Below are positions 1-64,000 of a stretch of 64,000 nucleotides of DNA, in pieces (position 1 is the stretch's first letter; each line of letters opens with the position of its first letter). This DNA comes from Arthrobacter methylotrophus (lineage in GTDB: Bacteria > Actinomycetota > Actinomycetes > Actinomycetales > Micrococcaceae). The stretch is from assembly GCF_039539965.1 (NCBI RefSeq), contig NZ_BAABED010000001.1, forward strand, positions 3,286,001 to 3,350,000. The letters are read 5' to 3'. Under the pieces are notes generated by a model that was not told where the DNA came from, searched no databases, and saw only the letters and a program-made list of their open reading frames with translations. The position numbers and the translations under genes are program-made.

Positions 1-1
1 C

Positions 2-178
2 GGCACCATCTCCGGGCTGGTAGTCACGGCCATCATGTGCGTGCTGGTGCTGACTGCAGTCGTCTTCTTCCAACAAATCCGCACCTTGCAGGACTGCGCG
101 CGGAGCGCGCTGACGCTCCAGGCCCAAAACTCCTGCCAGGTGGACTTCCAAAAGTCCGTTCCCTCCGGGTTGCGCTAG
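2..178 (+). CDS. C-terminal end of a membrane protein (partial)
   Basis: An open frame enters from the left edge and stops at TAG 176-178, giving 58 residues. It starts with a hydrophobic membrane segment (VVTAIMCVLVLTAVVFF) and ends in a short polar tail with two cysteines. The gene starts outside the window, so no family can be assigned. It is transcribed towards the DUF6350 gene on the other strand, and only about 30 bp separate the two stops. Confidence 0.55.
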   Translation, partial: GTISGLVVTAIMCVLVLTAVVFFQQIRTLQDCARSALTLQAQNSCQVDFQKSVPSGLR

Positions 179-209
179 CCCAGCCACAAGCCAAGGCGCG
201 GTAGGCACC

Positions 210-1541
210 TTAGCCGCGGTCGCCGTCGTACGCGGGAGCGTCAAGGTCCGCTTCGCGGAGCTTCTGCCGCCGCTCGAGCCACGGCCCTACCGAGTAACCG
301 ATCACGACGCCGATCCCCACCTCCGCGGCGATCCAGCTTGCCGTCCACAGGGGGTCGGGGCCGATCGCGGTGAGGCGTCCGATTCCAGCGGAACCGCGCG
401 CCAGCCAGGCCAGGACGCCCGCCAGGGCACCTGCAACCACGCCGATGAGCGCACCCAGGAACAGTGTGGAAACAGTAACGGTGAACCATCGCGCCCTGAT
501 CTTGATGGAGAGCCATTCGTCGAAATGGTTCTCGCCCGCCCGCAGGAACCACCAGCCCGCCAACAGGCCGGCGATCACCGGAAGCGCAAGTGCCGCGGTG
601 CCGAAGTCAAGCTGTCCGGTGGGCAACGCCCCGAAGATGGGAATGGCAGGAAGGGGTCCGACGGCGGTACCCAGCGGCCCGGCGTGCGAGCCTATGCCAA
701 GATCGAACCCGGCGCCGGAGGACCAAGCCAGGGTGAAAACCGCCAGGTTGGGCAGGTAGCCGAGCTGGGCGATCGTCAGGACGCCACCGCCCAGGGCACC
801 GGCTTTCAGGCCTTCGTAGACGGCAATGATGTCCGTCCAATGGATGACGAGATCGACGGCAAGCAACGAGGCTGCAAGTGTCAGGGCACCCATGGTCGCA
901 ACGAACCCGGCTATGATGGCGGAGCCGAAATAGGACCCGGCCCAACGGGAATGTTGGCTGGTGCGTGCGAGCCAATCGACGGCGTCGACGCCAATGAGCC
1001 TGCTCCAGGAGCCGGACTCGCGCCGGGCACCTACCACCATGCCGAGGCCGAACGGGATGAGCGGCAGCAATGCAGCGAACCAGATGTTGATGACAACATC
1101 CCCGGTGCGGCAGATGAATCCGGTGGCCGCGCCAAATGCTCCGTAGACAAGCAACGCCCCGAAGAAGGCCTGCCAGAGCTGGTCTGTGTAGGATGCCCGG
1201 GCTAGTCGGCGCCCGGCGCGCCATGCAAGGAGGAAGGGAACCAGGGTCAGCCCGAGGGGGATGAGCGACAACATGCCGGAGCCCGGGAGGCCCGCGGTTC
1301 CTATGTTGACCGTGGCAAGCTGAAGAGGGACCCCATGGACCAGCAGCCAGGTTTGACCAGCCAAGCGTGCCAGGAAATCGATGCTGTGGTCCTGGAAGCC
1401 ATCGGTGGCCCAGACACCCACGAGCGGCAGGACCACCACGAGCGCCGAGATGATGACGGCCTGGACCGACTCAAGGGCACCCTGCAACCACAAAGGCATG
1501 GGCAGGCCACGGTTACCAGTCTGATCAGCGCGGAGTTTCAT
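210..1541 (-). CDS. DUF6350 family multi-spanning membrane protein
   Basis: A 443-residue protein starting at ATG 1541. It is almost entirely hydrophobic, with about ten predicted membrane segments and Gly/Pro-rich loops. The pattern resembles the actinobacterial DUF6350 family (membrane proteins of unknown function usually near purine genes); this assignment is from memory of the family. The C-terminus is charged (ERRQKLREADLD). No catalytic motif is visible. The gene appears monocistronic and converges with the partial membrane gene at the left edge. Confidence 0.7.
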   Translation of the reverse strand: MKLRADQTGNRGLPMPLWLQGALESVQAVIISALVVVLPLVGVWATDGFQDHSIDFLARLAGQTWLLVHGVPLQLATVNIGTAGLPGSGMLSLIPLGLTLVPFLLAWRAGRRLARASYTDQLWQAFFGALLVYGAFGAATGFICRTGDVVINIWFAALLPLIPFGLGMVVGARRESGSWSRLIGVDAVDWLARTSQHSRWAGSYFGSAIIAGFVATMGALTLAASLLAVDLVIHWTDIIAVYEGLKAGALGGGVLTIAQLGYLPNLAVFTLAWSSGAGFDLGIGSHAGPLGTAVGPLPAIPIFGALPTGQLDFGTAALALPVIAGLLAGWWFLRAGENHFDEWLSIKIRARWFTVTVSTLFLGALIGVVAGALAGVLAWLARGSAGIGRLTAIGPDPLWTASWIAAEVGIGVVIGYSVGPWLERRQKLREADLDAPAYDGDRG

Positions 1542-1634
1542 CGTGTCCTATCGTGCCACGGCGTGCCCCACTCCCCCGGCAGGCGCCCGCAGATCCCGCC
1601 AATCCCCTCAACGCTCCCTCACCTTTGCCGCATC

Positions 1635-1795
1635 TCCGAGCGACGCTCGCTCACCTTTAACCCCCGAAAGCGAAACGCTCCTGCACACCCGCCGTCGCGC
1701 CGTCGCATAAATGAGCGAGCGTCCGGGAAAACCCGCGAACAAGTGCAGGAGGATCGCCGGAAAACCAGCCAAAAGTGAGCGAGCGTCCGGGGATG
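1635..1795. repeat. GTGAGCGAGCGTC repeats, direct and inverted copies
   Basis: In the 331-bp gap between the DUF6350 and DUF4383 genes the motif tGAGCGAGCGTCCGG occurs near 1711 and again near 1777 on the + strand. Its inverse, GACGCTCGCTCAC, is near 1643. The inverse arm can pair with either direct copy, so the stretch may fold as a hairpin or be a REP-like intergenic element. No gene is apparent here. The promoter of the DUF4383 gene must lie near its right end. Confidence 0.5.
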
Positions 1796-1872
1796 CCAAG
1801 CCGCCCCCGAGCGCTTTTTGCATAAGTCAGACGTAAAATTGGAGTGTTCGCAAGAGGTGGATGGAGGGCATA

Positions 1873-2346
1873 ATGACTACCGCAACCCCACATGCGCACG
1901 GTATTCACTTCGGACGCACAGACGTCCAGAACATCGGCATGGGTGTGGGTATTCTGATGGCGCTGGTGGGCCTTCTCGGATTCATTCCGGGCATCACCAT
2001 GCGGTACGGGGAATTGCAGTTCTTCGGACCAAATTCGCACGCAATGCTCCTGGGTGTGTTCCAGGTGTCGCTGCTGCTCAACATTGTGCAGCTGATCATT
2101 GGCGGAACCAGTTGGGCGATGTCCCGCTCGGGCGGTCTTGGCGCGCGCAATATCCTCATGAGTTTCGGCGCCTTGTACATCGTACTCAGTGTGTACGGAT
2201 TGAGTGTCGGAGTCGATTCGGCGGCTAACTTCCTGTCGCTGAACACTCTCGACAACTGGACGTTCACGGTTCTGGGCATCCTGATGATCGCCGCAGGCTG
2301 GATGTTTTCACGGCATTTAGCTGACGACGCTGACGACTCAAAATAG
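1873..2346 (+). CDS. DUF4383 family four-TM membrane protein
   Basis: A 157-residue protein. The ATG at 1873 is chosen because GGAGGG (1863-1868) sits just upstream; an in-frame ATG at 1861 has its purine-rich stretch too close. Four hydrophobic segments are visible (about residues 23-43, 60-80, 92-112, 125-145 of the chosen product), with the GILMALVGLLGFIPG segment typical of DUF4383. The function of the family is unknown. The gene stands alone and is followed by an inverted repeat at 2438-2483 that could end transcription. Confidence 0.75.
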   Translation: MTTATPHAHGIHFGRTDVQNIGMGVGILMALVGLLGFIPGITMRYGELQFFGPNSHAMLLGVFQVSLLLNIVQLIIGGTSWAMSRSGGLGARNILMSFGALYIVLSVYGLSVGVDSAANFLSLNTLDNWTFTVLGILMIAAGWMFSRHLADDADDSK

Positions 2347-2437
2347 ATCTCTTCACAAGCCCGGATTGAGCTAGCCCGGGACTACAGGAGCCGCCAATGG
2401 GTAGGATCTACAGCCACATCTGAATAGTCAAACAAGC

Positions 2438-2483
2438 GGTTGGTACAGTTCCTGCGGTGAAGAAGCCGGGAGCTGTACCAACC
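2438..2483. terminator. Inverted repeat between convergent genes (candidate bidirectional terminator)
   Basis: GGTTGGTACAG (2438-2448) pairs perfectly with CTGTACCAACC (2473-2483) around a 24-base loop that can extend the stem. It lies between the stops of the DUF4383 gene (+) and the maleylpyruvate isomerase gene (-). There is no long T-run, so termination is inferred from position and symmetry. Confidence 0.5.
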
Positions 2484-2502
2484 CTCTTTGTGTCCGACGC
2501 CG

Positions 2503-3240
2503 TCAGATCCACTTGGGTGCGGCCGGCACCTGTCCAGCAGTCCCGTCAGCGCCCACGCCGTGGGTGCCGCGCCCCGTGGCCCACTGCACGACGGCGGGGA
2601 GCGGCCCGGTGATCACGACGGCGGCGTCCGGGTCCCCGAACGTGAGGTCGCTGTCCGTCACGCGGACCTGCAGGCCTTTGTCGGTGCCGCGGGTGTGCCA
2701 GGCGCCGGTGATGTCTTTCAGGAGCCGTTCCAGTACCGGTTCCGGGATGTCGGCAAAGGTTGCCCCGTTGTCCAGGTCCACGGCGTGGACCCAGACTTCG
2801 CGTGAGCGCATCCAGACCGTTTCGGAGGCGGGGACGTCGCGGCCTTGGACGGTCCGGACGGTGTGGTGCCAGGCGTCGTCGGGCAAGTCGCGCCATTCCA
2901 CGCTCAGGTGCACGGCGGAGTGGTCGAAGAGGTTCCGCAGCGCGATGGGGGAAAGGGTGGCGCCGAACTCGATCTCCTCGTCCCGCACCGCGACGGAGGG
3001 GTACATCGGTGTCTCGACGCCGGTGGCGGCCCACTCGATCAGCCGGGCGATCGCACGGGCGTTGTAGCCGATGTGCGCGGCGATGTGGCGGCGGCTCCAG
3101 CCGGGAAGCAGGGAGTCGCCGTCGAGCTGGGCGTCGGTGAGTTCGTTGAGCTTGCGGGCGAAGAACGCGGTCCCGCGCCGGGCCTGCAGGAGTTGGGCCT
3201 GCAGGCCCGGATCGGTGGTGAGGTCGTGGCGGGCGACCAT
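2503..3240 (-). CDS. Maleylpyruvate isomerase, mycothiol-dependent type
   Basis: A 245-residue protein with the DinB-like N-terminal helical domain of the mycothiol-dependent isomerases. Metal-ligand-type histidines are in the motif RRHIAAHIGYNARAI and in the later EVWVHAVDLD. The C-terminal part matches the MDMPI C domain. In the gentisate pathway it converts maleylpyruvate to fumarylpyruvate. The ATG overlaps the stop of the upstream hydrolase gene (ATGA at 3237-3240/3242), so translation is coupled. It is the last gene of the three-gene gentisate operon. Confidence 0.85.
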   Translation of the reverse strand: MVARHDLTTDPGLQAQLLQARRGTAFFARKLNELTDAQLDGDSLLPGWSRRHIAAHIGYNARAIARLIEWAATGVETPMYPSVAVRDEEIEFGATLSPIALRNLFDHSAVHLSVEWRDLPDDAWHHTVRTVQGRDVPASETVWMRSREVWVHAVDLDNGATFADIPEPVLERLLKDITGAWHTRGTDKGLQVRVTDSDLTFGDPDAAVVITGPLPAVVQWATGRGTHGVGADGTAGQVPAAPKWI

Positions 3241-4064
3241 CAGGCTTCCTTGACCACGCGGTTGTTCAGCTGGCCCAGGCCCTCGATGGTGGTGACCAGG
3301 AGCTGGCCTTCCTGCAGGTACCGCTTGGGATCCTGGGCGTGGCCCACTCCGCCGGGGGTGCCGGTGGCAATGACATCGCCGGGGTTCAGGGTGATGATCG
3401 TGGAGATGTAGGAGACCAAGAATTCCGGGGTGAACACGAGGTCCCCGGTGGGGGTGCTCTGCTGGACCTCACCGTCCACGGCGGAGGTCATGAGCGGTCC
3501 TGCCGTGAATTCGTCCGTGGTGACCAGGGCCGGGCCGAAGGGGGTGGACTTTTCCCAGGTCTTGCCTTGGAGCCACTGGATGGTGCGGAACTGGTAGTCG
3601 CGCATGGACACGTCGTTCAGCACGGAGTACCCGGCGATGTAGTCCTTGGCGTCGGCTTCGCTGATGCGCCGGCCCTTCTTGCCGATCACCACCGCGAGCT
3701 CGGCTTCCCAGTCAACCGCGTCGGACTCCTGCGGCAGCGCGAGGTCGTCGTTGGGCCCGATCAGGGATTCCTGGTATTTGGCGAACAAGGTGGGGTACTC
3801 GGGGATTTCCCGGCCCATTTCCTTGATGTGGTTGCGGTAGTTGTGCCCGACGCAGATGATCTTCCCCGGTGCGGGCACGACGGCGGCGAGGTCAGCGCCG
3901 TCGTACGCGTGGGTTGCGCCGTTGGCTGCCCGCGCGATGGACGCCCAAGCGGGGTCCTGCAGGAGGGCCCCGACATCGGAGAAGCCGTCGATCTCGGTCA
4001 GGGTGTTCCCGTCCTGACGGACCGCCGTCGTGCCTTCAGTGGTACGGAGGGTGAGGAGTCTCAT
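3240..4064 (-). CDS. Fumarylacetoacetate hydrolase family protein (fumarylpyruvate hydrolase)
   Basis: A 274-residue FAH-fold enzyme. The C-terminal catalytic domain shows the family sequence IICVGHNYRNHIKEMG, the metal-binding E-x-E segment (DWEAELAVVIG) and the closing GDVIATGTPGGVG motif. In this operon it would split fumarylpyruvate into fumarate and pyruvate, the last step of gentisate breakdown. Start ATG 4064 overlaps the dioxygenase stop by ATGA, and its own stop overlaps the isomerase start. The operon therefore runs as one coupled unit. Confidence 0.88.
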   Translation of the reverse strand: MRLLTLRTTEGTTAVRQDGNTLTEIDGFSDVGALLQDPAWASIARAANGATHAYDGADLAAVVPAPGKIICVGHNYRNHIKEMGREIPEYPTLFAKYQESLIGPNDDLALPQESDAVDWEAELAVVIGKKGRRISEADAKDYIAGYSVLNDVSMRDYQFRTIQWLQGKTWEKSTPFGPALVTTDEFTAGPLMTSAVDGEVQQSTPTGDLVFTPEFLVSYISTIITLNPGDVIATGTPGGVGHAQDPKRYLQEGQLLVTTIEGLGQLNNRVVKEA

Positions 4065-5191
4065 TTGTTGCGTCCTTCGATGTACGTGCGGTTGAAGTTC
4101 AGTCGTTCGAAAATGGGGGCGTCGCTGAAGCGGAACAAGTCAAACGAAGTTTCGGCCTGCAGCGACCATGCGGTCCAGGACGGGACCACGAACAGGTCGC
4201 CCTTCGCCAGGGTCTTGGTCTCCCCGTTCAGCACCACGGTGCCGGTTCCTTCGAAGACCTGCCAGACGCTTGAGCCGACCTCGCGCAGTGACTCGGTGGA
4301 GGCCCCGGCGCGCAGGCGGTGGAACTCGGCCCGGATGGTGGGCATGACGTCCCCGCCCGTGGTCGGGTTGGTGTAGCGCACGGCGGCGTGGCCCTGGGAG
4401 ACGGTGGCTGGGTGGCCTTCGTCTTCAAGGAGCAATTGCTCGCGGAGGGCGGCGTCGGTGTACTTCCAGCGGTATGCCGCGATGGGTGAGTTGGTGGTGT
4501 CATCCAGCCCGGAGAGCGGGCGCAGGCCCGGGTGCGCCCAGAGCCGCTCGGAACGGGAGATGTCCGGGGTGGCCTCGTCCGTGACGCGCTCGGTGCCGAA
4601 CTCGAAGAACCCGGCATCCGCGTAGTGCACGAACGGGATGTCCAGGCCGTCGATCCAGGCCATCGGCTGATCGGTGTCGTTGTGGTGGCCATGGAAGTTC
4701 CAACCCGGCGTGAGCAGGAAATCGCCGCGGGACATCCGTACCGGGTCCCCGTTCACCACGGTCCACACGCCTTCGCCCTCGACCACGAAGCGGAAGGCGT
4801 TCTGCGAGTGGCGGTGCTCCGGGGCCGTTTCCCGGCCGCCGAGGTACTGGATGGCAGCCCACAGCGTTGGGGTCGCGTAAGGAGTGCCGCCCAGACCCGG
4901 GTTCGCCAACGCGATGGCACGCCGTTCCCCGCCACGGCCCACGGGAACCAGGTCCCCGGCGCGGGCCGCCAGCGGGTACAGATCGTTCCAGCGCCACACA
5001 TGCGGCACGGCTTTCGGGGAAGGAACCATCGGCATCAAGTCCGCGATCTCGGTCCAGAGCGGGATCAGGTTCTCTTTGTCGAAATCCTTATACAGCTGCT
5101 TGAGCTGGGCAGCCTCTTCGGGCGTCGGTTCCGGAACCGCGTGCGCGGCGGCAACCGACTCGTGGGTTGTGTTATCGGCGCTGATGGACAC
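4061..5191 (-). CDS. Gentisate 1,2-dioxygenase
   Basis: A 376-residue two-cupin protein. The N-terminal cupin holds the Fe(II)-ligand pattern APEHRHSQNAFRFVVEGEG and the partner histidines in the WNFHGHHND stretch; the second cupin (about residues 290-360) is degenerate, as usual in this family. It opens the gentisate ring to maleylpyruvate. The start is GTG 5191, preceded by GAGGAGG. First gene of the gentisate catabolic operon, with an IclR-type operator about 75 bp upstream of its start. Confidence 0.9.
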   Translation of the reverse strand: MSISADNTTHESVAAAHAVPEPTPEEAAQLKQLYKDFDKENLIPLWTEIADLMPMVPSPKAVPHVWRWNDLYPLAARAGDLVPVGRGGERRAIALANPGLGGTPYATPTLWAAIQYLGGRETAPEHRHSQNAFRFVVEGEGVWTVVNGDPVRMSRGDFLLTPGWNFHGHHNDTDQPMAWIDGLDIPFVHYADAGFFEFGTERVTDEATPDISRSERLWAHPGLRPLSGLDDTTNSPIAAYRWKYTDAALREQLLLEDEGHPATVSQGHAAVRYTNPTTGGDVMPTIRAEFHRLRAGASTESLREVGSSVWQVFEGTGTVVLNGETKTLAKGDLFVVPSWTAWSLQAETSFDLFRFSDAPIFERLNFNRTYIEGRNK

Positions 5192-5266
5192 AGGGGCCTC
5201 CTCGGGGTAACGAACAGTTTTGGCGTACTCCAGACCCTAGAGAGACTGGACGGTGATCTCCAACAT

Positions 5267-5283
5267 ATTCTGCACAACAGAAT
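5267..5283. promoter_or_regulatory. IclR-type operator upstream of the gentisate dioxygenase operon
   Basis: ATTCTG (5267-5272), five bases, CAGAAT (5278-5283): a perfect 6-bp inverted repeat. A nearly identical site, differing only in one spacer base (CACAA versus CACGA), lies at 6171-6187 at the start of the IclR gene. Two copies at the two promoters of one pathway strongly suggest binding of the local IclR regulator. Confidence 0.75.
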
Positions 5284-5308
5284 CTTTGCCCCACCCAGTC
5301 CCCACCGG

Positions 5309-5374
5309 CCCAACTAGCTCGCAGTAGATGTCGTTTTGAATGCTCATAACGACGTCTACTGCGAGCTAGTTGGG
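5309..5374. terminator. Long perfect hairpin between gentisate operon and IclR gene
   Basis: The left arm (5309-5335) and the right arm (5349-5374) pair over about 26 bp with one mismatch, around a loop of about 13 bases. The core arm is CAACTAGCTCGCAGTAGA. It lies downstream of the IclR stop and upstream of the gentisate operon promoter. It may terminate iclR transcripts. Its length and symmetry also resemble a dispersed palindromic element. Confidence 0.6.
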
Positions 5375-5378
5375 GAGG

Positions 5379-6179
5379 TTACGGCTCGGGTTCGGCCGGA
5401 TTGGCAGCGATATCGATCTCCAATTGGCGCCGGGTTTCCCGCATGATGCCCACCAGGCCGCCGTCGAAGAGCCGGCGGAACCTAGCCACGGGGGTCGCTA
5501 CGCTCAAGGCGCCTACTGCAACCCCGTGCCTGTTGTGGAGGGCCATGCCCAAGGCGCTGATCCCTTCCTCAGTGCCTTCGAAATTCGCCGCAAATCCGTT
5601 GCTGCGGATGCTCTCAAGCTCACGGAGGAAAGCAGGATACTCCGCGTCCGGAATCATGTCCCCGCCAATCTCCGCGTTCTGGCTGCGGAACAATTGCTCA
5701 ATCATCGCGGGCTCCAGCTCAGCCAAAATTGCCTTGCCGCCAGATGCTTTGTTTGCTGGCAACACGGTTCCCTGCCTGTCCCCCACGCGCAAGGCATTGG
5801 TGCCTTCCACCGTGGCCAGAAACCTCACCTTGGTGCCGACCCGAACCATGAGGTTGACGGTCTCGTTGATCCTGCCGCTCAAGAGCTCCATGTGGGGTTG
5901 TGCCAGCGAGCGCAGCAGCCGGGTCCAGCTAAGTCCGGCCGGACCAACTCCCATGGCCGGCCCGGGAACGTATCGCCGGGTCTCGTCCTGGACCGCGAAT
6001 CCCCGGTACACCAACATGGCCAGCAACCTGTGGGCGGTGGAGGGTGCGACCTCCAGTTCGGCGGCTGCGTCCTTGAGCCGAAGGCTGCCGCCGTCGCGCA
6101 AGAGCTGGAGGAGTTGCAGGGCGTTGTCTACCGCTTCAATGGAGTAGGCCGGCTTCTTGCGAGCTGGAAGATTCTGCAC
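5379..6179 (-). CDS. IclR family transcriptional regulator of the gentisate/3-hydroxybenzoate genes
   Basis: A 266-residue protein. The N-terminal winged helix-turn-helix covers about residues 12-75 (SIEAVDNALQLLQLL through APSTAHRLLAML). The C-terminal IclR effector domain covers about 90-255 (RVGTKVRFLATVEG, ISALGMALHNRHG). The start is taken as GTG 6179, and the operator at 6171-6187 overlaps this codon, so the protein probably represses itself. It sits between the catabolic operon (-) and the transporter/hydroxylase pair (+), both with copies of the same operator. The aromatic inducer is inferred from the neighbours. Confidence 0.88.
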   Translation of the reverse strand: MQNLPARKKPAYSIEAVDNALQLLQLLRDGGSLRLKDAAAELEVAPSTAHRLLAMLVYRGFAVQDETRRYVPGPAMGVGPAGLSWTRLLRSLAQPHMELLSGRINETVNLMVRVGTKVRFLATVEGTNALRVGDRQGTVLPANKASGGKAILAELEPAMIEQLFRSQNAEIGGDMIPDAEYPAFLRELESIRSNGFAANFEGTEEGISALGMALHNRHGVAVGALSVATPVARFRRLFDGGLVGIMRETRRQLEIDIAANPAEPEP

Positions 6180-6187
6180 GACAGAAT
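6171..6187. promoter_or_regulatory. IclR-type operator at the iclR/transporter divergent promoter
   Basis: ATTCTG (6171-6176), CACGA, CAGAAT (6182-6187). Same palindrome and spacer length as the site at 5267-5283. It overlaps the GTG start of the regulator and lies 40 bp before the start of the + strand transporter, so one site could control both directions. Confidence 0.75.
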
Positions 6188-6226
6188 TCTATTGGAGTCG
6201 CGGGTCGGCGGCCACACAGTGGTGGG

Positions 6227-7534
6227 ATGAATCACACATCTTCCGCTGCGACGCCGGAGCGGACCGAACAAGGCGTTCAACACCCCACCGAGGCGGCGGC
6301 CCGGTTCTCCAAGCGTTCCGCGGCCGCCGCGCTCGTCTGCTGGTTGCTGGTGGTTTTCGACGGCTATGACCTCATCGTCTATGGCACCGTTCAGTCGTCC
6401 CTCATTACCGACACAGGCTGGGGGCTCACCAAGGCCACCGCCGGCACTGTTGGTTCGATGGCGTTCCTCGGCATGATGATCGGAGCGATCTTCGCCGGCC
6501 GGATGTCGGACACATGGGGACGCCGCCGGACCATCATCGCCTGTGCTGCACTGTTTTCGATCTTCACCATCTTGTGCGCCTTCGCGCCGAACGCCTTCGT
6601 CTTCGGCGGCTTGCGCTTGCTGGCCGGCATTGGCCTCGGCGGACTGGTCCCGTCCGCGAATGCCCTGGTTGCCGAGCTGGTCCCCGCCAAATGGCGGTCA
6701 ACCATTGCCACGTTGATGATGTCCGGTGTTCCGATCGGCGGCACGATTGCCGCACTAGCCGGTATCCCGCTGATTCCCGCTTTCGGCTGGCCAGTCATGT
6801 TCCTGGTCGCTGCGGTGGCACTCCTCGTGGTGGTACCGCTGGGGATGCGCTTCCTCCCGGAGACCCTGCCGGCGGCAAAGAATGCCCGGCAAACAGAGTC
6901 CGCAGGCTTCAAGTCTCTGCTCCGGGCACCTTACCTCGGCATGAGCGTCCTTTTCGCGGTCTCCACCCTCGCGACCCTCTTCGCCTGGTATGGCCTGGGC
7001 ACCTGGCTGCCGAACCTCATGCAACTGGCCGGATACAACCTTGGCTCCGCCCTGACGTTCGCGCTGGCACTCAACCTTGGTGCCGTCGTCGGCTCGGTGG
7101 CCACCGCGTGGGCGGGAACCCGCTTCGGTCCGGTCCCGACGGCGATTGCGGCAGCCGCCGTCGCCGCCGTCGCGCTAGCCGTCCTGGTGGCGGGGCCACC
7201 GGTCGGGATCGTCTACGTCATGTTGGTGCTGGCCGGTATCGGCACCCACGGAACCCAGTGCCTCATCATCGCGGCAGTGGCCAGCCACTACCCTGCGCAC
7301 TTGCGGGGCACCGCTCTGGGGTGGGCCCTCGGCGTCGGCCGCATTGGCGCGGTCGCCGCACCCCAGGTGGGCGGTCTGCTTCTTGCGGCCGGCCTGGGTG
7401 TCAACTCCAACTTCCTGGCATTCGCCGGAGCGGCCGCCATCGCAGCCGTCCTGATTGGAGCCATCAGCGCCAAAATCAAGACCATTAAGAGCACTTCCCA
7501 AAACACCATCTCTGTAGGAGCTAGCAATGTCTGA
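6227..7534 (+). CDS. MFS transporter, aromatic acid:H+ symporter (AAHS) type
   Basis: A 435-residue, 12-TM major facilitator. It has the AAHS signature in TM1 (DGYDLIVYGTVQ), the loop 2-3 motif GRMSDTWGRRRT, and RLLAGIGLGGLVPSANALVAE in the TM4-5 region. AAHS members import benzoate-type acids; with the hydroxylase and gentisate operon here, 3-hydroxybenzoate or gentisate is the likely substrate (inference). It overlaps the next gene by 8 bp, so the two are co-transcribed under the operator at 6171-6187. Confidence 0.88.
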   Translation: MNHTSSAATPERTEQGVQHPTEAAARFSKRSAAAALVCWLLVVFDGYDLIVYGTVQSSLITDTGWGLTKATAGTVGSMAFLGMMIGAIFAGRMSDTWGRRRTIIACAALFSIFTILCAFAPNAFVFGGLRLLAGIGLGGLVPSANALVAELVPAKWRSTIATLMMSGVPIGGTIAALAGIPLIPAFGWPVMFLVAAVALLVVVPLGMRFLPETLPAAKNARQTESAGFKSLLRAPYLGMSVLFAVSTLATLFAWYGLGTWLPNLMQLAGYNLGSALTFALALNLGAVVGSVATAWAGTRFGPVPTAIAAAAVAAVALAVLVAGPPVGIVYVMLVLAGIGTHGTQCLIIAAVASHYPAHLRGTALGWALGVGRIGAVAAPQVGGLLLAAGLGVNSNFLAFAGAAAIAAVLIGAISAKIKTIKSTSQNTISVGASNV

Positions 7535-8783
7535 CCGTAAACCGTCCACTGAAGTCCTCGTCGTCGGCGGAGGAATGGCCGGCTTGGCCGGTGCCCTGGC
7601 CCTCCGCGCAAACGGCGCCGACGTCACGCTGGTTGAGCGGGCACCCGAATTCGGCGAAGTGGGAGCCGGCCTGCAGATGGCTCCCAACGCCTCCCGCGTG
7701 CTGAAGCGCTGGGGCCTCTTGGAGAAGGCGCTCGAAATCGGCGTCCAGCCCAAGCATTTGGTATTCCGCGACGCCCTGACCGGCGAGGAACTCACCCGCC
7801 AGACCCTCGGGCAGGCATTCGAAGAGCGCTACGGCGCCCCGTACGTGGTGATTCACCGCAGCGACCTGCACCGGATCCTGCTGGAGGCCTGCCAGGAGGC
7901 AGGCGTCCGCTTGGTGAACGACGTCTTCGTAGAAACCGTGGAGACCGTGAATGGCCGCGGCGTAGCCCACACCGCGAGCGGTGAGGTGTACGAGGCCGAC
8001 GTCGTGATCGGGGCGGACGGGCTCAAGTCCACCCTCCGCGAGGCTGTTGCCCATGACGGTCCAGTGTCGTCGTCGTACGTCGCCTATCGCGGAACCGTGC
8101 CCATCACGCCCGATATCCCGGCGAACGATCTCGAAGACGTCATCGTCTACCTCGGGCCTGACTGCCACCTGGTGCAGTACCCGCTCCGCAAGGGCGAACT
8201 GCTCAACACGGTAGCTGTCTTCAAGTCGCCTTCCTTCGAGCGCGGGGAAGAGCAATACGGTGGCGTGGACGAACTCCAGGCCGCATACAAGGACTGCATT
8301 CCTGCAGTTCAGGCCGCGCTGGGGAACCTTGCCACCGGCATCCGCTGGCCCATGTACGATCGAGATCCCATCGAGAACTGGATCGATGGTCGCCTGGTCC
8401 TGATGGGCGATGCCGCCCATCCCATGCTCCAGTACTTGGCCCAAGGCGCCTGCCAGGCGCTCGAAGACGCCGCAGTGCTGCAGGACTCCACCGTTGGTTC
8501 GGTCTTTACCGACGACGGCGTGGACACGGGTGCTTGGGACCGGGCCATCGGCGATTTCAACTCAGCCCGCGCAGCGCGCACGGCCCGCGTCCAGCGCACG
8601 GCGCGCGTCTGGGGCGAGTCGTGGCATGTGTCAGGCCTCGCCCGCACCTTGCGAAACCTGCTGTTCAAGAGCCGCAAGGACGGCGACTTCCAGTACAACG
8701 ACTGGCTGTACGGTCAAGCCGGCGACGGCGTTCCGGCGGTAAGTGCCAAGGTGGCGGAACCCCTGGCGGGAACGCGCGCATAG
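7527..8783 (+). CDS. FAD-dependent monooxygenase, probable 3-hydroxybenzoate 6-hydroxylase
   Basis: A 418-residue class A flavoprotein hydroxylase. It has the Rossmann FAD motif at the N-terminus (GGGMAGLAGALALRANG), the middle motif GADGLKSTLRE and the second FAD motif GDAAHPMLQYLAQGACQA. ATG 7527 has AGGAG seven bases upstream. Length and context (AAHS transporter before it, gentisate dioxygenase operon across the IclR gene) fit para-hydroxylation of 3-hydroxybenzoate to gentisate. A salicylate- or other hydroxybenzoate-specific enzyme cannot be excluded from sequence alone. Confidence 0.85.
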   Translation: MSDRKPSTEVLVVGGGMAGLAGALALRANGADVTLVERAPEFGEVGAGLQMAPNASRVLKRWGLLEKALEIGVQPKHLVFRDALTGEELTRQTLGQAFEERYGAPYVVIHRSDLHRILLEACQEAGVRLVNDVFVETVETVNGRGVAHTASGEVYEADVVIGADGLKSTLREAVAHDGPVSSSYVAYRGTVPITPDIPANDLEDVIVYLGPDCHLVQYPLRKGELLNTVAVFKSPSFERGEEQYGGVDELQAAYKDCIPAVQAALGNLATGIRWPMYDRDPIENWIDGRLVLMGDAAHPMLQYLAQGACQALEDAAVLQDSTVGSVFTDDGVDTGAWDRAIGDFNSARAARTARVQRTARVWGESWHVSGLARTLRNLLFKSRKDGDFQYNDWLYGQAGDGVPAVSAKVAEPLAGTRA

Positions 8784-8892
8784 GAGCATACGTTGGGTCA
8801 ATTGTAAGCAAACAAATTGCTGGACTCCTGAAGCAGTCGGCAGCAGACTGACTACACGAGCCGCCTGAGTGCTTGCCGTTGAAAGGACAGTC

Positions 8893-10329
8893 ATGTTCGA
8901 CCTCGTTGCTTATATCCCCCTTCTTGTCACGGTATTTGGGGTCATCGTCGCCGTTGCGGTCATTAGGCTGCTCATCAAATTAATGTGGAAGGTGGCTGAA
9001 CCAAACGAGGCATTGATCATTTCCGGGCTGACCCGCGGAAGTTTGGACACCAGGGACGGAATGGATTTCAAAATCGTCACTGGAAAGGGCGCCTTGGTGG
9101 TTCCCGGTCTCCAGACGGTCAGGACGTTGTCTTTGACGCTGAATGAGACGGAACTCCAGGTATCCTGCGTGACCTCCCAAGGAATCCAAGTGATTGTGGA
9201 GGGCGTGGTTATTTACAAAATTGGAGATGCCGCGCCCTTCATTGCAAACGCCGCGAGGAGGTTTCTCGGTCAGCAGCCCAAAATGGAAAGCCAGGTCTAT
9301 AACGTCTTCGAAGGGCACCTTCGCTCAATCATCGGCAGCATGACCATGGAAGAGATCATTCGGGAGCGCGACAAACTCGCTTCGTTGGTCCGCAGTGCCA
9401 GCGGTATCGAAATGGAAAAGCTCGGCCTGGTGGTTGATTCCTTGCAAATCAAAGACCTCGAAGATCCAACGGGCTATATCCAGAACCTGGCGAAGCCGCA
9501 TATTGCCCAGGTCAAAATGGAGGCCCGCATCGCCGAGGCCACCAGGAACCGCGAAGCCGCGGAAAAGGAAGCCGAGGCGGCGGCCCAGATTGCCGATGCC
9601 CAGAGCATCTCGGCGATCAAGCAATCGGCGGCCCAGGCCAATGCCGAAACTGCGCGGGCCAACGCCGCGCAGGCTGGTCCGTTGGCCGATGCCACGGCGC
9701 GTCAGCAAGTGGTGGTCCAGGAAACCGAAGTCGCCAAGCTGGAGGCGGACCGCGAGGAGCAAAAACTCCAGACGTCCATCCGCAAGCCAGCCGATGCCAA
9801 GGCCTACGCCCAACGCACGGAGGCGGAGGCCCAGAAGGCCGCCGACATCAGCGCGTCCGAAGCACGGGCACGGCGCACGGAACTCGAAGCCCAGGCCAAC
9901 GCCCGCAAGGTGGAGGTCGAAGCGCAGGCCAATGCCACGGCTGCGGCCGCCATTGCGGGGGCGACGAGGATCACCGGTGAAGCCGAAGCTGCGGCCACCC
10001 GGGCCCGTGGTGATGCTGCGGCCTCCGCCATCAAGGCCAAGTCCTTGGCGGAAGCGGACGGCATCAAGGCCCGGGGCGAGGCGCTCGGAACCAATCAAGA
10101 GGCCGTCATCTCGCAACAACTTGCGGAGAACATGCCTGCGATTGTGGCAGCCGCGGCGGAACCGTTTGCCCACGTTGGCCAGTTGACTGTCCTCAACGGC
10201 GGCGAGGGCCTCAACAACATGGTGGGCGGGATCCTGGCCCAGGTGGGCAATTTCCTGCCATCGATCACGGGGGCGCTCAAGAACGGCAAGGAACCGCCGA
10301 AGCGGCCTGCCAAAGCCCCTGACGCGTAG
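8893..10329 (+). CDS. Flotillin-like SPFH domain protein
   Basis: A 478-residue protein. ATG 8893 is chosen for the GAAAGGA ribosome site just before it; an in-frame codon at 8869 lacks one. An N-terminal membrane segment (about residues 4-30) is followed by an SPFH domain (about 35-210) with the flotillin-like stretch PNEALIISG. The Ala/Glu-rich coiled coil (about 215-410) has many EAEA repeats, and the C-terminal tail is Gly-rich. Flotillins organise membrane microdomains. The small gene at 10338 follows after 8 bp and should be its operon partner. Confidence 0.9.
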   Translation: MFDLVAYIPLLVTVFGVIVAVAVIRLLIKLMWKVAEPNEALIISGLTRGSLDTRDGMDFKIVTGKGALVVPGLQTVRTLSLTLNETELQVSCVTSQGIQVIVEGVVIYKIGDAAPFIANAARRFLGQQPKMESQVYNVFEGHLRSIIGSMTMEEIIRERDKLASLVRSASGIEMEKLGLVVDSLQIKDLEDPTGYIQNLAKPHIAQVKMEARIAEATRNREAAEKEAEAAAQIADAQSISAIKQSAAQANAETARANAAQAGPLADATARQQVVVQETEVAKLEADREEQKLQTSIRKPADAKAYAQRTEAEAQKAADISASEARARRTELEAQANARKVEVEAQANATAAAAIAGATRITGEAEAAATRARGDAAASAIKAKSLAEADGIKARGEALGTNQEAVISQQLAENMPAIVAAAAEPFAHVGQLTVLNGGEGLNNMVGGILAQVGNFLPSITGALKNGKEPPKRPAKAPDA

Positions 10330-10337
10330 GGAAGCCG

Positions 10338-10580
10338 ATGCACAAAGAGGTTGATCGGAGCCTGACCGGCAAGATCGGGAGGGTTACGGGCCGTATTGGA
10401 CCGGGCACTGTGGGAGAAGTCATGCTGCCGTTCCACGGCGGCACGAACGCTTTCCACGCCCATCCTTTCGACAAGACCAGTATTTTCGACGTGGGTGATG
10501 AGGTTCTTGTCATTTACTACGAACCGCCCGGGACGGTGTTCGTCGACGTGCTGCCGGACGTGCTGAGGCCGGCTAAATAG
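10338..10580 (+). CDS. Small NfeD-like/OB-fold protein downstream of flotillin
   Basis: An 80-residue soluble protein. It is a compact beta-rich domain (GKIGRVTGRIGPGTVGEV, then FDVGDEVLVIYYEPPGTVFVD) resembling the OB-fold part of NfeD proteins, which commonly accompany flotillins; it has no membrane segment. The OB-fold assignment is inference from pattern and neighbourhood. It is followed at once by a strong terminator. Confidence 0.6.
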   Translation: MHKEVDRSLTGKIGRVTGRIGPGTVGEVMLPFHGGTNAFHAHPFDKTSIFDVGDEVLVIYYEPPGTVFVDVLPDVLRPAK

Positions 10581-10616
10581 ACAATTGAGGGCGGCTGGAT
10601 AGCCGCCCTCAATTGT
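10581..10616. terminator. Strong bidirectional terminator hairpin
   Basis: ACAATTGAGGGCGGCT (10581-10596) pairs perfectly with AGCCGCCCTCAATTGT (10601-10616) around a 4-base loop. The A/T-rich outer ends provide T-tracts in both directions. It ends the flotillin operon (+) and the polysaccharide deacetylase gene (-). Confidence 0.85.
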
Positions 10617-10638
10617 TCGTTTCACTTGATGCAGGAAC

Positions 10639-12531
10639 TCAGCCGAGCGGCGGAGCGCCCACGGTGTCGTACATGGAGTAGTCATCCGTGGTGACTGAGC
10701 CGTTGCTGAACAAGCTCAGCCCGAAACTGATGGCAGTGGCCCCGGCAGGGAGTGCCGGCGTCGTGAAGCTTGCCTGCGTGTAGGCGCTAGCGGCAGCCAG
10801 CCACGGTCCGGAAGTCCAATACACCCAGTTATTTGAGGCGTCACGGTAATACAAAGCGAACTGCGTGACGGCCGTGGAGGTGTACCAAACACGCACCGAG
10901 TAAGTGTGTCCTGCGACGCCCGCAGGTGGGCAGGTACTCGTGTCCATGGTGGGAAGCAGCTTCGCGTCACCGCTGGAATAGCCGGTGATGGTGAGCTTCT
11001 CGGCCTTGGTGCCGGTGTGTGCGGTGGCTACCGTGCTGAACGTTGCGGTGTTGGTGCCGTATCCACCGGCCTGCCAGCACTGTGGGAACGAACCCGTACC
11101 GGCCGTTTCAAGGCTGGGGTTTTGTACCAGGTTGCCGCCGGCTGGTGGCGGCGGCGGAGGCGGTGGCGGCGTGCCGACGTCGAACATCTCGTAGTCATCG
11201 GTAGTGAGCGTGCCGTTGCTGAACAGGTTCAACCCGAAGCTGATGCCGCTCGCACCGGTCGGCAGTGGAGGCGTTGTCCACGTGGCCTTTTGAAAGGTCG
11301 TGGCCGCTGAGAACCAGGGACTTGATGTCCAGTACTTCCACGTGCCGATGCCGCTCCGGTAATAGAGCTCGAACTGGGTGTTGGTGGTGGACTTGTACCA
11401 GGCACCTATGGAATAGGAGTTCCCAGCTGTGGCCGTGGGTGAGCACCCTCCCAGGTCAAGGGTGGGCAGCAACTTGGCGTCGCCGTCCACGTAGTTGGTG
11501 ACCACCAGCTTTTCAGCCACGTTCCCTGTGTGCCCGGGTTTGACCGTGGAGAAGGTTGCGGTGTTGGTACCGTAGCCTCCGGCTGCCCAACATTGCGGCA
11601 CACCGCTGGTGAGGGTTTCAAGGCTTGGGTTCTTGATCAGGTTGCCAGTACCCTCCGGCGGTGCCGGCGGTCCCGAGACGAGCGGCTTGACGGTTCCGCC
11701 TATGACTTGGTTCACCGTTTTGACCGTGGTGGTCGCGGGGCGGCTCTTGAGCCACGTAGCGAACTGGTTGAACAAGGTGGGGGTGACGTTCAGCGGATCA
11801 GTACTGGTGCTCGAAATGTGGTGGAAGGTGAGTTGGACCCACCCACCGACGGGCTCAGCCTGGGTGACTGATTTCTGCAGGTCGGCTAGCGTCCAGGTGT
11901 TGTCCACTTCGTCCGGAGCGGCCGTGTCGTAGGCGTTTGCGGGCGGAATGGTCTCTGATACCGGGCAACCGGCGCAACTGAACCGCGTCTTGATATCGCC
12001 GAGTCCCCTGGCGCTGTTGTAGCCACAGTTCTTGACTATGGTTTCGACGGATGCGTTCTCGGCGGCGAACGGGTAGGCAAAGTCGGTGACGGTGAAGCCC
12101 AAGTTGCTGAGGTTCACCCTGTCGTTGCAAATCTGGCGAGTTGCCTCAGCGGACGTCACGGTGGTCAGGTCCGGGTGCGTAACGGTGTGGCCGGCAATCT
12201 CATTGCCGTTTGCCACAAGGCCCTGCATGTCCGCTGTGCTCAGGTACCCGGGGTTGTTGATGAATCCGGACGGCGTGAAGAAAGTACCCGTCAGCCCCAG
12301 GGTCTGCATGGTCTGGGCGGCGGTGAGTTGATCGGCATTTGCATCGTCAAAGGTCAGGGTGACGACCGTGGGGTTGGCAGCTTGGGCTGCCGGTGCGGTA
12401 ATGCCGGTTGTGACACCGGCGAATGCGAGTACCACCAGAACGGTGGAGAACCAGGTGAACCATTTACCGGGGAGCGTCCTTTTGAACGTCCGGTGCTGGT
12501 CAACCTGGAGAGTACGGTTGAAGAGTTTCAT
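10639..12531 (-). CDS. Secreted polysaccharide deacetylase with two C-terminal carbohydrate-binding-like modules
   Basis: A 630-residue protein. ATG 12531 is preferred over an in-frame codon at 12555 because it gives a normal signal peptide (basic start, hydrophobic core at 27-43, cleavage near AQA-ANP at 51). The NodB domain spans about 53-290, with TFDD (catalytic/metal Asp 62-63) and metal ligands H115 and H119 in HTVTH. Two tandem modules of about 150 residues follow, each running from NPSLET to the TTDDY motif and rich in aromatic residues. They are separated by a nine-proline linker and resemble carbohydrate-binding beta-sandwiches. The substrate (peptidoglycan, chitin or other glycan) is unknown. 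Confidence 0.85.
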   Translation of the reverse strand: MKLFNRTLQVDQHRTFKRTLPGKWFTWFSTVLVVLAFAGVTTGITAPAAQAANPTVVTLTFDDANADQLTAAQTMQTLGLTGTFFTPSGFINNPGYLSTADMQGLVANGNEIAGHTVTHPDLTTVTSAEATRQICNDRVNLSNLGFTVTDFAYPFAAENASVETIVKNCGYNSARGLGDIKTRFSCAGCPVSETIPPANAYDTAAPDEVDNTWTLADLQKSVTQAEPVGGWVQLTFHHISSTSTDPLNVTPTLFNQFATWLKSRPATTTVKTVNQVIGGTVKPLVSGPPAPPEGTGNLIKNPSLETLTSGVPQCWAAGGYGTNTATFSTVKPGHTGNVAEKLVVTNYVDGDAKLLPTLDLGGCSPTATAGNSYSIGAWYKSTTNTQFELYYRSGIGTWKYWTSSPWFSAATTFQKATWTTPPLPTGASGISFGLNLFSNGTLTTDDYEMFDVGTPPPPPPPPPAGGNLVQNPSLETAGTGSFPQCWQAGGYGTNTATFSTVATAHTGTKAEKLTITGYSSGDAKLLPTMDTSTCPPAGVAGHTYSVRVWYTSTAVTQFALYYRDASNNWVYWTSGPWLAAASAYTQASFTTPALPAGATAISFGLSLFSNGSVTTDDYSMYDTVGAPPLG

Positions 12532-12903
12532 AGAGTCTGGCTCGATTCTAGGCAACGGCCTGGCCGGACGTACGGGCGGCGCGGAGTGACATCACCCCGC
12601 GTTGTTCAGCATGCGGGGGCGTGCCGCCCAGTCATCGCCCTCTTGCCGAAACACCCCGGTGCCCGGGACAAGCCCCAGTCATGGCCACGAGGTTCACTAT
12701 GGTGTCACCGTAAGTCGGGCCGATATTGGGGAATAAGAGTAACTTCTACCCGTCTTTCAGCTCCGTAATTACCTAGATTGGCGATTTTTCCGGCGCTACG
12801 GATCCTCTACTCGGGGAATCAACATCAGTTTGTTAACCAAACCTTCCCCCTAGCGTCACGCCCATTCCCCCGCTTCGCCAACCTCCGGGCACACCGTGGA
12901 GGA
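12532..12903. other. Divergent intergenic region between deacetylase and glycosyltransferase
   Basis: No gene is seen in these 372 bases. They must carry the promoters of both flanking genes. An AT-richer stretch with GTTTGTTAACCAAAC (about 12828-12842) is a near-palindrome and could be a regulatory site. Confidence 0.3.
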
Positions 12904-14118
12904 GTGAGGATAGCTATCGTTGCCGAGTCATTCCTGCCGCTCATGAACGGGGTCACCCACTCCATCCTGCGGGTGCTGGAGCATCTGGAAGAGCGCGGCG
13001 ACGAAGTGATGGTGATTGCGCCGTCGACGTCGGACACTGCCGTACCGGACGTCGTGAACGGCGCCTTTGTGTACCGGCTCCCCTCCATGCCCCTGGCCGG
13101 GTACACCAATGTGCGGGTGGCGTTGGGCGGTGTGAGCCGGGTCAAGAGAATCCTTGCCGACTACGCACCGGACGTGGTCCACCTTGCATCCCCTTTCGTC
13201 CTCGGATGGCGGGCTGTGCAGGCTGCGCACCAACTCGGCATTCCCACGGTGGCCATCTATCAAACCGAGGTCCCCAGCTATGCCGCCCGGTATGGCCTCC
13301 CCATGCTGGAGAACTGGGCATGGGGACGGGTGGACAACATCCATCTTCTTGCAGACCGGACACTGGTCCCGTCCACGTTCGCGCTCAACCAGTTGCGCGG
13401 CCGCGGGATCCTGAGGGTGGGCATGTGGCGGCGCGGTGTGGATACCGCGCGGTTCTCCCCCACCAAGCGCTCGGAGGCGTGGCGCGCCTCCATAGCGCCA
13501 AACGGCGAGCGCATCATCGGCTACGTCGGCAGACTCGCGATCGAGAAGCAAGTGGAAGACCTCGCCGTTCTGCGCGATCTGCCGGGAACCAGACTTGTCA
13601 TTGTGGGCGACGGTCCACAACGCTCCGCCCTCGAAGCGGCCTTGCCGAACGCCGTCTTCACCGGGTTCCTGGGCGGCGAGGAGCTGGCCAAGGCGGTGGC
13701 GGGCTTTGACCTTTTCGTTCATCCTGGCGAGCTTGAGACCTTCTGCCAGACCATCCAGGAGGCCATGGCTTCCGGCGTTCCGGTCGTTGCCACCGGCCGG
13801 GGCGGTCCCCTGGACCTCGTCGAAAACTCGCGCACCGGCTGGCTTTACGAACCGGGAGACCTCGCCCAGTTGCGCGGGTACGTCCAGGATCTGATGGGCG
13901 ACGACGCGAAGCGCCGCGCCTTCGGAACGGCGGCGCTCGCTTCGGTCCAGGGCCGGACGTGGCCGGCGCTGAGCGCCCAACTCGTGCGGCACTACGAAGC
14001 AGTAGCGGCCGGCGAGGCGTTGCTTGAGCCAGTAGCCGAACATGTCCACCCGGCAAGGCTGGGTGCGGCCCAGCCCACCACAATTTCCGCGACTTCCAAC
14101 AAAGGACTCCCAGCATGA
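12904..14118 (+). CDS. Glycosyltransferase family 4-like (alpha-mannosyltransferase type)
   Basis: A 404-residue GT-B enzyme. N-terminal Rossmann half: RIAIVAESFLPLMNGVTHS, then the HLASPFVLGWRAVQAAH stretch. C-terminal nucleotide-sugar half: IGYVGRLAIEKQVEDL, and the E-x7-E motif in ELETFCQTIQEAMASGVPVV. The pattern is closest to actinobacterial GDP-mannose-dependent transferases of the MgtA/PimB type. The GTG at 12904 begins the conserved fold, but GGAGGA lies directly against it, so the true start is uncertain. It overlaps the UDP-glucose dehydrogenase start by 4 bp (ATGA). Confidence 0.85.
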   Translation: MRIAIVAESFLPLMNGVTHSILRVLEHLEERGDEVMVIAPSTSDTAVPDVVNGAFVYRLPSMPLAGYTNVRVALGGVSRVKRILADYAPDVVHLASPFVLGWRAVQAAHQLGIPTVAIYQTEVPSYAARYGLPMLENWAWGRVDNIHLLADRTLVPSTFALNQLRGRGILRVGMWRRGVDTARFSPTKRSEAWRASIAPNGERIIGYVGRLAIEKQVEDLAVLRDLPGTRLVIVGDGPQRSALEAALPNAVFTGFLGGEELAKAVAGFDLFVHPGELETFCQTIQEAMASGVPVVATGRGGPLDLVENSRTGWLYEPGDLAQLRGYVQDLMGDDAKRRAFGTAALASVQGRTWPALSAQLVRHYEAVAAGEALLEPVAEHVHPARLGAAQPTTISATSNKGLPA

Positions 14119-15554
14119 AAATCTCCGTCGTAGGCTGCGGCTACCTCGGCGCGGTACACGCTGCCACGCTTGCGTCGATGGGCCACACCGTAGTGGGCAT
14201 CGACGTCGACGCCCAGAAGGTCGCCCACCTGAACAAGGGCTTCGCACCCTTCCACGAACCCGGTCTCGATGAACTTCTTCGCGACGGATTCGCCACCAAG
14301 CGACTCAGCTTCTCCACGGACTTCGCCGATGCCGCCGACGCCCAAGCGCACTTCCTGTGCGTGGGCACCCCACAGTCCAAGACGTCGGATACAGCCGACC
14401 TCTCCTACGTGATCGCAGCCACGAAGAGCCTCCTCCCCCATCTGGCGAGGGGGGCCGCCGTCGTCGGCAAGTCCACCGTTCCCGTGGGAACAGTGGACAT
14501 GCTCCGCGGAATCCTTGCCCGCAGACCGGATGTCCTGCTCGGCTGGAACCCTGAGTTCTTGCGCCAGAGCACGGCAGTAAAGGACTCGTTGGTGCCGGAT
14601 CGGCTGGTGTATGGAGTGCCGGGCGGCAAGGATTCTGCCGCGGGCGTCCCGGTGACAGCAGTGCTCGACGCCGTGTACGAACCGCTGGTGTCTGCCGGTA
14701 TCCCCCGGCTGGTATGCAACTTTGCGACGGCCGAGCTCATCAAGTCCGCGTCGAATGCCTACCTGGCCACGAAACTCAGCTTCATCAATGCCGTGGCCGA
14801 ACTGTGCGATGCTTCGGGGGCCGACGTCACCGAGCTCAGCGAGGCGATGGGATTGGATCCTCGGATCGGCAACAGGTACCTGCACGCCGGCCTCGGCTTC
14901 GGCGGGGGCTGCTTGCCGAAGGACATCCGCTCGTTCCGCGCGCAGGCGCAGGCGCTTTCAGTACCCTCCCTTGACGAGTGGATGGGCGTCGTGGACTCCG
15001 TGAATCTGGGCCAGCGCGCCCGCGCCGTGGACGTCGCACGTGACATGTGCAAGGGCTTCCTGTCCGGCCGCACTGTCACCGTGCTGGGCGCGGCCTTCAA
15101 GCCGGACACGGATGACATCCGCGATTCCCCTGCCTTGGACGTCGCACTCCAGCTCGCCGCGGCCGGCGCCCACGTGACCGTTACAGACCCAAAGGCCATC
15201 AACAACGCCTGGATGCGCTACCCCCAGCTCCGCTTCGAAGCGTCTACGACCCGCGCGTTGGAAGGCGCCGAGTTGGTGCTGCTGCTGACAGAGTGGGACG
15301 AGTACCGTGCCCTGTCACCTGCCGCTGCCGGTTCGCTCGTACGACGCCGGATGGTGCTGGACGCGCGGAACGTGCTGGACGCCGGGGTGTGGCAGGCGCA
15401 AGGTTGGACGGTGCGCGGGCTCGGAACGGGTTCTTGCGCCGAGCCTTTGGAGCCGATCGCTGTAGTGAAGCAGGCAGCCCTTCCCGTCGAACCGGTCAAC
15501 ACACGGCCTTTCATTGTGGGTTCGCCGGGAAAGGCGCCGTCGAGGCGGGGGTGA
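14115..15554 (+). CDS. UDP-glucose 6-dehydrogenase (nucleotide sugar dehydrogenase)
   Basis: A 479-residue protein. The NAD motif GCGYLGAVHA is at residues 7-16. The family sequences FLCVGTPQ, GWNPEFLRQ and the active-site GFGGGCLPKDIRS (catalytic Cys) follow, then the C-terminal UDP-binding domain with LGAAFKPDTDDIRDSPAL. It oxidises UDP-glucose to UDP-glucuronate or a related sugar. It is translationally coupled to the preceding glycosyltransferase, so the pair probably supplies and transfers sugars for a glycolipid or capsule. Confidence 0.92.
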   Translation: MKISVVGCGYLGAVHAATLASMGHTVVGIDVDAQKVAHLNKGFAPFHEPGLDELLRDGFATKRLSFSTDFADAADAQAHFLCVGTPQSKTSDTADLSYVIAATKSLLPHLARGAAVVGKSTVPVGTVDMLRGILARRPDVLLGWNPEFLRQSTAVKDSLVPDRLVYGVPGGKDSAAGVPVTAVLDAVYEPLVSAGIPRLVCNFATAELIKSASNAYLATKLSFINAVAELCDASGADVTELSEAMGLDPRIGNRYLHAGLGFGGGCLPKDIRSFRAQAQALSVPSLDEWMGVVDSVNLGQRARAVDVARDMCKGFLSGRTVTVLGAAFKPDTDDIRDSPALDVALQLAAAGAHVTVTDPKAINNAWMRYPQLRFEASTTRALEGAELVLLLTEWDEYRALSPAAAGSLVRRRMVLDARNVLDAGVWQAQGWTVRGLGTGSCAEPLEPIAVVKQAALPVEPVNTRPFIVGSPGKAPSRRG

Positions 15555-15577
15555 GCCTGGCTTTGCGGCGGCGGTTT

Positions 15578-16012
15578 CTAGCTCACCCGAGCAATCGCCC
15601 CGTCCAGCCACGAACGTAACACTTGCGCCGGGGCAGCGCCGGCTTGCCGGGCCACGATCTTTCCGTCGATGAGGACCATCAAGGTGGGGATGGCCTGAAT
15701 GCCGAAGCGGGAAGACAACCGGGGTGCCTGATCCACATCAACTCGGACCAGTTTCAGATCCCCTGCACGTTCGTGCGCCAGCTGGTCCAGCACCGGGCTC
15801 ACCATACGGCAGGGACCGCACCAAACAGCCCAGAAATCAACGAGGACCGGGACAGTAGACTCTTCGGCCACGAGTCGGAAGTCCTCGTCGCCGGCGTCGA
15901 CGATCCAGGGCAACCAGTGGCGACAGTTCCCGCACCGAGGCTTGCCCTTCGAGGCCGCCGGAACCCGATTTGACGTGCCGCAATTCGGACAAACGATAAT
16001 CGCCTTATTCAT
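15578..16012 (-). CDS. trxC: Thioredoxin with N-terminal zinc finger (thioredoxin-2 type)
   Basis: A 144-residue protein. ATG 16012 is chosen for AAGGAG eight bases upstream. The N-terminal zinc ribbon (CPNCG ... CGNC, residues 8-30) precedes a thioredoxin fold with the active site WCGPC (about residues 65-69) and the cis-proline region IQAIPTLMV. This arrangement is thioredoxin 2/TrxC. It is transcribed away from the bacteriocin cluster and shares the 300-bp region at 16013-16312 with it. Confidence 0.92.
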   Translation of the reverse strand: MNKAIIVCPNCGTSNRVPAASKGKPRCGNCRHWLPWIVDAGDEDFRLVAEESTVPVLVDFWAVWCGPCRMVSPVLDQLAHERAGDLKLVRVDVDQAPRLSSRFGIQAIPTLMVLIDGKIVARQAGAAPAQVLRSWLDGAIARVS

Positions 16013-16108
16013 GGGGTTTTGGCTCCTTCCAGAAGCTTTAACACCACAGTACGGCCATGGGGACCCGTCCGGGGGCTCGCGGCACATGGGTTCGGAGAGC
16101 GCTCATCC

Positions 16109-16202
16109 ACACGTAGATGGCCCGATCCGTCCACCTGAATCGGCCCAATTCACACGTAGAAACCGCTCAGGCACACTGGTTCTGCCCTCTTTTACACGTA
16201 GA
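16109..16202 (+). promoter_or_regulatory. Three ACACGTAGA direct repeats upstream of the circular bacteriocin precursor
   Basis: ACACGTAGA occurs at 16109-16117, 16152-16160 and 16194-16202, so starts are 43 and 42 bp apart, close to four helical turns. The last copy ends 110 bp before the precursor start codon. A 9-mer is expected about 0.5 times by chance in both strands of 64 kb, so three in 94 bp is not chance. They are candidate activator sites, perhaps for the LuxR/LAL protein encoded at the far end of the cluster. Confidence 0.6.
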
Positions 16203-16312
16203 AGCCCTGTTTCATGGAGAGAATCTGAACCGGGGACGACTTCCTTTGAGGTAGGGCCCACTATTCACGACGAGCGACACGTTGGCCGAACTTCTCGAGA
16301 AATGGGGTTGAA

Positions 16313-16591
16313 GTGAAATCGACAATGACGAAAGGCACCGGGCTTCAAGCTGCGGCCGCGGCAGCGCTGGCTGTGGTTGGCATCTTCGGCGCGAGCTTGG
16401 CTGTTTCATGGATCGCGGGGTCCCTTGGCATCTCTGCCGCGGCGGCGTCCCAGATCATGCACGCCATCGAGGTCGGAGGCTGGGCTCTCGTTGTCATTGG
16501 CACGGTGTTCGGCGCGGGAATCACTGGTGCCTTGATCGCAACAGCTCGAAGCATCCTCTTTCGCATAGGCCGGGCGCAAGCGGTCGCCTAA
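16313..16591 (+). CDS. Circular bacteriocin precursor, AS-48/uberolysin-like
   Basis: A 92-residue peptide starting at GTG 16313 (GGGG five bases upstream; ATG 16325 is an alternative). A hydrophobic leader (about residues 1-33) is followed by a region that lines up with mature enterocin AS-48: GSLGISAAAASQIMHAIEVGGW against the remembered EFGIPAAVA...VVEAGGW of AS-48. A long hydrophobic helix then precedes a basic C-terminal helix (RSILFRIGRAQAVA). If processing matches AS-48, cleavage falls near W33/I34 and a head-to-tail ring of about 59 residues results. The downstream SpoIIM-like, large membrane and ABC genes are the standard companions of circular bacteriocins. Exact processing site is inference. 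Confidence 0.85.
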   Translation: MKSTMTKGTGLQAAAAAALAVVGIFGASLAVSWIAGSLGISAAAASQIMHAIEVGGWALVVIGTVFGAGITGALIATARSILFRIGRAQAVA

Positions 16592-16595
16592 ATCG

Positions 16596-17499
16596 ATGCT
16601 TGCTAAGACGGCACGCGTGCTTGGGAGCATCCCTGGATGGTTGCTCCCAAGCACGGGAATGGCCATGGCGGCCATAGCCGTCTTCGGCTACTCGGCCGTG
16701 GACTTGTCCTGGATTCGGGACTCAAGGGCTATGGGTGGAAGTCCCCTCTACAGCAAGGACTTCCTCCAGATCCTTGGGCGGAACGTCGGTGCAGCCTTGG
16801 TGCTCTATTCCGGGGTCGCGACCCTTGGGCTCACTACGCTCCTCGGTGCCGGAATCCTGGCCCTCTATGTCGGGGCGACGGTATCCCTCGGCTTGCATTC
16901 CGTCGGCGGTGCAGGCCTGGTTGCGGACGTTATTTGGTACGTCCCGTTCGAGTTCTTCGGCCTGGTGATGGCGGCGAGCGCCATGGCTCTCCACGTCGCG
17001 GGCCCTGTGGATCGCGGGCTACGTTCTGCTCATGGCCCTGGTGGCTCTGCGGCTGCCCCTGACCAGAAAGTATCTCAACGCAAACGTTCCGGCGGACGTG
17101 GTCTCGGAAATCGGGGACGATCGCCTGCTGAGCCTCTCGATGACGGTCGGCACCGTTTTGTTCTTCCTTGTCTACGCCGTGATCATCGCTTTGTACTTCT
17201 CGCTCGCCGCGCTCCTGGACAAACGGGTGATCCCTGGAAAGTCGGTGCTTGCGGGTCGCTTCAATATCGGGGCCTTCTTTGTGATCGCCATTCTCGTCAC
17301 GATCCCCGTGAATCTCTTCAGCGTGGTCTTCGGTGTCATCCAACCGCGGGATGTCCCCGGGTACTGGGCCTATTTCCCCGCGATGGCCGTTCTTTCCCTG
17401 GCGATCTTCCACCGGCATTGGCGGGGGTTTTCCACAGGCAGGAAATTCCTCGTTGTGCTTTCAGCCATTGATCTGTCAACATTTGTCGCCATCGGCTGA
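16596..17499 (+). pseudogene. SpoIIM (DUF95)-like bacteriocin membrane protein, apparently frameshifted
   Basis: ATG 16596 follows the precursor stop by 4 bp. The first frame encodes a SpoIIM/DUF95-like membrane domain to about 17000 (segments around ALVLYSGVATLGLTTLLGAG and WYVPFEFFGLVMAASAMAL). After that it turns into an Arg/Gly-rich tail ending at 17471. The +1 frame takes over from about 17005 with a normal membrane segment (ALWIAGYVLLMALVALRL) and further membrane helices, ending at TGA 17497-17499. The switch fits one extra base in GGGCCC near 17001-17006. The joined product would be about 300 residues with six or seven membrane segments, the last part Yip1-like. It could instead be a sequencing error, a +1 frameshift, or two ancestral genes. 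Confidence 0.7.
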
Positions 17500-17942
17500 T
17501 GTCCCTCAACTTTCATCCACGGACAGAAATTTCAATGACCACTCAGCTCTACAGCCTTCTTCTACGAATCGTGGGCCTCATGGTCGCTGCATTCTCCGGG
17601 ATTTCCCTCGGCCTCATTTGGGCTTCTCCTTCCCCGGAAGGCCTCCGCAATATTGATCCGCTCGCTGTGAAGAACACGACGCTCGCCATACTTCTCGTCC
17701 TCGGCGTGGCCGCACCCCTGATTGCGGCCTTCAGTCCGGCGCGGAAGTGGCTACCGCTCAAGGCGGCCGTTTTCGCCGTCGCCGGCTTTGCGAACGCGGC
17801 GGCCCTCAGCCCGGTAATAGTTGTCCCGTTCCAGGGAACGACGTCGGCCGTCGCCGTCGTCTGCGCCCTCGCACTTGCGGTCCTCACCATCGTGGCCTTC
17901 ATGGACTCAGTCCAGAAGAAGAGTCCGCAGAGCAAGTTCTAA
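17499..17942 (+). CDS. Small membrane protein of the bacteriocin cluster (candidate immunity protein)
   Basis: A 147-residue protein whose ATG 17499 overlaps the preceding TGA by one base; an in-frame ATG at 17535 is an alternative. Four hydrophobic segments are visible (starting about residues 20, 60, 85 and 115) and the C-terminus is basic (DSVQKKSPQSKF). No known domain is recognised. Circular bacteriocin clusters usually include a small hydrophobic basic immunity protein, so that role is inferred from position and composition. Confidence 0.7.
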   Translation: MSLNFHPRTEISMTTQLYSLLLRIVGLMVAAFSGISLGLIWASPSPEGLRNIDPLAVKNTTLAILLVLGVAAPLIAAFSPARKWLPLKAAVFAVAGFANAAALSPVIVVPFQGTTSAVAVVCALALAVLTIVAFMDSVQKKSPQSKF

Positions 17943-17948
17943 ACGCTG

Positions 17949-19478
17949 ATGGGGACCAAGGTCGCTCCCGCCGACATGGCAGGCCAGGTTTCGAACGCCG
18001 GGGGTACTGCCGCGTCGGTCCGGCGGTCCGATTTCCGAGTCCTGCGGGACTTCCGGGCCTTCGAAATCGTCAATGCGATGCGTTTGCCGTTCACGCTGGA
18101 TGGCTTCAGGGCCCTCGCGATTTTCGGATCGATAGCCTTGATGGTGCTCGGAACACTGGTGTTCGCGTCCACACTGTCTGTTCTCCGCGACGGCCCGCTC
18201 CGCCATGACACCGCCGTCGTACTCGGTTGGGGCTTCCTCGGGATCCTCTACTCCGCTGTCGGGACGGTCCTCACCGAGGTTGTTTCAAGCCGACGGCTGG
18301 CAGTCTCCGGCACTCCGCACTTGGAGCTCTTCCGGGCGATGGAACTTCCTCTCCCGCAGGTTGTGGTGAGATATGGCCTGGCCCCGATGCTCCGCCGCAT
18401 AGGCATCCTTTGGTATTCGGCTGCGATATTCTTCATGGTCTTTTTCGAAGAAGCGTCCAGCTACTTCAACGTCGTGGTGGCTTCGGTCTCCGTGCTGACT
18501 TTTGCCTCTTCGGCGAGCTTCTACTGCGTTCTCCATTTCGCTTCGACGCCCGCACGACGGAAAGGCCTCCATTGGCTGCGCTGCCTCTTGGTTTTCATCC
18601 TTGGGGTATTACTCGGGGCTGCCACCGGTTTTCTCCTGCCTCAGCTCTCTCGGCTCGACGGCCCTGCCGAGGGCCCCTCACGCTTTCTTCCGGCGTTGTG
18701 TTTGCTTGCGGGGGCTGTGTCAGGGATATTGATCCTCCTCAGCATCCGGGCGTGGCGCGGCCTCAGCTATCGCAAGATTTCCTTCAGCACCGAACGGGGC
18801 AGCGGGCAACGACCGGTGACAAATTTTGGGCAATTCGTTGTCACAGATCTGTTGAGCAGCAAACAGGGCTCGGTAATCACCACGATCTTCCTTGCCTGGA
18901 TCGCCGTCGTTGGCATCCTTCTGGGAGCGCGGGGCATCCTCCCCCTCAACTCGGCTCCCGGCGGCTGGGAACTTCACAAATCCTTGGCTGGTATCGCCGT
19001 GCTCCTGAGCTTGGGGGTCACGGAACCGATGCTCAACCGAATCGGGCCCACGGCGAAGCTGTACCACTACCGTTTTGCCTGGGAGAACGGTTTCTCCGCC
19101 ACTGCGATCATCACCCTGCTCGTCGGGATCTACTTTATGGCGGGGACGACCATCGGTGGATTTGTCTACCTTGGGGCACTTCTCGCCTTCGACATTCCGG
19201 CTCCCGGTGCTGTCCTCGCGGGCTTGATCGTCGCCGCGGCCGGAGTCGTTGCAGAATCTCTCTCCCAGCCGCCACCCACCACTGACGGCACCAAATCCAA
19301 TGATGTGGTGGACGCCCTTTTCACGCTCCTCCTGATCTCTCCGTGCTCGCTCGTCCTCGTTGTCAGCCCAGAGTTCAGCACCGTGCTGTTGTTGGGCTAT
19401 TCCATCCTCGTAACCTTGGGAGCCGCCATATGCCTGCATCAACGTCTTTTGCGACTTCGATCGAAATTGATTCCGTAA
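17949..19478 (+). CDS. Large multi-spanning membrane protein of the bacteriocin cluster
   Basis: A 509-residue protein with roughly twelve hydrophobic segments, starting six bases after the previous stop. An amphipathic cytoplasmic N-terminus (to about residue 48) precedes the first helix. It has no ATPase motif. A membrane protein of 500-560 residues next to a SpoIIM-like protein and an ABC ATPase is the standard arrangement in AS-48 (B protein) and circularin (CirB) clusters, where it is needed for maturation or secretion. Equivalence is inferred from size and order. Its last 49 bases overlap the ATPase gene. Confidence 0.75.
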   Translation: MGTKVAPADMAGQVSNAGGTAASVRRSDFRVLRDFRAFEIVNAMRLPFTLDGFRALAIFGSIALMVLGTLVFASTLSVLRDGPLRHDTAVVLGWGFLGILYSAVGTVLTEVVSSRRLAVSGTPHLELFRAMELPLPQVVVRYGLAPMLRRIGILWYSAAIFFMVFFEEASSYFNVVVASVSVLTFASSASFYCVLHFASTPARRKGLHWLRCLLVFILGVLLGAATGFLLPQLSRLDGPAEGPSRFLPALCLLAGAVSGILILLSIRAWRGLSYRKISFSTERGSGQRPVTNFGQFVVTDLLSSKQGSVITTIFLAWIAVVGILLGARGILPLNSAPGGWELHKSLAGIAVLLSLGVTEPMLNRIGPTAKLYHYRFAWENGFSATAIITLLVGIYFMAGTTIGGFVYLGALLAFDIPAPGAVLAGLIVAAAGVVAESLSQPPPTTDGTKSNDVVDALFTLLLISPCSLVLVVSPEFSTVLLLGYSILVTLGAAICLHQRLLRLRSKLIP

Positions 19479-20074
19479 CCGCCGGTTACCGGCAAGGCTC
19501 CCCGGTCCTCGACGGGCTCAGTCTCAGCATGAACGAGCCGGGGCTCTACCGGGTGGCTGGCAGCAATGGCAGCGGGAAATCGACCTTCCTGGAGCTCATC
19601 AGCGGCTTCCTTCAACCTTGGGCCGGAAGCGTTCGCCTGTGCGGTATCGACGCCGGCTCCCCCGATGCGCGCCACCTACGGAGCGTTTGCCGTACGACGC
19701 CGGCACTCTACCCTTCCATGACCGTTCACGATCACCTCGCTCTTGCGGCCCGCAGCCGTCAGCTCGGCCCGGAAGCCGGGCTCGCCCGACTGGCCAGATA
19801 CGGATTGCAGGACTGGGCGGAGCAGCCCGTCTCCATACTGTCGACTGGCAATATCCGCAAACTCTGGCTGCTCATGTGCACTGTCGCCGACACCCCTGTG
19901 GTCGCCATCGATGAACCTTTCAACGGCATGGACGTTCAAGGCATCGAGGCCCTGATCGACGAGCTCGGCGAGTGGGCACAGCACAAGGTAGTTGTCCTCA
20001 TCTCCCACACAGTTCCGGACCAACTGCCAATTAGCCATTCCTTCGTCTTCGAGCAGGCACGAGAAACGTTGTAG
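19430..20074 (+). CDS. ABC transporter ATP-binding protein of the bacteriocin cluster
   Basis: A 214-residue ATPase starting at ATG 19430 inside the end of the preceding gene. Walker A is AGSNGSGKST, the signature loop is the degenerate LSTGNIRKL (LSGGQ expected), Walker B is VVAIDEPFNGMD and the switch histidine is in VLISHT. It would power export of, or immunity to, the circular peptide together with the membrane proteins before it (CirD/As-48D role, inferred). It is the last gene of the + strand cluster and converges with the LuxR regulator. Confidence 0.88.
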   Translation: MPASTSFATSIEIDSVTAGYRQGSPVLDGLSLSMNEPGLYRVAGSNGSGKSTFLELISGFLQPWAGSVRLCGIDAGSPDARHLRSVCRTTPALYPSMTVHDHLALAARSRQLGPEAGLARLARYGLQDWAEQPVSILSTGNIRKLWLLMCTVADTPVVAIDEPFNGMDVQGIEALIDELGEWAQHKVVVLISHTVPDQLPISHSFVFEQARETL

Positions 20075-20095
20075 ACCTCAGCCCGCGACGCCGGC

Positions 20096-22678
20096 TCACT
20101 CGGAAAGCCGCTTCTCACGGAACGGGGACGTCTCCCTGACCAGGTCAAAGAGGGCTGCGCGCGACGGGGTTCCCGTCTTTCGGAGCGCGTTGGAAATGTG
20201 GCTTTCCACCGTCCTGATACTGATTCCCAGGTGCTCGGCGATCTCGGGGTTGGAACGATGACCGGCCAGGGCGGCTATCTCAATTTCCCGGACTGTAAGA
20301 GGCGAGTAGCTTCCCGAATTAAAGGCTAGGGGCTCGTCTGCGGACGGAAATCGTGTGGCAAACATGGCATAGGCCCGCTCCATCGCGGCTGCCCCTATGG
20401 TGTCGTCCACGAATGCATACCGTTTGAACGCACCCCGGAGCAGCATCCGTACCTGGTAGAAGTCTGCGTCGGGTTCATATTGTTGGAGCAGCGCCCCGAG
20501 CAATGGGTGGTCTTCCTCCACCACCGCGGCGGCAATGGCCACGAGTTGATCGTGTGATGTTGCGGCATGCTCCTTCAAGGTCCGGCGAAGGAGCTCAAGA
20601 GTCCTACGGCCGGGTAGCAGGCAACTGAAGAGCATCGCAGAATGCACTGCCTCGAGGACGTAGCCACGCTCCAGCTGCTGTTGAACGAGGTGCGCCGCTT
20701 TTCGATCGAAAACTGCCGGGAGAAGGGGACGACCGGCAACGAGCTGGTAAACACCTTTTGCAGTCCCCGGGAGTGGGCCGACGTCTTCGGTTTCGCGCCG
20801 GGCCTGGGTTGCAAGGGTCGCTGTGGGCGAGATCGCGGTGGTCGCCGTCCGCAATCCGGCGAGCCGCAGCATGGCGTCATGGAGTGAATTCACCAGAAGC
20901 CCCGGGCGCCCCAAGGCAAAGACACTACCCATGAGGTAATCCGCCTCGTCGAAGTGGCCACGGTATACAAGGGCCTGGGCAGCGATATACGTGCTGGAAA
21001 CCATACCGAGTTGATCCAAATTGCGGCGGGCCTCCGTGCGTTGGCCGAGGGCATAGACAATTGACTCCTCAATCCGCCCCGAGCTGAACAACGCGAGTCC
21101 CCGGATGAATGATTCGACCCGTGGGAGGCCCTTGAAACCTGCCGTGGAGTCGATGGCTTTGAGTGCTTCAGAGGGGTTCAAGCGGTAAAGCTCCAGAATG
21201 CCACGGATGCAGGCTATGACCGCGCTGTGAGGATGACCCTCCTGGAGCCGAGCGAAGATCTCGTCAAGATTCTGGGGCATTCGATCGTGTGACGCCACGA
21301 GGAAAAGTTCGGCAGCTTCACCCTCCGCAGACCATTCGGGGCATTCCTTCGCGAAGATCCTGAGGGCAGCGGCGGCTAGATCCAATCCTTTGCCGGAATA
21401 GAGCGCCCAAAGCGCCTTTGTCACCGCCAAGAACAGCAGTTCGGACGGGTCTCCTTCCGAGGTCGTGGTCCGGGAAAAAACACGCTCAATTCTTGATGGG
21501 TCAAGAGGTGAACCCCAATAGACACTCAGCAGTCGCACCGCGTTCGATATGGTCTTCTCGGCCTCCCATGCTTCGTAACGGTGCCGCTCCAGGGCCGAGA
21601 TTTGTTCATGGAAATGGCGTGCGGTGGCTGCGTCGTCGGAACTCCGTTCGAGGCGAAGCGCAGACAGAGCCCTCGTCAGCGAATCGGCAGGGGTGCTCGC
21701 AACGTGGTCTTCCTGTGGCGCTGCACTCAAGGTCCTTGTGATTCGATTCTTAAGGACCCGCCGGCTGGTGAGCACTCTTTGGCCACGAAAATAGTCTGCA
21801 AGGACAGGTGGGGTCATCGCAGCGCAGACATTGTTGTGCACATCCTCGATGACTGAAACGAACCCGCGCTGTTCGAGCCTGTCCAGGACATCGGAGTGAA
21901 CTACTTGCTGCAGCACATCCAGAGGCGCAGTGCCCGCGATGGCCATGGTTTGAAGACCGGTGAGCTCGTCAGCTTCAAGTCCTTCAAGGAGGGACTCCAC
22001 GGTGCCATCGAGGTGCTCGTTCCACAAGGTGTCGCCGGTCATGTGCCATTGACCATGATGGAGGGCAATCAGGTCACTGAGGGAAGCCGTTTCGGCAAGC
22101 CGAACCACGAGGTGGGGGTTTCCCGCGGATTTCGTGAGGATGCAGGCAGTAGTGTCCGCGTCTGCCGGAGCTCCCAGTATCTCGGTGAGGAGTTCGTTCA
22201 CTTGCTCGTAGCGAAGCGGATTCAACTGAACCCTTGCTTCCGGGCCGGGGCTGAGGACCGGGGGCTTCCTCTTCGAGTAGAGGGAAGATTCGCTCATGGT
22301 CACGATCATGGGCCGCTTCGTCCTGCGCCGAACCGAATCCAGCACCGCTAAGGTTTCCGGGTCAATGAACTCGGGGTCGTCGACGACGAGCACGCGCTCC
22401 CCCGGCCTGGAAAGCCGGCCCGTCAGCGTGTCCGCGACACCCAGTACGCCCAATTGACCTATTCGAATATCCAGGCTCAAGCTATGTATTCCGCCAAACG
22501 GAATTCCGCGATGGGATCGTAGACCCGAAATGGAATAGACCGTGGCACCGGTTCTCTCCAGCTCGGCGATGACCTTCTGCACGACGCTAGTGCGGCCGGA
22601 ACCAGGCGCACCCACGATCCGAACCATCATTCCGCGGGCAACGTAGTCTAGCGTTCGCCGAACTTCCTGTTCGAACAA
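20096..22678 (-). CDS. LuxR-family large ATP-binding regulator (LAL type)
   Basis: An 860-residue regulator. The N-terminal NTPase has Walker A GAPGSGRTS, in which the usual Lys is Arg, and Walker B RVLVVDDPEF. A long helical middle region follows, then a C-terminal LuxR helix-turn-helix (LTVREIEIAALAG ... ISIRTVESHISNALRK, about 790-850). The TTG at 22678 has no ribosome site. AGGAGG (22716-22721 on the opposite strand) sits seven bases before an in-frame ATT at 22708, which would add the VGxR-E type N-terminus common in LAL proteins. It converges on the bacteriocin operon and is its likely activator (inference). Confidence 0.85.
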   Translation of the reverse strand: MFEQEVRRTLDYVARGMMVRIVGAPGSGRTSVVQKVIAELERTGATVYSISGLRSHRGIPFGGIHSLSLDIRIGQLGVLGVADTLTGRLSRPGERVLVVDDPEFIDPETLAVLDSVRRRTKRPMIVTMSESSLYSKRKPPVLSPGPEARVQLNPLRYEQVNELLTEILGAPADADTTACILTKSAGNPHLVVRLAETASLSDLIALHHGQWHMTGDTLWNEHLDGTVESLLEGLEADELTGLQTMAIAGTAPLDVLQQVVHSDVLDRLEQRGFVSVIEDVHNNVCAAMTPPVLADYFRGQRVLTSRRVLKNRITRTLSAAPQEDHVASTPADSLTRALSALRLERSSDDAATARHFHEQISALERHRYEAWEAEKTISNAVRLLSVYWGSPLDPSRIERVFSRTTTSEGDPSELLFLAVTKALWALYSGKGLDLAAAALRIFAKECPEWSAEGEAAELFLVASHDRMPQNLDEIFARLQEGHPHSAVIACIRGILELYRLNPSEALKAIDSTAGFKGLPRVESFIRGLALFSSGRIEESIVYALGQRTEARRNLDQLGMVSSTYIAAQALVYRGHFDEADYLMGSVFALGRPGLLVNSLHDAMLRLAGLRTATTAISPTATLATQARRETEDVGPLPGTAKGVYQLVAGRPLLPAVFDRKAAHLVQQQLERGYVLEAVHSAMLFSCLLPGRRTLELLRRTLKEHAATSHDQLVAIAAAVVEEDHPLLGALLQQYEPDADFYQVRMLLRGAFKRYAFVDDTIGAAAMERAYAMFATRFPSADEPLAFNSGSYSPLTVREIEIAALAGHRSNPEIAEHLGISIRTVESHISNALRKTGTPSRAALFDLVRETSPFREKRLSE

Positions 22679-22725
22679 TCGCGATCCAACTTTCTCTGAC
22701 GCGCTAATCCAGCATCCTCCTGCCC

Positions 22726-22974
22726 CTAGGTGGTGCTAAGTCCAAACGAGTCGACCTCATGAAGCCTCCCCAAGCTGTTTTGCGAACCTCTTTCCAAGGG
22801 CAACGGTAGATTCAGGAACCGGCGTCTGCGTGGTGATTTGGGGAAACTCAGTGTTTGCGGAAGGGTGCCTCCGTGCATCCACATGGGGTTTTGTTCTCCA
22901 TCTCCGTGTGCGTCCGCGAAGCCTACGTGTTGCCCGGAGTCCGGGAAGGTGCGTTTTGGCGATGGCAGGTTCAT
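22726..22974 (-). CDS. Possible small protein upstream of the LuxR regulator
   Basis: An 82-residue frame from ATG 22974 with a clean AGGAG seven bases upstream. It ends 47 bp before the regulator and could be co-transcribed with it. The product is polar, Pro/Arg-rich in the middle (PKSPRRRRFLNLPLPLERG) and has no signal peptide or recognised domain. The good ribosome site supports it and the odd composition argues against it, so treat it as tentative. Confidence 0.35.
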   Translation of the reverse strand: MNLPSPKRTFPDSGQHVGFADAHGDGEQNPMWMHGGTLPQTLSFPKSPRRRRFLNLPLPLERGSQNSLGRLHEVDSFGLSTT

Positions 22975-23238
22975 CACGGTTCTCCTAGCGATGGTCTCGT
23001 GATTTAGACGCTACGGGGACTTCTCGACCGCCTCTAGGTAGAACCTCGCACATGTGGATATTTATTCGAAGAAGATTTACGGAAATCGAATATATATTCG
23101 AAATCGAAGTTCTCACCCTCCCTCCTTTACCCAAGTCAAGGGGTCTCTTCGCCCATGTGGACAAACCTTACTTTTCCCGCATTTCAAATGCTAGAATCTG
23201 CTGACATTCGCATCAAAAGCAATTTTACGGGGGCATAA
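22975..23238. promoter_or_regulatory. AT-rich region with the palindrome TCGAATATATATTCGA
   Basis: There is no gene in this stretch between the LuxR-side small ORF and the excalibur lipoprotein. A perfect 16-bp palindrome lies at 23086-23101, with further TATTCGAA and AATCGAA half-motifs at 23063-23090 and 23096-23107. This is much more AT-rich than the surroundings and looks like a promoter/operator region for one or both flanking transcripts. Confidence 0.45.
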
Positions 23239-23955
23239 ATGAATACTCGCGCGCCTAAAAACACCAGGGCCACAAAGCACGCGTCGCACGACTTTCCGAA
23301 ATCTCGGAAAACAACTTTCCGCCTTTTCGCCGCAATCATGTCAGTGGCTGCAGCACTTTCACTCTCGGCTTGCGGCGGGGCCAGCCCGACAGTCTCGCAA
23401 GCGGGCGCGACGCAATCGGCTTCCGTTTCGGCATCGCCGACCGCAACGCCGACTGCGCCGAAGTCAGTTTCCTGCGTAACGGAGAACGCCACAGAAAACT
23501 ACCCGCCCAGGGAGTTCATTTGCACCAAGTCGGATGCGGGAACACTGCTCTGGATGGAAAGCTCAGAGTCCAAGAAAGTAACAGACGCGCGTGCGGCAGC
23601 CGCAGCAGCTGCCGCAGCGAAGGCCACAGCGGACCAGGCGGCCGCCGATAGAGCAGCGGCCGACAAGGCAGCGGCTGACGCCGCAGCGGCGCAGGCCCAG
23701 GCCCAGGCCCAGGCGAAGGCGAAGGCGGCCGCCCAAGCGGCCGCAGCCCAGGCCGCCGCCAAACAGGCGGCTCCCGCCGCGCCGTCGGGCTGTGACCCCA
23801 ACTATGCCTGGGCATGCGTTCCCATTGCTTCAGATGTTGACTGCGCGGGAGGAAAAGGCAACGGACCAGCCTACGTGCGTGGGCCGGTCAAAGTGATCGG
23901 GACTGACATCTACGGACTCGACAGCGATGGCGACGGCATCGGCTGCGAGAAATAG
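23239..23955 (+). CDS. Lipoprotein with Ala-rich stalk and excalibur calcium-binding domain
   Basis: A 238-residue protein. A basic N-terminus and hydrophobic stretch end in the lipobox LSAC-GG (about residues 37-40). A Thr/Ser/Pro linker follows, then a lysine-dotted Ala-rich region (about 113-180, predicted coiled coil). The C-terminal excalibur-type domain has paired cysteines and the EF-hand-like ligand loop DSDGDGIGCE. It would be anchored outside the cell; its role is unknown. It is divergent from the LuxR regulator side and followed by a repeat-rich region. Confidence 0.8.
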   Translation: MNTRAPKNTRATKHASHDFPKSRKTTFRLFAAIMSVAAALSLSACGGASPTVSQAGATQSASVSASPTATPTAPKSVSCVTENATENYPPREFICTKSDAGTLLWMESSESKKVTDARAAAAAAAAAKATADQAAADRAAADKAAADAAAAQAQAQAQAKAKAAAQAAAAQAAAKQAAPAAPSGCDPNYAWACVPIASDVDCAGGKGNGPAYVRGPVKVIGTDIYGLDSDGDGIGCEK

Positions 23956-24460
23956 GGGTCACAGGACAAAACGCGTGCATGTGCGTGCTTGCGGCGTCGA
24001 TTCTGCTGGATCATCCCACACCTCAACGGCGCCCGCCGCGTGATTCCGGGGCACCGGGACCTGGGAATACCGATGATCCAGCAGAATCGCGCGTTCCCCC
24101 TGCATGCGCGGTCCCGACCTTCTTTGGCTTGGGCAAGCACTCACGAAACGGCCCACCCCTTCCCGAGGGATCGAACACTGGCCCGCCGCTCAGGCCGAGG
24201 TCACCCGGCGGCGTCGATTCTGCTGGAACATCCCACACCTCTACGGTGGCCGCCGCGAGATTCCGGGGGCACCGGGACGCGGGAATGCCGATGATCCAGC
24301 AGAATCGCGCGTTCGCCGATACATACACCTTCAAACAGGATCAGGACGTTGTGCATGCTCATGACGCACCCGGGATTTACACACGTTTAGTCCTACCCAG
24401 AAAAACGCACAAAAAAGCAGGGCCGGTCAATGACCAGCCCTGCTTTTTGAAATCCGAAGC
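23956..24460. repeat. Two copies of a ~105-bp inverted-repeat element
   Basis: Copy 1 is 23991-24094 and copy 2 is 24208-24313. Each begins with GCGGCGTCGATTCTGCTGGA and ends with the inverse GATGATCCAGCAGAATCG, so each can fold on itself through a stem of 16-18 bp. The conserved interior is about 70 bp (ATTCCGGGGGCACCGGGA core). The rest of this 505-bp gap has no gene. The form suggests a REP or small MITE-like dispersed element. Confidence 0.7.
24411..24448. terminator. Rho-independent terminator of the cold-shock gene
   Basis: AAAAAGCAGGGC (from about 24412) pairs with GCCCTGCTTTTT (to 24448) around a 13-base loop. On the minus strand the stem is followed by a T-run. It lies just past the stop of the cold-shock gene. 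Confidence 0.85.
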
Positions 24461-24664
24461 TTAGAGAGCCTGGATGTTTACTGCCTGGGGACCCTTGGGG
24501 CCCTGCTCGACGTCGAAGGAAACCTTCTGGTTCTCTTCGAGGGAGCGGTAGCCACCCGAGTTAATTGCAGAGTAGTGAGCGAAAACGTCCTGGCTGCCAT
24601 CTTCCGGGGAGATGAAGCCGAAGCCCTTTTCGGAGTTAAACCATTTGACGATACCTGTAGCCAT
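24461..24664 (-). CDS. cspA: Cold-shock protein, CspA family
   Basis: A 67-residue single-domain RNA chaperone with RNP1 ([10 protein letters not shown]) and RNP2 (DVFAHYSAI). It binds single-stranded RNA and DNA. The long upstream untranslated region (24665 to about 24900) contains short inverted repeats (for example CCCGAC-T-GTCGGG at 24694-24706) as expected of cold-regulated leaders. A strong terminator follows. Confidence 0.95.
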
Positions 24665-24998
24665 TTTTTCAGTTTCCTTACTGAAGGTGGAGGTTGTCCC
24701 GACTGTCGGGCCTCCGGTGTGGGGTGTTCTCCACCGTTACTTCAGAAGGTCGTAGTTGATGAACCACGGGAACTGCCTGAACTACCAAATGCCAAACACA
24801 ACAACAGCTACAAGCATACAGGGCTTTCGCCGGATGGCTACTATTTGCCAAAATTCTTCCTGCCTTTGTTTCCAGCTGCGCCTGGAAGGTAGCCAGCCAC
24901 GCGGCGAAACCCTGTCGTTGCTACACTGGATGATGGATCCATAAATTAGTCAAGCAAGGGATCGTCAAGCAGGGATTGTGTTGGGCAGGGAGGCAGGC
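24665..24998. promoter_or_regulatory. csp leader and divergent promoter region
   Basis: No gene in 334 bases. The left part is the 5' leader of the cold-shock gene with small hairpins. At the right end a near-perfect direct repeat GTCAAGCA(A)GGGAT (24949-24961 and 24964-24976) lies just before the ArsR-family gene and could be its operator. Confidence 0.45.
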
Positions 24999-25379
24999 AT
25001 GGAAGAGTTCGCGGATTTCCGGGCACCGTTGTACGAGGTGAAGGCCAATCTGTTCAAAGGGCTGGCCCACCCCGTGAGGATCCGGGTACTGGAGCTGCTG
25101 TCAGCGGCCCCCGAGGTGTCCGTGACGGAGCTTCTGGCCGCAACGGGACTGGAGGCCTCGCACCTGTCCCAGCACCTGGCGGTGCTGCGCCGGTATCACC
25201 TGGTCAAGGGAGAACGGCGGGCGCTGCAGATGTTCTACACCCTGGCGTACCCGCAGGTCGCAGAACTCCTCTCCGTGGCAAGACTGCTGCTCAAGGACAT
25301 GCTGCACACCACCCGGGCCCAGCTTGAGTCCTCGGAAGCGACCGCGCCCGCGTCAGCCGCAGCGGGCAGCACCCGGTGA
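24999..25379 (+). CDS. ArsR-family winged helix regulator
   Basis: A 126-residue protein from ATG 24999, chosen for GGGAGG seven bases before it; a GTG at 24978 is in frame but lacks such a site. The winged helix is clear (LFKGLAHPVRIRVLELL ... LEASHLSQHLAVLRRYHLV). The usual ArsR metal-binding CxC motif is absent, so it probably does not sense arsenic-type metals. Its stop overlaps the start of the SulP permease gene, which it likely controls. Confidence 0.85.
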   Translation: MEEFADFRAPLYEVKANLFKGLAHPVRIRVLELLSAAPEVSVTELLAATGLEASHLSQHLAVLRRYHLVKGERRALQMFYTLAYPQVAELLSVARLLLKDMLHTTRAQLESSEATAPASAAAGSTR

Positions 25380-27049
25380 AGGCCCTGACCGCGGCCCGGG
25401 CCTTGCTACCCGGCCGGCAGGACTACGCACTGTTGCCGCGTACCTGGAAAGGAGACCTGGTCGCCGGGATCACCGTCGGCATCGTCGCGCTGCCGCTGGC
25501 CCTGGCATTCGGTGTCAGCTCCGGCGCGGGCGCGGCCAGCGGACTGATCACCGCGGTGATCGCCGGCGTGATCGCGGCCGTCTTCGGTGGCTCCAACATC
25601 CAGGTCTCCGGACCCACCGGAGCCATGGTGGTGGTCCTGGGCCCGGTCATCGCCGCCCACGGGCTCGGCGCACTAGCCGCAGTCTCGGTCCTTGCCGGGG
25701 TGATCGTGGTCACCGCCGGACTCCTCAAACTCGGGCGGGTCGTCACGCTCCTGCCCTGGCCGGTGATCGAAGGCTTCACCGTCGGAATCGCCGCGATCAT
25801 CTTCCTGCAACAAGTCCCCGCCGCGTTCGGCACCAAACCCGGGCCCGCCAGCAACGCCGTCCTCTCAGCCATCCAAGCCCTCGGCACCGCGTCCCCGACC
25901 TCGCTCATCGCCCCGCTCGCCCTCGTAGCACTCGTGGCAGTAATCATGATTGCCGCGCCGCGGATCCACCCCCGCATCCCAGGCTCCCTCATCGCGATCA
26001 TCATCGCCAGCGTGGCCGCGCAACTACTTGACCTGCCGGTGACACGGATCGGGACCCTGCCCGATTCCCTACCAGCCCCGACGATGCCCTCCCTGGACCC
26101 GGCAACGATCACCGCCCTGGCCGGATCCGCAGCCACGATCGCGGCCCTTGCCGCGATCGAGTCACTGCTCTCGGCACGCGTCGCCTCCTCGATCTCCGAT
26201 ACCGGCCCCTACGACGCGGACCGCGAACTCCTGGGCCAAGGCCTCGCATCCGTCGCGTCCGGATTCTTCGGCGGCATGCCCGCCACCGGCGCCATCGCCC
26301 GCACCGCGGTGAACATCCGCTCCGGCGGCCAGACCCGCTTGGCCGCCATCACCCACGCACTGGTCCTGCTCGCCGTCGTCTACCTCGCCACCGGCCCGGT
26401 CTCCCGCATCCCCCTCGCCGCCCTCGCCGGAGTACTCATGATCACCGCCACACGCATGGTCTCCCTCAAAACGCTACGCAGCGTGATCGGATCAACCCGG
26501 GCCGACACGATCGTGTTCTTCGTCACCGCACTCATCACCGTGTCCTTCGACCTGATCCAGGCCGTGGAAATCGGAATCGCCGCCGCCGCCTTCTTCGCCC
26601 TGCGCGCCCTGGTCCGCTCGAGCGGCGTCCACCGCGAAGAAATCCCCGGCCCCGTCCACGAAGGCGACGAACACATCGCCGTATTCCGACTCGACGGGGC
26701 CCTGTTCTTCGCCGCCGCCGAACGCGTCCTGGAACGAGTCAACGCCATCCGCAACGTCGACGTCGTCATCATCCGCATGTCACAACTACAAATCCTGGAC
26801 GCAACCGGAGCCAAAACCATCACAGACATCATCCAAACCCTCGAACGCCGCGGAATCACCGTCCTCATCAAAGGAATCCAGGAACGCCACCTCCGACTCG
26901 TCACCCAAGTCGGCGTCCTGGACTCCCTACGCCACCACAAACACCTCTTCACCGAACTAGCCCCCGCCATCGAACACGCCCGAAGCCACGTAACCCGCGC
27001 CACCACCACCCGCGCTAAGCACGGGCCTGGGGCCGCGACCAAGGCGTAA
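25376..27049 (+). CDS. SulP family anion permease with STAS domain
   Basis: A 557-residue protein starting at GTG 25376, overlapping the ArsR stop (GTGA). The N-terminal transmembrane part has the SulP entry motif GDLVAGITVGIVALPLALAFG. The cytoplasmic C-terminal STAS domain is about residues 435-540 (HIAVFRLDGALFFAAAERV, LDATGAKTI). SulP members carry sulfate, bicarbonate or related anions; the substrate is not visible. The last 35 bases overlap the convergent DUF427 gene. Confidence 0.9.
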   Translation: MKALTAARALLPGRQDYALLPRTWKGDLVAGITVGIVALPLALAFGVSSGAGAASGLITAVIAGVIAAVFGGSNIQVSGPTGAMVVVLGPVIAAHGLGALAAVSVLAGVIVVTAGLLKLGRVVTLLPWPVIEGFTVGIAAIIFLQQVPAAFGTKPGPASNAVLSAIQALGTASPTSLIAPLALVALVAVIMIAAPRIHPRIPGSLIAIIIASVAAQLLDLPVTRIGTLPDSLPAPTMPSLDPATITALAGSAATIAALAAIESLLSARVASSISDTGPYDADRELLGQGLASVASGFFGGMPATGAIARTAVNIRSGGQTRLAAITHALVLLAVVYLATGPVSRIPLAALAGVLMITATRMVSLKTLRSVIGSTRADTIVFFVTALITVSFDLIQAVEIGIAAAAFFALRALVRSSGVHREEIPGPVHEGDEHIAVFRLDGALFFAAAERVLERVNAIRNVDVVIIRMSQLQILDATGAKTITDIIQTLERRGITVLIKGIQERHLRLVTQVGVLDSLRHHKHLFTELAPAIEHARSHVTRATTTRAKHGPGAATKA

Positions 27050-27863
27050 CCGGCCGGGGCTGCAAGACGCCATCGACGGTCAGGTCCACCCTTTCATTGA
27101 AGAAGCTGATCAAGCCGTGGATCTGCGCGGCGTCGCGGAAACGCCTATCGTAGCTCCATGCGACGTTTCTGCCGCTCTCGCTGCCGGGGTACGTCCAGTA
27201 GCGGGCTTCCCCCTTGTATGGGCACACGGTCCTCGTGCGGCTTTCCTCCATGAGGTCCAGTCGCACGTCCCCGGGCGGGATGTAGTAGCGGACGGGGAGG
27301 AACGTCTCGTACAGGAGTTGCGCACCGTTCGTGCTGGCGAGCGTGACCCCCTCGAGGGAGACCTCCACGTCCAGGGATGACGCCCGGATATCGACGCGAT
27401 GGAACGGGTCGCGGGGGTGGCCGATAATCTCTTCGTCGTCTTCCCGCCATTGAAAGGCGGCGAAATCCAGCACGACATACCCTGCTAGCTCAGGGTCGTC
27501 CAGACGGAATGCCGCCCCCGGAGCAGTCGTCGTGCCCGTCACAACATCGAGCTGTTCGCCGGTGGTGGTGTGCCGCCCGAACCCCGTGCGCGGATCCAGC
27601 GACGGAGGGGAATCCGCCGATAGCTTGACGGGGAGCTCCGCGACATCGGCTGTGGGGCCGCCGGCCGGAACGAGCTCTGCTCGCAGTTCAGCCTCCGGCA
27701 CCGCAAAAATCGGCGTAATGCGCCTCGGCTCCCAGACCAGTCGGGCGTGAATCGTGTCGACGACGGTGTTCCCGCCCAGGCTCGCGCGGACCCGCTTGGC
27801 GGTGGGTTCGTAGCGCAGTTGAGGGAAGGCCCCGAGGATCACTTCGGATAGTTTGATGGCCAT
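27015..27863 (-). CDS. DUF427 domain protein (two DUF427 repeats)
   Basis: A 282-residue soluble protein taken from ATG 27863; an in-frame codon at 27923 would add 20 residues. Two related DUF427 domains are visible: a weaker N-terminal one (VRASLGGNTVVDTIHARLVWEP) and a clear C-terminal one (LDVEVSLEGVTLASTNGAQLLYE, then YIPPGDV and CPYKGEARYW). The family is small beta-tent proteins of unknown function. Confidence 0.85.
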   Translation of the reverse strand: MAIKLSEVILGAFPQLRYEPTAKRVRASLGGNTVVDTIHARLVWEPRRITPIFAVPEAELRAELVPAGGPTADVAELPVKLSADSPPSLDPRTGFGRHTTTGEQLDVVTGTTTAPGAAFRLDDPELAGYVVLDFAAFQWREDDEEIIGHPRDPFHRVDIRASSLDVEVSLEGVTLASTNGAQLLYETFLPVRYYIPPGDVRLDLMEESRTRTVCPYKGEARYWTYPGSESGRNVAWSYDRRFRDAAQIHGLISFFNERVDLTVDGVLQPRPVTPWSRPQARA

Positions 27864-28061
27864 GCTCCAAGACTGGGCGCGGGGCCGTGCCGCGTCAATG
27901 CTTTCGTCTACGACGTCCCGCAACGCGACTGGGCGACAGCACGACGTCGGACGCCATGCTGATGACGCCGCTTCGCCGCGCGACTCGGACCGCGGGATAG
28001 ACTCGGCTCAATGGTGCCCCGCAGGTGGCGGGCTCGGCCACCCTGAGGGAATTGCGACTTG

Positions 28062-28850
28062 ATGAGTGAAGTGAATGCGCCGGCACAAGCGGCGGTTTTG
28101 GACATCAGCGACTTGCGCGTCGCGTATGGCGAGCGGACCGTCGTCGACGGGGTCGGTTTCCAGATTCATCGCGGTGAGATCTTCGGCCTGCTGGGCCCGA
28201 ACGGCGCCGGGAAGACCAGCACACTCAGTGCCATCGAGGGCTTGGTCAGGCCCAAATCCGGGCGGCTGCTGGTGGACGGAATCGATGTACAACGAGCCCC
28301 TCTGGACGCGAAAGCGCGCCTCGGGGTGCAACTGCAGTCCTCCAGTTTCCAGGCCGAACTGACCATTCAGGAGATTGCCCGACTCTACGGCGGGCTCTAC
28401 GGGGTGAAGCTCTCGCGGGGGCAGATCCGTTCGAGCATGCAGGCGATCGGCCTTGAACAGGAACTCGGCAAACGTTTCAAGCAATTGTCGGGCGGCCAAC
28501 AGCAACGGCTCGCCCTGTTCATTGCCACCGTCCACAACCCCCTTCTGTTGCTGCTGGATGAGCCGACGGCCGGGCTGGACCCGCAGTCGCGGCGTGGACT
28601 GTGGCGCCGCATCGAGGAGCTCCGGGGTGAAGGCAGCAGCATTCTTCTCACTACCCACTCGATGGAGGAGGCGCAGGCCGTGTGTGACCGGGTGGCGATC
28701 ATTGACCACGGGGTGCTGCTCACGATCGGAAAACCATCGGAGCTGATCGACAAACACCGGGAAGACCCGCGGGTACTTTCGGTAGCCCACGGCGCACCCA
28801 CTTTGGAAGACGTCTTCATCGGACTGACAGGAAGTGAGATCCGTGACTAA
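28062..28850 (+). CDS. ABC transporter ATP-binding protein (ABC-2 exporter type)
   Basis: A 262-residue ATPase with Walker A GPNGAGKTS, signature LSGGQQQRL, Walker B LLLDEPTAGLD and the switch histidine in LTTHSMEEA. The order and spacing are typical of daunorubicin-type (DrrA) or bacteriocin-type exporters. ATG 28062 has GAGGGA eleven bases upstream. It overlaps the permease gene that follows. Confidence 0.9.
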   Translation: MSEVNAPAQAAVLDISDLRVAYGERTVVDGVGFQIHRGEIFGLLGPNGAGKTSTLSAIEGLVRPKSGRLLVDGIDVQRAPLDAKARLGVQLQSSSFQAELTIQEIARLYGGLYGVKLSRGQIRSSMQAIGLEQELGKRFKQLSGGQQQRLALFIATVHNPLLLLLDEPTAGLDPQSRRGLWRRIEELRGEGSSILLTTHSMEEAQAVCDRVAIIDHGVLLTIGKPSELIDKHREDPRVLSVAHGAPTLEDVFIGLTGSEIRD

Positions 28851-29616
28851 TACCGGCGTCGCCACCACCCGCCCACCGCTCGGTCTGGCCATCGGCTCGC
28901 TGCTTCGCGCCGATTCCATTGTGATGCTCAACAGCAGAACGTCGCTTTTCTTGAGCACCCTGCTTCCGGTCGCGGTACTGGTGGTCACCACCTTTGGCAA
29001 AGCGCAATCACGGCTCGGAGGATCCACGCTCCTCATTGGCTTGGCCTTGACCCTGGGCCTGCTCACTTCGTGCTTGCTCGGTTACACCCTGGCCCTGGCC
29101 CACGACCGGGACGTCGGAGTACTGCAAAGGCTCCAGGTCACACCGGCGCCGAACTGGATGATCATCACCAGCCGCCTCATTGTGCAGGTGGCCACAAATC
29201 TGATCGCTTCCGTCATCGTGGTAGTCGTCGGTGCGATCGCGCACGGCCTGACCCTGGATGTTAGCCAGTACGTCCTGGTCCTCGCCGTCGCGGTTCTTGG
29301 CGCGGCGGTGTTCCTGTCGATCGGGCAGGCCTTGGTCGGTCTGGTCCAATCGACGAGCGCCATCAGTGCGATCGGCCGGCTGCTGATGATTCTCCTGATA
29401 CTTCTCGGCACCCTGGGCGGAAGCGGCATTCTCGGCGACACGATCAAGACGATCGCCGATTGGTCTCCCGTAGGAGCCCTCATGACGCTCTTCTCGGATG
29501 TGCTGAACCAATCTGCCTGGAGCGGTCAGGACGCCGGCTCGCTTCTGGCGTCCTTCGCATACATCATCGTGTTCGCCTTCATCGGAATCCGATGGTTTCG
29601 ATGGGACGCCCGGTAG
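28843..29616 (+). CDS. ABC-2 type transporter permease
   Basis: A 257-residue protein from GTG 28843, overlapping the ATPase gene by 8 bp; GTG 28834 is also in frame. About six membrane helices are visible, with an ABC-2 core (DRDVGVLQRLQVTP ahead of TM3, and LLGTLGGSGILGDTIK in the late loop). With the ATPase it makes an exporter or lipid/drug efflux pump whose substrate is unknown. Confidence 0.88.
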   Translation: MTNTGVATTRPPLGLAIGSLLRADSIVMLNSRTSLFLSTLLPVAVLVVTTFGKAQSRLGGSTLLIGLALTLGLLTSCLLGYTLALAHDRDVGVLQRLQVTPAPNWMIITSRLIVQVATNLIASVIVVVVGAIAHGLTLDVSQYVLVLAVAVLGAAVFLSIGQALVGLVQSTSAISAIGRLLMILLILLGTLGGSGILGDTIKTIADWSPVGALMTLFSDVLNQSAWSGQDAGSLLASFAYIIVFAFIGIRWFRWDAR

Positions 29617-29643
29617 CCCGGAGAAAGCTGGCCACCCCGGGCT
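29615..29643. terminator. Short inverted repeat between convergent genes
   Basis: AGCCCGG (29615-29621) and CCGGGCT (29637-29643) can pair around a 15-base loop between the permease stop and the dehydrogenase stop. It is a weak candidate terminator, without a T-run. Confidence 0.35.
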
Positions 29644-29649
29644 TGGTTG

Positions 29650-30597
29650 TTATGGCAGCTGGGGCGCCTGCTTCTTGGCCCCGATCAACTCGATCAGGAG
29701 CCGGTCACGGGTGCGGAGGGTCTCGGCGAAGTCGTACCCTTCCAATTCCTCGTCCACACCGGATGCCATGAGCCCGATGTAGTCGTCGGTTTCCGGGTAC
29801 TCCCCCAGGTCGCGGGCCCATTCGCGCTGGGCGGGCCCGATGTGCTCAAGAACGTGGGTGATGCCACCCTCGCCGCCGGAAGCATGCAGGTTCAGGAACG
29901 GCCCCAGCAAGGCCCACCGAAGTCCCGGTCCCTGCGAGATCGCGGTGTCGATGTCGGCGACCGATACGACGCCGTTTTCGACGAGTGAGAAGGCCTCGCG
30001 CCAGAGGGCCACCTGCAGGCGATTGGCAACGTGGCCCTTGACTTCCTTGTTGATCCGGATGGGGCGCTTGCCGACGCTTGTGTAGAAGTCGAGCGCCTTC
30101 TGCACGTTCTCTTCGCTCGTCTGGGTGCCGCCCAGGACCTCGACCAGCGGGATCAGGTGGGGCGGGTTGAACGGGTGGCCGAGCACGATCCGCTCGGGAT
30201 GCTTGGCGCCGGCCTGCGCCTCGCTGATGAGCAGCCCTGACGACGACGTTGCAATGATGGCGTCGGCCGGGGCCGCAGCCTCGATTGCGGCGAGGATGGC
30301 CCGCTTGATCTCCAGCCGCTCGGGTCCGTTTTCCTGGATGAACACAGCGCCTGTTACGGCGTCGGCCACGTCGCTGCTGAAGCTCAAGTTGTCGCGGGAT
30401 GCGCCATCGGCGAGCCCGAGCGTCTCCAGGGCGGGCCAGAACCCGTCAACCCATTCGCGCAGCCGGCCTTCGGCGCCCTCAGCGGGATCGGATGCCGTAA
30501 CCGTGAAACCCTGGGCCAGGTAGTAGGCCGCCCAGCTGGCACCAATGACACCGGTGCCGACGACGGCGATCTTTTGCTTTGATCGGAGCTCAGTCAT
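29650..30597 (-). CDS. 3-hydroxyacyl-CoA/carnitine 3-dehydrogenase family protein
   Basis: A 315-residue protein from ATG 30597. The NAD motif VVGTGVIGASWAAYYLAQG, the active-site region ATSSSGLLISEAQ and the GHPFNPPHLIPLVEV motif match the 3-hydroxyacyl-CoA dehydrogenase superfamily. The length and the FWPALETLGL region resemble L-carnitine 3-dehydrogenases. It begins one base after the stop of the MFS gene, so the two form an operon for uptake and oxidation of one hydroxy-acid substrate (inference). Confidence 0.85.
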   Translation of the reverse strand: MTELRSKQKIAVVGTGVIGASWAAYYLAQGFTVTASDPAEGAEGRLREWVDGFWPALETLGLADGASRDNLSFSSDVADAVTGAVFIQENGPERLEIKRAILAAIEAAAPADAIIATSSSGLLISEAQAGAKHPERIVLGHPFNPPHLIPLVEVLGGTQTSEENVQKALDFYTSVGKRPIRINKEVKGHVANRLQVALWREAFSLVENGVVSVADIDTAISQGPGLRWALLGPFLNLHASGGEGGITHVLEHIGPAQREWARDLGEYPETDDYIGLMASGVDEELEGYDFAETLRTRDRLLIELIGAKKQAPQLP

Positions 30598-30598
30598 T

Positions 30599-31897
30599 TT
30601 AGTTTTCTTCCTTTGCATCGTTGGGGGTGAACTTGTCTTCCAGGGATTTGGTGCCCCGGGTCATCAACGCGCCGCCGATCACGGCCAGAATGCTCGTGAA
30701 GGCGAAGACAATCAGCGCCGCAGTCCAGCTGCCCGTCGCCGAGAAGAGTGCACCGCCCAGCAGGGGGCCGAGGGTGCCGAACAGGTAGCCGATGCCCATG
30801 GCGAAGCCGGCGATGGCGGCAGAGCCCTGTGCGGTCCGGGTGCGCTTGTTGAACATGGTGATGGCCAGCGGGAAAGCGCCACCTCCGATGCCCATGATGA
30901 AGGCCCAGAGCAACGCCAGGTTCGGGGCGGTGATCATGCCGATATAACCGACGGGGAATACCAGGGCCAGGACGATCGCGATCGGCGTGACGTTCTTCAG
31001 CTTGGTTGCCAGGATCGGGGTGATGAGCGCCATCGGCAGGGTGAGGAACGTGAACACCGAGAAGGCAGCGGCAGCGGCAGCCTGATTCATGCCGCCGGAC
31101 TGGAAGATGGTGGGCATCCAGGCAAGCATGCCGTAGGTGTTCAGCGACGCCATGGCGTAGAACAGCGCCGTGCCGACGGCGATGGGGCTCTTGATGAGCT
31201 GGCCTACGCCCAGATTCAATCCGGTTGCGCCTGCTGACGATCCCGGAGCCACGGATGCGGCGGACTTCTTCTTGCCTGCCTTGACCAGTTGCACGATCCA
31301 TGGCAGCGCCGCGAGCAGCGACAAAATCGACCAGGAAGCGATCGAGATCCGCCAGCCGGCGGCATCCGCGATCGGGACCGCCGTCATCGCGGGCAGGCTG
31401 GCACCGGCTTGCATCAGCAGTGCGAAGACGGTCAGCATCGACGCCTGGCGATCAGGGAAGTACTTCTTCACAAGAGGTGCGCCTACGACGTTGCCGAAGC
31501 CCATACCGAACAGTGCAACGGCGCTGAGGACAAAGAAGAGCGGAACGTTGTGGGTCATGGCACGTCCGGCGGTTCCGGCTGCGGCCAGGAGCATCGCCAG
31601 CGCGGCGGTCAGCTCCGGGCTCCAGCGGCGGATCAGCACCGGCGCCAGGAAGCCGGCGGTTCCGAAGCTGAGGGTGGGCAGCATTCCAAGGAAGCTTGCA
31701 CCGGCAACGCCAATGCCCATTTCGGTCCGGAGGGTGGTCAGCAATGGTGACATGCCGGTAATCGCGTAACGCAGGGTGATGCCCAGCAGCACGATGCCGA
31801 CGATCAACCCGACGCGCCCGCGCCACAGGCTGACGGGAGGGCGGTCCGCCCCGTCGTCTTGGGACGGGGTAGCCGGAGAGGTAGTTGTTGCAGTCAT
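30599..31897 (-). CDS. MFS transporter, CynX/NimT-like
   Basis: A 432-residue, 12-TM transporter taken from ATG 31897. Early helices (VGLIVGIVLLGITLRYAITGMSPLL) resemble the cyanate/nitroimidazole (CynX/NimT) subfamily. It is followed by the hydroxyacyl-CoA dehydrogenase in the same operon. Two MarR-type palindromes lie 63-99 bp upstream of its start, linking it to the MarR gene at 32136. Confidence 0.85.
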   Translation of the reverse strand: MTATTTSPATPSQDDGADRPPVSLWRGRVGLIVGIVLLGITLRYAITGMSPLLTTLRTEMGIGVAGASFLGMLPTLSFGTAGFLAPVLIRRWSPELTAALAMLLAAAGTAGRAMTHNVPLFFVLSAVALFGMGFGNVVGAPLVKKYFPDRQASMLTVFALLMQAGASLPAMTAVPIADAAGWRISIASWSILSLLAALPWIVQLVKAGKKKSAASVAPGSSAGATGLNLGVGQLIKSPIAVGTALFYAMASLNTYGMLAWMPTIFQSGGMNQAAAAAAFSVFTFLTLPMALITPILATKLKNVTPIAIVLALVFPVGYIGMITAPNLALLWAFIMGIGGGAFPLAITMFNKRTRTAQGSAAIAGFAMGIGYLFGTLGPLLGGALFSATGSWTAALIVFAFTSILAVIGGALMTRGTKSLEDKFTPNDAKEEN

Positions 31898-31959
31898 TTC
31901 ACAGACGCCTTCGATTCTTGAAAGTGGCCTGGGAGGGTTGCCTGCGAAGGCCAAACTTA

Positions 31960-31996
31960 TTTACCAGTAAAATATATCAGCTACTTCACCGGTAAA
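31960..31996. promoter_or_regulatory. Two MarR-type operators upstream of the MFS/dehydrogenase operon
   Basis: TTTACCAGTAAA (31960-31971) and TTCACCGGTAAA (31985-31996) are near-palindromes 25 bp apart. Related half-sites TTTACTAGTA recur at 32667-32676 and 32678-32687 between the MarR gene and the second MFS gene, so one regulator probably controls both. Confidence 0.6.
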
Positions 31997-32135
31997 TTAC
32001 ATTGCATCTACATTAAGAAGGTGAGGTCCGTCTCGTTGCCAGCAGATGGGGCGCCGGATAGCAACACTCCCCACGCCCGACGGCGGTGCTGCCGCCCAAG
32101 GCAATCCCCGCCGCGAACCTCCCGCCCCCAGTCGG

Positions 32136-32642
32136 TTAGGCCCGCTCTGCGTTTTCGGAGACCCTGCGCAGTAGTGTGGCCAACGCAGCTTGCTCGTCGT
32201 TACTCAGGCCTTGCAGCAGTTGTTGATCAGCCTCCAGGCAGCGGGGGAACTGCGTCTCCACGAGGCTTCTACCGGCGGGGGTCAGTTCCAGCAGGACGCC
32301 CCGCCCGTCGCGTTCAAGACGTTCCCGGCTGATCAGACCGACCGCCTGCAGACGCGCCGTCAGCTTGGTTGTTGCCGCGCCGCTAAGCATGGTCTGCGCG
32401 GTGACCTCATTGGCGCGCAAGGGCCGCTCACTGCGGGCCAAGGCGCAGAGCACATCGAACTCCGAGCGCGACACTCCACTTGGGGCAAGAACGCGGTCAA
32501 GCTGCTGGATCGACTGGGAAGCAATGCGGTTGATGCGTCCCACCAGTTCAATGGAGGTCGTATCGAGTCGCGGCATCGCCCGCTTCCAGCTGGCCCTGAG
32601 CCGAGTGATGAAGTCGCTGTCCTGGTATTCGGAAGTAGTCAC
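32136..32642 (-). CDS. MarR family transcriptional regulator
   Basis: A 168-residue winged-helix protein (SRSEFDVLCALARSERPLRANEVTAQTMLS, wing LERDGRGVLLELTPAG), starting at GTG 32642 with GGAGGA immediately adjacent. It is divergent from the MFS gene at 32728. TTTACTAGTA half-sites lie in the 85-bp gap between them. Repression relieved by a small phenolic or drug ligand is typical of the family; the ligand is not visible. Confidence 0.9.
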   Translation of the reverse strand: MTTSEYQDSDFITRLRASWKRAMPRLDTTSIELVGRINRIASQSIQQLDRVLAPSGVSRSEFDVLCALARSERPLRANEVTAQTMLSGAATTKLTARLQAVGLISRERLERDGRGVLLELTPAGRSLVETQFPRCLEADQQLLQGLSNDEQAALATLLRRVSENAERA

Positions 32643-32666
32643 TCCTCCATTATAGGATACGCGTAA

Positions 32667-32687
32667 TTTACTAGTAGTTTACTAGTA
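32667..32687. promoter_or_regulatory. MarR-type operator between marR and the MFS gene
   Basis: TTTACTAGTA occurs twice in tandem (32667-32676 and 32678-32687) in an AT-rich promoter region, 41-61 bp upstream of the MFS start. It matches the TTTACYRGTAAA pattern seen at 31960-31996. Confidence 0.6.
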
Positions 32688-32727
32688 TACTATTGAGACA
32701 GCCCATCCTTTTGATTGGAGAACTCCC

Positions 32728-33981
32728 ATGGCCCTACCCGCAAATGGCAAGGTATTGACGGAAGCCGGGGCGGTGAAATCATCGCTGTTCCGCCAACCCC
32801 CGGCCGTGTGGGCGGTGGCATTCGCGTCGATGGTGACCTTCATGGGCATCGGGCTGGTGGGGCCGATCCTGCCCACGATCTCCCAAGCGATGAACGCCAC
32901 ACCAACGCAGACCTCATTTCTCTTCACCAGCTATCTGGTCGTCACGGCCGTGGTCATGTTCTTCACAAGCTGGCTCTCCTCCCGCATCGGAACGCGCAGC
33001 ACCATGTTGATCGGTCTCGCGGTCATCGCCGCCGCGGCCGTCGGCTGCGCCCTGTCATCGGACATTGGCGGCATCATCGCTTTCCGAGCGCTCTGGGGGC
33101 TGGGCAACGCGCTGTTCCTATCCACCGCACTTGCCTCCATCATTTCGGCCAGCGGCGGGACCGCAGGACAGGCCGTCATTCTCTACGAGGCCGCCCTCGG
33201 CCTTGGTCTGGCCGTCGGTCCGCTCGTTGGCGGTCTACTCGGCGATATTTCATGGATGGTCCCGTTCTGGGGCACGGCCACGCTGCTGGCGATCGGGTTT
33301 GTCGCACTCCTGGTCTTCGTCCGTGGTTCAGGCAAGCCAGCGGAGAAAAGCCATGTCACAGCACCGTTCAAGGCCCTCGCAACCCCGTCCATCCTGGTGC
33401 TGAGTATCGTGGCGTTCTTCTACAACTCCTCGTTTTTCGTCACCCTGGCCTACGTCCCGTATCCGCTCGGAATGTCAGCGGTCGGCATCGGTCTGGTCAT
33501 GACCGGCTTCGGCATCGGCTTGGCGTTGACCAGCGTTGTCATCGCACCGCGCCTGACCCATCGGTTCTCCCCGATCCGTGTGCTCGCTGCCACTCTCGTC
33601 GTCTTTGCCGCCACCCACATCGCGGCCTCCCAATTAGCCGGGAGTACTCCTTGGCTGGTCGTATGCGTCGTCTTGCTCGGCTTTGAGATCGGCGCCGCGA
33701 ACACTGTGCTGACCGAAGCAGTCATGGAGGCCAGCAACCTGCCCCGTGCGGTCGCCTCCTCCGCATACTCCGGGATCCGCTTCTTCGGCGGCGCGATCGG
33801 CGCCCCCGTGGGCACCGGGCTCGCCGTCCTCGGTACGGGAGTACCGTTCCTCTTCGCTGCCGCAACCGCCGTCGTCGGCGCCCTCCTGTTGGCCGTCTTC
33901 CGCCGCATCCTCACCCCGGCCGATCACCCCGTCCACGAGACGGGCGAATTCGAAGCCGCCGCCATCACCGCCGGCGAATAG
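32728..33981 (+). CDS. MFS transporter, DHA1-like drug/metabolite efflux
   Basis: A 417-residue, 12-TM protein with the DHA1-type first helix (MVTFMGIGLVGPILPTI), the loop 2-3 region SSRIGTRSTM and motif C (GLAVGPLVGGLLGD) in TM5. It is divergent from the MarR gene, with operator-like sites between, and is probably repressed by it. The exported compound is unknown. Confidence 0.88.
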   Translation: MALPANGKVLTEAGAVKSSLFRQPPAVWAVAFASMVTFMGIGLVGPILPTISQAMNATPTQTSFLFTSYLVVTAVVMFFTSWLSSRIGTRSTMLIGLAVIAAAAVGCALSSDIGGIIAFRALWGLGNALFLSTALASIISASGGTAGQAVILYEAALGLGLAVGPLVGGLLGDISWMVPFWGTATLLAIGFVALLVFVRGSGKPAEKSHVTAPFKALATPSILVLSIVAFFYNSSFFVTLAYVPYPLGMSAVGIGLVMTGFGIGLALTSVVIAPRLTHRFSPIRVLAATLVVFAATHIAASQLAGSTPWLVVCVVLLGFEIGAANTVLTEAVMEASNLPRAVASSAYSGIRFFGGAIGAPVGTGLAVLGTGVPFLFAAATAVVGALLLAVFRRILTPADHPVHETGEFEAAAITAGE

Positions 33982-34036
33982 GGACCTGCAAGGCATCACA
34001 TCTGACCGCGCCGATAGGGGTGGAGCGGCTCAGAAC

Positions 34037-34216
34037 CTAAGTGTGGTCTTCAACCAGTCCGCTCGCCGCGATTTCACGGAAGGTGTAGATCGCACGGGCT
34101 GCAGCGTCGGTGTCGCGGAAGGGGGCGGAGAACGCAAGCACTTTTCCGAAGTTGTCAACAAGCCTTACCCTGCAGCTGCCGCCGTTGTCAGTGAACACTT
34201 CAAAATGTCCCGCCAT
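34037..34216 (-). CDS. YegP-like DUF1508 small protein
   Basis: A 59-residue protein read directly from the reverse strand (ATG 34216, TAG 34037-34039). It begins MAGHFEVFTDNGGSCRVRLV and continues with the NFGKVLAFSAPF and DAAARAIYTFREIA stretches, the beta-beta-beta-alpha pattern of DUF1508 (single repeat). The start overlaps the stop of the upstream hypothetical gene by ATGA. Function is unknown. Confidence 0.65.
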   Translation of the reverse strand: MAGHFEVFTDNGGSCRVRLVDNFGKVLAFSAPFRDTDAAARAIYTFREIAASGLVEDHT

Positions 34217-34617
34217 CAGAGAAGTTCTCCATGACGGCGTCCGGGGGAACGCTTGGACAGTCCACCCACCGGAGTAGTGCTGGACGGTTGATGATTTCCT
34301 TCGCGCCGCCGCTCCAGCTCGCCCGTCACGAGGTCAAGCAACGCCCGGGCCGGTTCGGAGAGTCGGTGAGTTGCGGCCGGGTGGGCTAGTTCGTCGCAGT
34401 GAAGCAGCACGCGACGGATGCGTTCCAGTTCGCGTGAAGGCACGGATGGCCACCGCCGAAATAGTTCTTGAATCGCGCTTTGCCGGGGTAGGTACCCCCG
34501 CCACGGTTCGCTGGCGGGGTCCTGTGTCCACTTTGCGCCGCGCTGTGCAGCACGAACATCGAGGTGGCCGGCCCTCAGACCATGAAAGCGGGGGTGGTTG
34601 CGTTGAATCGGTGCCAT
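34216..34617 (-). CDS. Hypothetical protein coupled to the YegP-like gene
   Basis: A 133-residue basic protein from ATG 34617, chosen because GAGGAAG precedes it; an in-frame ATG at 34632 is possible. Mostly helical and Arg-rich (RELERIRRVLLHCDELAHP, ARALLDLVTGELERRRE). No recognised domain. Stop and next start overlap by ATGA, so it and the DUF1508 gene are one transcript. Confidence 0.6.
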   Translation of the reverse strand: MAPIQRNHPRFHGLRAGHLDVRAAQRGAKWTQDPASEPWRGYLPRQSAIQELFRRWPSVPSRELERIRRVLLHCDELAHPAATHRLSEPARALLDLVTGELERRREGNHQPSSTTPVGGLSKRSPGRRHGELL

Positions 34618-34901
34618 GACGGACTTCCTCATTCGAAATCGAGAAAGCCAGCTGCTTGACTGATACCAGCATATAGAATGTGACTTACGTCATGTCAATC
34701 TTTGCGTCTTTGTTTCGACGAGTAAGCGGACCGGTGGACGCCCTGCGTGCAAAGTTCCCGCGAGGGCGTAATGTCGGCTTAGGAGATTTCGGGATGGTCG
34801 TTCGGATCCGGGGATTAAATATCAGGGCGGTGCAGCGTGCGAACAAGCATGGCCTGAGGCTCAAGGCGGGAATCCTGGGCACCCCTTGGAATCGAGGCTG
34901 C

Positions 34902-35249
34902 ATGGCCAGCAACGACGCAGTACCCACCACAGAACAATTGCAGGATCTTCTGCTTGAAAGTCCGGGTTTCACCGAATTTCTCCTGGGCCCGGCCACCATT
35001 TCGGCATCGATGCTGGACGGCCGGGAGCCTCTGTTGTGCGCCATCACAGTCGAGTTGGACGAGGGCCCTTCAACGGTGGCCAGCAGCACCGCTGCGGCGC
35101 AGCGATTGGACGAAAAGCAATACGCGCTGGCAGTACCCATCCAAACAGACTCATCGTCGCGGGCGGCCTTGAATTGCCCGCCATCCCAAATGAATCTCCT
35201 GGCGTTGGCGATGCAGGAATTGGATACCGAGAGGATGGCAGACTCGTGA
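34902..35249 (+). CDS. Shortened GAF-like protein
   Basis: A 115-residue product from ATG 34902 (GAGG four bases upstream); the open frame extends back to 34680 but the leading part is Arg-rich and unlike a protein domain. It carries the first half of an actinobacterial GAF domain (FLLGPATISASMLDG, LLCAITVELDEGPSTVAS, AAQRLDEKQYALA). It then jumps to the domain end without the central GDGPC...S-L-VPL region, about 45 residues short. Its stop overlaps the GTG of the GAF-ANTAR gene (GTGA). It may be a decayed or trimmed paralogue. Confidence 0.55.
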   Translation: MASNDAVPTTEQLQDLLLESPGFTEFLLGPATISASMLDGREPLLCAITVELDEGPSTVASSTAAAQRLDEKQYALAVPIQTDSSSRAALNCPPSQMNLLALAMQELDTERMADS

Positions 35250-36025
35250 CCACTTCAGAGCCGTGGCAAGCCCACAACGCGTTGACTGGAAGGGTCGCTC
35301 ACCCGAAGCAGGACCTTGGCACCACACTCCAGGATCTTGTCTTGGAGTGCGTCGGCGTTGAGGACTTCCTCGCTCACTTGGCTACCTTGGCTGCGGCCGC
35401 TCTTTCAACTGCCTCCAACGATGTCTCCTGCGGGGTCGCCCTCAAGACGAGGAAGAACGGGGTTGCCACTGCTGGCAGCGATGAAAGAGTGCATGCGCTC
35501 GATGAATTGCAGATTGATTTCAGCGATGGTCCTTGCCTCACGGCCTTCCGGAGCCATTCGGTGATTCTTGTAGCCGATACCCGCAATGAAAGACGGTGGC
35601 GTGACTATGTGGAGGTTGTTTGGCAGAACGGCATTGGATCGATCCTGGCTGTGCCGCTTGACGTGGTTGGTGAAGCCGAAGCCGTCATGAAGTTCTACTC
35701 AACCGCCCGGCGCGGGTTTTCGGCTCCGGATATTACTGCCGCAGAAGAATTTGCCGACAGTGCGTCCAAGTCGCTGTGCCTGGCATTGACGATCTCCCAG
35801 CTGCGTCACGCCCGGGACGATCTCACGACGGCCATGCAGTCCCGTTCGACGATCGATACGGCTGTCGGCATTGTCATGGCGCAAAATCGATGCGGACGCG
35901 ATACTGCTATCAAGGTGTTGACCCGGGCGTCGAACAGTCGAAACGTCAAACTCAGGGATATAGCCGCAACCGTCATCGCCTCGGTTTCGGGCGAGACAGA
36001 CTCAGCAGCATACTTCGACGAATAG
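35246..36025 (+). CDS. GAF-ANTAR domain response regulator
   Basis: A 259-residue protein from GTG 35246 with AGAGGA about ten bases upstream. A full GAF domain (about residues 30-175, with IDFSDGPCLTAF and SILAVPLDVVGEAEAV) is followed by a C-terminal ANTAR RNA-binding domain (about 190-245, STIDTAVGIVMAQNRCGRDTAIKVL). ANTAR proteins act by transcription antitermination at paired hairpins in mRNA. It follows a shortened GAF gene and precedes an ANTAR remnant. Confidence 0.88.
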   Translation: MTTSEPWQAHNALTGRVAHPKQDLGTTLQDLVLECVGVEDFLAHLATLAAAALSTASNDVSCGVALKTRKNGVATAGSDERVHALDELQIDFSDGPCLTAFRSHSVILVADTRNERRWRDYVEVVWQNGIGSILAVPLDVVGEAEAVMKFYSTARRGFSAPDITAAEEFADSASKSLCLALTISQLRHARDDLTTAMQSRSTIDTAVGIVMAQNRCGRDTAIKVLTRASNSRNVKLRDIAATVIASVSGETDSAAYFDE

Positions 36026-36041
36026 TGCCCGTGCCATCAAT

Positions 36042-36398
36042 ATGACCTGGGCCCGGGCCTGCCGCGTACTGATGCAGCGCCACTCACTGACCGTTGACAT
36101 GGCCTTTGCTGAACTGATGCGCCAGAGCCGGCGGCAGAACAGCACATTGGGTCAGATCAGTGCCGATCTCGTCGTCGGAATCCTAGGCCGCTGCCTTCCG
36201 TCGCCTGCGAACTGGACTCCCCGGGACAACCGCGACGATCGGCACGCTGAAGCGCGCAGCGCGGCGGGAGATGTGGTGGGTATCCAGACGACGGCGGACC
36301 GGCGCCGTGAGGGGTGGTGCTTGCTGCGCCGTCCGGGAGAAGAACCAGCTCTTGGCGAGTTCCACCAGGACCATGTACAAGACCACCATTCCCAGTAG
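36042..36398 (+). pseudogene. ANTAR-domain remnant
   Basis: The first ~48 residues from ATG 36042 read like the second half of an ANTAR domain (ACRVLMQRHSLTVDMAFAEL, then LGQISADLVVGIL). The rest of the frame runs antisense into the P-type ATPase gene and looks like shadow sequence. It has no GAF part and no start-proximal ANTAR helix, so it is probably the debris of a second GAF-ANTAR gene. Confidence 0.5.
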
Positions 36399-38870
36399 TG
36401 CCAGGAAGAACGGCACGGGCAAAGGATCGAAGCCCAGCAGCCCGGCCAGCGGTGACAACGGCAGGAAGATACCCGCGGCTACCACTCCCAAAGATGCACT
36501 CAGCAGGCCAAGCGATGGCCGGCTGCGCAAGAATGGAACCCGCCGGGTCCTGATAGCGAAAATGATGAGGGTCTGCGTCGCAATGGATTCGATGAACCAA
36601 CCCGCCCGGAACTCCCCCGGGACCGCGTTGAAGACGAACAGCATGAGCCCGAAGGTCGCAAAATCGAAGACTGAGCTGATCGGCCCGAAAAGGAACATGA
36701 AGCGTCGGATGAAGGCGATGTTCCAATGCGATGGTGCCAGCAGTTGTTCCTTGTCCACGCGGTCGCCCGGGATGGCCAACTGGCCGCTGTCGTACAGCAG
36801 GTTGTTGAGCAGGATCTGTCCCGGCAGCATGGGCAGGAAGCTCAGCACCACGGACGCCGTGGCCGCGCTAAACATGTTGCCGAAGTTGCTCGACGTTCCC
36901 ATGAGCACGTATTTGATGGTGTTCGCGAAGATCCTCCGGCCCTCCATCACGCCTTCGGCCAGCACGCCGAGGTCCTTTTCCAAAAGCACAATGTCGGCCG
37001 CGTCCTTGGCGACGTCGGTAGCGCTGTCCACGGAGATCCCGATGTCCGCTTTGTGAAGGGCAAGGGCGTCGTTGACGCCGTCGCCCATGAAGCCCACTGC
37101 CCCGCCGCTCTGGCGCAGCAAGCTGATGATGCGAGCCTTTTGCTCGGGCGAGACGCGGGCGAAGATGGTGGCTTTCCGGGCGGTGGCGGCCAGCTCGGCA
37201 TCGGACAGTGCGTCAACGTCCGCGCCGGTGAGGGTTCCGCCCGAAATCACGCCGAGTTCGGAACACACTTTTTCGGCGACTTTGGCGTTGTCCCCGGTGG
37301 CGATCTTCACGGCGATACCCAGCGCGGCAAGCTGGTCCAGGGACGCTTTCGCGTTTGCCTTGGGCCGGTCGAGGAAGACGAGGAAACCCGCCAGGACGAG
37401 CCCTTTTTCGTCGTCGGGCGTGATGCTGCTGAGCCCCGCGGCTGGGCGGGTTGCTACCGCCACCACCCGCGATCCGGCGTCGAACTGTTCATCCAGCAAG
37501 GCCTGCACGCTAGGCGAGGTTGGCCCGCAGAGGGCGAGGATGTTTTCCGGGGCGCCTTTGGTGACCAGCCGTGCCGGGCGGCCGTCTTCGCGCACCAGCA
37601 CGCTGGTGCGCCGGCGCTGGTGGTCAAAGTCAATCAGGTCGAGGCGTTCAAAGCGGGCGGGATCGAAGGCGGCGCCGCCGCTTTCCCACAGTGCGGCGTC
37701 CAGCGGGTTCTGCCCGGCCGTGGATTTTTTGGCTTCGGCGTAGTCGGTTTCGGTGGCCAGCAGGCCCAGGGTGAGGAGTTCGACGTCGGACACGCCCGGT
37801 GAGGCGGGCAGCGCGCCGGTGAAGCTGATGCGCCCCTCGGTGAGGGTGCCGGTTTTGTCGGTGACCAGGATGTCCATGTCGCCGAGGTCCTCGATGCAGA
37901 CGAGTCGTTTGACGAGGACTTTGCGGCGGGCCAGTTGGCGGGTGCCGGTGGCGAGGCTGGTGCTTACGACGGCGGGCAGCAGCTGCGGCGTGATGCCGAC
38001 GGCGATTGCCAGGGAGAACAGCAGCGACTCGATCAGCGGGCGGTGCAGCAGGAGGTTCGCGATGAAGATCAGCGTGGTGAGCGCGATGGCCACCTGTAGA
38101 AGAAGGAAGGAGAACCGTTTCAGTCCGAGCTGGAATTCGGTTTGGGGCTGCCGTTCTCCCAGGCCCAGCGCAATCCGGCCGAATTCAGCGCGGCCGCCGG
38201 TGGCCACCACTACGCCGGTGCAGCCGCCGGATTGGATGACGGTTCCCATGAAGACGCAGGATGCGAGGTCGCCCAGCGCCGCTCCGTACGCCACCGGCGC
38301 GGGATCCTTGCCGGCGGGTAGGGACTCCCCCGTCAGGATGCTTTCGTCGCAGAGGAGGTTTTTGGTGCTCAGGAGGCGGATGTCGGCGGGAACGATCGCG
38401 CCCAGACTCAGGTGTACGACGTCGCCGGGCACCAGGTCTGTGACGTTCACGTCCTGCGTGGTTCCGTCGCGGAGCACGACGGCGCGGTGAGTCACCCGGG
38501 AATGCAAGGCTTCGGAAGCGCGTTCGGCGCGGAATTCGTTGGTGAAGCCCAAGCCCACGCTGACCAGGAGGATGACGCCGATCACGATCGAGTTCGTGGC
38601 ATCGCCCAGGAAGAGGGACAGCCCGGCGGTGATGATCAGCAGGATCAGGATGGGGCTGGCGAACTGCCGGCCCAACACCGCCCAACCGTTGGCCCGGTGC
38701 GTCCGCACGGCGTTCGGGCCGAGTTCTGCCAGGCGTTCCGAGGCTTCTTCGTTTGTCAGGCCGGCTGGGCTGGAGCCCAGGTGATCCAGTACTTGGTCCG
38801 GCTGAAGGCACGCGGCCTCGGTGATTGGCAGCTGTGTGGAGTGCCGCTCCTGGAGTTTGAGATCTGACAT
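36183..38870 (-). CDS. mgtA: Magnesium-translocating P-type ATPase (MgtA/P3B type)
   Basis: An 895-residue pump from ATG 38870; ATG 38891 is also in frame. It has the cation ATPase N-domain (LGSSPAGLTNEEASERLAEL), the phosphorylation site DKTGTLTEG, KGAPENI in the nucleotide domain, GDNAKVAEKV and the hinge MGDGVNDALALHKADIG. Late membrane helices (LMGTSSNFGNMFSAA) fit the MgtA/MgtB class that imports Mg2+. Its first 70 or so codons plus upstream DNA are duplicated at 40668-40949. Confidence 0.92.
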   Translation of the reverse strand: MSDLKLQERHSTQLPITEAACLQPDQVLDHLGSSPAGLTNEEASERLAELGPNAVRTHRANGWAVLGRQFASPILILLIITAGLSLFLGDATNSIVIGVILLVSVGLGFTNEFRAERASEALHSRVTHRAVVLRDGTTQDVNVTDLVPGDVVHLSLGAIVPADIRLLSTKNLLCDESILTGESLPAGKDPAPVAYGAALGDLASCVFMGTVIQSGGCTGVVVATGGRAEFGRIALGLGERQPQTEFQLGLKRFSFLLLQVAIALTTLIFIANLLLHRPLIESLLFSLAIAVGITPQLLPAVVSTSLATGTRQLARRKVLVKRLVCIEDLGDMDILVTDKTGTLTEGRISFTGALPASPGVSDVELLTLGLLATETDYAEAKKSTAGQNPLDAALWESGGAAFDPARFERLDLIDFDHQRRRTSVLVREDGRPARLVTKGAPENILALCGPTSPSVQALLDEQFDAGSRVVAVATRPAAGLSSITPDDEKGLVLAGFLVFLDRPKANAKASLDQLAALGIAVKIATGDNAKVAEKVCSELGVISGGTLTGADVDALSDAELAATARKATIFARVSPEQKARIISLLRQSGGAVGFMGDGVNDALALHKADIGISVDSATDVAKDAADIVLLEKDLGVLAEGVMEGRRIFANTIKYVLMGTSSNFGNMFSAATASVVLSFLPMLPGQILLNNLLYDSGQLAIPGDRVDKEQLLAPSHWNIAFIRRFMFLFGPISSVFDFATFGLMLFVFNAVPGEFRAGWFIESIATQTLIIFAIRTRRVPFLRSRPSLGLLSASLGVVAAGIFLPLSPLAGLLGFDPLPVPFFLALLGMVVLYMVLVELAKSWFFSRTAQQAPPLTAPVRRRLDTHHISRRAARFSVPIVAVVPGSPVRRRRKAAA

Positions 38871-39345
38871 GCCGTATCCGTTCGAATGCAAGCCTGAGGG
38901 AGTCTGCTCCCCTGGATAAGAGTACGGCTTGGGGGTGGGTGCTTGGGGCGTGCGAAAGGGTGTCGTTGCTTGGGTTACGGGGGTGGCTGGGAGCGGGCGA
39001 CGGCGGACTCGGCTTTACGGAGGAGCTCGCCTGTGAGCACTGAGTTTGCTTCCATTCGTACGGAGTTTCGATCGAATGCCACTGAGATCGGGCATATCGC
39101 ACACTTAGACGTGATGAGTTGGTCTTATTTTGCTGTTGATGAAACTACTCACTCTCTCCGCGGCAGTCACCTCCTTGCTCGTCGCCGTCATCGCGTCCTT
39201 CAGCAACCTGGCTATGGGGGTGCTGTCCGTGACCGCGGCTGGAGCAAGCCTTGCGAGGTGGTTCGTCTACAGGAAGCAGGCGAAGTGACAGTGGAGCACT
39301 GGGGAAGACGTGGTGATATCGCAGGCGCGGCTGGCGGGTAGTTCC
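38522..39345. repeat. Duplicated block, left copy (mgtA 5' end to PH-gene start)
   Basis: The mgtA 5' region, the intergenic stretch, the small membrane peptide gene and the first ~35 bp of a PH-like gene recur in decayed form at 40700-41005 and 41573-41942. Identity is high enough to read by eye (for example GGAGTCTGCTCCCCT and CCTTCAGCAACCTGG in both). The right copy is interrupted by about 570 bp. Confidence 0.8.
39139..39288 (+). CDS. Small single-TM membrane peptide
   Basis: A 49-residue peptide (ATG 39139, TGA 39286-39288). It has a hydrophobic segment (TSLLVAVIASFSNLAMGVL), a small-residue stretch and a basic tail (RWFVYRKQAK). A second copy at 41735 is cut short by a stop codon. Codon-level conservation of the two copies suggests that it once was translated. 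Function unknown. Confidence 0.5.
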   Translation: MKLLTLSAAVTSLLVAVIASFSNLAMGVLSVTAAGASLARWFVYRKQAK

Positions 39346-39414
39346 AAACAAGATGAACAACTGCACTATCTAAAAAATATGAATCAATTCGAGCCATTTG
39401 GGGGAACGAAATGA
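39310..39414 (+). pseudogene. Deleted remnant of the PH-like gene
   Basis: GTG 39310 begins VVISQARLAGSS, the same as the start of the intact gene at 41907. It then jumps to sequence that matches the region just after the intact gene (AACTGCACTATC at 39357 and at 42358). Nearly all of the coding sequence has thus been removed. The frame ends inside the start of the next gene. Confidence 0.65.
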
Positions 39415-40367
39415 AGTTCAGGGGAAAACTGCCATCGACCGCGATGCTTGTAGCTGCAGGGCTTTTGGGTTCCGCTCTTCCTTCCACGGCGGCCGAGCTG
39501 CCTTCGGATCAATCGGCGAGAGCGCTCAGTGCTTTGGAACGAGCCGTCCAGCATTCCGAGATCGCGCACTCAAACTCAAACCTGAGCTCGGCAGCTCGCT
39601 CATCTTTCCAAGGGAAACTCGAAGTCGACTCGCAGTCGTTTCAGGAGCGCTCAGTTCGTCTTGTTGATCGAGGCACGGAAGCCGATCTGTCGGGTGCCAC
39701 GCTGCAGATCCGCTTCCGCGATGATTCGGTTCGGGAAGCCGAGGCCGGCAGCGGGACCCTGACCGTATTCGGGTCAAAAACTTCGGACTACAACTACGCG
39801 GCAGGTTCCGTGGACGGTCGGCTCGCGGGCTATACAATCATCAATTCTACCAATAAAAGCAGCTTCGAATACGAATTCCTGATTAACGGAGCTCCAGCAG
39901 TCCTCGAGCCGCGGAGCAATGGTGGTGTCGCGGTCTACTCCGCCGACGGCACACTGGTCAACGCGATACTCCCAGCCTGGGCTGTGGATGCCACTGGCAA
40001 GAAACTGCCAACGTCATACTCAATCAAAGGAAACATCCTCCTACAGGACGTCAATTTGCAGGGAGCGACCTTCCCGGTGGTTGCCGACCCACAGACGGCC
40101 TGCGACTCCTGGTTCTGCACAACGGAATTCAATAAATCCGAAACCAAGACCATCGCGGACAATGGATGGCAGGCAACAGGGGTCATCTCCATCGGGTGCG
40201 GGCTGCTGAATCCGGGAATGGCCGTGCTGTGCGGGGCCATCGGAGGTGCTGTCACAATTACTGCGTCGCAAGCTCATAACCAAGGCGAATGCGTGGGCAT
40301 CCGAACACCTCGGTTTGCTGGTCAGGTTTCCTTCCCTGTCATCTACAATGGCAGCAATTGCAGGTAA
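39411..40367 (+). CDS. Secreted hypothetical protein with Cys-containing hydrophobic C-terminal region
   Basis: A 318-residue protein from ATG 39411 with GGGGGA five bases upstream. It has a signal peptide (cleavage near STAA-EL at about 27), a beta-rich middle (about 70-215) ending in the motif ATFPVVADPQ, then CDSWFCTTEFNKSE. A glycine/hydrophobic stretch (about 250-285, ISIGCGLLNPGMAVLCGAIG) and a Cys-ended tail follow. The family is not recognised with certainty. The layout (secreted carrier plus hydrophobic C-terminal peptide, small TM protein next) looks like a toxin/immunity pair, which is inference. A fragment of a second copy lies at 41478-41570. Confidence 0.65.
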   Translation: MKFRGKLPSTAMLVAAGLLGSALPSTAAELPSDQSARALSALERAVQHSEIAHSNSNLSSAARSSFQGKLEVDSQSFQERSVRLVDRGTEADLSGATLQIRFRDDSVREAEAGSGTLTVFGSKTSDYNYAAGSVDGRLAGYTIINSTNKSSFEYEFLINGAPAVLEPRSNGGVAVYSADGTLVNAILPAWAVDATGKKLPTSYSIKGNILLQDVNLQGATFPVVADPQTACDSWFCTTEFNKSETKTIADNGWQATGVISIGCGLLNPGMAVLCGAIGGAVTITASQAHNQGECVGIRTPRFAGQVSFPVIYNGSNCR

Positions 40368-40389
40368 ACAGTGGCCTAGGAGCCGAGAA

Positions 40390-40620
40390 ATGATCACTGC
40401 AGAACAATCCCGCCACGTGATGCTTCACGGTTGGAGCGGCTTGCTGACACTCGCAATCGTGCTCTTGGGCGTGGCCATGATTTTCATTGGCCCCGTTCGC
40501 GAGTTGCTTGGACCGCTGTGGACCGGGTACCCGGTCATAGCTTTCGCCTACATTTTTCTTGGCGTCCCGGCAATTCACCGTTACCGGTCAGGAAAGGCCC
40601 GCCAAAGCGGCTCTCTTTAG
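40390..40620 (+). CDS. Small two-TM protein paired with the secreted protein
   Basis: A 76-residue protein from ATG 40390 with AGGAG seven bases upstream; the longer open frame before it lacks support. Two membrane helices are visible (SGLLTLAIVLLGVAMIFIG and GYPVIAFAYIFLGVPAI), with a basic C-terminus (HRYRSGKARQSG). It follows the secreted protein gene by 22 bp and may protect the producer (inference). Confidence 0.6.
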   Translation: MITAEQSRHVMLHGWSGLLTLAIVLLGVAMIFIGPVRELLGPLWTGYPVIAFAYIFLGVPAIHRYRSGKARQSGSL

Positions 40621-40667
40621 GGTCTTTCAGTGGCGCCACTCCAGAGTAATCCGCTGGCTCTTCGCAA

Positions 40668-40949
40668 TTAGGCATGGTTGGGCGGGTTTTCCGGCCCTTC
40701 GTTCGGCGCGGAATTCGCGAACAGCCAGCCCAACACCGCCCATCCGTTGGCCCGGTGCGTGCGCACGGCGTCCGGGCCGAGTTGCGTTAGGCGCGCGGCG
40801 GCTTCTTGGTTTGTCAGGCCCGCTGGACTGGAGCCCAGTTGTTCCAGCACTTGGTCCGGATGAAGGCACGCGGCCTCGGTGATCGGCAGCTGCATGGAAC
40901 GCCGCTCCTGGAGTTTGAGATCTGACATGCCGTATCCGTTCGAATGCAA
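40668..40949 (-). pseudogene. mgtA 5' fragment (duplicate)
   Basis: The 93-residue frame starts with the same residues as the MgtA protein (MSDLKLQERRSMQLPITEAA, then LGSSPAGLTNQEAAARLTQL). It follows it for about 75 residues, to HRANGWAVLGWLFANS, and then ends in unrelated sequence. A further short match (TTCGGCGCGGAATTC at 40701) corresponds to mgtA further downstream, so an internal deletion followed the duplication. Confidence 0.8.
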
Positions 40950-41027
40950 GCCTGAGGGAGTCTGCTCCCCTCGATAAGAGTACGGCTTGGGGGTGGGTGC
41001 TTGGGTTCGTGACTTGTGGTGCGCGGC

Positions 41028-41429
41028 CTACTTCTCGTCAACGGTCTGCGGGGTGCGCCTGTTTCCTCCACGTGTCCAGGCCAGTCCACCAATTGCAGCT
41101 GCTGCACCCGCCGAAACAAGGTCGGTCCACCACGGCCACTTTGAATCTGACACCGAAGCCAAGGCCATAAGGATCAGCAAAGTCGAGACCCCGGTAATCA
41201 CGGCGGCCACAGCCTTTTCAAGGTCACCGCGAATTCTGCCCAGCCGACAAGCCCAAAAGGTCAATACGGCAATGATGCAACCCGACACAGCACCTACCAT
41301 CGCCCCGCCGAGCCCGCTGAGTATCGCCAATCCGGGGCCGCCAGACCCGTTCAAGAGCAGTACCGCCAGCGCAGAGGCACACCCGAACCCAGCCCCGAAC
41401 AACAATCCCCTGCTTGCTGATCTGTTCAA
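41028..41429 (-). CDS. Hypothetical four-TM membrane protein
   Basis: A 133-residue protein. TTG 41429 is chosen because GGAGGAAAC precedes it; an in-frame TTG at 41468 lacks a site. Four hydrophobic segments are visible (GLLFGAGFGCASALAVLLL, LGGAMVGAVSGCIIAVLTFW, a third near AAVITGVSTLLILMALAS, a fourth near LVSAGAAAAIGGLAW). No family recognised. It lies in the insertion that splits the right copy of the duplicated block. Confidence 0.55.
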   Translation of the reverse strand: MNRSASRGLLFGAGFGCASALAVLLLNGSGGPGLAILSGLGGAMVGAVSGCIIAVLTFWACRLGRIRGDLEKAVAAVITGVSTLLILMALASVSDSKWPWWTDLVSAGAAAAIGGLAWTRGGNRRTPQTVDEK

Positions 41430-41477
41430 AGTTTCCTCCGTCTCTGGCGGGCGTCCAGAATACTGCAAATAGTCAAA

Positions 41478-41570
41478 GTCTATTGCTTCGACGATAATTC
41501 GGTTCAGATTGCTAATGAAAGCAGCGGGACCCTAACCGTATTCGGGCCTTCGGAATACAGGACGCTGGGG
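41478..41570 (+). pseudogene. Fragment of a second secreted-protein gene
   Basis: About 90 bp match the middle of the gene at 39411 (compare GATAATTCGGTTC and GCAGCGGGACCCTAACCGT with 39720-39770). The frame is not maintained and both ends are missing, so it is a relic. Confidence 0.55.
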
Positions 41571-41572
41571 TT

Positions 41573-41942
41573 TATCGCGCGGTGGGAAACGGACGATGGC
41601 GGACTCGGCTTCACGGAGGAGCCCACCACAGCGCACGGAGTTTGGCTCGTTTCGCACGGAGTTTTGCTGAAATGACACTGAGATCCGGCATATTGCACAC
41701 GTAGACGCCCTCGGTCGGGCTTATTTTGCTGTTGATGAAATTTCTCACTCTCTCAGCCGCAGTCACCTCCTTGGCCGTCGCCGTCATAGCGTCCTTCAGC
41801 AACCTGGCCATGGGGTTGCTGTCCGTGACCGCGGCTGGAGCGAGCCTTGCGACGTGGTTCGTCTAGAGGAAGCAGGCGAAGTGACGGTGGAGCACTGGGG
41901 GAAGACATGGTGATATCGCAGGCCCGGCTGGCGGGTAGTTCC
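41573..41942. repeat. Duplicated block, right copy (second part)
   Basis: It matches 38985-39345 with scattered substitutions and small indels. It contains the truncated small peptide gene (41735) and the start of the intact PH-like gene (41907). Confidence 0.75.
41735..41866 (+). CDS. Truncated copy of the small membrane peptide
   Basis: A 43-residue peptide (ATG 41735, TAG 41864-41866), 90 percent identical by eye to the 49-residue peptide at 39139. TAC there is TAG here, which removes the basic tail YRKQAK. It may still be made, or be decaying. Confidence 0.45.
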   Translation: MKFLTLSAAVTSLAVAVIASFSNLAMGLLSVTAAGASLATWFV

Positions 41943-42356
41943 CAGCGCTTGATCTGGGGAATTGTGGGTGCTTCAGTCATAGTTTTACTCGTGTCTGCCT
42001 TGGCCGCGGGCATCCTCCTGCCCGGGCTCCTCGTGGCCGCCGGCATCGTTGCCGTTACCTGGACGATTGTTCGGATGACCGTCTCCATCGCGACAGCTGA
42101 AGAGAAAATCGTCGTGCGCTGCGCGCCGTTCTATTCAACAGAGATTCCGATCTCAGAAGTTTCGGCGGTAACTACGGCCCGGGATACATCCCTTTCAGAG
42201 GGATACGGCATCCGCATCCTTGAAAAGAAAACTCGAGGGGTACTGGTGGGCGGTCCAGCGATCTCCTTGGAAACGGTCAATCGGCGATGGATCATCTCAA
42301 CTGCACATCCGGAGGAAGTCGCGTCAACAATTCGCGATCACATGAGCGGCAAGTGA
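41907..42356 (+). CDS. Membrane protein with PH-like domain, upstream of the SDP-like operon
   Basis: A 149-residue protein from ATG 41907 with GGGGGAAG just before it. Two helices (about residues 15-58, WGIVGASVIVLLVSALAAG) precede a beta-rich PH-like domain (EKIVVRCAPFYSTEIPISEV, YGIRILEKKTRGVLVGGPAI, WIISTAHPEEVASTI). It lies 33 bp before the sdpC-like gene, so it is a candidate immunity or regulatory partner (inference). Confidence 0.65.
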   Translation: MVISQARLAGSSQRLIWGIVGASVIVLLVSALAAGILLPGLLVAAGIVAVTWTIVRMTVSIATAEEKIVVRCAPFYSTEIPISEVSAVTTARDTSLSEGYGIRILEKKTRGVLVGGPAISLETVNRRWIISTAHPEEVASTIRDHMSGK

Positions 42357-42389
42357 ATAACTGCACTATCCAATGAGAAAGGAGACATC

Positions 42390-43088
42390 ATGAAGAAAGC
42401 CTTCAGCACTGGCCTAATTTCGGTCTTACTGCTATCTAGCGTGCCAGCCGGAACACCAGTATTCGCGGCACCCAACCCATCTGATTCGATTCAATCCGTC
42501 AAGAAGAACGATGAAGCAAGGCCACGTTCCCTATTTCAGGCTATATGGTTCGCCACTGGAGATCAGGTGGCCGGGCTCAGCGAGAACGTCCGAAGCCAAA
42601 CTTTTCAAACATATCTGAAAAAACATGCCAGCCAGGAAACAGATATCCAGCAAATGGCTAACGTCGTGGCTGACACTCTTGAAGAATCGCAACCCGGATA
42701 CCTCTCAACACTCCACAAGAACCTAACCTCCGGCGACGCCTACCAGGTCGAATCCGCTCTGGCGGCCACAAGCACGGATGTCCTTCAAACCGTGCGGGAA
42801 AAGTATGACTTCAAAGGAGCATCCGTGAACAAGGATGGCGGAGCATCCGGCAACTGCCTATGGGTCGTCGCAGTCGCCGCCGTGGCGGTTTGGAGCGGAG
42901 CAGTCGTGGTCAATTACGCGGGGGTCGTGAATGTTGCCGGAGCAGTTAACGCAGTTGGCTGGTTCAACGCGTCAGTGTCAGTGAATGTCAGCGGAGCATC
43001 GAGTATTCAGACGGTAGCTGCGACGGACGAGCATCGGGCAGCCACCGAAGATACTGTAGCGGCATTGACTACGGCACTCGCGACGTAG
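42390..43088 (+). CDS. sdpC: SdpC family antimicrobial toxin precursor
   Basis: A 232-residue secreted precursor from ATG 42390 with AAGGAG upstream. It has a signal peptide (cleavage near FAA-PN, about 27). The pro-region resembles Bacillus SdpC from memory (SLFQAIWFATGDQVAGLSEN, VVADTLEESQPGYLSTLHKN). A strongly hydrophobic segment from C156 to about 205 is the likely mature toxin, followed by a polar tail. Bacillus SDP has two cysteines in a disulfide at the toxin N-terminus; only C156 is present here. The SdpA- and SdpB-like genes follow directly. Confidence 0.8.
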   Translation: MKKAFSTGLISVLLLSSVPAGTPVFAAPNPSDSIQSVKKNDEARPRSLFQAIWFATGDQVAGLSENVRSQTFQTYLKKHASQETDIQQMANVVADTLEESQPGYLSTLHKNLTSGDAYQVESALAATSTDVLQTVREKYDFKGASVNKDGGASGNCLWVVAVAAVAVWSGAVVVNYAGVVNVAGAVNAVGWFNASVSVNVSGASSIQTVAATDEHRAATEDTVAALTTALAT

Positions 43089-43095
43089 AGACCTT

Positions 43096-43692
43096 GTGGG
43101 ACTGAACCGCATGGGGTCTATCTCTCGCCGACAGCGACCCCGCCCAGGGCCTCTTCCTAATTTGCATAGGATGCCGCCGATGTTCTTGGTTCTCATCGTC
43201 CTGGCCTATTCCATCTTCGCCGTATCACCCCATTCGACTTTCCACCTTCCGGGTACTGGTGCAATTAGGGAAGATCTGTCAAAGGCTGTTCCCCAAGGCT
43301 GGGGCTTCTTCACAAAGTCTCCACGGGATCCGTTCCTGCTGGTCTATGCGAATGATGGCGTCGGCGGCCATCAGGAAATAATGCAACTGCCGACAGTCAA
43401 GGTCGAGAATTATTTCGGCGTAGGTCGCTTCGACCGTGGGCAGCCCGTTGAACTCGCAAATATCGTCAACCGAGTTTCTTCCCAGAGTTGGAACAACTGT
43501 GGTCCCACCATTAATTCGTGTCTCGACGCGCCATTGACGGCCGTCGAAGTGCACAATGAGAAGCCCGAACCGAGTCTCTGTGGCCAGATGAAAGTGGTGG
43601 AGGTCGCTCCCGTTCCATGGGCCTACCGACACCTGACTGATGCTCGATTCCAAGCTCAGAAGGCGATGACTTTGGCGGCCACGTGCTCCTGA
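43096..43692 (+). CDS. sdpA: SdpA family maturation protein
   Basis: A 198-residue protein from GTG 43096, seven bases after the toxin gene; ATG 43111 is also possible. One N-terminal membrane helix (MFLVLIVLAYSIFAV) is followed by an external/soluble domain with the SdpA signature PQGWGFFTKSPRDPF and several cysteines (NNCGPTINSCLD, SLCGQ). SdpA and SdpB are required to make active SDP toxin in Bacillus. It overlaps the SdpB-like gene. Confidence 0.82.
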   Translation: MGLNRMGSISRRQRPRPGPLPNLHRMPPMFLVLIVLAYSIFAVSPHSTFHLPGTGAIREDLSKAVPQGWGFFTKSPRDPFLLVYANDGVGGHQEIMQLPTVKVENYFGVGRFDRGQPVELANIVNRVSSQSWNNCGPTINSCLDAPLTAVEVHNEKPEPSLCGQMKVVEVAPVPWAYRHLTDARFQAQKAMTLAATCS

Positions 43693-44636
43693 GGATGTTT
43701 CAACCCCGAATCAGGCAAATCGAGCCTGTTGCTTGGTCGCCGGTTATTGGAGTGGTCCGAGCTATTTTGGCCTTCGCGAGTCTCCTCACCCTGAGCGCGA
43801 CGCCAACGGACAGCCTCTTCCAGCCGCTTTGGGGAATCGGCCCCCAACCGGTGTGCAAGGGAATTAACGCATTCAACCTCTTCTGTGCCTTCGGACCTGA
43901 CAATCTCGAACTGTCGAAATTAGTCACGGCTGCCGCACTCCTATTAATCATCTCAGGGTATCTTCCGCAGATCACTTCTTTGTTGCATTACTGGATTTCG
44001 TTCTCTCTTTTCAATGGGATCGCAATTCCCGACGGAGGAGATCAGATCACCGTTGTGTTGACCTTCCTATTAATACCAATCTGCATAACCGATTCTCGAC
44101 GGAACCATTGGTCGTCCTGGTCAGGTTCCTCGCCCCCGGCAGGATGGCGGTGCGGATGGGCCGTCGCCTGCTTGATAGGCATCAAGATCCAGGTATCGAT
44201 CGTGTATTTGCAATCGTGCATCGAAAAGACCGCACAGACCGAGTGGGCCACCGGGAACAACCTCTATTACACAGCCTCAGGCGTGTTCGGCTTCTCCAAT
44301 CCCGTGAGAGCTCTATTGGCACCGCTCCTTGAGAATGAAGCCACAGTTAGCTTGCTAACGTGGTCGGTTCTGGCTCTTGAGTTCGTCATTGCGGTGACGC
44401 TGTTGACGCCTGCCGTTTGGCGTCCATTTCTATTCCTATCAGCGGCACTTTTCCACGGCGGAATCGCGTTCCTAATGGGATTGTGGAGTTTCGCTCTTGC
44501 CATGATCGCCGCCGACCTCATTCTGACCCTTCCTCTTGCCGGCGTTGCATTCAGCTCGGGATTCTCACTGATCGCCAACAAGCCTGATTCAGGATCGGTC
44601 AAAGAGGAGCAGCCTACCGAAGGAAAACCGTTTTGA
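43683..44636 (+). CDS. sdpB: SdpB family membrane protein
   Basis: A 317-residue multi-spanning protein with about seven helices, starting at GTG 43683 (ATG 43695 possible) and overlapping sdpA. Sequence features such as NAFNLFCAFGPDN, YWISFSLFNGIAIPDGGDQ and CIEKTAQTEWATGNNLYY fit the SdpB/HTTM (vitamin K carboxylase-related) family, whose length is about 320 residues. It acts with SdpA in toxin maturation. Confidence 0.82.
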   Translation: MLLRMFQPRIRQIEPVAWSPVIGVVRAILAFASLLTLSATPTDSLFQPLWGIGPQPVCKGINAFNLFCAFGPDNLELSKLVTAAALLLIISGYLPQITSLLHYWISFSLFNGIAIPDGGDQITVVLTFLLIPICITDSRRNHWSSWSGSSPPAGWRCGWAVACLIGIKIQVSIVYLQSCIEKTAQTEWATGNNLYYTASGVFGFSNPVRALLAPLLENEATVSLLTWSVLALEFVIAVTLLTPAVWRPFLFLSAALFHGGIAFLMGLWSFALAMIAADLILTLPLAGVAFSSGFSLIANKPDSGSVKEEQPTEGKPF

Positions 44637-44711
44637 AGATCATGGCGCTGTGATTTGTCCTCAAGATGAAATCACAGTCAGTCTGCCCGACATAGCGGCT
44701 GCGATTTCTAG

Positions 44712-44996
44712 GTGGAGATCGGAGCCGGACTATTGGTCAAACATAGATTGCTGAGGCCAAGGACTTTGCGAGGACGGCTGTACCTTGTTGCGACCTCGGC
44801 GGGAGGGCTGTGGGCCGCGCAGTGGATCGCCTTCTGGGCCACGTCAGGAAGGACACCCAGCCCGACAATCGCCAGTCTACTCATGTTCAGCATCATCTTT
44901 CTTTTCTTCGTCCTTGGCATCAAGCCAGGGGTCCTTGGTTTCCGCCAAAGAAAGACTAGCCAGTTCCGGCCGTGCCCTACTTACGGGCCGCGCTGA
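44712..44996 (+). CDS. Small two-TM membrane protein after the SDP-like operon
   Basis: A 94-residue frame from GTG 44712. Two hydrophobic segments are visible (VATSAGGLWAAQWIAFWA and IASLLMFSIIFLFFVLGI) with basic ends. No recognised family and no strong ribosome site. The position 75 bp after sdpB makes it a second immunity candidate; equally it may be an unrelated small gene. Confidence 0.4.
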   Translation: MEIGAGLLVKHRLLRPRTLRGRLYLVATSAGGLWAAQWIAFWATSGRTPSPTIASLLMFSIIFLFFVLGIKPGVLGFRQRKTSQFRPCPTYGPR

Positions 44997-45109
44997 CGGT
45001 GCCACAGATACTCACCCCAGATCTGCCGTAAGGCTGAGTTCTTAGCTAGGATCTGGCTGGACCGGGCGCGTCGCATGCGGCCCGGAATTGAGAGACTCTT
45101 GGGGGCACG

Positions 45110-45698
45110 ATGTTGGAATTGAAGCGCATCTACTGGACTCGGCAAACGCTCCGACTCGTCATGTTCGGCTCAGTTATCTGGCTCTTTGCCGCCTGCATCC
45201 TCGCTGTCGCGCGCCCTGGGAGTAACCAGCGACCCACTTCGGCTATCGACGTCATGCGTCCGATGTTCAATGCCATCCTTGCTGCGGCTTCGACGCCGGG
45301 CTTGCTCATCATCGCCGTCGTTGTCGTTGCCGTCATCATTCGCGGTAGGGATCTGCGACGGCGCGACCCTCTGCGTCGCTTCACGCGCCAACAACGCCGG
45401 GAGGGGATGGCGCTGGCCAACGGGCAGTGCGAAATGGAGGCTGGCTTTCGCCGGCCGCTGCTCCCGCCCGGCGGAACACGGCGATCATTTCTACCCGTGG
45501 TCGAAGGGCGGTGCGACGTCGCTGCAGAACTTCGTTGCGGCCTGCAGCAGGTGCAACCGTGCGAAGGGTGCCCAGATACCGTCACCGAGCCAGCAGAAGA
45601 GATTGGAACGGCGGCGGCTCGGGTACGTCAATGCGAGAGAACTCGTGAGGGTGGGCGAACGGAGGGGGCTGCCTAGCGTGTTCAAGAATCTCTCCTAA
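45110..45698 (+). pseudogene. Membrane-anchored HNH endonuclease, frameshifted
   Basis: The first frame from ATG 45110 gives two membrane helices and RRREGMALANGQCEMEAGF. The HNH core (HGDHFYPWSKGGATSLQNF, then CSRCNRAKGA) continues in the +1 frame to 45698. Removing one base in the CCGGCCGC run at 45451-45457 joins both into a 196-residue protein with the full Cys-x8-Cys ... Cys-x2-Cys zinc site. Either a real loss-of-function insertion or a sequencing error. Confidence 0.75.
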
Positions 45699-45832
45699 AA
45701 CGTCGGAGCCCGGCCATAACGTGTACAAATCAGATTACCGAAACTAAGAGCAAAGGTCCCTTCAACGTTCGCACTCGCGGCCCTGCCTGCAAGCACGACC
45801 GAAGGAGCCAACTAATTGCACGACTGCGGGTG

Positions 45833-48800
45833 TCACTGCGCCACCGCAGCCGCAGCCGCATAGACATCAGCCGGCATCGGCCGGTGCAGCTTCCAAGTGA
45901 TTGCGATCGGTTTCTCACCCGAATGCTGCACGTAGTCAACCTGGCCCAGGCACTGGTACGGAACTGTCAGACCTGTCTCGTCCTCTGAAGTCTCGCGAGT
46001 GAAAATCAGGATCTTCGAACCGTGCGAAGCCCTGTCCAGGTACCGCCGACCCGTCGGGCTTCCGGGTGACGTCGCGTTCTGCGATTCCCAATGGAACAGC
46101 TCCGGGCTGATCGCATAGTCCTTGTACATCGTTGTCGCCGAATGCTTCTTGTCGTCCTTATTGAGCGTGACAAAGAAGGTGTCCGTGGACGTCGCCGGGC
46201 ACCAGGCCACTCCCTCCCGGTGCTGAACGTTCTTGCCAAGCTCCAGCGAACCGTACTGCAGGGCCGCCAGAATTTCCTCGCGTCGGTAGGTCGCGTGCGA
46301 TAGGAGAGGAATGTGCTGCAGCCCCGCTCCGAGCCCCTTAGCTGCATGTTTGGAAGCCGCAACCCCGAGCTTCACGATCTGACGAATCTCGTTGCACACA
46401 AACTGGTAGCCGCGCAGATAGTCCAGGCCAGCGTCGTACGACTGGAAACCGCCGCCGTCGTCCCAAAGCGTGTAGAACAGCATTCTCGCGAAAGTCTGCT
46501 CCCGCATGCCGAGCGCGGCATAGCGGGGCGCGTCGGGGCTTACCAGCATCGAGTACGCCTGTGCACGTTCCGGATCGTCCACGTGGATGAGCGCTGCCAT
46601 ACGGCCAAGGAGCCTTCTCTCGTCGGCATCTGAGAGTTCGTGGACCCTCCCCTTGAGGACTGCCTCCAACGGCGAGAACCCCTCGATCAGCCCCGCCTGG
46701 CGAAGATAGCCAGTCCACGAATCCCTCGTGGACCGGTAGATCGACTTCACGTCGTTCCCGGAGTGCTTCAGGTACGCCTCCAGCTCGGTCTCAGCATACG
46801 AGGCGATGTCCCGAACAAGCTGTGCCCGGTTGAACCGCAGCTGTGCCTTGATGTTGTCCAGCACCAACTTCTGCGCCACCCGATCTAACACGATCTGCGA
46901 CCCCGAGGGAAGATACGGAAACTCATGCTCGACGGCCTTCTCCAGCTCCTTGCGCCCGTAGCCAGTCAGCGCCCGGTAGCGCAGGTCGAAGCGGAACTCG
47001 CGGCGTTGCTGGCCGATGAAATCCATAACTGTCAGCACCGCCTTGCCCTCGGCACGGCGCAGCCCGCGCCCCAGCTGCTGGAGGAAAATCGTGGCGCTCT
47101 GCGTAGGCCGGAGCATCAGGATGGTGTCCACCTGCGGGAGATCCAGACCTTCGTTGAAGAGGTCGACGGCGAAGATGCAATTGATCTCCTGGCGACGGAG
47201 CCGCTCTAGAGCCGCCGCCCGGTCGGCGTCGTCGGTGCTCCCGTCGACCGCAGTGGAGGCGATCCCGGCACGGTTGAAGACCTCGGCCATGTAGTGGGCG
47301 TGCTGGACCGAGACGCAGAACCCGATGGCCCGCATCTGGTCGGTGCTGGTGACTTTGTCTCGAAGTTCGCGGATCACCTTGGCGGCGCGGGCGTCGTTGC
47401 CGGTGTAGAGGTTGTTCAGCTGGGCAGCATCGTAATTGCCGCGCTTCCAGTCCAGTTGGCTCAAATCGACGTCGTCCGAGACGCCGAAATAGTGGAACGG
47501 CACCAGCAGATCGGCGTCGAGAGCGTCCCAGAGTCGCAGCTCCGACGCCGTTCGGCCGTCGAAGAACTGTTTGGCGACGTCGACTCCGTCGCCGCGTTCC
47601 GGCGTCGCGGTCAGTCCGAGGAGCTGCTGCGGTTGGAGGTGGTCCAGTAACCGGCGGTAGGTGGGCGCCATGGCGTGGTGGAATTCGTCGATGACCACGA
47701 CGTCGAAGAAGTCCGGTTCCAGCTGTTCAATGCCGAGGGACGAAAGGGTCTGTACCGACGCGAAGATGTGCTTCCACTCCTCCGGTTTATGTGCCCCGAC
47801 GTAGAGTTCACCGAAAGCGCCGTCCTGCATAACGTCACGGTAGGTGCGCATCGCCTGTTTGAGGATTTCCTGGCGATGCGCAACGAAGAGCAGCTTCAGA
47901 TCACGGCCGGCGGCCTCGCACAGTCTTTTGTAGTCGAGTGCGGCGATCACCGTCTTTCCGGTGCCCGTTGCTGCAACGACGAGGTTGTGGTTGAAGCCCT
48001 TGAGCCGCTCGGCTTCGATGTCTTCAAGCATCTCCTCCTGGTGAAGGAAGGGCTGGACTTCCAGGCCCGTGACTGCCTCCGGGGCTGCCGTGCGTCGTCC
48101 GCCGTTGCGCTCCAGTGCGGCGTCGAGCTTTTCTCCGTCACGCTCCGGGTCGTAGCTTTGAAAAGCCCGCTGTGCCCAGTAGCTGTCGAAGGTGACTTGG
48201 AACTTGTTCAGGAGTGCCGGCGTTCCGACGGAACTAAGCCTGACGTTCCATTCGAGGCCATCGAGGAGGGCCGCTTGGCTGAGATTGGAGCTACCGACAT
48301 AGGCGGTATCGAATCCTGAGTTCCTGCGGAATAGCCAGGCCTTCGCATGGAGGCGCGTGGCCTGGGTTTCGTAGCTGATCTTCACCTCGGCCCCGTACCG
48401 GGTCACCAGCTCGTCGATCGCGCGGCGCTCGGTTGCGCCCATGTACGTGGTGGTGATGACTCTCAGGCGAGCACCGCGTTCCTTCAGTTGCTCGAGTGCG
48501 GGCTGGAGCAATCGGAGGCCGGTCCAGCGCACAAACGCGCAGAGGAGATCGACCGTATCGGCCGATTCAATCTCAGTTCGGAGCTCGGCTGCGAGGTTCG
48601 GGTCGTCTTTGCTATTGGTTAGGAGGGCCGAGTCTGATAGCGGCGTGGTGGGGCGGCGCAGTTGCCGGCGTTTCAGTGCGTCCGGGCGGTGCAGGGAGCG
48701 GAGCTGGGTGGGGCCCTGTGAGATACGATCCGCGCTCTGCACTTCCTGAAGGAGTGTGTTTGCGAGAGCCACGCGCTCGGCGGGTTGGACTGCAGCCAGA

Positions 48801-48988
48801 GCTTGGCGGACGGCGTCGGCGACGTGGCGGGACAGTACATCCGCACTATCTTCGTCGTCGACGGTTCCAAAATTCGGCGTTAGCTGAGGGAAGTTTGAGA
48901 GGCTTGTCATCAGCCTTTCGGTTTTGAGCAGTTCATATAGACCTTCGGGCAATTGTCCAATTGCCGATCCCCCATTGGATGTATTCAC
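45833..48988 (-). CDS. PLD-SF2 helicase-DUF3427 protein (putative nuclease/defence)
   Basis: A 1051-residue protein. A phospholipase D-like nuclease domain (about residues 130-290) has one HxK(x)nN half-site (RLHAKAWLFRRN, YVGSSNLS). An SF2 helicase core (about 310-680) follows with Walker A ATGTGKT, motif II VIDEFHHA and motif VI-like QQLGRGLRRAEGK. The long DUF3427 C-terminus (about 720-1045) completes it. GTG 48988 is given, but ATG 48910 with AAAGG upstream may be the true start. Such proteins are often found in phage-defence neighbourhoods. The IS3 end lies 57 bp upstream and may have changed its promoter. Confidence 0.85.
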   Translation of the reverse strand: MNTSNGGSAIGQLPEGLYELLKTERLMTSLSNFPQLTPNFGTVDDEDSADVLSRHVADAVRQALAAVQPAERVALANTLLQEVQSADRISQGPTQLRSLHRPDALKRRQLRRPTTPLSDSALLTNSKDDPNLAAELRTEIESADTVDLLCAFVRWTGLRLLQPALEQLKERGARLRVITTTYMGATERRAIDELVTRYGAEVKISYETQATRLHAKAWLFRRNSGFDTAYVGSSNLSQAALLDGLEWNVRLSSVGTPALLNKFQVTFDSYWAQRAFQSYDPERDGEKLDAALERNGGRRTAAPEAVTGLEVQPFLHQEEMLEDIEAERLKGFNHNLVVAATGTGKTVIAALDYKRLCEAAGRDLKLLFVAHRQEILKQAMRTYRDVMQDGAFGELYVGAHKPEEWKHIFASVQTLSSLGIEQLEPDFFDVVVIDEFHHAMAPTYRRLLDHLQPQQLLGLTATPERGDGVDVAKQFFDGRTASELRLWDALDADLLVPFHYFGVSDDVDLSQLDWKRGNYDAAQLNNLYTGNDARAAKVIRELRDKVTSTDQMRAIGFCVSVQHAHYMAEVFNRAGIASTAVDGSTDDADRAAALERLRRQEINCIFAVDLFNEGLDLPQVDTILMLRPTQSATIFLQQLGRGLRRAEGKAVLTVMDFIGQQRREFRFDLRYRALTGYGRKELEKAVEHEFPYLPSGSQIVLDRVAQKLVLDNIKAQLRFNRAQLVRDIASYAETELEAYLKHSGNDVKSIYRSTRDSWTGYLRQAGLIEGFSPLEAVLKGRVHELSDADERRLLGRMAALIHVDDPERAQAYSMLVSPDAPRYAALGMREQTFARMLFYTLWDDGGGFQSYDAGLDYLRGYQFVCNEIRQIVKLGVAASKHAAKGLGAGLQHIPLLSHATYRREEILAALQYGSLELGKNVQHREGVAWCPATSTDTFFVTLNKDDKKHSATTMYKDYAISPELFHWESQNATSPGSPTGRRYLDRASHGSKILIFTRETSEDETGLTVPYQCLGQVDYVQHSGEKPIAITWKLHRPMPADVYAAAAAVAQ

Positions 48989-49020
48989 TGCGCCAGGCTA
49001 TTTGCTAGAGCTGACAATAA

Positions 49021-49048
49021 CCAACACCCCATGATTCTGGGGTGTTGG
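49021..49048. repeat. Hairpin at the IS insertion point
   Basis: CCAACACCCC (49021-49030) pairs with GGGGTGTTGG (49039-49048) around ATGATTCT. The last three pairing bases belong to the IS end, so the insertion sits at the foot of, and completes, the hairpin. Confidence 0.6.
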
Positions 49049-49125
49049 TTGGGTCCCCGAGTAGGAGTCCAGTGTTTGTGTGAGTTTCGTGTCCGAGAAT
49101 GGACGCAGGAGGAATTTCACGAATC

Positions 49126-49404
49126 ATGGCACGCAGACACACCCCCGAGCAGGTCATCGCCAAGGTCCGGCAGGGCCAGAAGATGCTCAATGACGGACGC
49201 CCGATGGTCGAAGTCATCAAGGAGCTCCAGATCACCGAAGCGACCTGGTACCGCTGGCTGAACCAGTACGGTTCCGAGAAGAACGCCGAGGCCTCCAGGC
49301 GGACCAGGGAGCTGGAGAAGGAGAACGCCCGGCTCAAGCGGCTGCTGGCGGAGAAGGAACTGGCCATCGACATCCTGAACGAGGTGGCGAAGGGAAAATT
49401 CTGA
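49126..49404 (+). CDS. IS3-family transposase OrfA
   Basis: A 92-residue protein from ATG 49126. Helix-turn-helix (HTPEQVIAKVRQG ... ITEATWYRWLNQYG) followed by a leucine-zipper-like coil (RELEKENARLKRLLAEKELA), the usual IS3 OrfA layout. It ends in AKGKF at TGA 49402-49404. The slippery GGGAAAA at 49392-49398 allows the -1 shift that makes the OrfAB transposase. Confidence 0.92.
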   Translation: MARRHTPEQVIAKVRQGQKMLNDGRPMVEVIKELQITEATWYRWLNQYGSEKNAEASRRTRELEKENARLKRLLAEKELAIDILNEVAKGKF

Positions 49405-49427
49405 GCCCCGAACCCCGCCGCCGTGCC

Positions 49428-50273
49428 GTGCGCATGGCGGTGGAGAAGTTCGGGGCGTCCGAGCGCCTTGCCTGCAAAGTCCTGGGGCAGAACCGGTCCG
49501 CGTTCCGCAAGAAGAAACCTGACATGGGATTCCAGGAGGCCCAGCTGCGTGCGGACCTGAGGGCCGTGGCCGTAAAGCATCCCGCGTGGGGCTGGCGGAA
49601 GGCCCGCTGGCACCTGCTGGCCCAGCCTGCATGGGACGGGGTGGCGCTGAATAGGAAGCGGGCGCGCCGGCTCTGGCGTGACGAAGGCCTGGCCTGTAAA
49701 GCCAGGGCGCGGAAGAGGCGCAGGACCGGGCCCGGCGCCGGGGAACAGAAGCGGCTCACAGCCGAGTATCCGATGCACGTGGTCAGCTTCGACTTCCAGT
49801 CCGACGTGACCTCCTGCGGCCGGCACATCCGGTTCTTCAATGTCATCGACGAATACACCCGCACCGCCCTGGCAGTCATTCCGCGCCGGTCCTTCAAGGC
49901 CACCGACGTGGTCGCGGTGCTGGAGGACATCATCGCCGAGACCGGCACCGCACCGACCTACGTCCGCTGCGACAACGGACCGGAATTCACCGCCGCGGCA
50001 CTGATTGACTGGTGCAACACCGCCGGCGTCGATACCGCGTTCATCGACCCGGGATCACCCTGGCAGAACGGCTTCATCGAATCCTTCAACGCCCAATTCA
50101 GAAGGGAACAGCTCACCGGAGAAATCATGGACACCATGGCCGAGGCAAGGTATTTGGCCGAGGAATGGAAAGCTATCTACAATCATGAACGGCCCCACGG
50201 ATCCCTGGACGGCATGACGCCGAAACGCTACTGGGAGAACTGGACGCAGGAAAATCAACTAGCTATCGCATAG
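49428..50273 (+). CDS. IS3-family transposase OrfB (DDE integrase)
   Basis: A 281-residue protein from GTG 49428. It is in the -1 frame relative to OrfA, and the frame is open back to about 49389 (GKILSPEPRRR), so the natural product is an OrfAB fusion. Catalytic DDE residues are visible: D in VVSFDFQSD, D in VRCDNGPEFTA, E in SPWQNGFIESFNAQFR. No truncation is seen, so the element may be active. Confidence 0.92.
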   Translation: MRMAVEKFGASERLACKVLGQNRSAFRKKKPDMGFQEAQLRADLRAVAVKHPAWGWRKARWHLLAQPAWDGVALNRKRARRLWRDEGLACKARARKRRRTGPGAGEQKRLTAEYPMHVVSFDFQSDVTSCGRHIRFFNVIDEYTRTALAVIPRRSFKATDVVAVLEDIIAETGTAPTYVRCDNGPEFTAAALIDWCNTAGVDTAFIDPGSPWQNGFIESFNAQFRREQLTGEIMDTMAEARYLAEEWKAIYNHERPHGSLDGMTPKRYWENWTQENQLAIA

Positions 50274-50379
50274 ACGCTGGACTGCCAACGGGGGCCCAAC
50301 CAGTGTCATTTGGCATAGGCCAATGACCATCTCTGCGGGGAAATCTCGGAAATCGAGACATTCGAACGCTCACCTGACG

Positions 50380-51192
50380 TCACGCAGACTTGAACCGCGA
50401 GGCCACTGACTCACATGTAGCGGCGACATCAACATCGCCGGCTGTCTGCTCTGCAAGCAGTTTGGCCAGCCGTTTCGGCCAAAGCACGTGAACGCCACGA
50501 GTCGAGAACGCGCCCCCGATCAGGGGCCAGTCGGCGTCGACGAAGCACAGCGCCCCGGCGACCGGCACATCTCCGAGGAGGTCGCGTAAGAGCCCGATCT
50601 GTTTAAGCACCCCATCGACCAGGTTCGTGCAGTCGCGCCGGCCGACAATAAGCTTCTCGACGCGTGGCCGAAGGATGCCACCCTCGATCTTTAGTTCAGG
50701 CCGGCCCTTGTACCGCTTGGCATCGATCACCCAGATTCCACCGGGAGTGATGGCTATGTGGTCGATGTTGGCCATCGAGCCGGGGATCCGGCGGTCGTGA
50801 AGGACCGCGATGTCGTCGGTCGCCAGGGAGTCGAGCCGGGCCCCGAGGCGTTCCTCGCCGATTGCACCCTGGTCCCAGGCCTTGGTGCTTTGCCGCTCGT
50901 CGGAGAGCGCGACGGCAAGGCCACCCAATCGGCCCCATTTCGCCCGGAGCCTCTCCTCATCCTTGGCCTTGCGGCGCTCGTATTCACGTCGCGCCGACGA
51001 CCCGGCTACTCCGGACTCCGTGGGCGATGAATGTTCACCGAGTGGTCCGAGATCCGGGGACTTAGCCTCGGGGACGCACTCCAGGCAGCGGACGGTCTTC
51101 GTCTCGCTCTCATAAATCGCTTCCGTCCCGGCGGGAAGAGAGGCATCGCACATCCGACACGCTCCGGCGTACCGGAGCCTCATCTGCTTCAT
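50380..51192 (-). CDS. NERD (nuclease-related) domain protein
   Basis: A 270-residue protein taken from ATG 51192; an in-frame codon at 51279 would add 29 polar residues. The N-terminal zinc-finger-like pair CRMCD ... CLEC (about 12-45) is followed by a charged coil (ARREYERRKAKDEERLRAK). The NERD domain (about 110-215) has GAIGEERLGARLDSL, NIDHIAITPGGIWVIDAK and a Lys-containing core like restriction-type nucleases. Function in DNA processing is inferred. It lies beside the IS and the PLD-helicase gene. Confidence 0.85.
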   Translation of the reverse strand: MKQMRLRYAGACRMCDASLPAGTEAIYESETKTVRCLECVPEAKSPDLGPLGEHSSPTESGVAGSSARREYERRKAKDEERLRAKWGRLGGLAVALSDERQSTKAWDQGAIGEERLGARLDSLATDDIAVLHDRRIPGSMANIDHIAITPGGIWVIDAKRYKGRPELKIEGGILRPRVEKLIVGRRDCTNLVDGVLKQIGLLRDLLGDVPVAGALCFVDADWPLIGGAFSTRGVHVLWPKRLAKLLAEQTAGDVDVAATCESVASRFKSA

Positions 51193-51398
51193 GAGGATGC
51201 ACTCCGGATCACCGGCACGAAACCAGTCTGCTTGTAGATCACGGCGGTTATGCTGCGGATGCGCTTTGCCATGGCTCAATCTTCACCCACAGCAGGACCC
51301 TTTTCGGGGTGCCGCGCGTAGCGGCATTCAAAGAGGTAACCGCCATGCTGATCGACGTATAGGACACCAGTGGGTCGACCGTTCCTGCTGGAAGCCTA

Positions 51399-51430
51399 GG
51401 TGATGGCGCTCACGAAGTAGCGCCATCACC
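51399..51430. terminator. Hairpin downstream of the 2-hydroxyacid dehydrogenase gene
   Basis: GGTGATGGCGCT (51399-51410) pairs perfectly with AGCGCCATCACC (51419-51430) around an 8-base loop. It lies 26 bp past the dehydrogenase stop. No T-run. TCACCGGTAAATTA follows at 51432, identical over 14 bases to the MarR-type site at 31986-31999. Confidence 0.5.
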
Positions 51431-51455
51431 ATCACCGGTAAATTAGTCCCTACCC

Positions 51456-52376
51456 TTACCCCAGCACCACATTCACCGGCTTCTCACCAGCCAGCATCAA
51501 CGAAATCTGTTTCTTGATCAGCCGGACCATACGAGGGAACATGGCCGAGCTTGCCCCGCCCACATGCGGCGTGATCAGCACACCGGAGACCGTCCACAAA
51601 GGATGGTCGGCGGGCAGCGGCTCCGGGTCGGTCACGTCCAAGGCAGCACGCAACCGTCCCGAAGAAGTCTCCCGCAACAAGGCTTCCGTGTCCGCCACGG
51701 GACCCCGAGCCACGTTGACCAACAACGCGCCGTCCGGCATCGCCGCGAGGAACCGGGCGTCCACCAGCCCACGGGTGGCCTCGGATAAAGGTACGGTGAC
51801 CACCACGATCTCGTGCAGCGGCAACTGTTCGTACAGTGAGTCGACGCCGTAGATCCGGCCGCGTTCATCGTCCCGTTCGCGGCTTGCCATTCGCGTGACG
51901 TGCGTTTCGAACGGCAACAGCCTGGCTTCAATGGCCTTCCCCACTCCCCCGTAGCCAACCAGGAGAACGCGGCGGTCCGCCAGGCTGGGACGCTGGCCGG
52001 CACCCCACGCACCGGACGACTGGTTCCGCACAAACTCCGGAATCCCACGCTGGCTGGCGATCATGATCCCCAAGGCGAGTTCCGCCGTCGACGTCTCATG
52101 GACGTCCGCCGCGTTGGCGAAAACGCAACCCGACGGCAAGACGTCAGCGACGCCGTCGTACCCTATCGACTGGCTCTGCACCAACCCAACCGTCACGCCA
52201 TCCAGCGCCGCGAGCGCATCTGGCCGGCCCATGTAGGGCGGCACCAGCAGGTCGAAGCCGTCCGCAGGTGCGGGACCAGTCAGGTCCCACACCAGGAACT
52301 CGACCTCGGCGGAAGGTTCCATCGCGTCCAGGAGTTTCTGATCGGGCAGGCACACACGCAGCGCGGTTCCGTTCAT
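51456..52376 (-). CDS. D-isomer-specific 2-hydroxyacid dehydrogenase
   Basis: A 306-residue protein from ATG 52376 (an AGGGAA site just upstream; the frame is open to 52490). NAD motif VGYGGVGKAIEARL, catalytic Arg in NVARGPVADTEAL, Glu in the DVTDPEPLP region and His in ITPHVGGA. Reduces or oxidises a small 2-keto/2-hydroxy acid; the substrate is not predictable. Single gene. Confidence 0.88.
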   Translation of the reverse strand: MNGTALRVCLPDQKLLDAMEPSAEVEFLVWDLTGPAPADGFDLLVPPYMGRPDALAALDGVTVGLVQSQSIGYDGVADVLPSGCVFANAADVHETSTAELALGIMIASQRGIPEFVRNQSSGAWGAGQRPSLADRRVLLVGYGGVGKAIEARLLPFETHVTRMASRERDDERGRIYGVDSLYEQLPLHEIVVVTVPLSEATRGLVDARFLAAMPDGALLVNVARGPVADTEALLRETSSGRLRAALDVTDPEPLPADHPLWTVSGVLITPHVGGASSAMFPRMVRLIKKQISLMLAGEKPVNVVLG

Positions 52377-52476
52377 TTCCCTGTTCCTGCTTCCCTTTTG
52401 CGGGTGGTCTTTGCGGGACGACATGTCGCCCAACACCAATTTACTTTCCGCAAACCTCGCTGAGCCTTTGAGCCGC

Positions 52477-52768
52477 TCAGCGCGTACCAACGGGCACAGC
52501 CAAAAGCATCTCTCGGTAGTGCCCCGCGTGCGTCGCCAGTTCCTCGTCCTTCACACGGGGCGCAGAATGCAGGACCAGGGGTTCTTCCATCTCCAGACCG
52601 CAGAGGTGCGCAGTTGCTTCCAGGGGGCGGAAGAGTTCGGCCATGGTGAAGCGGTTGTAGCCTTCAGGTGCGTAGGACGATTCCGGACCGCCGGTTAAGA
52701 TGACCAGACGCAGCCGCTTTCCGTGCAGCGCGTCTCCGCCGGGACCGTAGGCGAAACCATAGCCGAGG
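52477..52768 (-). pseudogene. Truncated NAD(P)H:quinone oxidoreductase (KefF/MdaB-like)
   Basis: Read on the minus strand, the frame to TGA 52477-52479 gives the C-terminal half of a flavodoxin-fold quinone reductase: YGFAYGPGGDALHGKRLRLV, then LTGGPESSYAPEGYNR and LHSAPRVKDEELATHAGHYR. An in-frame TGA precedes the GFAYGPGG motif and no start exists, so the FMN-binding N-terminal half is gone. It lies between two intact dehydrogenase genes. Confidence 0.75.
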
Positions 52769-52793
52769 TGGAGTCATGGAAGGTTTATCTGTC

Positions 52794-53795
52794 TCAGTCG
52801 TTAGTCAGGACCACGCGGAAGCGTGCACGTCCGGACATCATGCGATCGAAGCCTTCTGCCGCCTTCTCCAGCGGGTAGGTCTCGACCATCGGGCGCACGC
52901 CGGTCAGGGCCGCGAAGCGGAGGGTGTCCTCGGAGTCTTTCGCTGTGCCCGAGGCATGCCCGGCGACGGAACTGCTGCCCATGACGAGGGCCGCCGCGCT
53001 GACAGAGAGGGGCTCGTGAGGAACACCGACGACCACGAGCCGCCCGCGGGCCGCGAGCCCCGAAATGGTCACCGACATGGCCTGCGCGTCGGTAACGGTG
53101 GCCAGGACCACGCTGGCTCCGCCTAGCCGCTTCAGCTCTGCCGCGACATCGGTGGTGGTGCTATCGATGTAATGGTGCGCGCCGAGCTCGCGGGCGAACG
53201 ATTCCTTCTCGGCGCCGCGTGCAATCGCAACGGTTTCGAAGCCCATCTTGGCAGCGAATTGGACTCCGAGGTGGCCCAAACCGCCCAGTCCGACGACGGC
53301 GACAAGGTCACCGGGGCGCGCGCCGCTGTGGCGCAGTCCGTTGAACGTTGTGACGCCGGCGCACATCAACGGAGCGGCCTCCGCGAAGCTGAGCGCATCG
53401 GGGATCGCGGCGAGGGCGTCCGCCGGCGCCAGGAGGTACTCGGCGTAGCCCCCGTCGGCGGTCAACCCGGTGACCTTCCCGACTTGGCATGAGACGAAGT
53501 CGCCGCGCCTGCATGATTCGCACTCAAAGCATGCTCCGCCGAACCATCCGACGCCCACGCGCTGGCCCTGAGTCCATTGCGTCACCCCTTCGCCGAGGGT
53601 CTCGATGGTTCCGGCGATCTCGTGACCGGGGGTGCGGGGGTAAGAGGACGCCATGCCCGCGGCGGGCATCGAGTCGCTGTGGCAGATGCCGTTGGCGGCG
53701 ACCTTTACCAGGACGTGCCCGCGGGGCACGTCGGGAATATCGCGCTCAACGATCTGAAGGGATGCGCCGGGTGCGGCGAATTGGACAGCTTTCAT
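52794..53795 (-). CDS. Zinc-dependent alcohol dehydrogenase
   Basis: A 333-residue MDR enzyme from ATG 53795; the frame is open much further upstream but that part is Arg-rich shadow sequence. Catalytic zinc ligands in GICHSDS and PGHEIAG, structural zinc cysteines in CFECESCRRGDFVSC, NAD(P) motif VVGLGGLGHLGVQFA. It belongs to a run of four minus-strand oxidoreductase genes ending at the SDR gene. Confidence 0.9.
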   Translation of the reverse strand: MKAVQFAAPGASLQIVERDIPDVPRGHVLVKVAANGICHSDSMPAAGMASSYPRTPGHEIAGTIETLGEGVTQWTQGQRVGVGWFGGACFECESCRRGDFVSCQVGKVTGLTADGGYAEYLLAPADALAAIPDALSFAEAAPLMCAGVTTFNGLRHSGARPGDLVAVVGLGGLGHLGVQFAAKMGFETVAIARGAEKESFARELGAHHYIDSTTTDVAAELKRLGGASVVLATVTDAQAMSVTISGLAARGRLVVVGVPHEPLSVSAAALVMGSSSVAGHASGTAKDSEDTLRFAALTGVRPMVETYPLEKAAEGFDRMMSGRARFRVVLTND

Positions 53796-53878
53796 GACGG
53801 GGGTGCCTTTCGTGGGCAGGGGTGGGCGGTGGTCCGCACGTATCTGATGTTGGAGCCGGGGGGCCCGTACCGCAAGGG

Positions 53879-54556
53879 TCAGCGGACAATCTTGAAGTTG
53901 AAGTCCGGAGTGCCGAGTGCGCCCCAGAGACGGAGCCAAACCGGCAGGAGCATTTCGGTGCCGCGAGCGGTAGTGATGTCGCCGAGGTCGATCACGTCCT
54001 GGTGGCCGAATTCTTTCAGGAGCCCGGTAACGGTGTCCTTGGCGTCGGAGTCGTTCCCGGAAACGAACACGCTGCCCGCCTCGGTCAGCCGGTCCGGATG
54101 AGCCATAAGGGCGGCGTTCATCGTGTTGAGGGACTTGACCACCCGGGCGGCGGGAAATGCGCGTTGGATCTGCTCGCCGAGGGAGTCGGTGTCCTTGACG
54201 AACAGCGTCGGCGGCATGCCGGTGCTGAAATCGAGGGGGTTGGCGATGTCCAGGATGACCTTGCCATCGAGGCTTTCGGCTCCGGCCTGAGTCAGCACGT
54301 CCAGGGACGCGGCGCCGTTGGTGGCATTGACCACGAGTTCGGCCCCGGCCGCGGCCTCGGCGAACCCTGCCAAAGCGATGCCGGTATTCTCCGCGGCCCA
54401 AGCGGCGAACGGCGGGGTACCCATGGCGTCGGGCTCGGTGCGGGAAAGGGTGGCCTCCGGGTCGCGGGTGCCGATGGTGACGGTGTGGCCAAGTTCGGCG
54501 AGACGGGCTGCGATAGTGCGGCCAACAGTGCCGGTGCCGAGGATTGCTGTCTTCAT
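53879..54556 (-). CDS. NADPH-dependent F420 reductase-like oxidoreductase
   Basis: A 225-residue Rossmann protein from ATG 54556 (AILGTGTVGRTIAARLAELG at the start, NP-binding TIGTRDP after it, then VKSLNTMNAALMAHP). It is the F420_oxidored/ProC-like fold; members reduce F420 or small dinucleotides. It is followed by the Zn-ADH and preceded by a paralogue at 54600. Confidence 0.8.
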   Translation of the reverse strand: MKTAILGTGTVGRTIAARLAELGHTVTIGTRDPEATLSRTEPDAMGTPPFAAWAAENTGIALAGFAEAAAGAELVVNATNGAASLDVLTQAGAESLDGKVILDIANPLDFSTGMPPTLFVKDTDSLGEQIQRAFPAARVVKSLNTMNAALMAHPDRLTEAGSVFVSGNDSDAKDTVTGLLKEFGHQDVIDLGDITTARGTEMLLPVWLRLWGALGTPDFNFKIVR

Positions 54557-54599
54557 GGATGGATCTCCGTATTCGGTGTGAAGTCGAGTGGATGAACGG

Positions 54600-55214
54600 T
54601 CAGCGGGTAAGGATTTTGAATCCGAGTTCCCGGCCCATGCCCTGGCCGATGGCGAGGGAGAACCAGAGGGCGACGAAATCGTCCACAATCTTGGCCTTGT
54701 CGTTATCCCCAACGCGGATCGGACGCAGCCCGGTGGACTCTATGAGGTTTTCGGCGACTGCCTGGGTGGGACCGGTGGGGCCGGTGTAGAGGAGGTCGCC
54801 GTTGAGCTCGCCATAGCGCGGGTTGGCGAAGTTCTCCCAGCCGAGGCTGTTGAACGCCCGGTACGCGTGGGCGGTAGGAGCGTATTCGGTAATCAGGGCC
54901 AAGCTATTCATGCTCGGGGCGCCGATGTTGTTGGTGGCGTCGATAACCACCTTGTCGGCCAGATGCTGGCCGTAGGCGGGGATAGCGTCTGCCATGGCAC
55001 TGCCGTTGATCGCCCACACTACCGCTTCGGCTGAGTGGATGGCGTCCTCGATGCTCGTGAGGCTGGCCCCGGCACGGCGTGCGAGCTCAACAAGGTCATC
55101 CCGTTGAGGGTTGCGCGTGCCCATGGTGACGATGTGCCCTGCCTGCACGAAGCGGGCGGCAAGCGTTTGGCCGATAATGCCGGTGCCGATAACTGCTACG
55201 CGGATGGTATCCAT
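54600..55214 (-). CDS. NADPH-dependent F420 reductase-like oxidoreductase (paralogue)
   Basis: A 204-residue protein from ATG 55214 with the same fold as its neighbour (VAVIGTGIIGQTLAARFVQAG, VTMGTRNPQRDD, then YRAFNSLGWENFANP). Shorter, with C-terminal helix ALWFSLAIGQGMGRELGF. The two form a tandem pair inside the operon controlled by the TetR gene. Confidence 0.82.
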   Translation of the reverse strand: MDTIRVAVIGTGIIGQTLAARFVQAGHIVTMGTRNPQRDDLVELARRAGASLTSIEDAIHSAEAVVWAINGSAMADAIPAYGQHLADKVVIDATNNIGAPSMNSLALITEYAPTAHAYRAFNSLGWENFANPRYGELNGDLLYTGPTGPTQAVAENLIESTGLRPIRVGDNDKAKIVDDFVALWFSLAIGQGMGRELGFKILTR

Positions 55215-55244
55215 GAGGGATTCCTCTCTGTTGTGGCGGATCAA

Positions 55245-55955
55245 TTAGACGAGCTGCACGCCGCCGTCGACGTCCAGGACGGTACCCGTGACGAAAGTGT
55301 TGCCCATGAGGAACACGGCTGCAGTCGCGACATCCGAGGGCAGCCCGGCGCGGCCGGCGGGCACGCTCGCAGCGTAGCCGTCGAGCATGCCTTGGCGCAT
55401 CTGCTCCGGCATTCCCGCGTAGGCCGGGGTGTCGACCAGGCCAGGGGCGATCACGTTCACCCGGATGGGGGCGAGATCGATTGCGTTGGCCTTGCCGAAC
55501 GCCTCAAGCGCCGCGTTGATTGCGGCCATCATCGGGCGTCCCGGCGCATGCTTTCGGCTAGCGGCCCCGCCCACGAGGGTGATGGATCCGTCCTTGGCGA
55601 TCCGGTCCGCTGCCGCGCGGACTGCCTCGTAGTAACCCCAGAACTTAGTGTCCATGAACGGCCGCGCTTCATCCGTGGACAGGTCCCGGACGCCACCCAT
55701 GGCGCCGGGCCCGGCTGAGAGCACCAGGTGGTCAAAGGCCCCGGTCCGCTCAAACAAGGACTCGACGGAAGCGGTGGAGGTGAGATCCACGCGCTCTAGC
55801 GCCACCCCGTCGGGGAGGCTGACATCCTCGGTGGTGCGTGCGGCTGCCGTGACTCGGGCGCCTTCTGCTGCCGCGTGCTCGACGACGGCGCGTCCGATGC
55901 CGGATGTGCCCCCGATGACAAGGACGTGCTTACCGGCGAAGTTGTAAGGGCTCAT
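55245..55955 (-). CDS. SDR family oxidoreductase lacking the usual YxxxK motif
   Basis: A 236-residue protein. The SDR cofactor motif GGTSGIGRAVVEHA and the C-terminal VNVIAPGLVDTPAYAGM are standard. Where the catalytic YxxxK would lie the sequence reads RPMMAAINAALEAFGK, so Tyr and its Lys are replaced. It may use another residue, or be a binding protein. First gene of the operon, divergent from the TetR regulator across two operator-like repeats. Confidence 0.85.
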   Translation of the reverse strand: MSPYNFAGKHVLVIGGTSGIGRAVVEHAAAEGARVTAAARTTEDVSLPDGVALERVDLTSTASVESLFERTGAFDHLVLSAGPGAMGGVRDLSTDEARPFMDTKFWGYYEAVRAAADRIAKDGSITLVGGAASRKHAPGRPMMAAINAALEAFGKANAIDLAPIRVNVIAPGLVDTPAYAGMPEQMRQGMLDGYAASVPAGRAGLPSDVATAAVFLMGNTFVTGTVLDVDGGVQLV

Positions 55956-55990
55956 GGGGTTCTCCCGTAAGTAGGACGTCGATCAGATGT

Positions 55991-56031
55991 GACGGATCGT
56001 TCTCGAACAGTTTGTGACGGAACGATCCGTC
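55991..56031. promoter_or_regulatory. TetR operator pair between SDR operon and tetR
   Basis: GACGGATCGTTC (55991-56002) and its exact inverse GAACGATCCGTC (56020-56031) lie in the divergent promoter. The right copy is part of the local palindrome GACGGA-ACGA-TCCGTC (56016-56031), a typical TetR-type half-site arrangement. Confidence 0.65.
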
Positions 56032-56085
56032 TGTCAAACTGGATGCAGGAAACAACAGAAGACGTTCAAAAGGAGTGTGTTTTTC

Positions 56086-56664
56086 GTGGCCCGCAAGAGT
56101 GGCGAGGAGAACCGGCGCAACGTGCTCGAGGTGGCGACACGCCTGTTCTATGAACGCGGCATTCGCGCAGTCGGGATGGACACCGTGGTCAAAGAGTGCG
56201 GCGTCGGCAATGCCACCATCTACCGCCAGTTCCCCACCAAGGATGCCCTCGCCACAGCCTATGTGCAAGGGCGCGCCGACGCCTGGTTCGAGCGCATGGA
56301 ACAAGCCGCCGGGGAATCCCCCTCCCCCGAGGGCAAGCTAGTGGCAGTTTTTGAAGTGCTCGCCGGGGACACTGCCGGCGCCTCCTATCGAGGGTGCCCG
56401 ATGCTGAACACCAACACCGAGTTCCCCGAGGGCAACCACCCGGCGCACCTCGTGTCCGTGGAACACAAGCAGCAGGTACGGGACTGGTTCCGCTCTCTCG
56501 CCGAACAGGCCGGCGCCCGGGACCCTGAAGAGCTCGCCGATGAACTGCTTCTCGTCCTCAACGGCGCCTACGCGACCGCCGCCGTGCTCGACGGCGCCAC
56601 GTACGGTAGCCGCGCCCTCCGCCTTGCCCGGTTCCTCATCGAGGACGCCTGCCCGGACTCGTAG
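56086..56664 (+). CDS. TetR family transcriptional regulator
   Basis: A 192-residue protein from GTG 56086 with AAGGAG (from 56069) upstream. The HTH is EVATRLFYERGIRAVGMD, then GVGNATIYRQFPTKDAL. The C-terminal ligand domain has a CPML stretch seen in regulators of redox/SDR genes. It is divergent from the SDR-F420-ADH operon and likely represses it and itself. Confidence 0.9.
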   Translation: MARKSGEENRRNVLEVATRLFYERGIRAVGMDTVVKECGVGNATIYRQFPTKDALATAYVQGRADAWFERMEQAAGESPSPEGKLVAVFEVLAGDTAGASYRGCPMLNTNTEFPEGNHPAHLVSVEHKQQVRDWFRSLAEQAGARDPEELADELLLVLNGAYATAAVLDGATYGSRALRLARFLIEDACPDS

Positions 56665-56836
56665 CGGCGTCGGGGTCCAGCCCGGGCACGCCCGAGCGCT
56701 CCGCTACCCGCTGGCCGTTGTCCCGCCTCCATCAACGTGCCTATAGTGGCGTCCATCGCACCCTTCTCTGAGCACCGTCCTGCCGTCCGGCACATCCTGC
56801 CGCCCGGCACGTTCTGCCACCTACAGGAGAGAACCT

Positions 56837-57811
56837 ATGGAAAACCGCACGCTTGGTTCACTGACCGTCTCAGCCCTCGGCCTCGGCTGCATGGGCATGA
56901 GTGAGTTCTACGGCGAAGGGGACGAACGCGAATCCCTCGCCACCATCAACGCCTTCCTCGACGCCGGCGGCAGCCTGTTGGACACCGCCGACATGTACGG
57001 GCCTTTTACCAACGAAAAACTCGTGGGCAAGGCCATCGCCGGGCGCCGCGAGGACGCAGTGATTGCCACGAAGTTCGGAAACGAACGGCGCGACGACGGA
57101 TCCTGGGTGGGCATCAACGGCAAGCCCGAATACGTTCGTTCCGCGTGCGACGCCAGCCTGCAGCGCCTCGGCGTGGACCATATCGACCTGTACTACCAGC
57201 ACCGGGTGGACAAGACCGTCCCCATTGAAGACACCGTGGGCGCCATGGCCGAACTGGTCCAGGCCGGAAAGGTCCGGCACCTGGGACTCTCGGAGGCCGC
57301 ACCGGAAACGATCCGCCGCGCCCACGCCGTGCACCGGATCACTGCATTGCAGACCGAGTACTCCCTGTGGGAGCGGGAGCCCGAAACGAAGGTCTTCCCG
57401 GTCCTGGAGGAGCTGGGCATCGGATTCGTTCCCTACAGCCCTCTCGGTCGCGGCTTCCTGACCGGGCAACTGCGCAGCGAGGAAGACTTCGCGGAGAACG
57501 ACTTCCGCCGGCACTCACCCCGGTTCCAAGGCGAGAACTTCAAGCGCAACCTGGAACTGGTGGACCGGGTGAAAGAACTCGCCGACCAGAAGCAATGCAC
57601 GCCAGGACAGTTGGCCCTCGCCTGGCTACTGGCACAGGGCAACCACATCGTCCCGATCCCCGGCACCAAGAAGCGCGAACGCCTGGCAGAGAACCTGGGG
57701 GCCACCGCCGTCGTACTTTCCGAACAGGACCTCAAACGGCTCGATGAACTCGCGCCGGCTGGTTCAACAGCAGGAGCCCGCTACCCCAACATGTCCAGCA
57801 TCGACACCTAA
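56837..57811 (+). CDS. Aldo/keto reductase
   Basis: A 324-residue TIM-barrel enzyme. Catalytic tetrad: D and Y in [15 protein letters not shown] in [11 protein letters not shown] in DLYYQHRVD. The NADPH-binding C-terminus is [16 protein letters not shown]. The AGGAGAG site precedes ATG 56837. It follows the TetR gene by 170 bp and probably reduces aldehydes. Confidence 0.92.
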
Positions 57812-57860
57812 GTCGAGGCTGTTCCGGGGGTAGCGGGCTCCGCTGGACTAACTATTGGGA

Positions 57861-58424
57861 TTATTCGGCGGCAGTAGGCTCCGCCTGCTTGACCAAGGCA
57901 GCCTCAAGGTTGATTTTCACCTTGTCGCTGACCAGGAAACCACCGGTTTCCAGCGCCGCGTTCCACGTCAGCCCGAAGTCCTTACGGCTGATCTCGGTTT
58001 CGGCGGAGAACCCGGCGCGCGTCGCGCCGAAAGGATCAACAGCGACGCCGGTGAACTCGACTTCCAGCTCCACCGGCTTGGTGATCCCGCGGATGGTGAG
58101 ATCGCCCGTGAGCGTGTAGTCCTCGCCGTCGCCCTCGGCGCGGGTAGCCCGGAAGGTCATCTCCGGGAACTTCTCGACGTCGAAGAAATCGGCGCCGCGG
58201 ACGTGTGCGTCGCGGTTGGCATCACCGGAATCGAAGCTCGCCGTCTTGACGGATGCGTGGAGGGACGCATCGGCCAAGGAGTCGCGCACCCTAGCCTCTG
58301 CCGTGGCATCCGTGAAACGTCCACGGACCTTGCTGATGCCTGCGTGCCTGACGCTGAAGCCAATTTCACTGTGGGACATGTCCAGCAACCAAACGCCGGA
58401 AGTAAGACCTGAGGGAAGAGTCAT
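57861..58424 (-). CDS. YceI family protein
   Basis: A 187-residue lipocalin-like protein from ATG 58424. It starts LTSGVWLLDMSHSEIGFSVR, the YceI signature, then has KVRGRFTDATAE and FPEMTFRATRAEG. No signal peptide, so cytoplasmic, as usual in actinobacteria. YceI proteins bind isoprenoid-type lipids; the actual role is unknown. Confidence 0.9.
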   Translation of the reverse strand: MTLPSGLTSGVWLLDMSHSEIGFSVRHAGISKVRGRFTDATAEARVRDSLADASLHASVKTASFDSGDANRDAHVRGADFFDVEKFPEMTFRATRAEGDGEDYTLTGDLTIRGITKPVELEVEFTGVAVDPFGATRAGFSAETEISRKDFGLTWNAALETGGFLVSDKVKINLEAALVKQAEPTAAE

Positions 58425-58526
58425 GGTGGATCTCCTGATTTGCAAGAATTCGCGTGGATCGGTCCTCTCCACCCTTGTGGAGCCGGAACTTGAAGTCAAG
58501 GATTCCCGTGAGATTCGGCCCCCGTT

Positions 58527-59066
58527 CTAAGCCACGGGAGTAGCTAATCCGGCCACGAAGTCCTCAGCAAACCGCCTCACCCCGTCCCACTCGGTGTAGA
58601 CATAGTCGCGCGAGGTGTCCGTATCCAGGCTCTCTTTGTCGCGCGCGATCATCTTCATCAGGTGGCGTTTGATGAACCCGTAGTGGGTGTAGAGCAGGGC
58701 GCCGCCAAAGAGCCCCACGTGCTTCGGACGCCACCCCGTCTCAGTCTCGAACTTCTCCACATAGCCCTCCGCGTTTTCCTCATCGCCGCGGGCTGCGAGG
58801 CTGACTGAGAAAAATGCGGAGGGGATGCGCTCAAGCACGTTGATGTTGTTCCGCACAAAGTCCCGGATGTAGACCTCGTGCTTGCCCATATGGACGGAAG
58901 CGCCCACGACGACGGCGTCGTACCCGTCCGGCAGGGGGCCTCCGGCGTCCTTGATATCCACCGTGTGCACCTCGTGGCCGTGGCCGCGAGCGACGTCGGC
59001 AATGAATTCCGCGATCTGGCCCGTCTGTCCTTCAACGGTCCCGTAAGCAATATAGATGTTGGCCAT
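58527..59066 (-). CDS. Flavodoxin-like protein (HemG-type)
   Basis: A 179-residue protein from ATG 59066. The FMN P-loop is YGTVEGQTGQIAEFI; the VVVGASVHMGKHE and LFGGALLYTHYGFIKR stretches match HemG-like protoporphyrinogen-oxidase flavodoxins. Whether it acts in heme synthesis is not visible from the neighbours. It is divergent from the DUF2254 gene. Confidence 0.85.
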   Translation of the reverse strand: MANIYIAYGTVEGQTGQIAEFIADVARGHGHEVHTVDIKDAGGPLPDGYDAVVVGASVHMGKHEVYIRDFVRNNINVLERIPSAFFSVSLAARGDEENAEGYVEKFETETGWRPKHVGLFGGALLYTHYGFIKRHLMKMIARDKESLDTDTSRDYVYTEWDGVRRFAEDFVAGLATPVA

Positions 59067-59119
59067 AGGGCAGTCTGACCCGCCCGCGCCCAGTCCGTGT
59101 AGGGTCCAAGGTCCTCCGG

Positions 59120-60559
59120 GTGCTTCCGTGGATGGAGGCCTCGGCGAGCGACCCGCCGCCCGATAGTCCACTTTTCCCCAGCCACCACTTGACTGGCGAG
59201 GATCGGCGGCCGAGAGTGTCACATGTGAGGCGTGAGGCCGTTCGGGAATATCTTGCGAGTGCCCTGTGGGCGATGCCGACAGGCGCCGTCGTCCTCGCGA
59301 TCATCGCAGGGGCGGGCCTCTCTGCGGTGCAGCTCGGTCCGGAGTCGCCCCTCGCCGTCCTCCTCTTCCAAGGGACGTCCGATGACGCGCGGAACCTGCT
59401 CATCGGGATCGCGAGCACAATGGTCACGGTCATCGCTGTCGTGCTTGGGCTCACCGTTGTGGCCCTGCAGCTCGCCTCGACGCAGTTCAGCCCGCGGCTG
59501 CTGCGGAACTTCCTGCGCGACATCCCCAACCAGGTGACGCTCAGCGCCTTCGTTGCCACGTTCGCGTACAGCACGGCGGGCCTCTACACCGTCGGCATCG
59601 CCGGTGGACAGCGCACCCAGGACTACCCGCGCCTTGCGGTGAGCGGCGCACTGCTGCTGCTGTTCGTGAGCATGGTCATGCTCGTCTTCTTCGCCCACCA
59701 TCTCTCGCATTCGATCCAGGTGGACCAAGTCATGAAGGGTGTCGAGAGGGCTACGCTCAAGGTGATCGAGCGGTCATTCGTCCCGGGCGATCCCGGTATT
59801 CACATGCCAAACCCGCCGCCTGGCGCCACAGCCTTGCCGGTACCGCAGTCAGGATATGTCCAGGCCCTCCATGTCGAACCGCTCATCGGGGTCCTCGCGC
59901 GCCGAGGCCTCACCGCCCGGATGGTGCCTATGGTCGGCCGGCACGTCATCGCCGGGTCCCCGCTCGCCTGGGTGTGGGAGAGCAACCGCGACGGCGAACG
60001 TCCCCTGGCCCCCGACGCCGGCACCGAACTGCGCCGGGCACTGGCACAATGCGTGCGGATCGGTTACGAACGGACCCTTGAGCAGGACGTCGCCTTCGGG
60101 ATCCGGCAACTCGCCGACGTCGCGTCCAAGGCGCTTTCGCCCGCCATCAACGACCCCTACACCGCGAACCAGGCGGTGGACCATCTCGGCTCGATCCTCG
60201 CGGCCCTCTCACTCCGACAGCACGGCCCGCAAGCGGTGGCGGACGCGCAAGGTACGGTGAGGCTGCACGTACCGGCCCGCGATTTCGCCTATCTCATGGA
60301 CCTGGCCCTCGGACAAGTGCGGCGGTACGGCGCAAACGAGCCTCGCGTCGTCCGGGCCCTGCTGCGGGTGTGCCGTGATCTCGTGTGGTTCGGCGACACG
60401 GCCCACCACGCCGCCGTGCGGCAGTATGTCGAGACCCTCATGAGCGACGTGACGCGGCTCGTGGCCCAGCCAGCCGATCGCGAACCCCTTCTCGCGGAGG
60501 GGGCGGCGGTGCTTGAGGCCTTCGACGCCGCGGACGGAGCGAGCGATGCCGCCAGCTAG
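59120..60559 (+). CDS. DUF2254 family membrane protein
   Basis: A 479-residue protein; GTG 59120 or ATG 59132 may be the start. Four N-terminal helices (about residues 45-205; ALWAMPTGAVVLAIIAGAG, VTVIAVVLGLTVVALQLAS) precede a long soluble domain with FGIRQLADVASKALSPAINDPYT, the conserved DUF2254 core. Function unknown. Confidence 0.85.
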   Translation: MLPWMEASASDPPPDSPLFPSHHLTGEDRRPRVSHVRREAVREYLASALWAMPTGAVVLAIIAGAGLSAVQLGPESPLAVLLFQGTSDDARNLLIGIASTMVTVIAVVLGLTVVALQLASTQFSPRLLRNFLRDIPNQVTLSAFVATFAYSTAGLYTVGIAGGQRTQDYPRLAVSGALLLLFVSMVMLVFFAHHLSHSIQVDQVMKGVERATLKVIERSFVPGDPGIHMPNPPPGATALPVPQSGYVQALHVEPLIGVLARRGLTARMVPMVGRHVIAGSPLAWVWESNRDGERPLAPDAGTELRRALAQCVRIGYERTLEQDVAFGIRQLADVASKALSPAINDPYTANQAVDHLGSILAALSLRQHGPQAVADAQGTVRLHVPARDFAYLMDLALGQVRRYGANEPRVVRALLRVCRDLVWFGDTAHHAAVRQYVETLMSDVTRLVAQPADREPLLAEGAAVLEAFDAADGASDAAS

Positions 60560-60579
60560 GAGCGCAGGCGGGAGATTTG

Positions 60580-61947
60580 CTAACCCACGGCCCCCGGCCT
60601 CCGCCACATTGCCGCAAGCACGAACACCACCGCACTCAGCCCCAGCATCACCAGCACCATGAGCCCCCAGTTTGCTTGGTTCACCCCGGGCCCATAGAGC
60701 ACACCGATCAGCACTGTCGCCGTAATGGCCCCGAGGTAACGGCACGTTTGGAAGATCCCGGCGGCCACTCCCCTGTCCTCCGGCCGCGCGGACACATACA
60801 GGCCTTGATTGGACGCCGTGCTGACCACGCCGTACGGCACGCCCATCAGCGCCGTAAGCACCAGCACCAGCGGAGGCCAGAAAGACAGCGTCAGCAGCCC
60901 CAACGCCCCGGAAGCAAGCGCCAAAAGCAAGACTCCCACGATCATCACGGACCGCACGCCGAACCGTTCCATGAATCGCACCGTCACTGGAGTCATGAAG
61001 ACCGACATGGCAGCAAGGGGAAGCATGAGCAGGCCGACCACGCCGGCGTCGTACTTTGCCGCCTGCTGCAGCAACTGCGGAAGCCCAAAGAACGAAAAAT
61101 AATAGACAGCGCTGAACACGGCGAAACCCAGGTACAAGAGCAGGAGCGGCCGGTTCCGGCCGAGCAGCCGCAGGTCCAGGAACGGCGGGCTGAACCGCAA
61201 CTCGCGCAAAGCAAATAGCCCAGCCAGGACCACCGCGACGGTCAGGAACCACCAGCGGTAGGACGGCATCACGTTAAGCAGCGCCATCATGGCCAGCGTC
61301 AGCGAGGCGATGAAAGCCAGGATGCCCGGAATGTCGGAATCGCGCAGGAGGACCGAGAGCTTGCCGCTTTCGCGTGCGACGTCGGCCGGCGCCACCCGCC
61401 GGACCACCACCAAAGCGAGGAGGGAGATCGGCACGTTGATCGCGAACAGCGCCTGCCAGCCGACCAGGCTCACTAGGAGACCCCCGACGACGGGTCCCAC
61501 CGCGGCTGCCGAGGTGTTCGCCATCTGGATTCGCCCCAGGGGCCGGGTGGAGCTGAGGTTCGCCTGCCGGCTGAGCGTCGAGACCATGACGACGGCGCAC
61601 GGGTACGCCGTCGCGGTCCCTACCGCCATGAGCGCCCGGGCCACGCAGACTAGCGCGAAGTTCGGCGAGAACGGCGCCAACGCACAGGAAATAGCCACCA
61701 CCGCCATACCGAAAGTGAACAACCGCCGGGGACCGAAACGATCCGCGAGCCTGCCCATCAGCGGCTGGCCCGCGGCCGAGGCAAGATAGAAGGACGTGAT
61801 CACCCAGGTGACCGTAGCGACGTCAAGCGCGAAGTCCTCGCGCAGCACCACCAGGGCCACCGCAATCATGGACGAGTTCAGCGGATTCAGCGCTGTCCCC
61901 AGGCTGAGTGCAGCGATCGCTAGGCCAGGGCGGGGTTTGTTGCTCAC
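60580..61947 (-). CDS. MFS transporter, DHA2-like
   Basis: A 455-residue protein with at least 12 helices. First helix LGTALNPLNSSMIAVAL and loop MGRLADRFGPRRLF are typical of the EmrB/DHA2 group, as is the motif C-like AAVGPVVGGLLVSL in TM5. A multidrug or metabolite exporter; substrate unknown. It is convergent with the DUF2254 gene. Confidence 0.87.
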   Translation of the reverse strand: MSNKPRPGLAIAALSLGTALNPLNSSMIAVALVVLREDFALDVATVTWVITSFYLASAAGQPLMGRLADRFGPRRLFTFGMAVVAISCALAPFSPNFALVCVARALMAVGTATAYPCAVVMVSTLSRQANLSSTRPLGRIQMANTSAAAVGPVVGGLLVSLVGWQALFAINVPISLLALVVVRRVAPADVARESGKLSVLLRDSDIPGILAFIASLTLAMMALLNVMPSYRWWFLTVAVVLAGLFALRELRFSPPFLDLRLLGRNRPLLLLYLGFAVFSAVYYFSFFGLPQLLQQAAKYDAGVVGLLMLPLAAMSVFMTPVTVRFMERFGVRSVMIVGVLLLALASGALGLLTLSFWPPLVLVLTALMGVPYGVVSTASNQGLYVSARPEDRGVAAGIFQTCRYLGAITATVLIGVLYGPGVNQANWGLMVLVMLGLSAVVFVLAAMWRRPGAVG

Positions 61948-62016
61948 GCCCCTAAGTCTGGTCCATGGTTGCCTCGGGTCACGAAACGACGCGTCTTGAA
62001 CGTCTGCGGCGAGCCG

Positions 62017-62937
62017 TCAGCTCTGCGCTATCGACAGCAGCGGCTTCCGCTTACCGCTGGCGTCTGTAGTCAGCGTCGGGACCGGGGGCTTCGGCGGGGC
62101 CACTACCGGAGCAGGTGGCGGGGGTGGTGGCGGTGCCGGCGGAATGCAGGAGTAGTTGTAATCCAAGTCAGTGGTGAATTGGGTGAGTGCAACCACGCCG
62201 CCGGCCGTCAGGGGCGGGGCCGAGCAGAGTTCCATTGCCGACTCCGTAGACGTTGCTCCTGCAAGCCAGCTCTTGAGCCCGTTCAGATTGCTGTCGGGAT
62301 GAAGCTGCCCGGCGATTACTCCGAACTGGTACGAGGTTGAATAGATGCCCACCGCCGCTCCAATGCTTTGCAGGTAGGCGGCCATGCCTTCAATATCGGC
62401 GGCGTTGGCCGCGGTGTCCCAGGACCACGCGTTCCCGGTCTCCACGTCCAGCCACCACATGTGCTTGGCGGGGTCGGGTACGCCGTAATGATTGACGTCG
62501 TCGAACGCGATGCCGTAACCGTAGAGGTAGGCGCACGCCGCCGAAGCCGTCCCGTCGCAGCTCCCGTACGGGTTTGGACGGCTCATGCCCACATCCGCAT
62601 CGGATGCCGGCCACCACCCGCCGTACTCCGCGGGATTGGCGGTATTGACGTACAAGGCGACTGGCGACTGGCTGGTCCCGCCCACCGAGCCCTCAGCCCA
62701 CTGAAGCTGCTCGGCCAAGCAGGGGTTCGCCGTTTCCGGCCTCCCCCCGTTCACGCCGACGATCCCGAACGCCTGGCCCGAAGGTAGCCCACCTCCGCAT
62801 TGAGGCCACGAAATGTCGCTGCCCAAGGCTGCTGCCGGATCCGGAGACCCCATGGGTTCAGCATTCGCGGCGGAGAACGGTGTGGCTATCCAAGCAAACA
62901 TAAGGCAAGCGACGGCCATGAGTTTTGCGGTTTTCAT
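62017..62937 (-). CDS. Secreted DUF1906/GH25-like protein
   Basis: A 306-residue protein from ATG 62937 with a signal peptide (cleavage near ANA-EP, about 27). The exported domain starts GSDISWPQCGGGLPSGQAFG, then has the beta-barrel pattern of glycoside-hydrolase-like DUF1906 proteins (YGIAFDDVNHYG, MWWLDVETGNAW with candidate acidic active-site residues). A proline-rich tail (PPAPPPPPPPAPVV) follows. Probably acts on the cell wall. Confidence 0.8.
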   Translation of the reverse strand: MKTAKLMAVACLMFAWIATPFSAANAEPMGSPDPAAALGSDISWPQCGGGLPSGQAFGIVGVNGGRPETANPCLAEQLQWAEGSVGGTSQSPVALYVNTANPAEYGGWWPASDADVGMSRPNPYGSCDGTASAACAYLYGYGIAFDDVNHYGVPDPAKHMWWLDVETGNAWSWDTAANAADIEGMAAYLQSIGAAVGIYSTSYQFGVIAGQLHPDSNLNGLKSWLAGATSTESAMELCSAPPLTAGGVVALTQFTTDLDYNYSCIPPAPPPPPPPAPVVAPPKPPVPTLTTDASGKRKPLLSIAQS

Positions 62938-62980
62938 GATGAGCGTCCTTGGCATGGTTGAGGCCCTGCCGGGTTTGGTA

Positions 62981-63009
62981 CTGCCATTGCTTCCCGGAAG
63001 CAATGGCAG
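62981..63009. promoter_or_regulatory. Perfect 14-bp palindrome upstream of the secreted DUF1906 gene
   Basis: CTGCCATTGCTTCC (62981-62994), one base, GGAAGCAATGGCAG (62996-63009). It lies 44-72 bp upstream of the start codon in the promoter or leader, so an operator or a leader hairpin are both possible. Confidence 0.55.
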
Positions 63010-63109
63010 CGAGCCTTCTTCGGCTCACAACGAAGCCTACGGACGCAAAACCGCGCAGCCTTGAGTGATCCCTACTGGACTTAGTTAACGAATCTGCGAG
63101 TGCCGGTGG

Positions 63110-63616
63110 TTAGGCACTTGCCCCCAAGCCTTTGACATACGCTGCCTGCCCCACATGCTGGAGGCAATCGGCGATGGTGCTGATAATCCGCACACCTAAA
63201 GTCACGGGCGGATCCCAGCGGGTGTCCACGATGCTATCCAGGTCCGTGTCATCGAGGGTTTTCAGGAACCCTGCCGTCTGCCGGTGAACGGCGTCATAGT
63301 ATTCGAGCAGCAGCTCGGGCGGCGCCTCCACCGCGTCGACTTTCTCGCTCGTGTGGCCGTAGCCTGTATCCCGTTCGGGAAGGGGTAGGTTGAAACGTAT
63401 GGCAAATCCCTGCGAGGTCCACACCTGTTCCAGGCCGGCCGCGGAGGCGAGCTGTACGTCCTCCACCCGGCTGAGATGCCAGATCAACCACGCGATCGAG
63501 TTTCCCGTGCCTGAAGGCCGATGGACCAGGGACTCGCCGTCGAGCCCTGCAAGGGTGGCCGCGACGATGTCACGGATCCGGCCAAAGGCATCCAGCAGCA
63601 GTTCGTTGGATTTCAT
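63110..63616 (-). CDS. DinB family protein
   Basis: A 168-residue protein from ATG 63616. The four-helix DinB fold is visible (LIWHLSRVEDVQLASAAG with the first histidine ligand, YYDAVHRQTAGFL, DCLQHVGQAAYVKG with a late histidine). Members bind a divalent metal and often use mycothiol or other thiols. Function unknown. Confidence 0.85.
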   Translation of the reverse strand: MKSNELLLDAFGRIRDIVAATLAGLDGESLVHRPSGTGNSIAWLIWHLSRVEDVQLASAAGLEQVWTSQGFAIRFNLPLPERDTGYGHTSEKVDAVEAPPELLLEYYDAVHRQTAGFLKTLDDTDLDSIVDTRWDPPVTLGVRIISTIADCLQHVGQAAYVKGLGASA

Positions 63617-63736
63617 CGAGTCCCCTAGCTGTGCGTTGTGCGTGAACCCATTTTTCCACGGAAGCCACACCTCATCCGGGGATCAGCAGGCATAAGCTAC
63701 AAACAGGACGTCTCTTCCACCGCCGGGGGGCTCATC

Positions 63737-64000
63737 ATGGACACTGAATTCGCTGATGTCATCGATCATGATGTCACCACCATCACGTGCATCTGCAGCA
63801 ACACTGTCAGCAAGGACGGACTGATACAGGCCGACTCAAAAGGCATCCCGGTCTACGTTGGACGGGACACGTCCGTCCCCGCCGGGCTGGCCCCATGGCC
63901 CGAAGACGAGGACCTCTACACCCTTTGTCCATCATGCGGCCGCGTGTACCGGGATGCGGTCATCGAAGAGACCGGCACGGCTCCCGTTGCTTTCCGGGTC
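63737..64000 (+). CDS. Hypothetical protein, 5' part only
   Basis: An open frame from ATG 63737 runs off the right edge (88 codons). It has CICSN near the start and CPSCGRVYRD later, a possible zinc-ribbon pair. No family recognised. Confidence 0.5.
   Translation, partial: MDTEFADVIDHDVTTITCICSNTVSKDGLIQADSKGIPVYVGRDTSVPAGLAPWPEDEDLYTLCPSCGRVYRDAVIEETGTAPVAFRV

Follow-up and report, generated by a model that had tools for sequence, protein, structure and literature searches.

A circular-bacteriocin-type precursor gene and a deletion-bearing cluster in Arthrobacter methylotrophus, a probable member of a little-described Micrococcaceae family

Almost all known circular bacteriocins, stable peptide rings with antibacterial action, come from Firmicutes, which account for 6,925 of the 6,928 candidates counted in PMC8534725; the initial annotation of this locus likewise called the class best known from that group. 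How their precursors are cut and closed is described as unresolved (PMC10028692). A short hydrophobic gene in Arthrobacter methylotrophus raises the question of whether such a ring is encoded, and whether it is made, in an actinobacterium. Here, we analysed 64,000 nucleotides of its genome (NZ_BAABED010000001.1, positions 3,286,001 to 3,350,000; hereafter the window).

The gene, A, occupies 16313..16591 on the forward strand with a GTG start, and its product is hydrophobic and 92 residues long, as first proposed. An alignment of relatives, which also set the start, predicts a leader of 33 residues (16313-16411) and a core of 59 (16412-16588) before the stop codon (16589-16591), in agreement with the sizes of about 33 and 59 initially given. 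The suggested likeness of its second half to AS-48 was borne out by PF09221, which scored 25.9 bits against a curated cut-off of 23.6 (E 1.2e-5), and by phmmer matches to AS-48 (E 0.0019 and 0.0033) and NKR-5-3B (E 0.0081), while the NCBIfam circular bacteriocin model TIGR03651 scored 23.0, below its cut-off of 30.7. A MarR_2 match of the same product fell under its cut-off and was taken as chance. Both bacteriocin models matched at E <= 0.01 in all 25 rows of the precursor alignment, two of which are AS-48-type; the alignments leave aside three of 28 distinct precursors (two near copies and the degenerate A of genome G120), the second precursor of G417, and further weak or additional family matches. 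A profile built from only the 23 Micrococcaceae sequences matched NKR-5-3B (E 1.8e-4) and AS-48 (E 0.003 and 0.011) in the PDB. All 23 carry the predicted boundary, W or Y followed by (I/V)AG, and a terminal A(V/I)A, with 59 residues between the boundary and the C-terminal motif. The calculated average mass of the window's core is 5729.7 Da when cyclised (monoisotopic 5726.2 Da) and 5747.7 Da when linear. A is found in 21 of 206 genomes of the genus, and among relatives its mean dN/dS is 0.075 (53 of 55 pairs usable), indicating purifying selection. A chance open reading frame is therefore unlikely, and profiles, synteny and selection support A as a predicted circular-bacteriocin-type precursor in an actinobacterium.

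The genes around A define the cluster and its site. To the left lies a gene (14115..15554, forward strand) that we take to be UDP-glucose dehydrogenase-like (ugd), and to the right, on the reverse strand, a large ATPase-LuxR-type regulator with a GerE match (20096..22678); both serve by synteny as site markers. Within the cluster, I (17535..17942, forward) encodes a candidate immunity protein of 135 residues with four transmembrane stretches by hydropathy, and is present in 35 of 206 genomes. The 509-residue multi-spanning protein of the initial annotation corresponds to B (17949..19478, forward), with 10 TM-like stretches by hydropathy and no match at E <= 1 in Pfam or NCBIfam. The proposed ABC ATPase was likewise confirmed as D (19430..20074, forward; 214 aa), which overlaps the end of B, matches PF00005 at 64.1 bits, carries Walker A GSNGSGKS, LSTG and VVAIDEP, and has a start at 19430 that agrees with relatives. 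C is SpoIIM-like: its intact orthologue in locus L038 gave a weak match to Pfam SpoIIM (PF01944; 24.4 bits, below the cut-off of 26.9; E 3e-5), and a profile of 26 such C proteins matched two of four AS-48-type SpoIIM proteins. A reading of the next gene, Y, as a YIP1 protein was dropped, since the L038 orthologue matched no Pfam family at E <= 1.

In the window, C and Y are not intact. Alignment with four intact relatives placed a 276-bp deletion at 16982..16983, a position that may shift by a few bases, which takes the 3' end of C and the 5' start of Y. What remains on the forward strand is the 5' part of C (16596..16982, about 129 of 186 codons) and a remnant of Y (16983..17499), a gene for a four-TM membrane protein of about 202 codons in relatives, here without its start codon and about its first 30 codons. 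The open reading frame 16596-17471, initially read as a SpoIIM/DUF95-like protein, is thus native only to about codon 129 (about 16982), and its remainder is out of frame because the 276 bp are missing; as it stands it does not match Pfam SpoIIM. Nor does one small membrane gene separate the SpoIIM-like gene from the 509-residue gene, as had been supposed, since intact clusters have two (Y, about 202 aa, and I, about 135 aa). Searches of the strain's own genome returned a single match to C (88% identity) and one to residues 31-202 of Y (88%), with no second, complementing copy of either elsewhere. With C destroyed, the start of Y gone and no other copy, the peptide is therefore probably not secreted, unless the assembly is wrong; leucocyclicin Q without its SpoIIM protein built up in mature circular form inside cells (PMC7132975).

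Is the assembly wrong? In that case the living strain would hold an intact cluster, and the ring would be made and secreted. A, I, B and D have open frames in the window and are under about the same constraint as in relatives by dN/dS (for which D of L049, cut with a stop, was kept and that codon skipped), which suggests either a recent deletion or an assembly error, and none of 10 further aligned loci carries the gap. However, the gap is one clean block and not a homopolymer slip, and the surrounding window ORFs are open; no direct repeats were obvious by eye at the junction. The site has also decayed elsewhere: G030, of the same species, holds only a damaged I, and G120 has a degenerate A and the tail of I. 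We therefore regard an assembly error as unlikely. The deletion is present in the sequence as assembled, a working cluster in this strain is not supported, and the strain is probably a non-secretor, making it a poor choice for peptide purification.

Beyond the window, A, C, Y, B and D occur together in all 27 non-AS-48-type loci compared, counting the window's broken C and Y and a B split into two ORFs in L135; this set is without L124, L131 and L055, the last being the locus of G120, which has no C, Y, B or D. Of 32 Micrococcaceae genera sampled, 12 gave family matches, two of them AS-48-type and three weak, and this 59-residue-core family thereby provides independent clusters for finding the proteins that are always needed. 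A plasmid location was rejected: in a plasmid collection there was no match to the cluster DNA, to C, or to either of two Micrococcaceae precursors, the window's own and one other. For 396 genomes across the phylum, the matches listed, which hold 13 scored candidates per genome, include no genome but that of the window, so that weak relatives may be missed. With kinship of the precursor, a conserved cluster and selection on A all observed, the window locus quite probably belongs to a little-described Micrococcaceae family of circular bacteriocin clusters.

Structure prediction was less telling. For the linear chain of the full precursor, AlphaFold gave long helices (pLDDT 72.8, pTM 0.39, with no known member as control) and the model had no PDB match at E <= 10; for the linear 59-mer, with neither circular constraint nor known-member control, it gave a single helix from 9 to 58 (pLDDT 91.6, pTM 0.54). 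The saposin-like bundle of four to five helices, which the initial annotation had named as a test, did not appear in these control-free linear-chain models, which were accordingly set aside as proof of a circular-bacteriocin fold. That annotation was to fall if both the bundle and any profile match were absent; no bundle was seen in the models, and the profile match is present. The long helix of the linear core, the score under the NCBIfam cut-off and the low-complexity composition of A, with a spurious MarR_2 match in 5 of 25 rows, would all suit a hydrophobic membrane peptide that stays linear and only looks like a family member, for example a leaderless one or a transporter subunit. We consider this very unlikely in view of the PF09221 match in every row, the PDB matches of the precursor profile, the conserved boundary and C-terminus, and the SpoIIM-like gene and ABC ATPase alongside in 27 of 27 loci; leaderless clusters, as far as the account in PMC11580447 goes, do not have a DUF95 protein as a class mark.

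Given a precursor of circular type, what protects its producer? I occurs without the precursor in 19 of 206 genomes, and 15 of these lone genes, which form one clade, show a mean dN/dS of 0.10 (105 pairs), indicating strong constraint. Such a distribution would also be expected if I were a house-keeping membrane protein, with immunity residing in D and B, or in Y, a reading that we place a little short of an even chance. It is favoured further by a weak match of I to the NCBIfam Rv1678-family model, below cut-off, and by the lone copy of G030, which is damaged near its start. On the other hand, 17 of the 19 lone genes lie at ugd-luxR, the very position that the cluster occupies in other species, and 13 of 15 loci have a hydrophobic ORF of 119-162 aa after Y (homology to I was compared in two of the 13). 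An immunity gene should be linked to the cluster and yet serve strains that make no ring; the lone I genes are perhaps retained immunity. The natural series at one site, with clusters complete, deleted or reduced to I alone, makes the immunity role testable.

Intact relatives would process the precursor by cleavage between W33 and I34 (window numbering) and by head-to-tail closure of the 59-residue core, with A92 linked to I34. The ring would then be exported by C together with D, and B and Y would act as putative maturation or export partners. The ring may permeabilise the membranes of competing bacteria, and I would shield the producer itself. In the window strain, loss of C and of the Y start would probably stop secretion. 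Tentatively, as a reading somewhat less likely than not, we suggest that the Micrococcaceae have their own circular bacteriocin lineage, in which B and Y are untraceable to AS-48, the cluster is exchanged as a cassette at a single chromosomal site, ugd-luxR, and many non-producing species keep the immunity gene only at that site. If so, these soil bacteria would play a game of producer, immune and sensitive strains like that of colicinogenic bacteria, and the features common to both lineages would leave the SpoIIM protein, the ABC ATPase and host enzymes as candidates for removing the leader and closing the ring.

The AS-48-type cluster of Enterococcus faecalis plasmid pPD1 (NZ_KT290268.1) shares with the window family a long-leader precursor, the core sequence family, and SpoIIM-like and ABC ATPase genes. 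The predicted ring has 59 residues against 70 in AS-48, and the window core is 29-32% identical to four AS-48-type cores. The initial annotation had assigned the locus the gene order of AS-48 and circularin clusters; compared with AS-48 alone, this is ruled out, as the order here is A-C(SpoIIM)-Y-I-B-D, whereas in pPD1 the precursor is followed by a 556-aa protein, SpoIIM, ABC, a 56-aa protein and others. Profiles of B (27 sequences), Y and I found no match in the four AS-48-type loci, and B was rejected as an AS-48B homologue (hhalign probability 0.1, E 0.59), in a comparison that covered AS-48B only. The AS-48-like cluster described for Arthrobacter sp. APC 3897 likewise joins a circular bacteriocin and a DUF95 gene in Arthrobacter; its precursor is given as 71.3% identical to AS-48 (PMC10456417), that of G486 is 71.4% identical to the pPD1 copy, and both differ in subtype from the window's. 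A ring of 59 is indeed among the shortest of the class, 58-residue members such as plantacyclin B21AG being on record. With circularin A, uberolysin and NKR-5-3B the window precursor shares matches to PF09221 and TIGR03651, its score under the TIGR03651 cut-off setting it apart from them. Circularin A is reported to need short hydrophobic helix formers at Val1 and Ala2 (PMC10028692), and the first two core residues of the window family, I or V and then A, resemble this pair and fit that requirement.

The precursor gene A (16313-16591, GTG start) encodes 92 residues with a hydrophobic leader and a core. We found that PF09221, a Pfam circular bacteriocin profile, matched residues 35-92 with 25.9 bits, above the cut-off of 23.6, in support of the initial annotation of this ORF as a circular bacteriocin precursor, while its NCBIfam counterpart TIGR03651 matched residues 34-92 with 23.0 bits, under the cut-off of 30.7. 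In a single-sequence search, the best PDB matches were AS-48 (E 0.0019 and 0.0033) and NKR-5-3B (E 0.0081); a profile of 23 Micrococcaceae precursors, with the two AS-48-type rows of the alignment left out, matched NKR-5-3B (1.8e-4) and AS-48 (0.003 and 0.011). The leader/core boundary was predicted by aligning with AS-48-type cores, and in all 23 Micrococcaceae rows the core so placed starts with (I/V)AG after W or Y, ends with A(V/I)A and measures 59 residues from boundary to stop. This predicted start agrees with circularin A, for which the available text of PMC10028692 describes short hydrophobic residues as required at positions 1 and 2. The core of the window carries 3 R and 1 E; as a ring, its average mass would be 5729.7 Da by calculation. 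Mean dN/dS of A among relatives was 0.075 (53 of 55 pairs usable), and 0.045-0.134 between the window and 11 relatives. One cluster, L133 of genome G417, carries two differing precursors in tandem (- strand, 9420-9728 and 9732-10013; 88% and 44% identity to that of the window), perhaps giving two rings out of one machinery.

AlphaFold modelled the full precursor, as a linear chain, with two long helices (pLDDT 72.8, pTM 0.39), and this model had no match in the PDB; the linear core was modelled as one helix (pLDDT 91.6, pTM 0.54). These helices speak against the expected bundle, which is not decisive because the models carried no circular constraint and no control.

The window and 29 further loci were searched with iterated profiles, and A, C (SpoIIM-like), Y, B and D (ABC ATPase) were detected in all 27 of these 30 that are not AS-48-type, with B divided between two ORFs in L135. 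The three AS-48-type loci (L063, L064 and L137) carry relatives of A, C and D, and these profiles gave no match to Y or B there. A C profile built with the AS-48-type rows left out matched two of four AS-48-type SpoIIM proteins (E 1.4e-8 and 3.5e-5). B showed no detectable homology to an AS-48B alignment (probability 0.1). The profiles detected I proper (15 genes) in 14 of the 30 loci. Among 15 other or distant loci, 13 have a hydrophobic ORF of 119-162 aa after Y; two of these are I by profile, and the other 11 are I candidates by position and hydrophobicity. Hydropathy suggests four membrane stretches each in C, Y and I, and ten in B.

In the window strain, 276 bp present in four intact relatives are absent near 16982/16983, a gap shared with none of ten further aligned loci. 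C thereby loses its last third and its stop, and Y its ribosome site, its start and roughly 30 codons, leaving a fused C frame that extends to 17471 and a Y frame without a proper start. Each gene has a single match in the window genome, at the cluster (C residues 1-140, the last ones by chance; Y residues 31-202). Because the mature leucocyclicin Q ring stayed within cells without the SpoIIM protein, according to the accessible part of PMC7132975, the damage has likely led to loss of secretion. The other cluster genes of the window show constraint similar to that of relatives, which argues for a recent deletion or, with lower probability, for an error of the assembly.

The cluster is flanked by a ugd-like gene on one side and by the gene of a large LuxR-type regulator (luxR) on the other, and the full A-C-Y-I-B-D set occupies this site in nine other genomes (L048, L049, L050, L051, L054, L127, L128, L129 and L130). 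G079 also has it there, in an assembly (L131/L043) in which the frames of C, B, ugd and a neighbouring glycosyltransferase-like gene are broken; since flanking genes are also hit, sequencing errors are suggested. In G161 the cluster is divided between contigs, G203 shows the ugd side only, and in G152 neither flank falls within the stretch read. For the five relatives in which every gene was measured (L048, L050, L127, L128 and L129), synonymous distances to the window were 0.16-0.45 for A, I, B and D and 0.54-0.91 for ugd and luxR; the smaller values in the cluster fit its exchange between species. Among the site loci compared, only the window (15578-16087, - strand, between ugd and the cluster) and G030 have a gene that is thioredoxin-like by eye. 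L055 of G120 has a degenerate precursor followed by the tail of I only (4885-5411); the roughly 7 kb from there to luxR hold other genes, some of which resemble surface-protein genes by eye. Elsewhere in the window, G+C dips at 42001-46000 (0.55-0.58 vs about 0.63).

Across 206 genomes of the genus, I was found in 35, A in 21 and B in 18; A and I co-occur in 16, I occurs without A in 19, and A without I in five. The ugd-luxR interval holds 17 of the 19 lone I genes; of the other two, one adjoins luxR at the edge of a contig and one lies elsewhere. A supported clade of 17 I rows comprises 16 lone copies together with G035's second I, located next to a complete cluster; for 15 of these genes mean dN/dS was 0.10 at a mean dS of 1.3 (105 pairs). 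Retained immunity explains this pattern, and so does a house-keeping role. In G030, of the same species as the window, both flanks are 93-94% alike and I is the sole cluster gene at the site (L104, 6581-7000; 85% DNA likeness); its frame is broken near the start, arguing against strict retention.

In the family (395 genomes), PF09221 matched in 17 genomes, 15 above cut-off, and a search with the 25-row precursor alignment matched in 22, from 12 of 32 genera, three weakly (E 8e-9 to 9e-4). A phylum sample of 396 genomes gave no match beyond the window's own genome, and nothing was found in the plasmid collection searched. Named relatives (10 loci) are contigs of Arthrobacter, Paenarthrobacter and Sinomonas.

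The consulted portions of PMC8659200, PMC11679952 and PMC11580447 do not describe this precursor family, and we recognised no report of it among the papers listed from the openly accessible literature on circular or head-to-tail cyclized bacteriocins in Arthrobacter, Micrococcaceae and Actinobacteria/Actinomycetota. In the part of PMC8534725 available, Actinobacteria account for 2 of 6,928 circular bacteriocin candidates. AS-48-type clusters do occur in Micrococcaceae genomes (L064 of G486 and L063 of G345), and the G486 precursor is 71.4% identical to the copy on the Enterococcus faecalis plasmid pPD1. The G486 cluster may be of the type published for Arthrobacter APC 3897, whose AS-48-like cluster, as far as the available text of PMC10456417 describes it, represents another subtype than that of the window.
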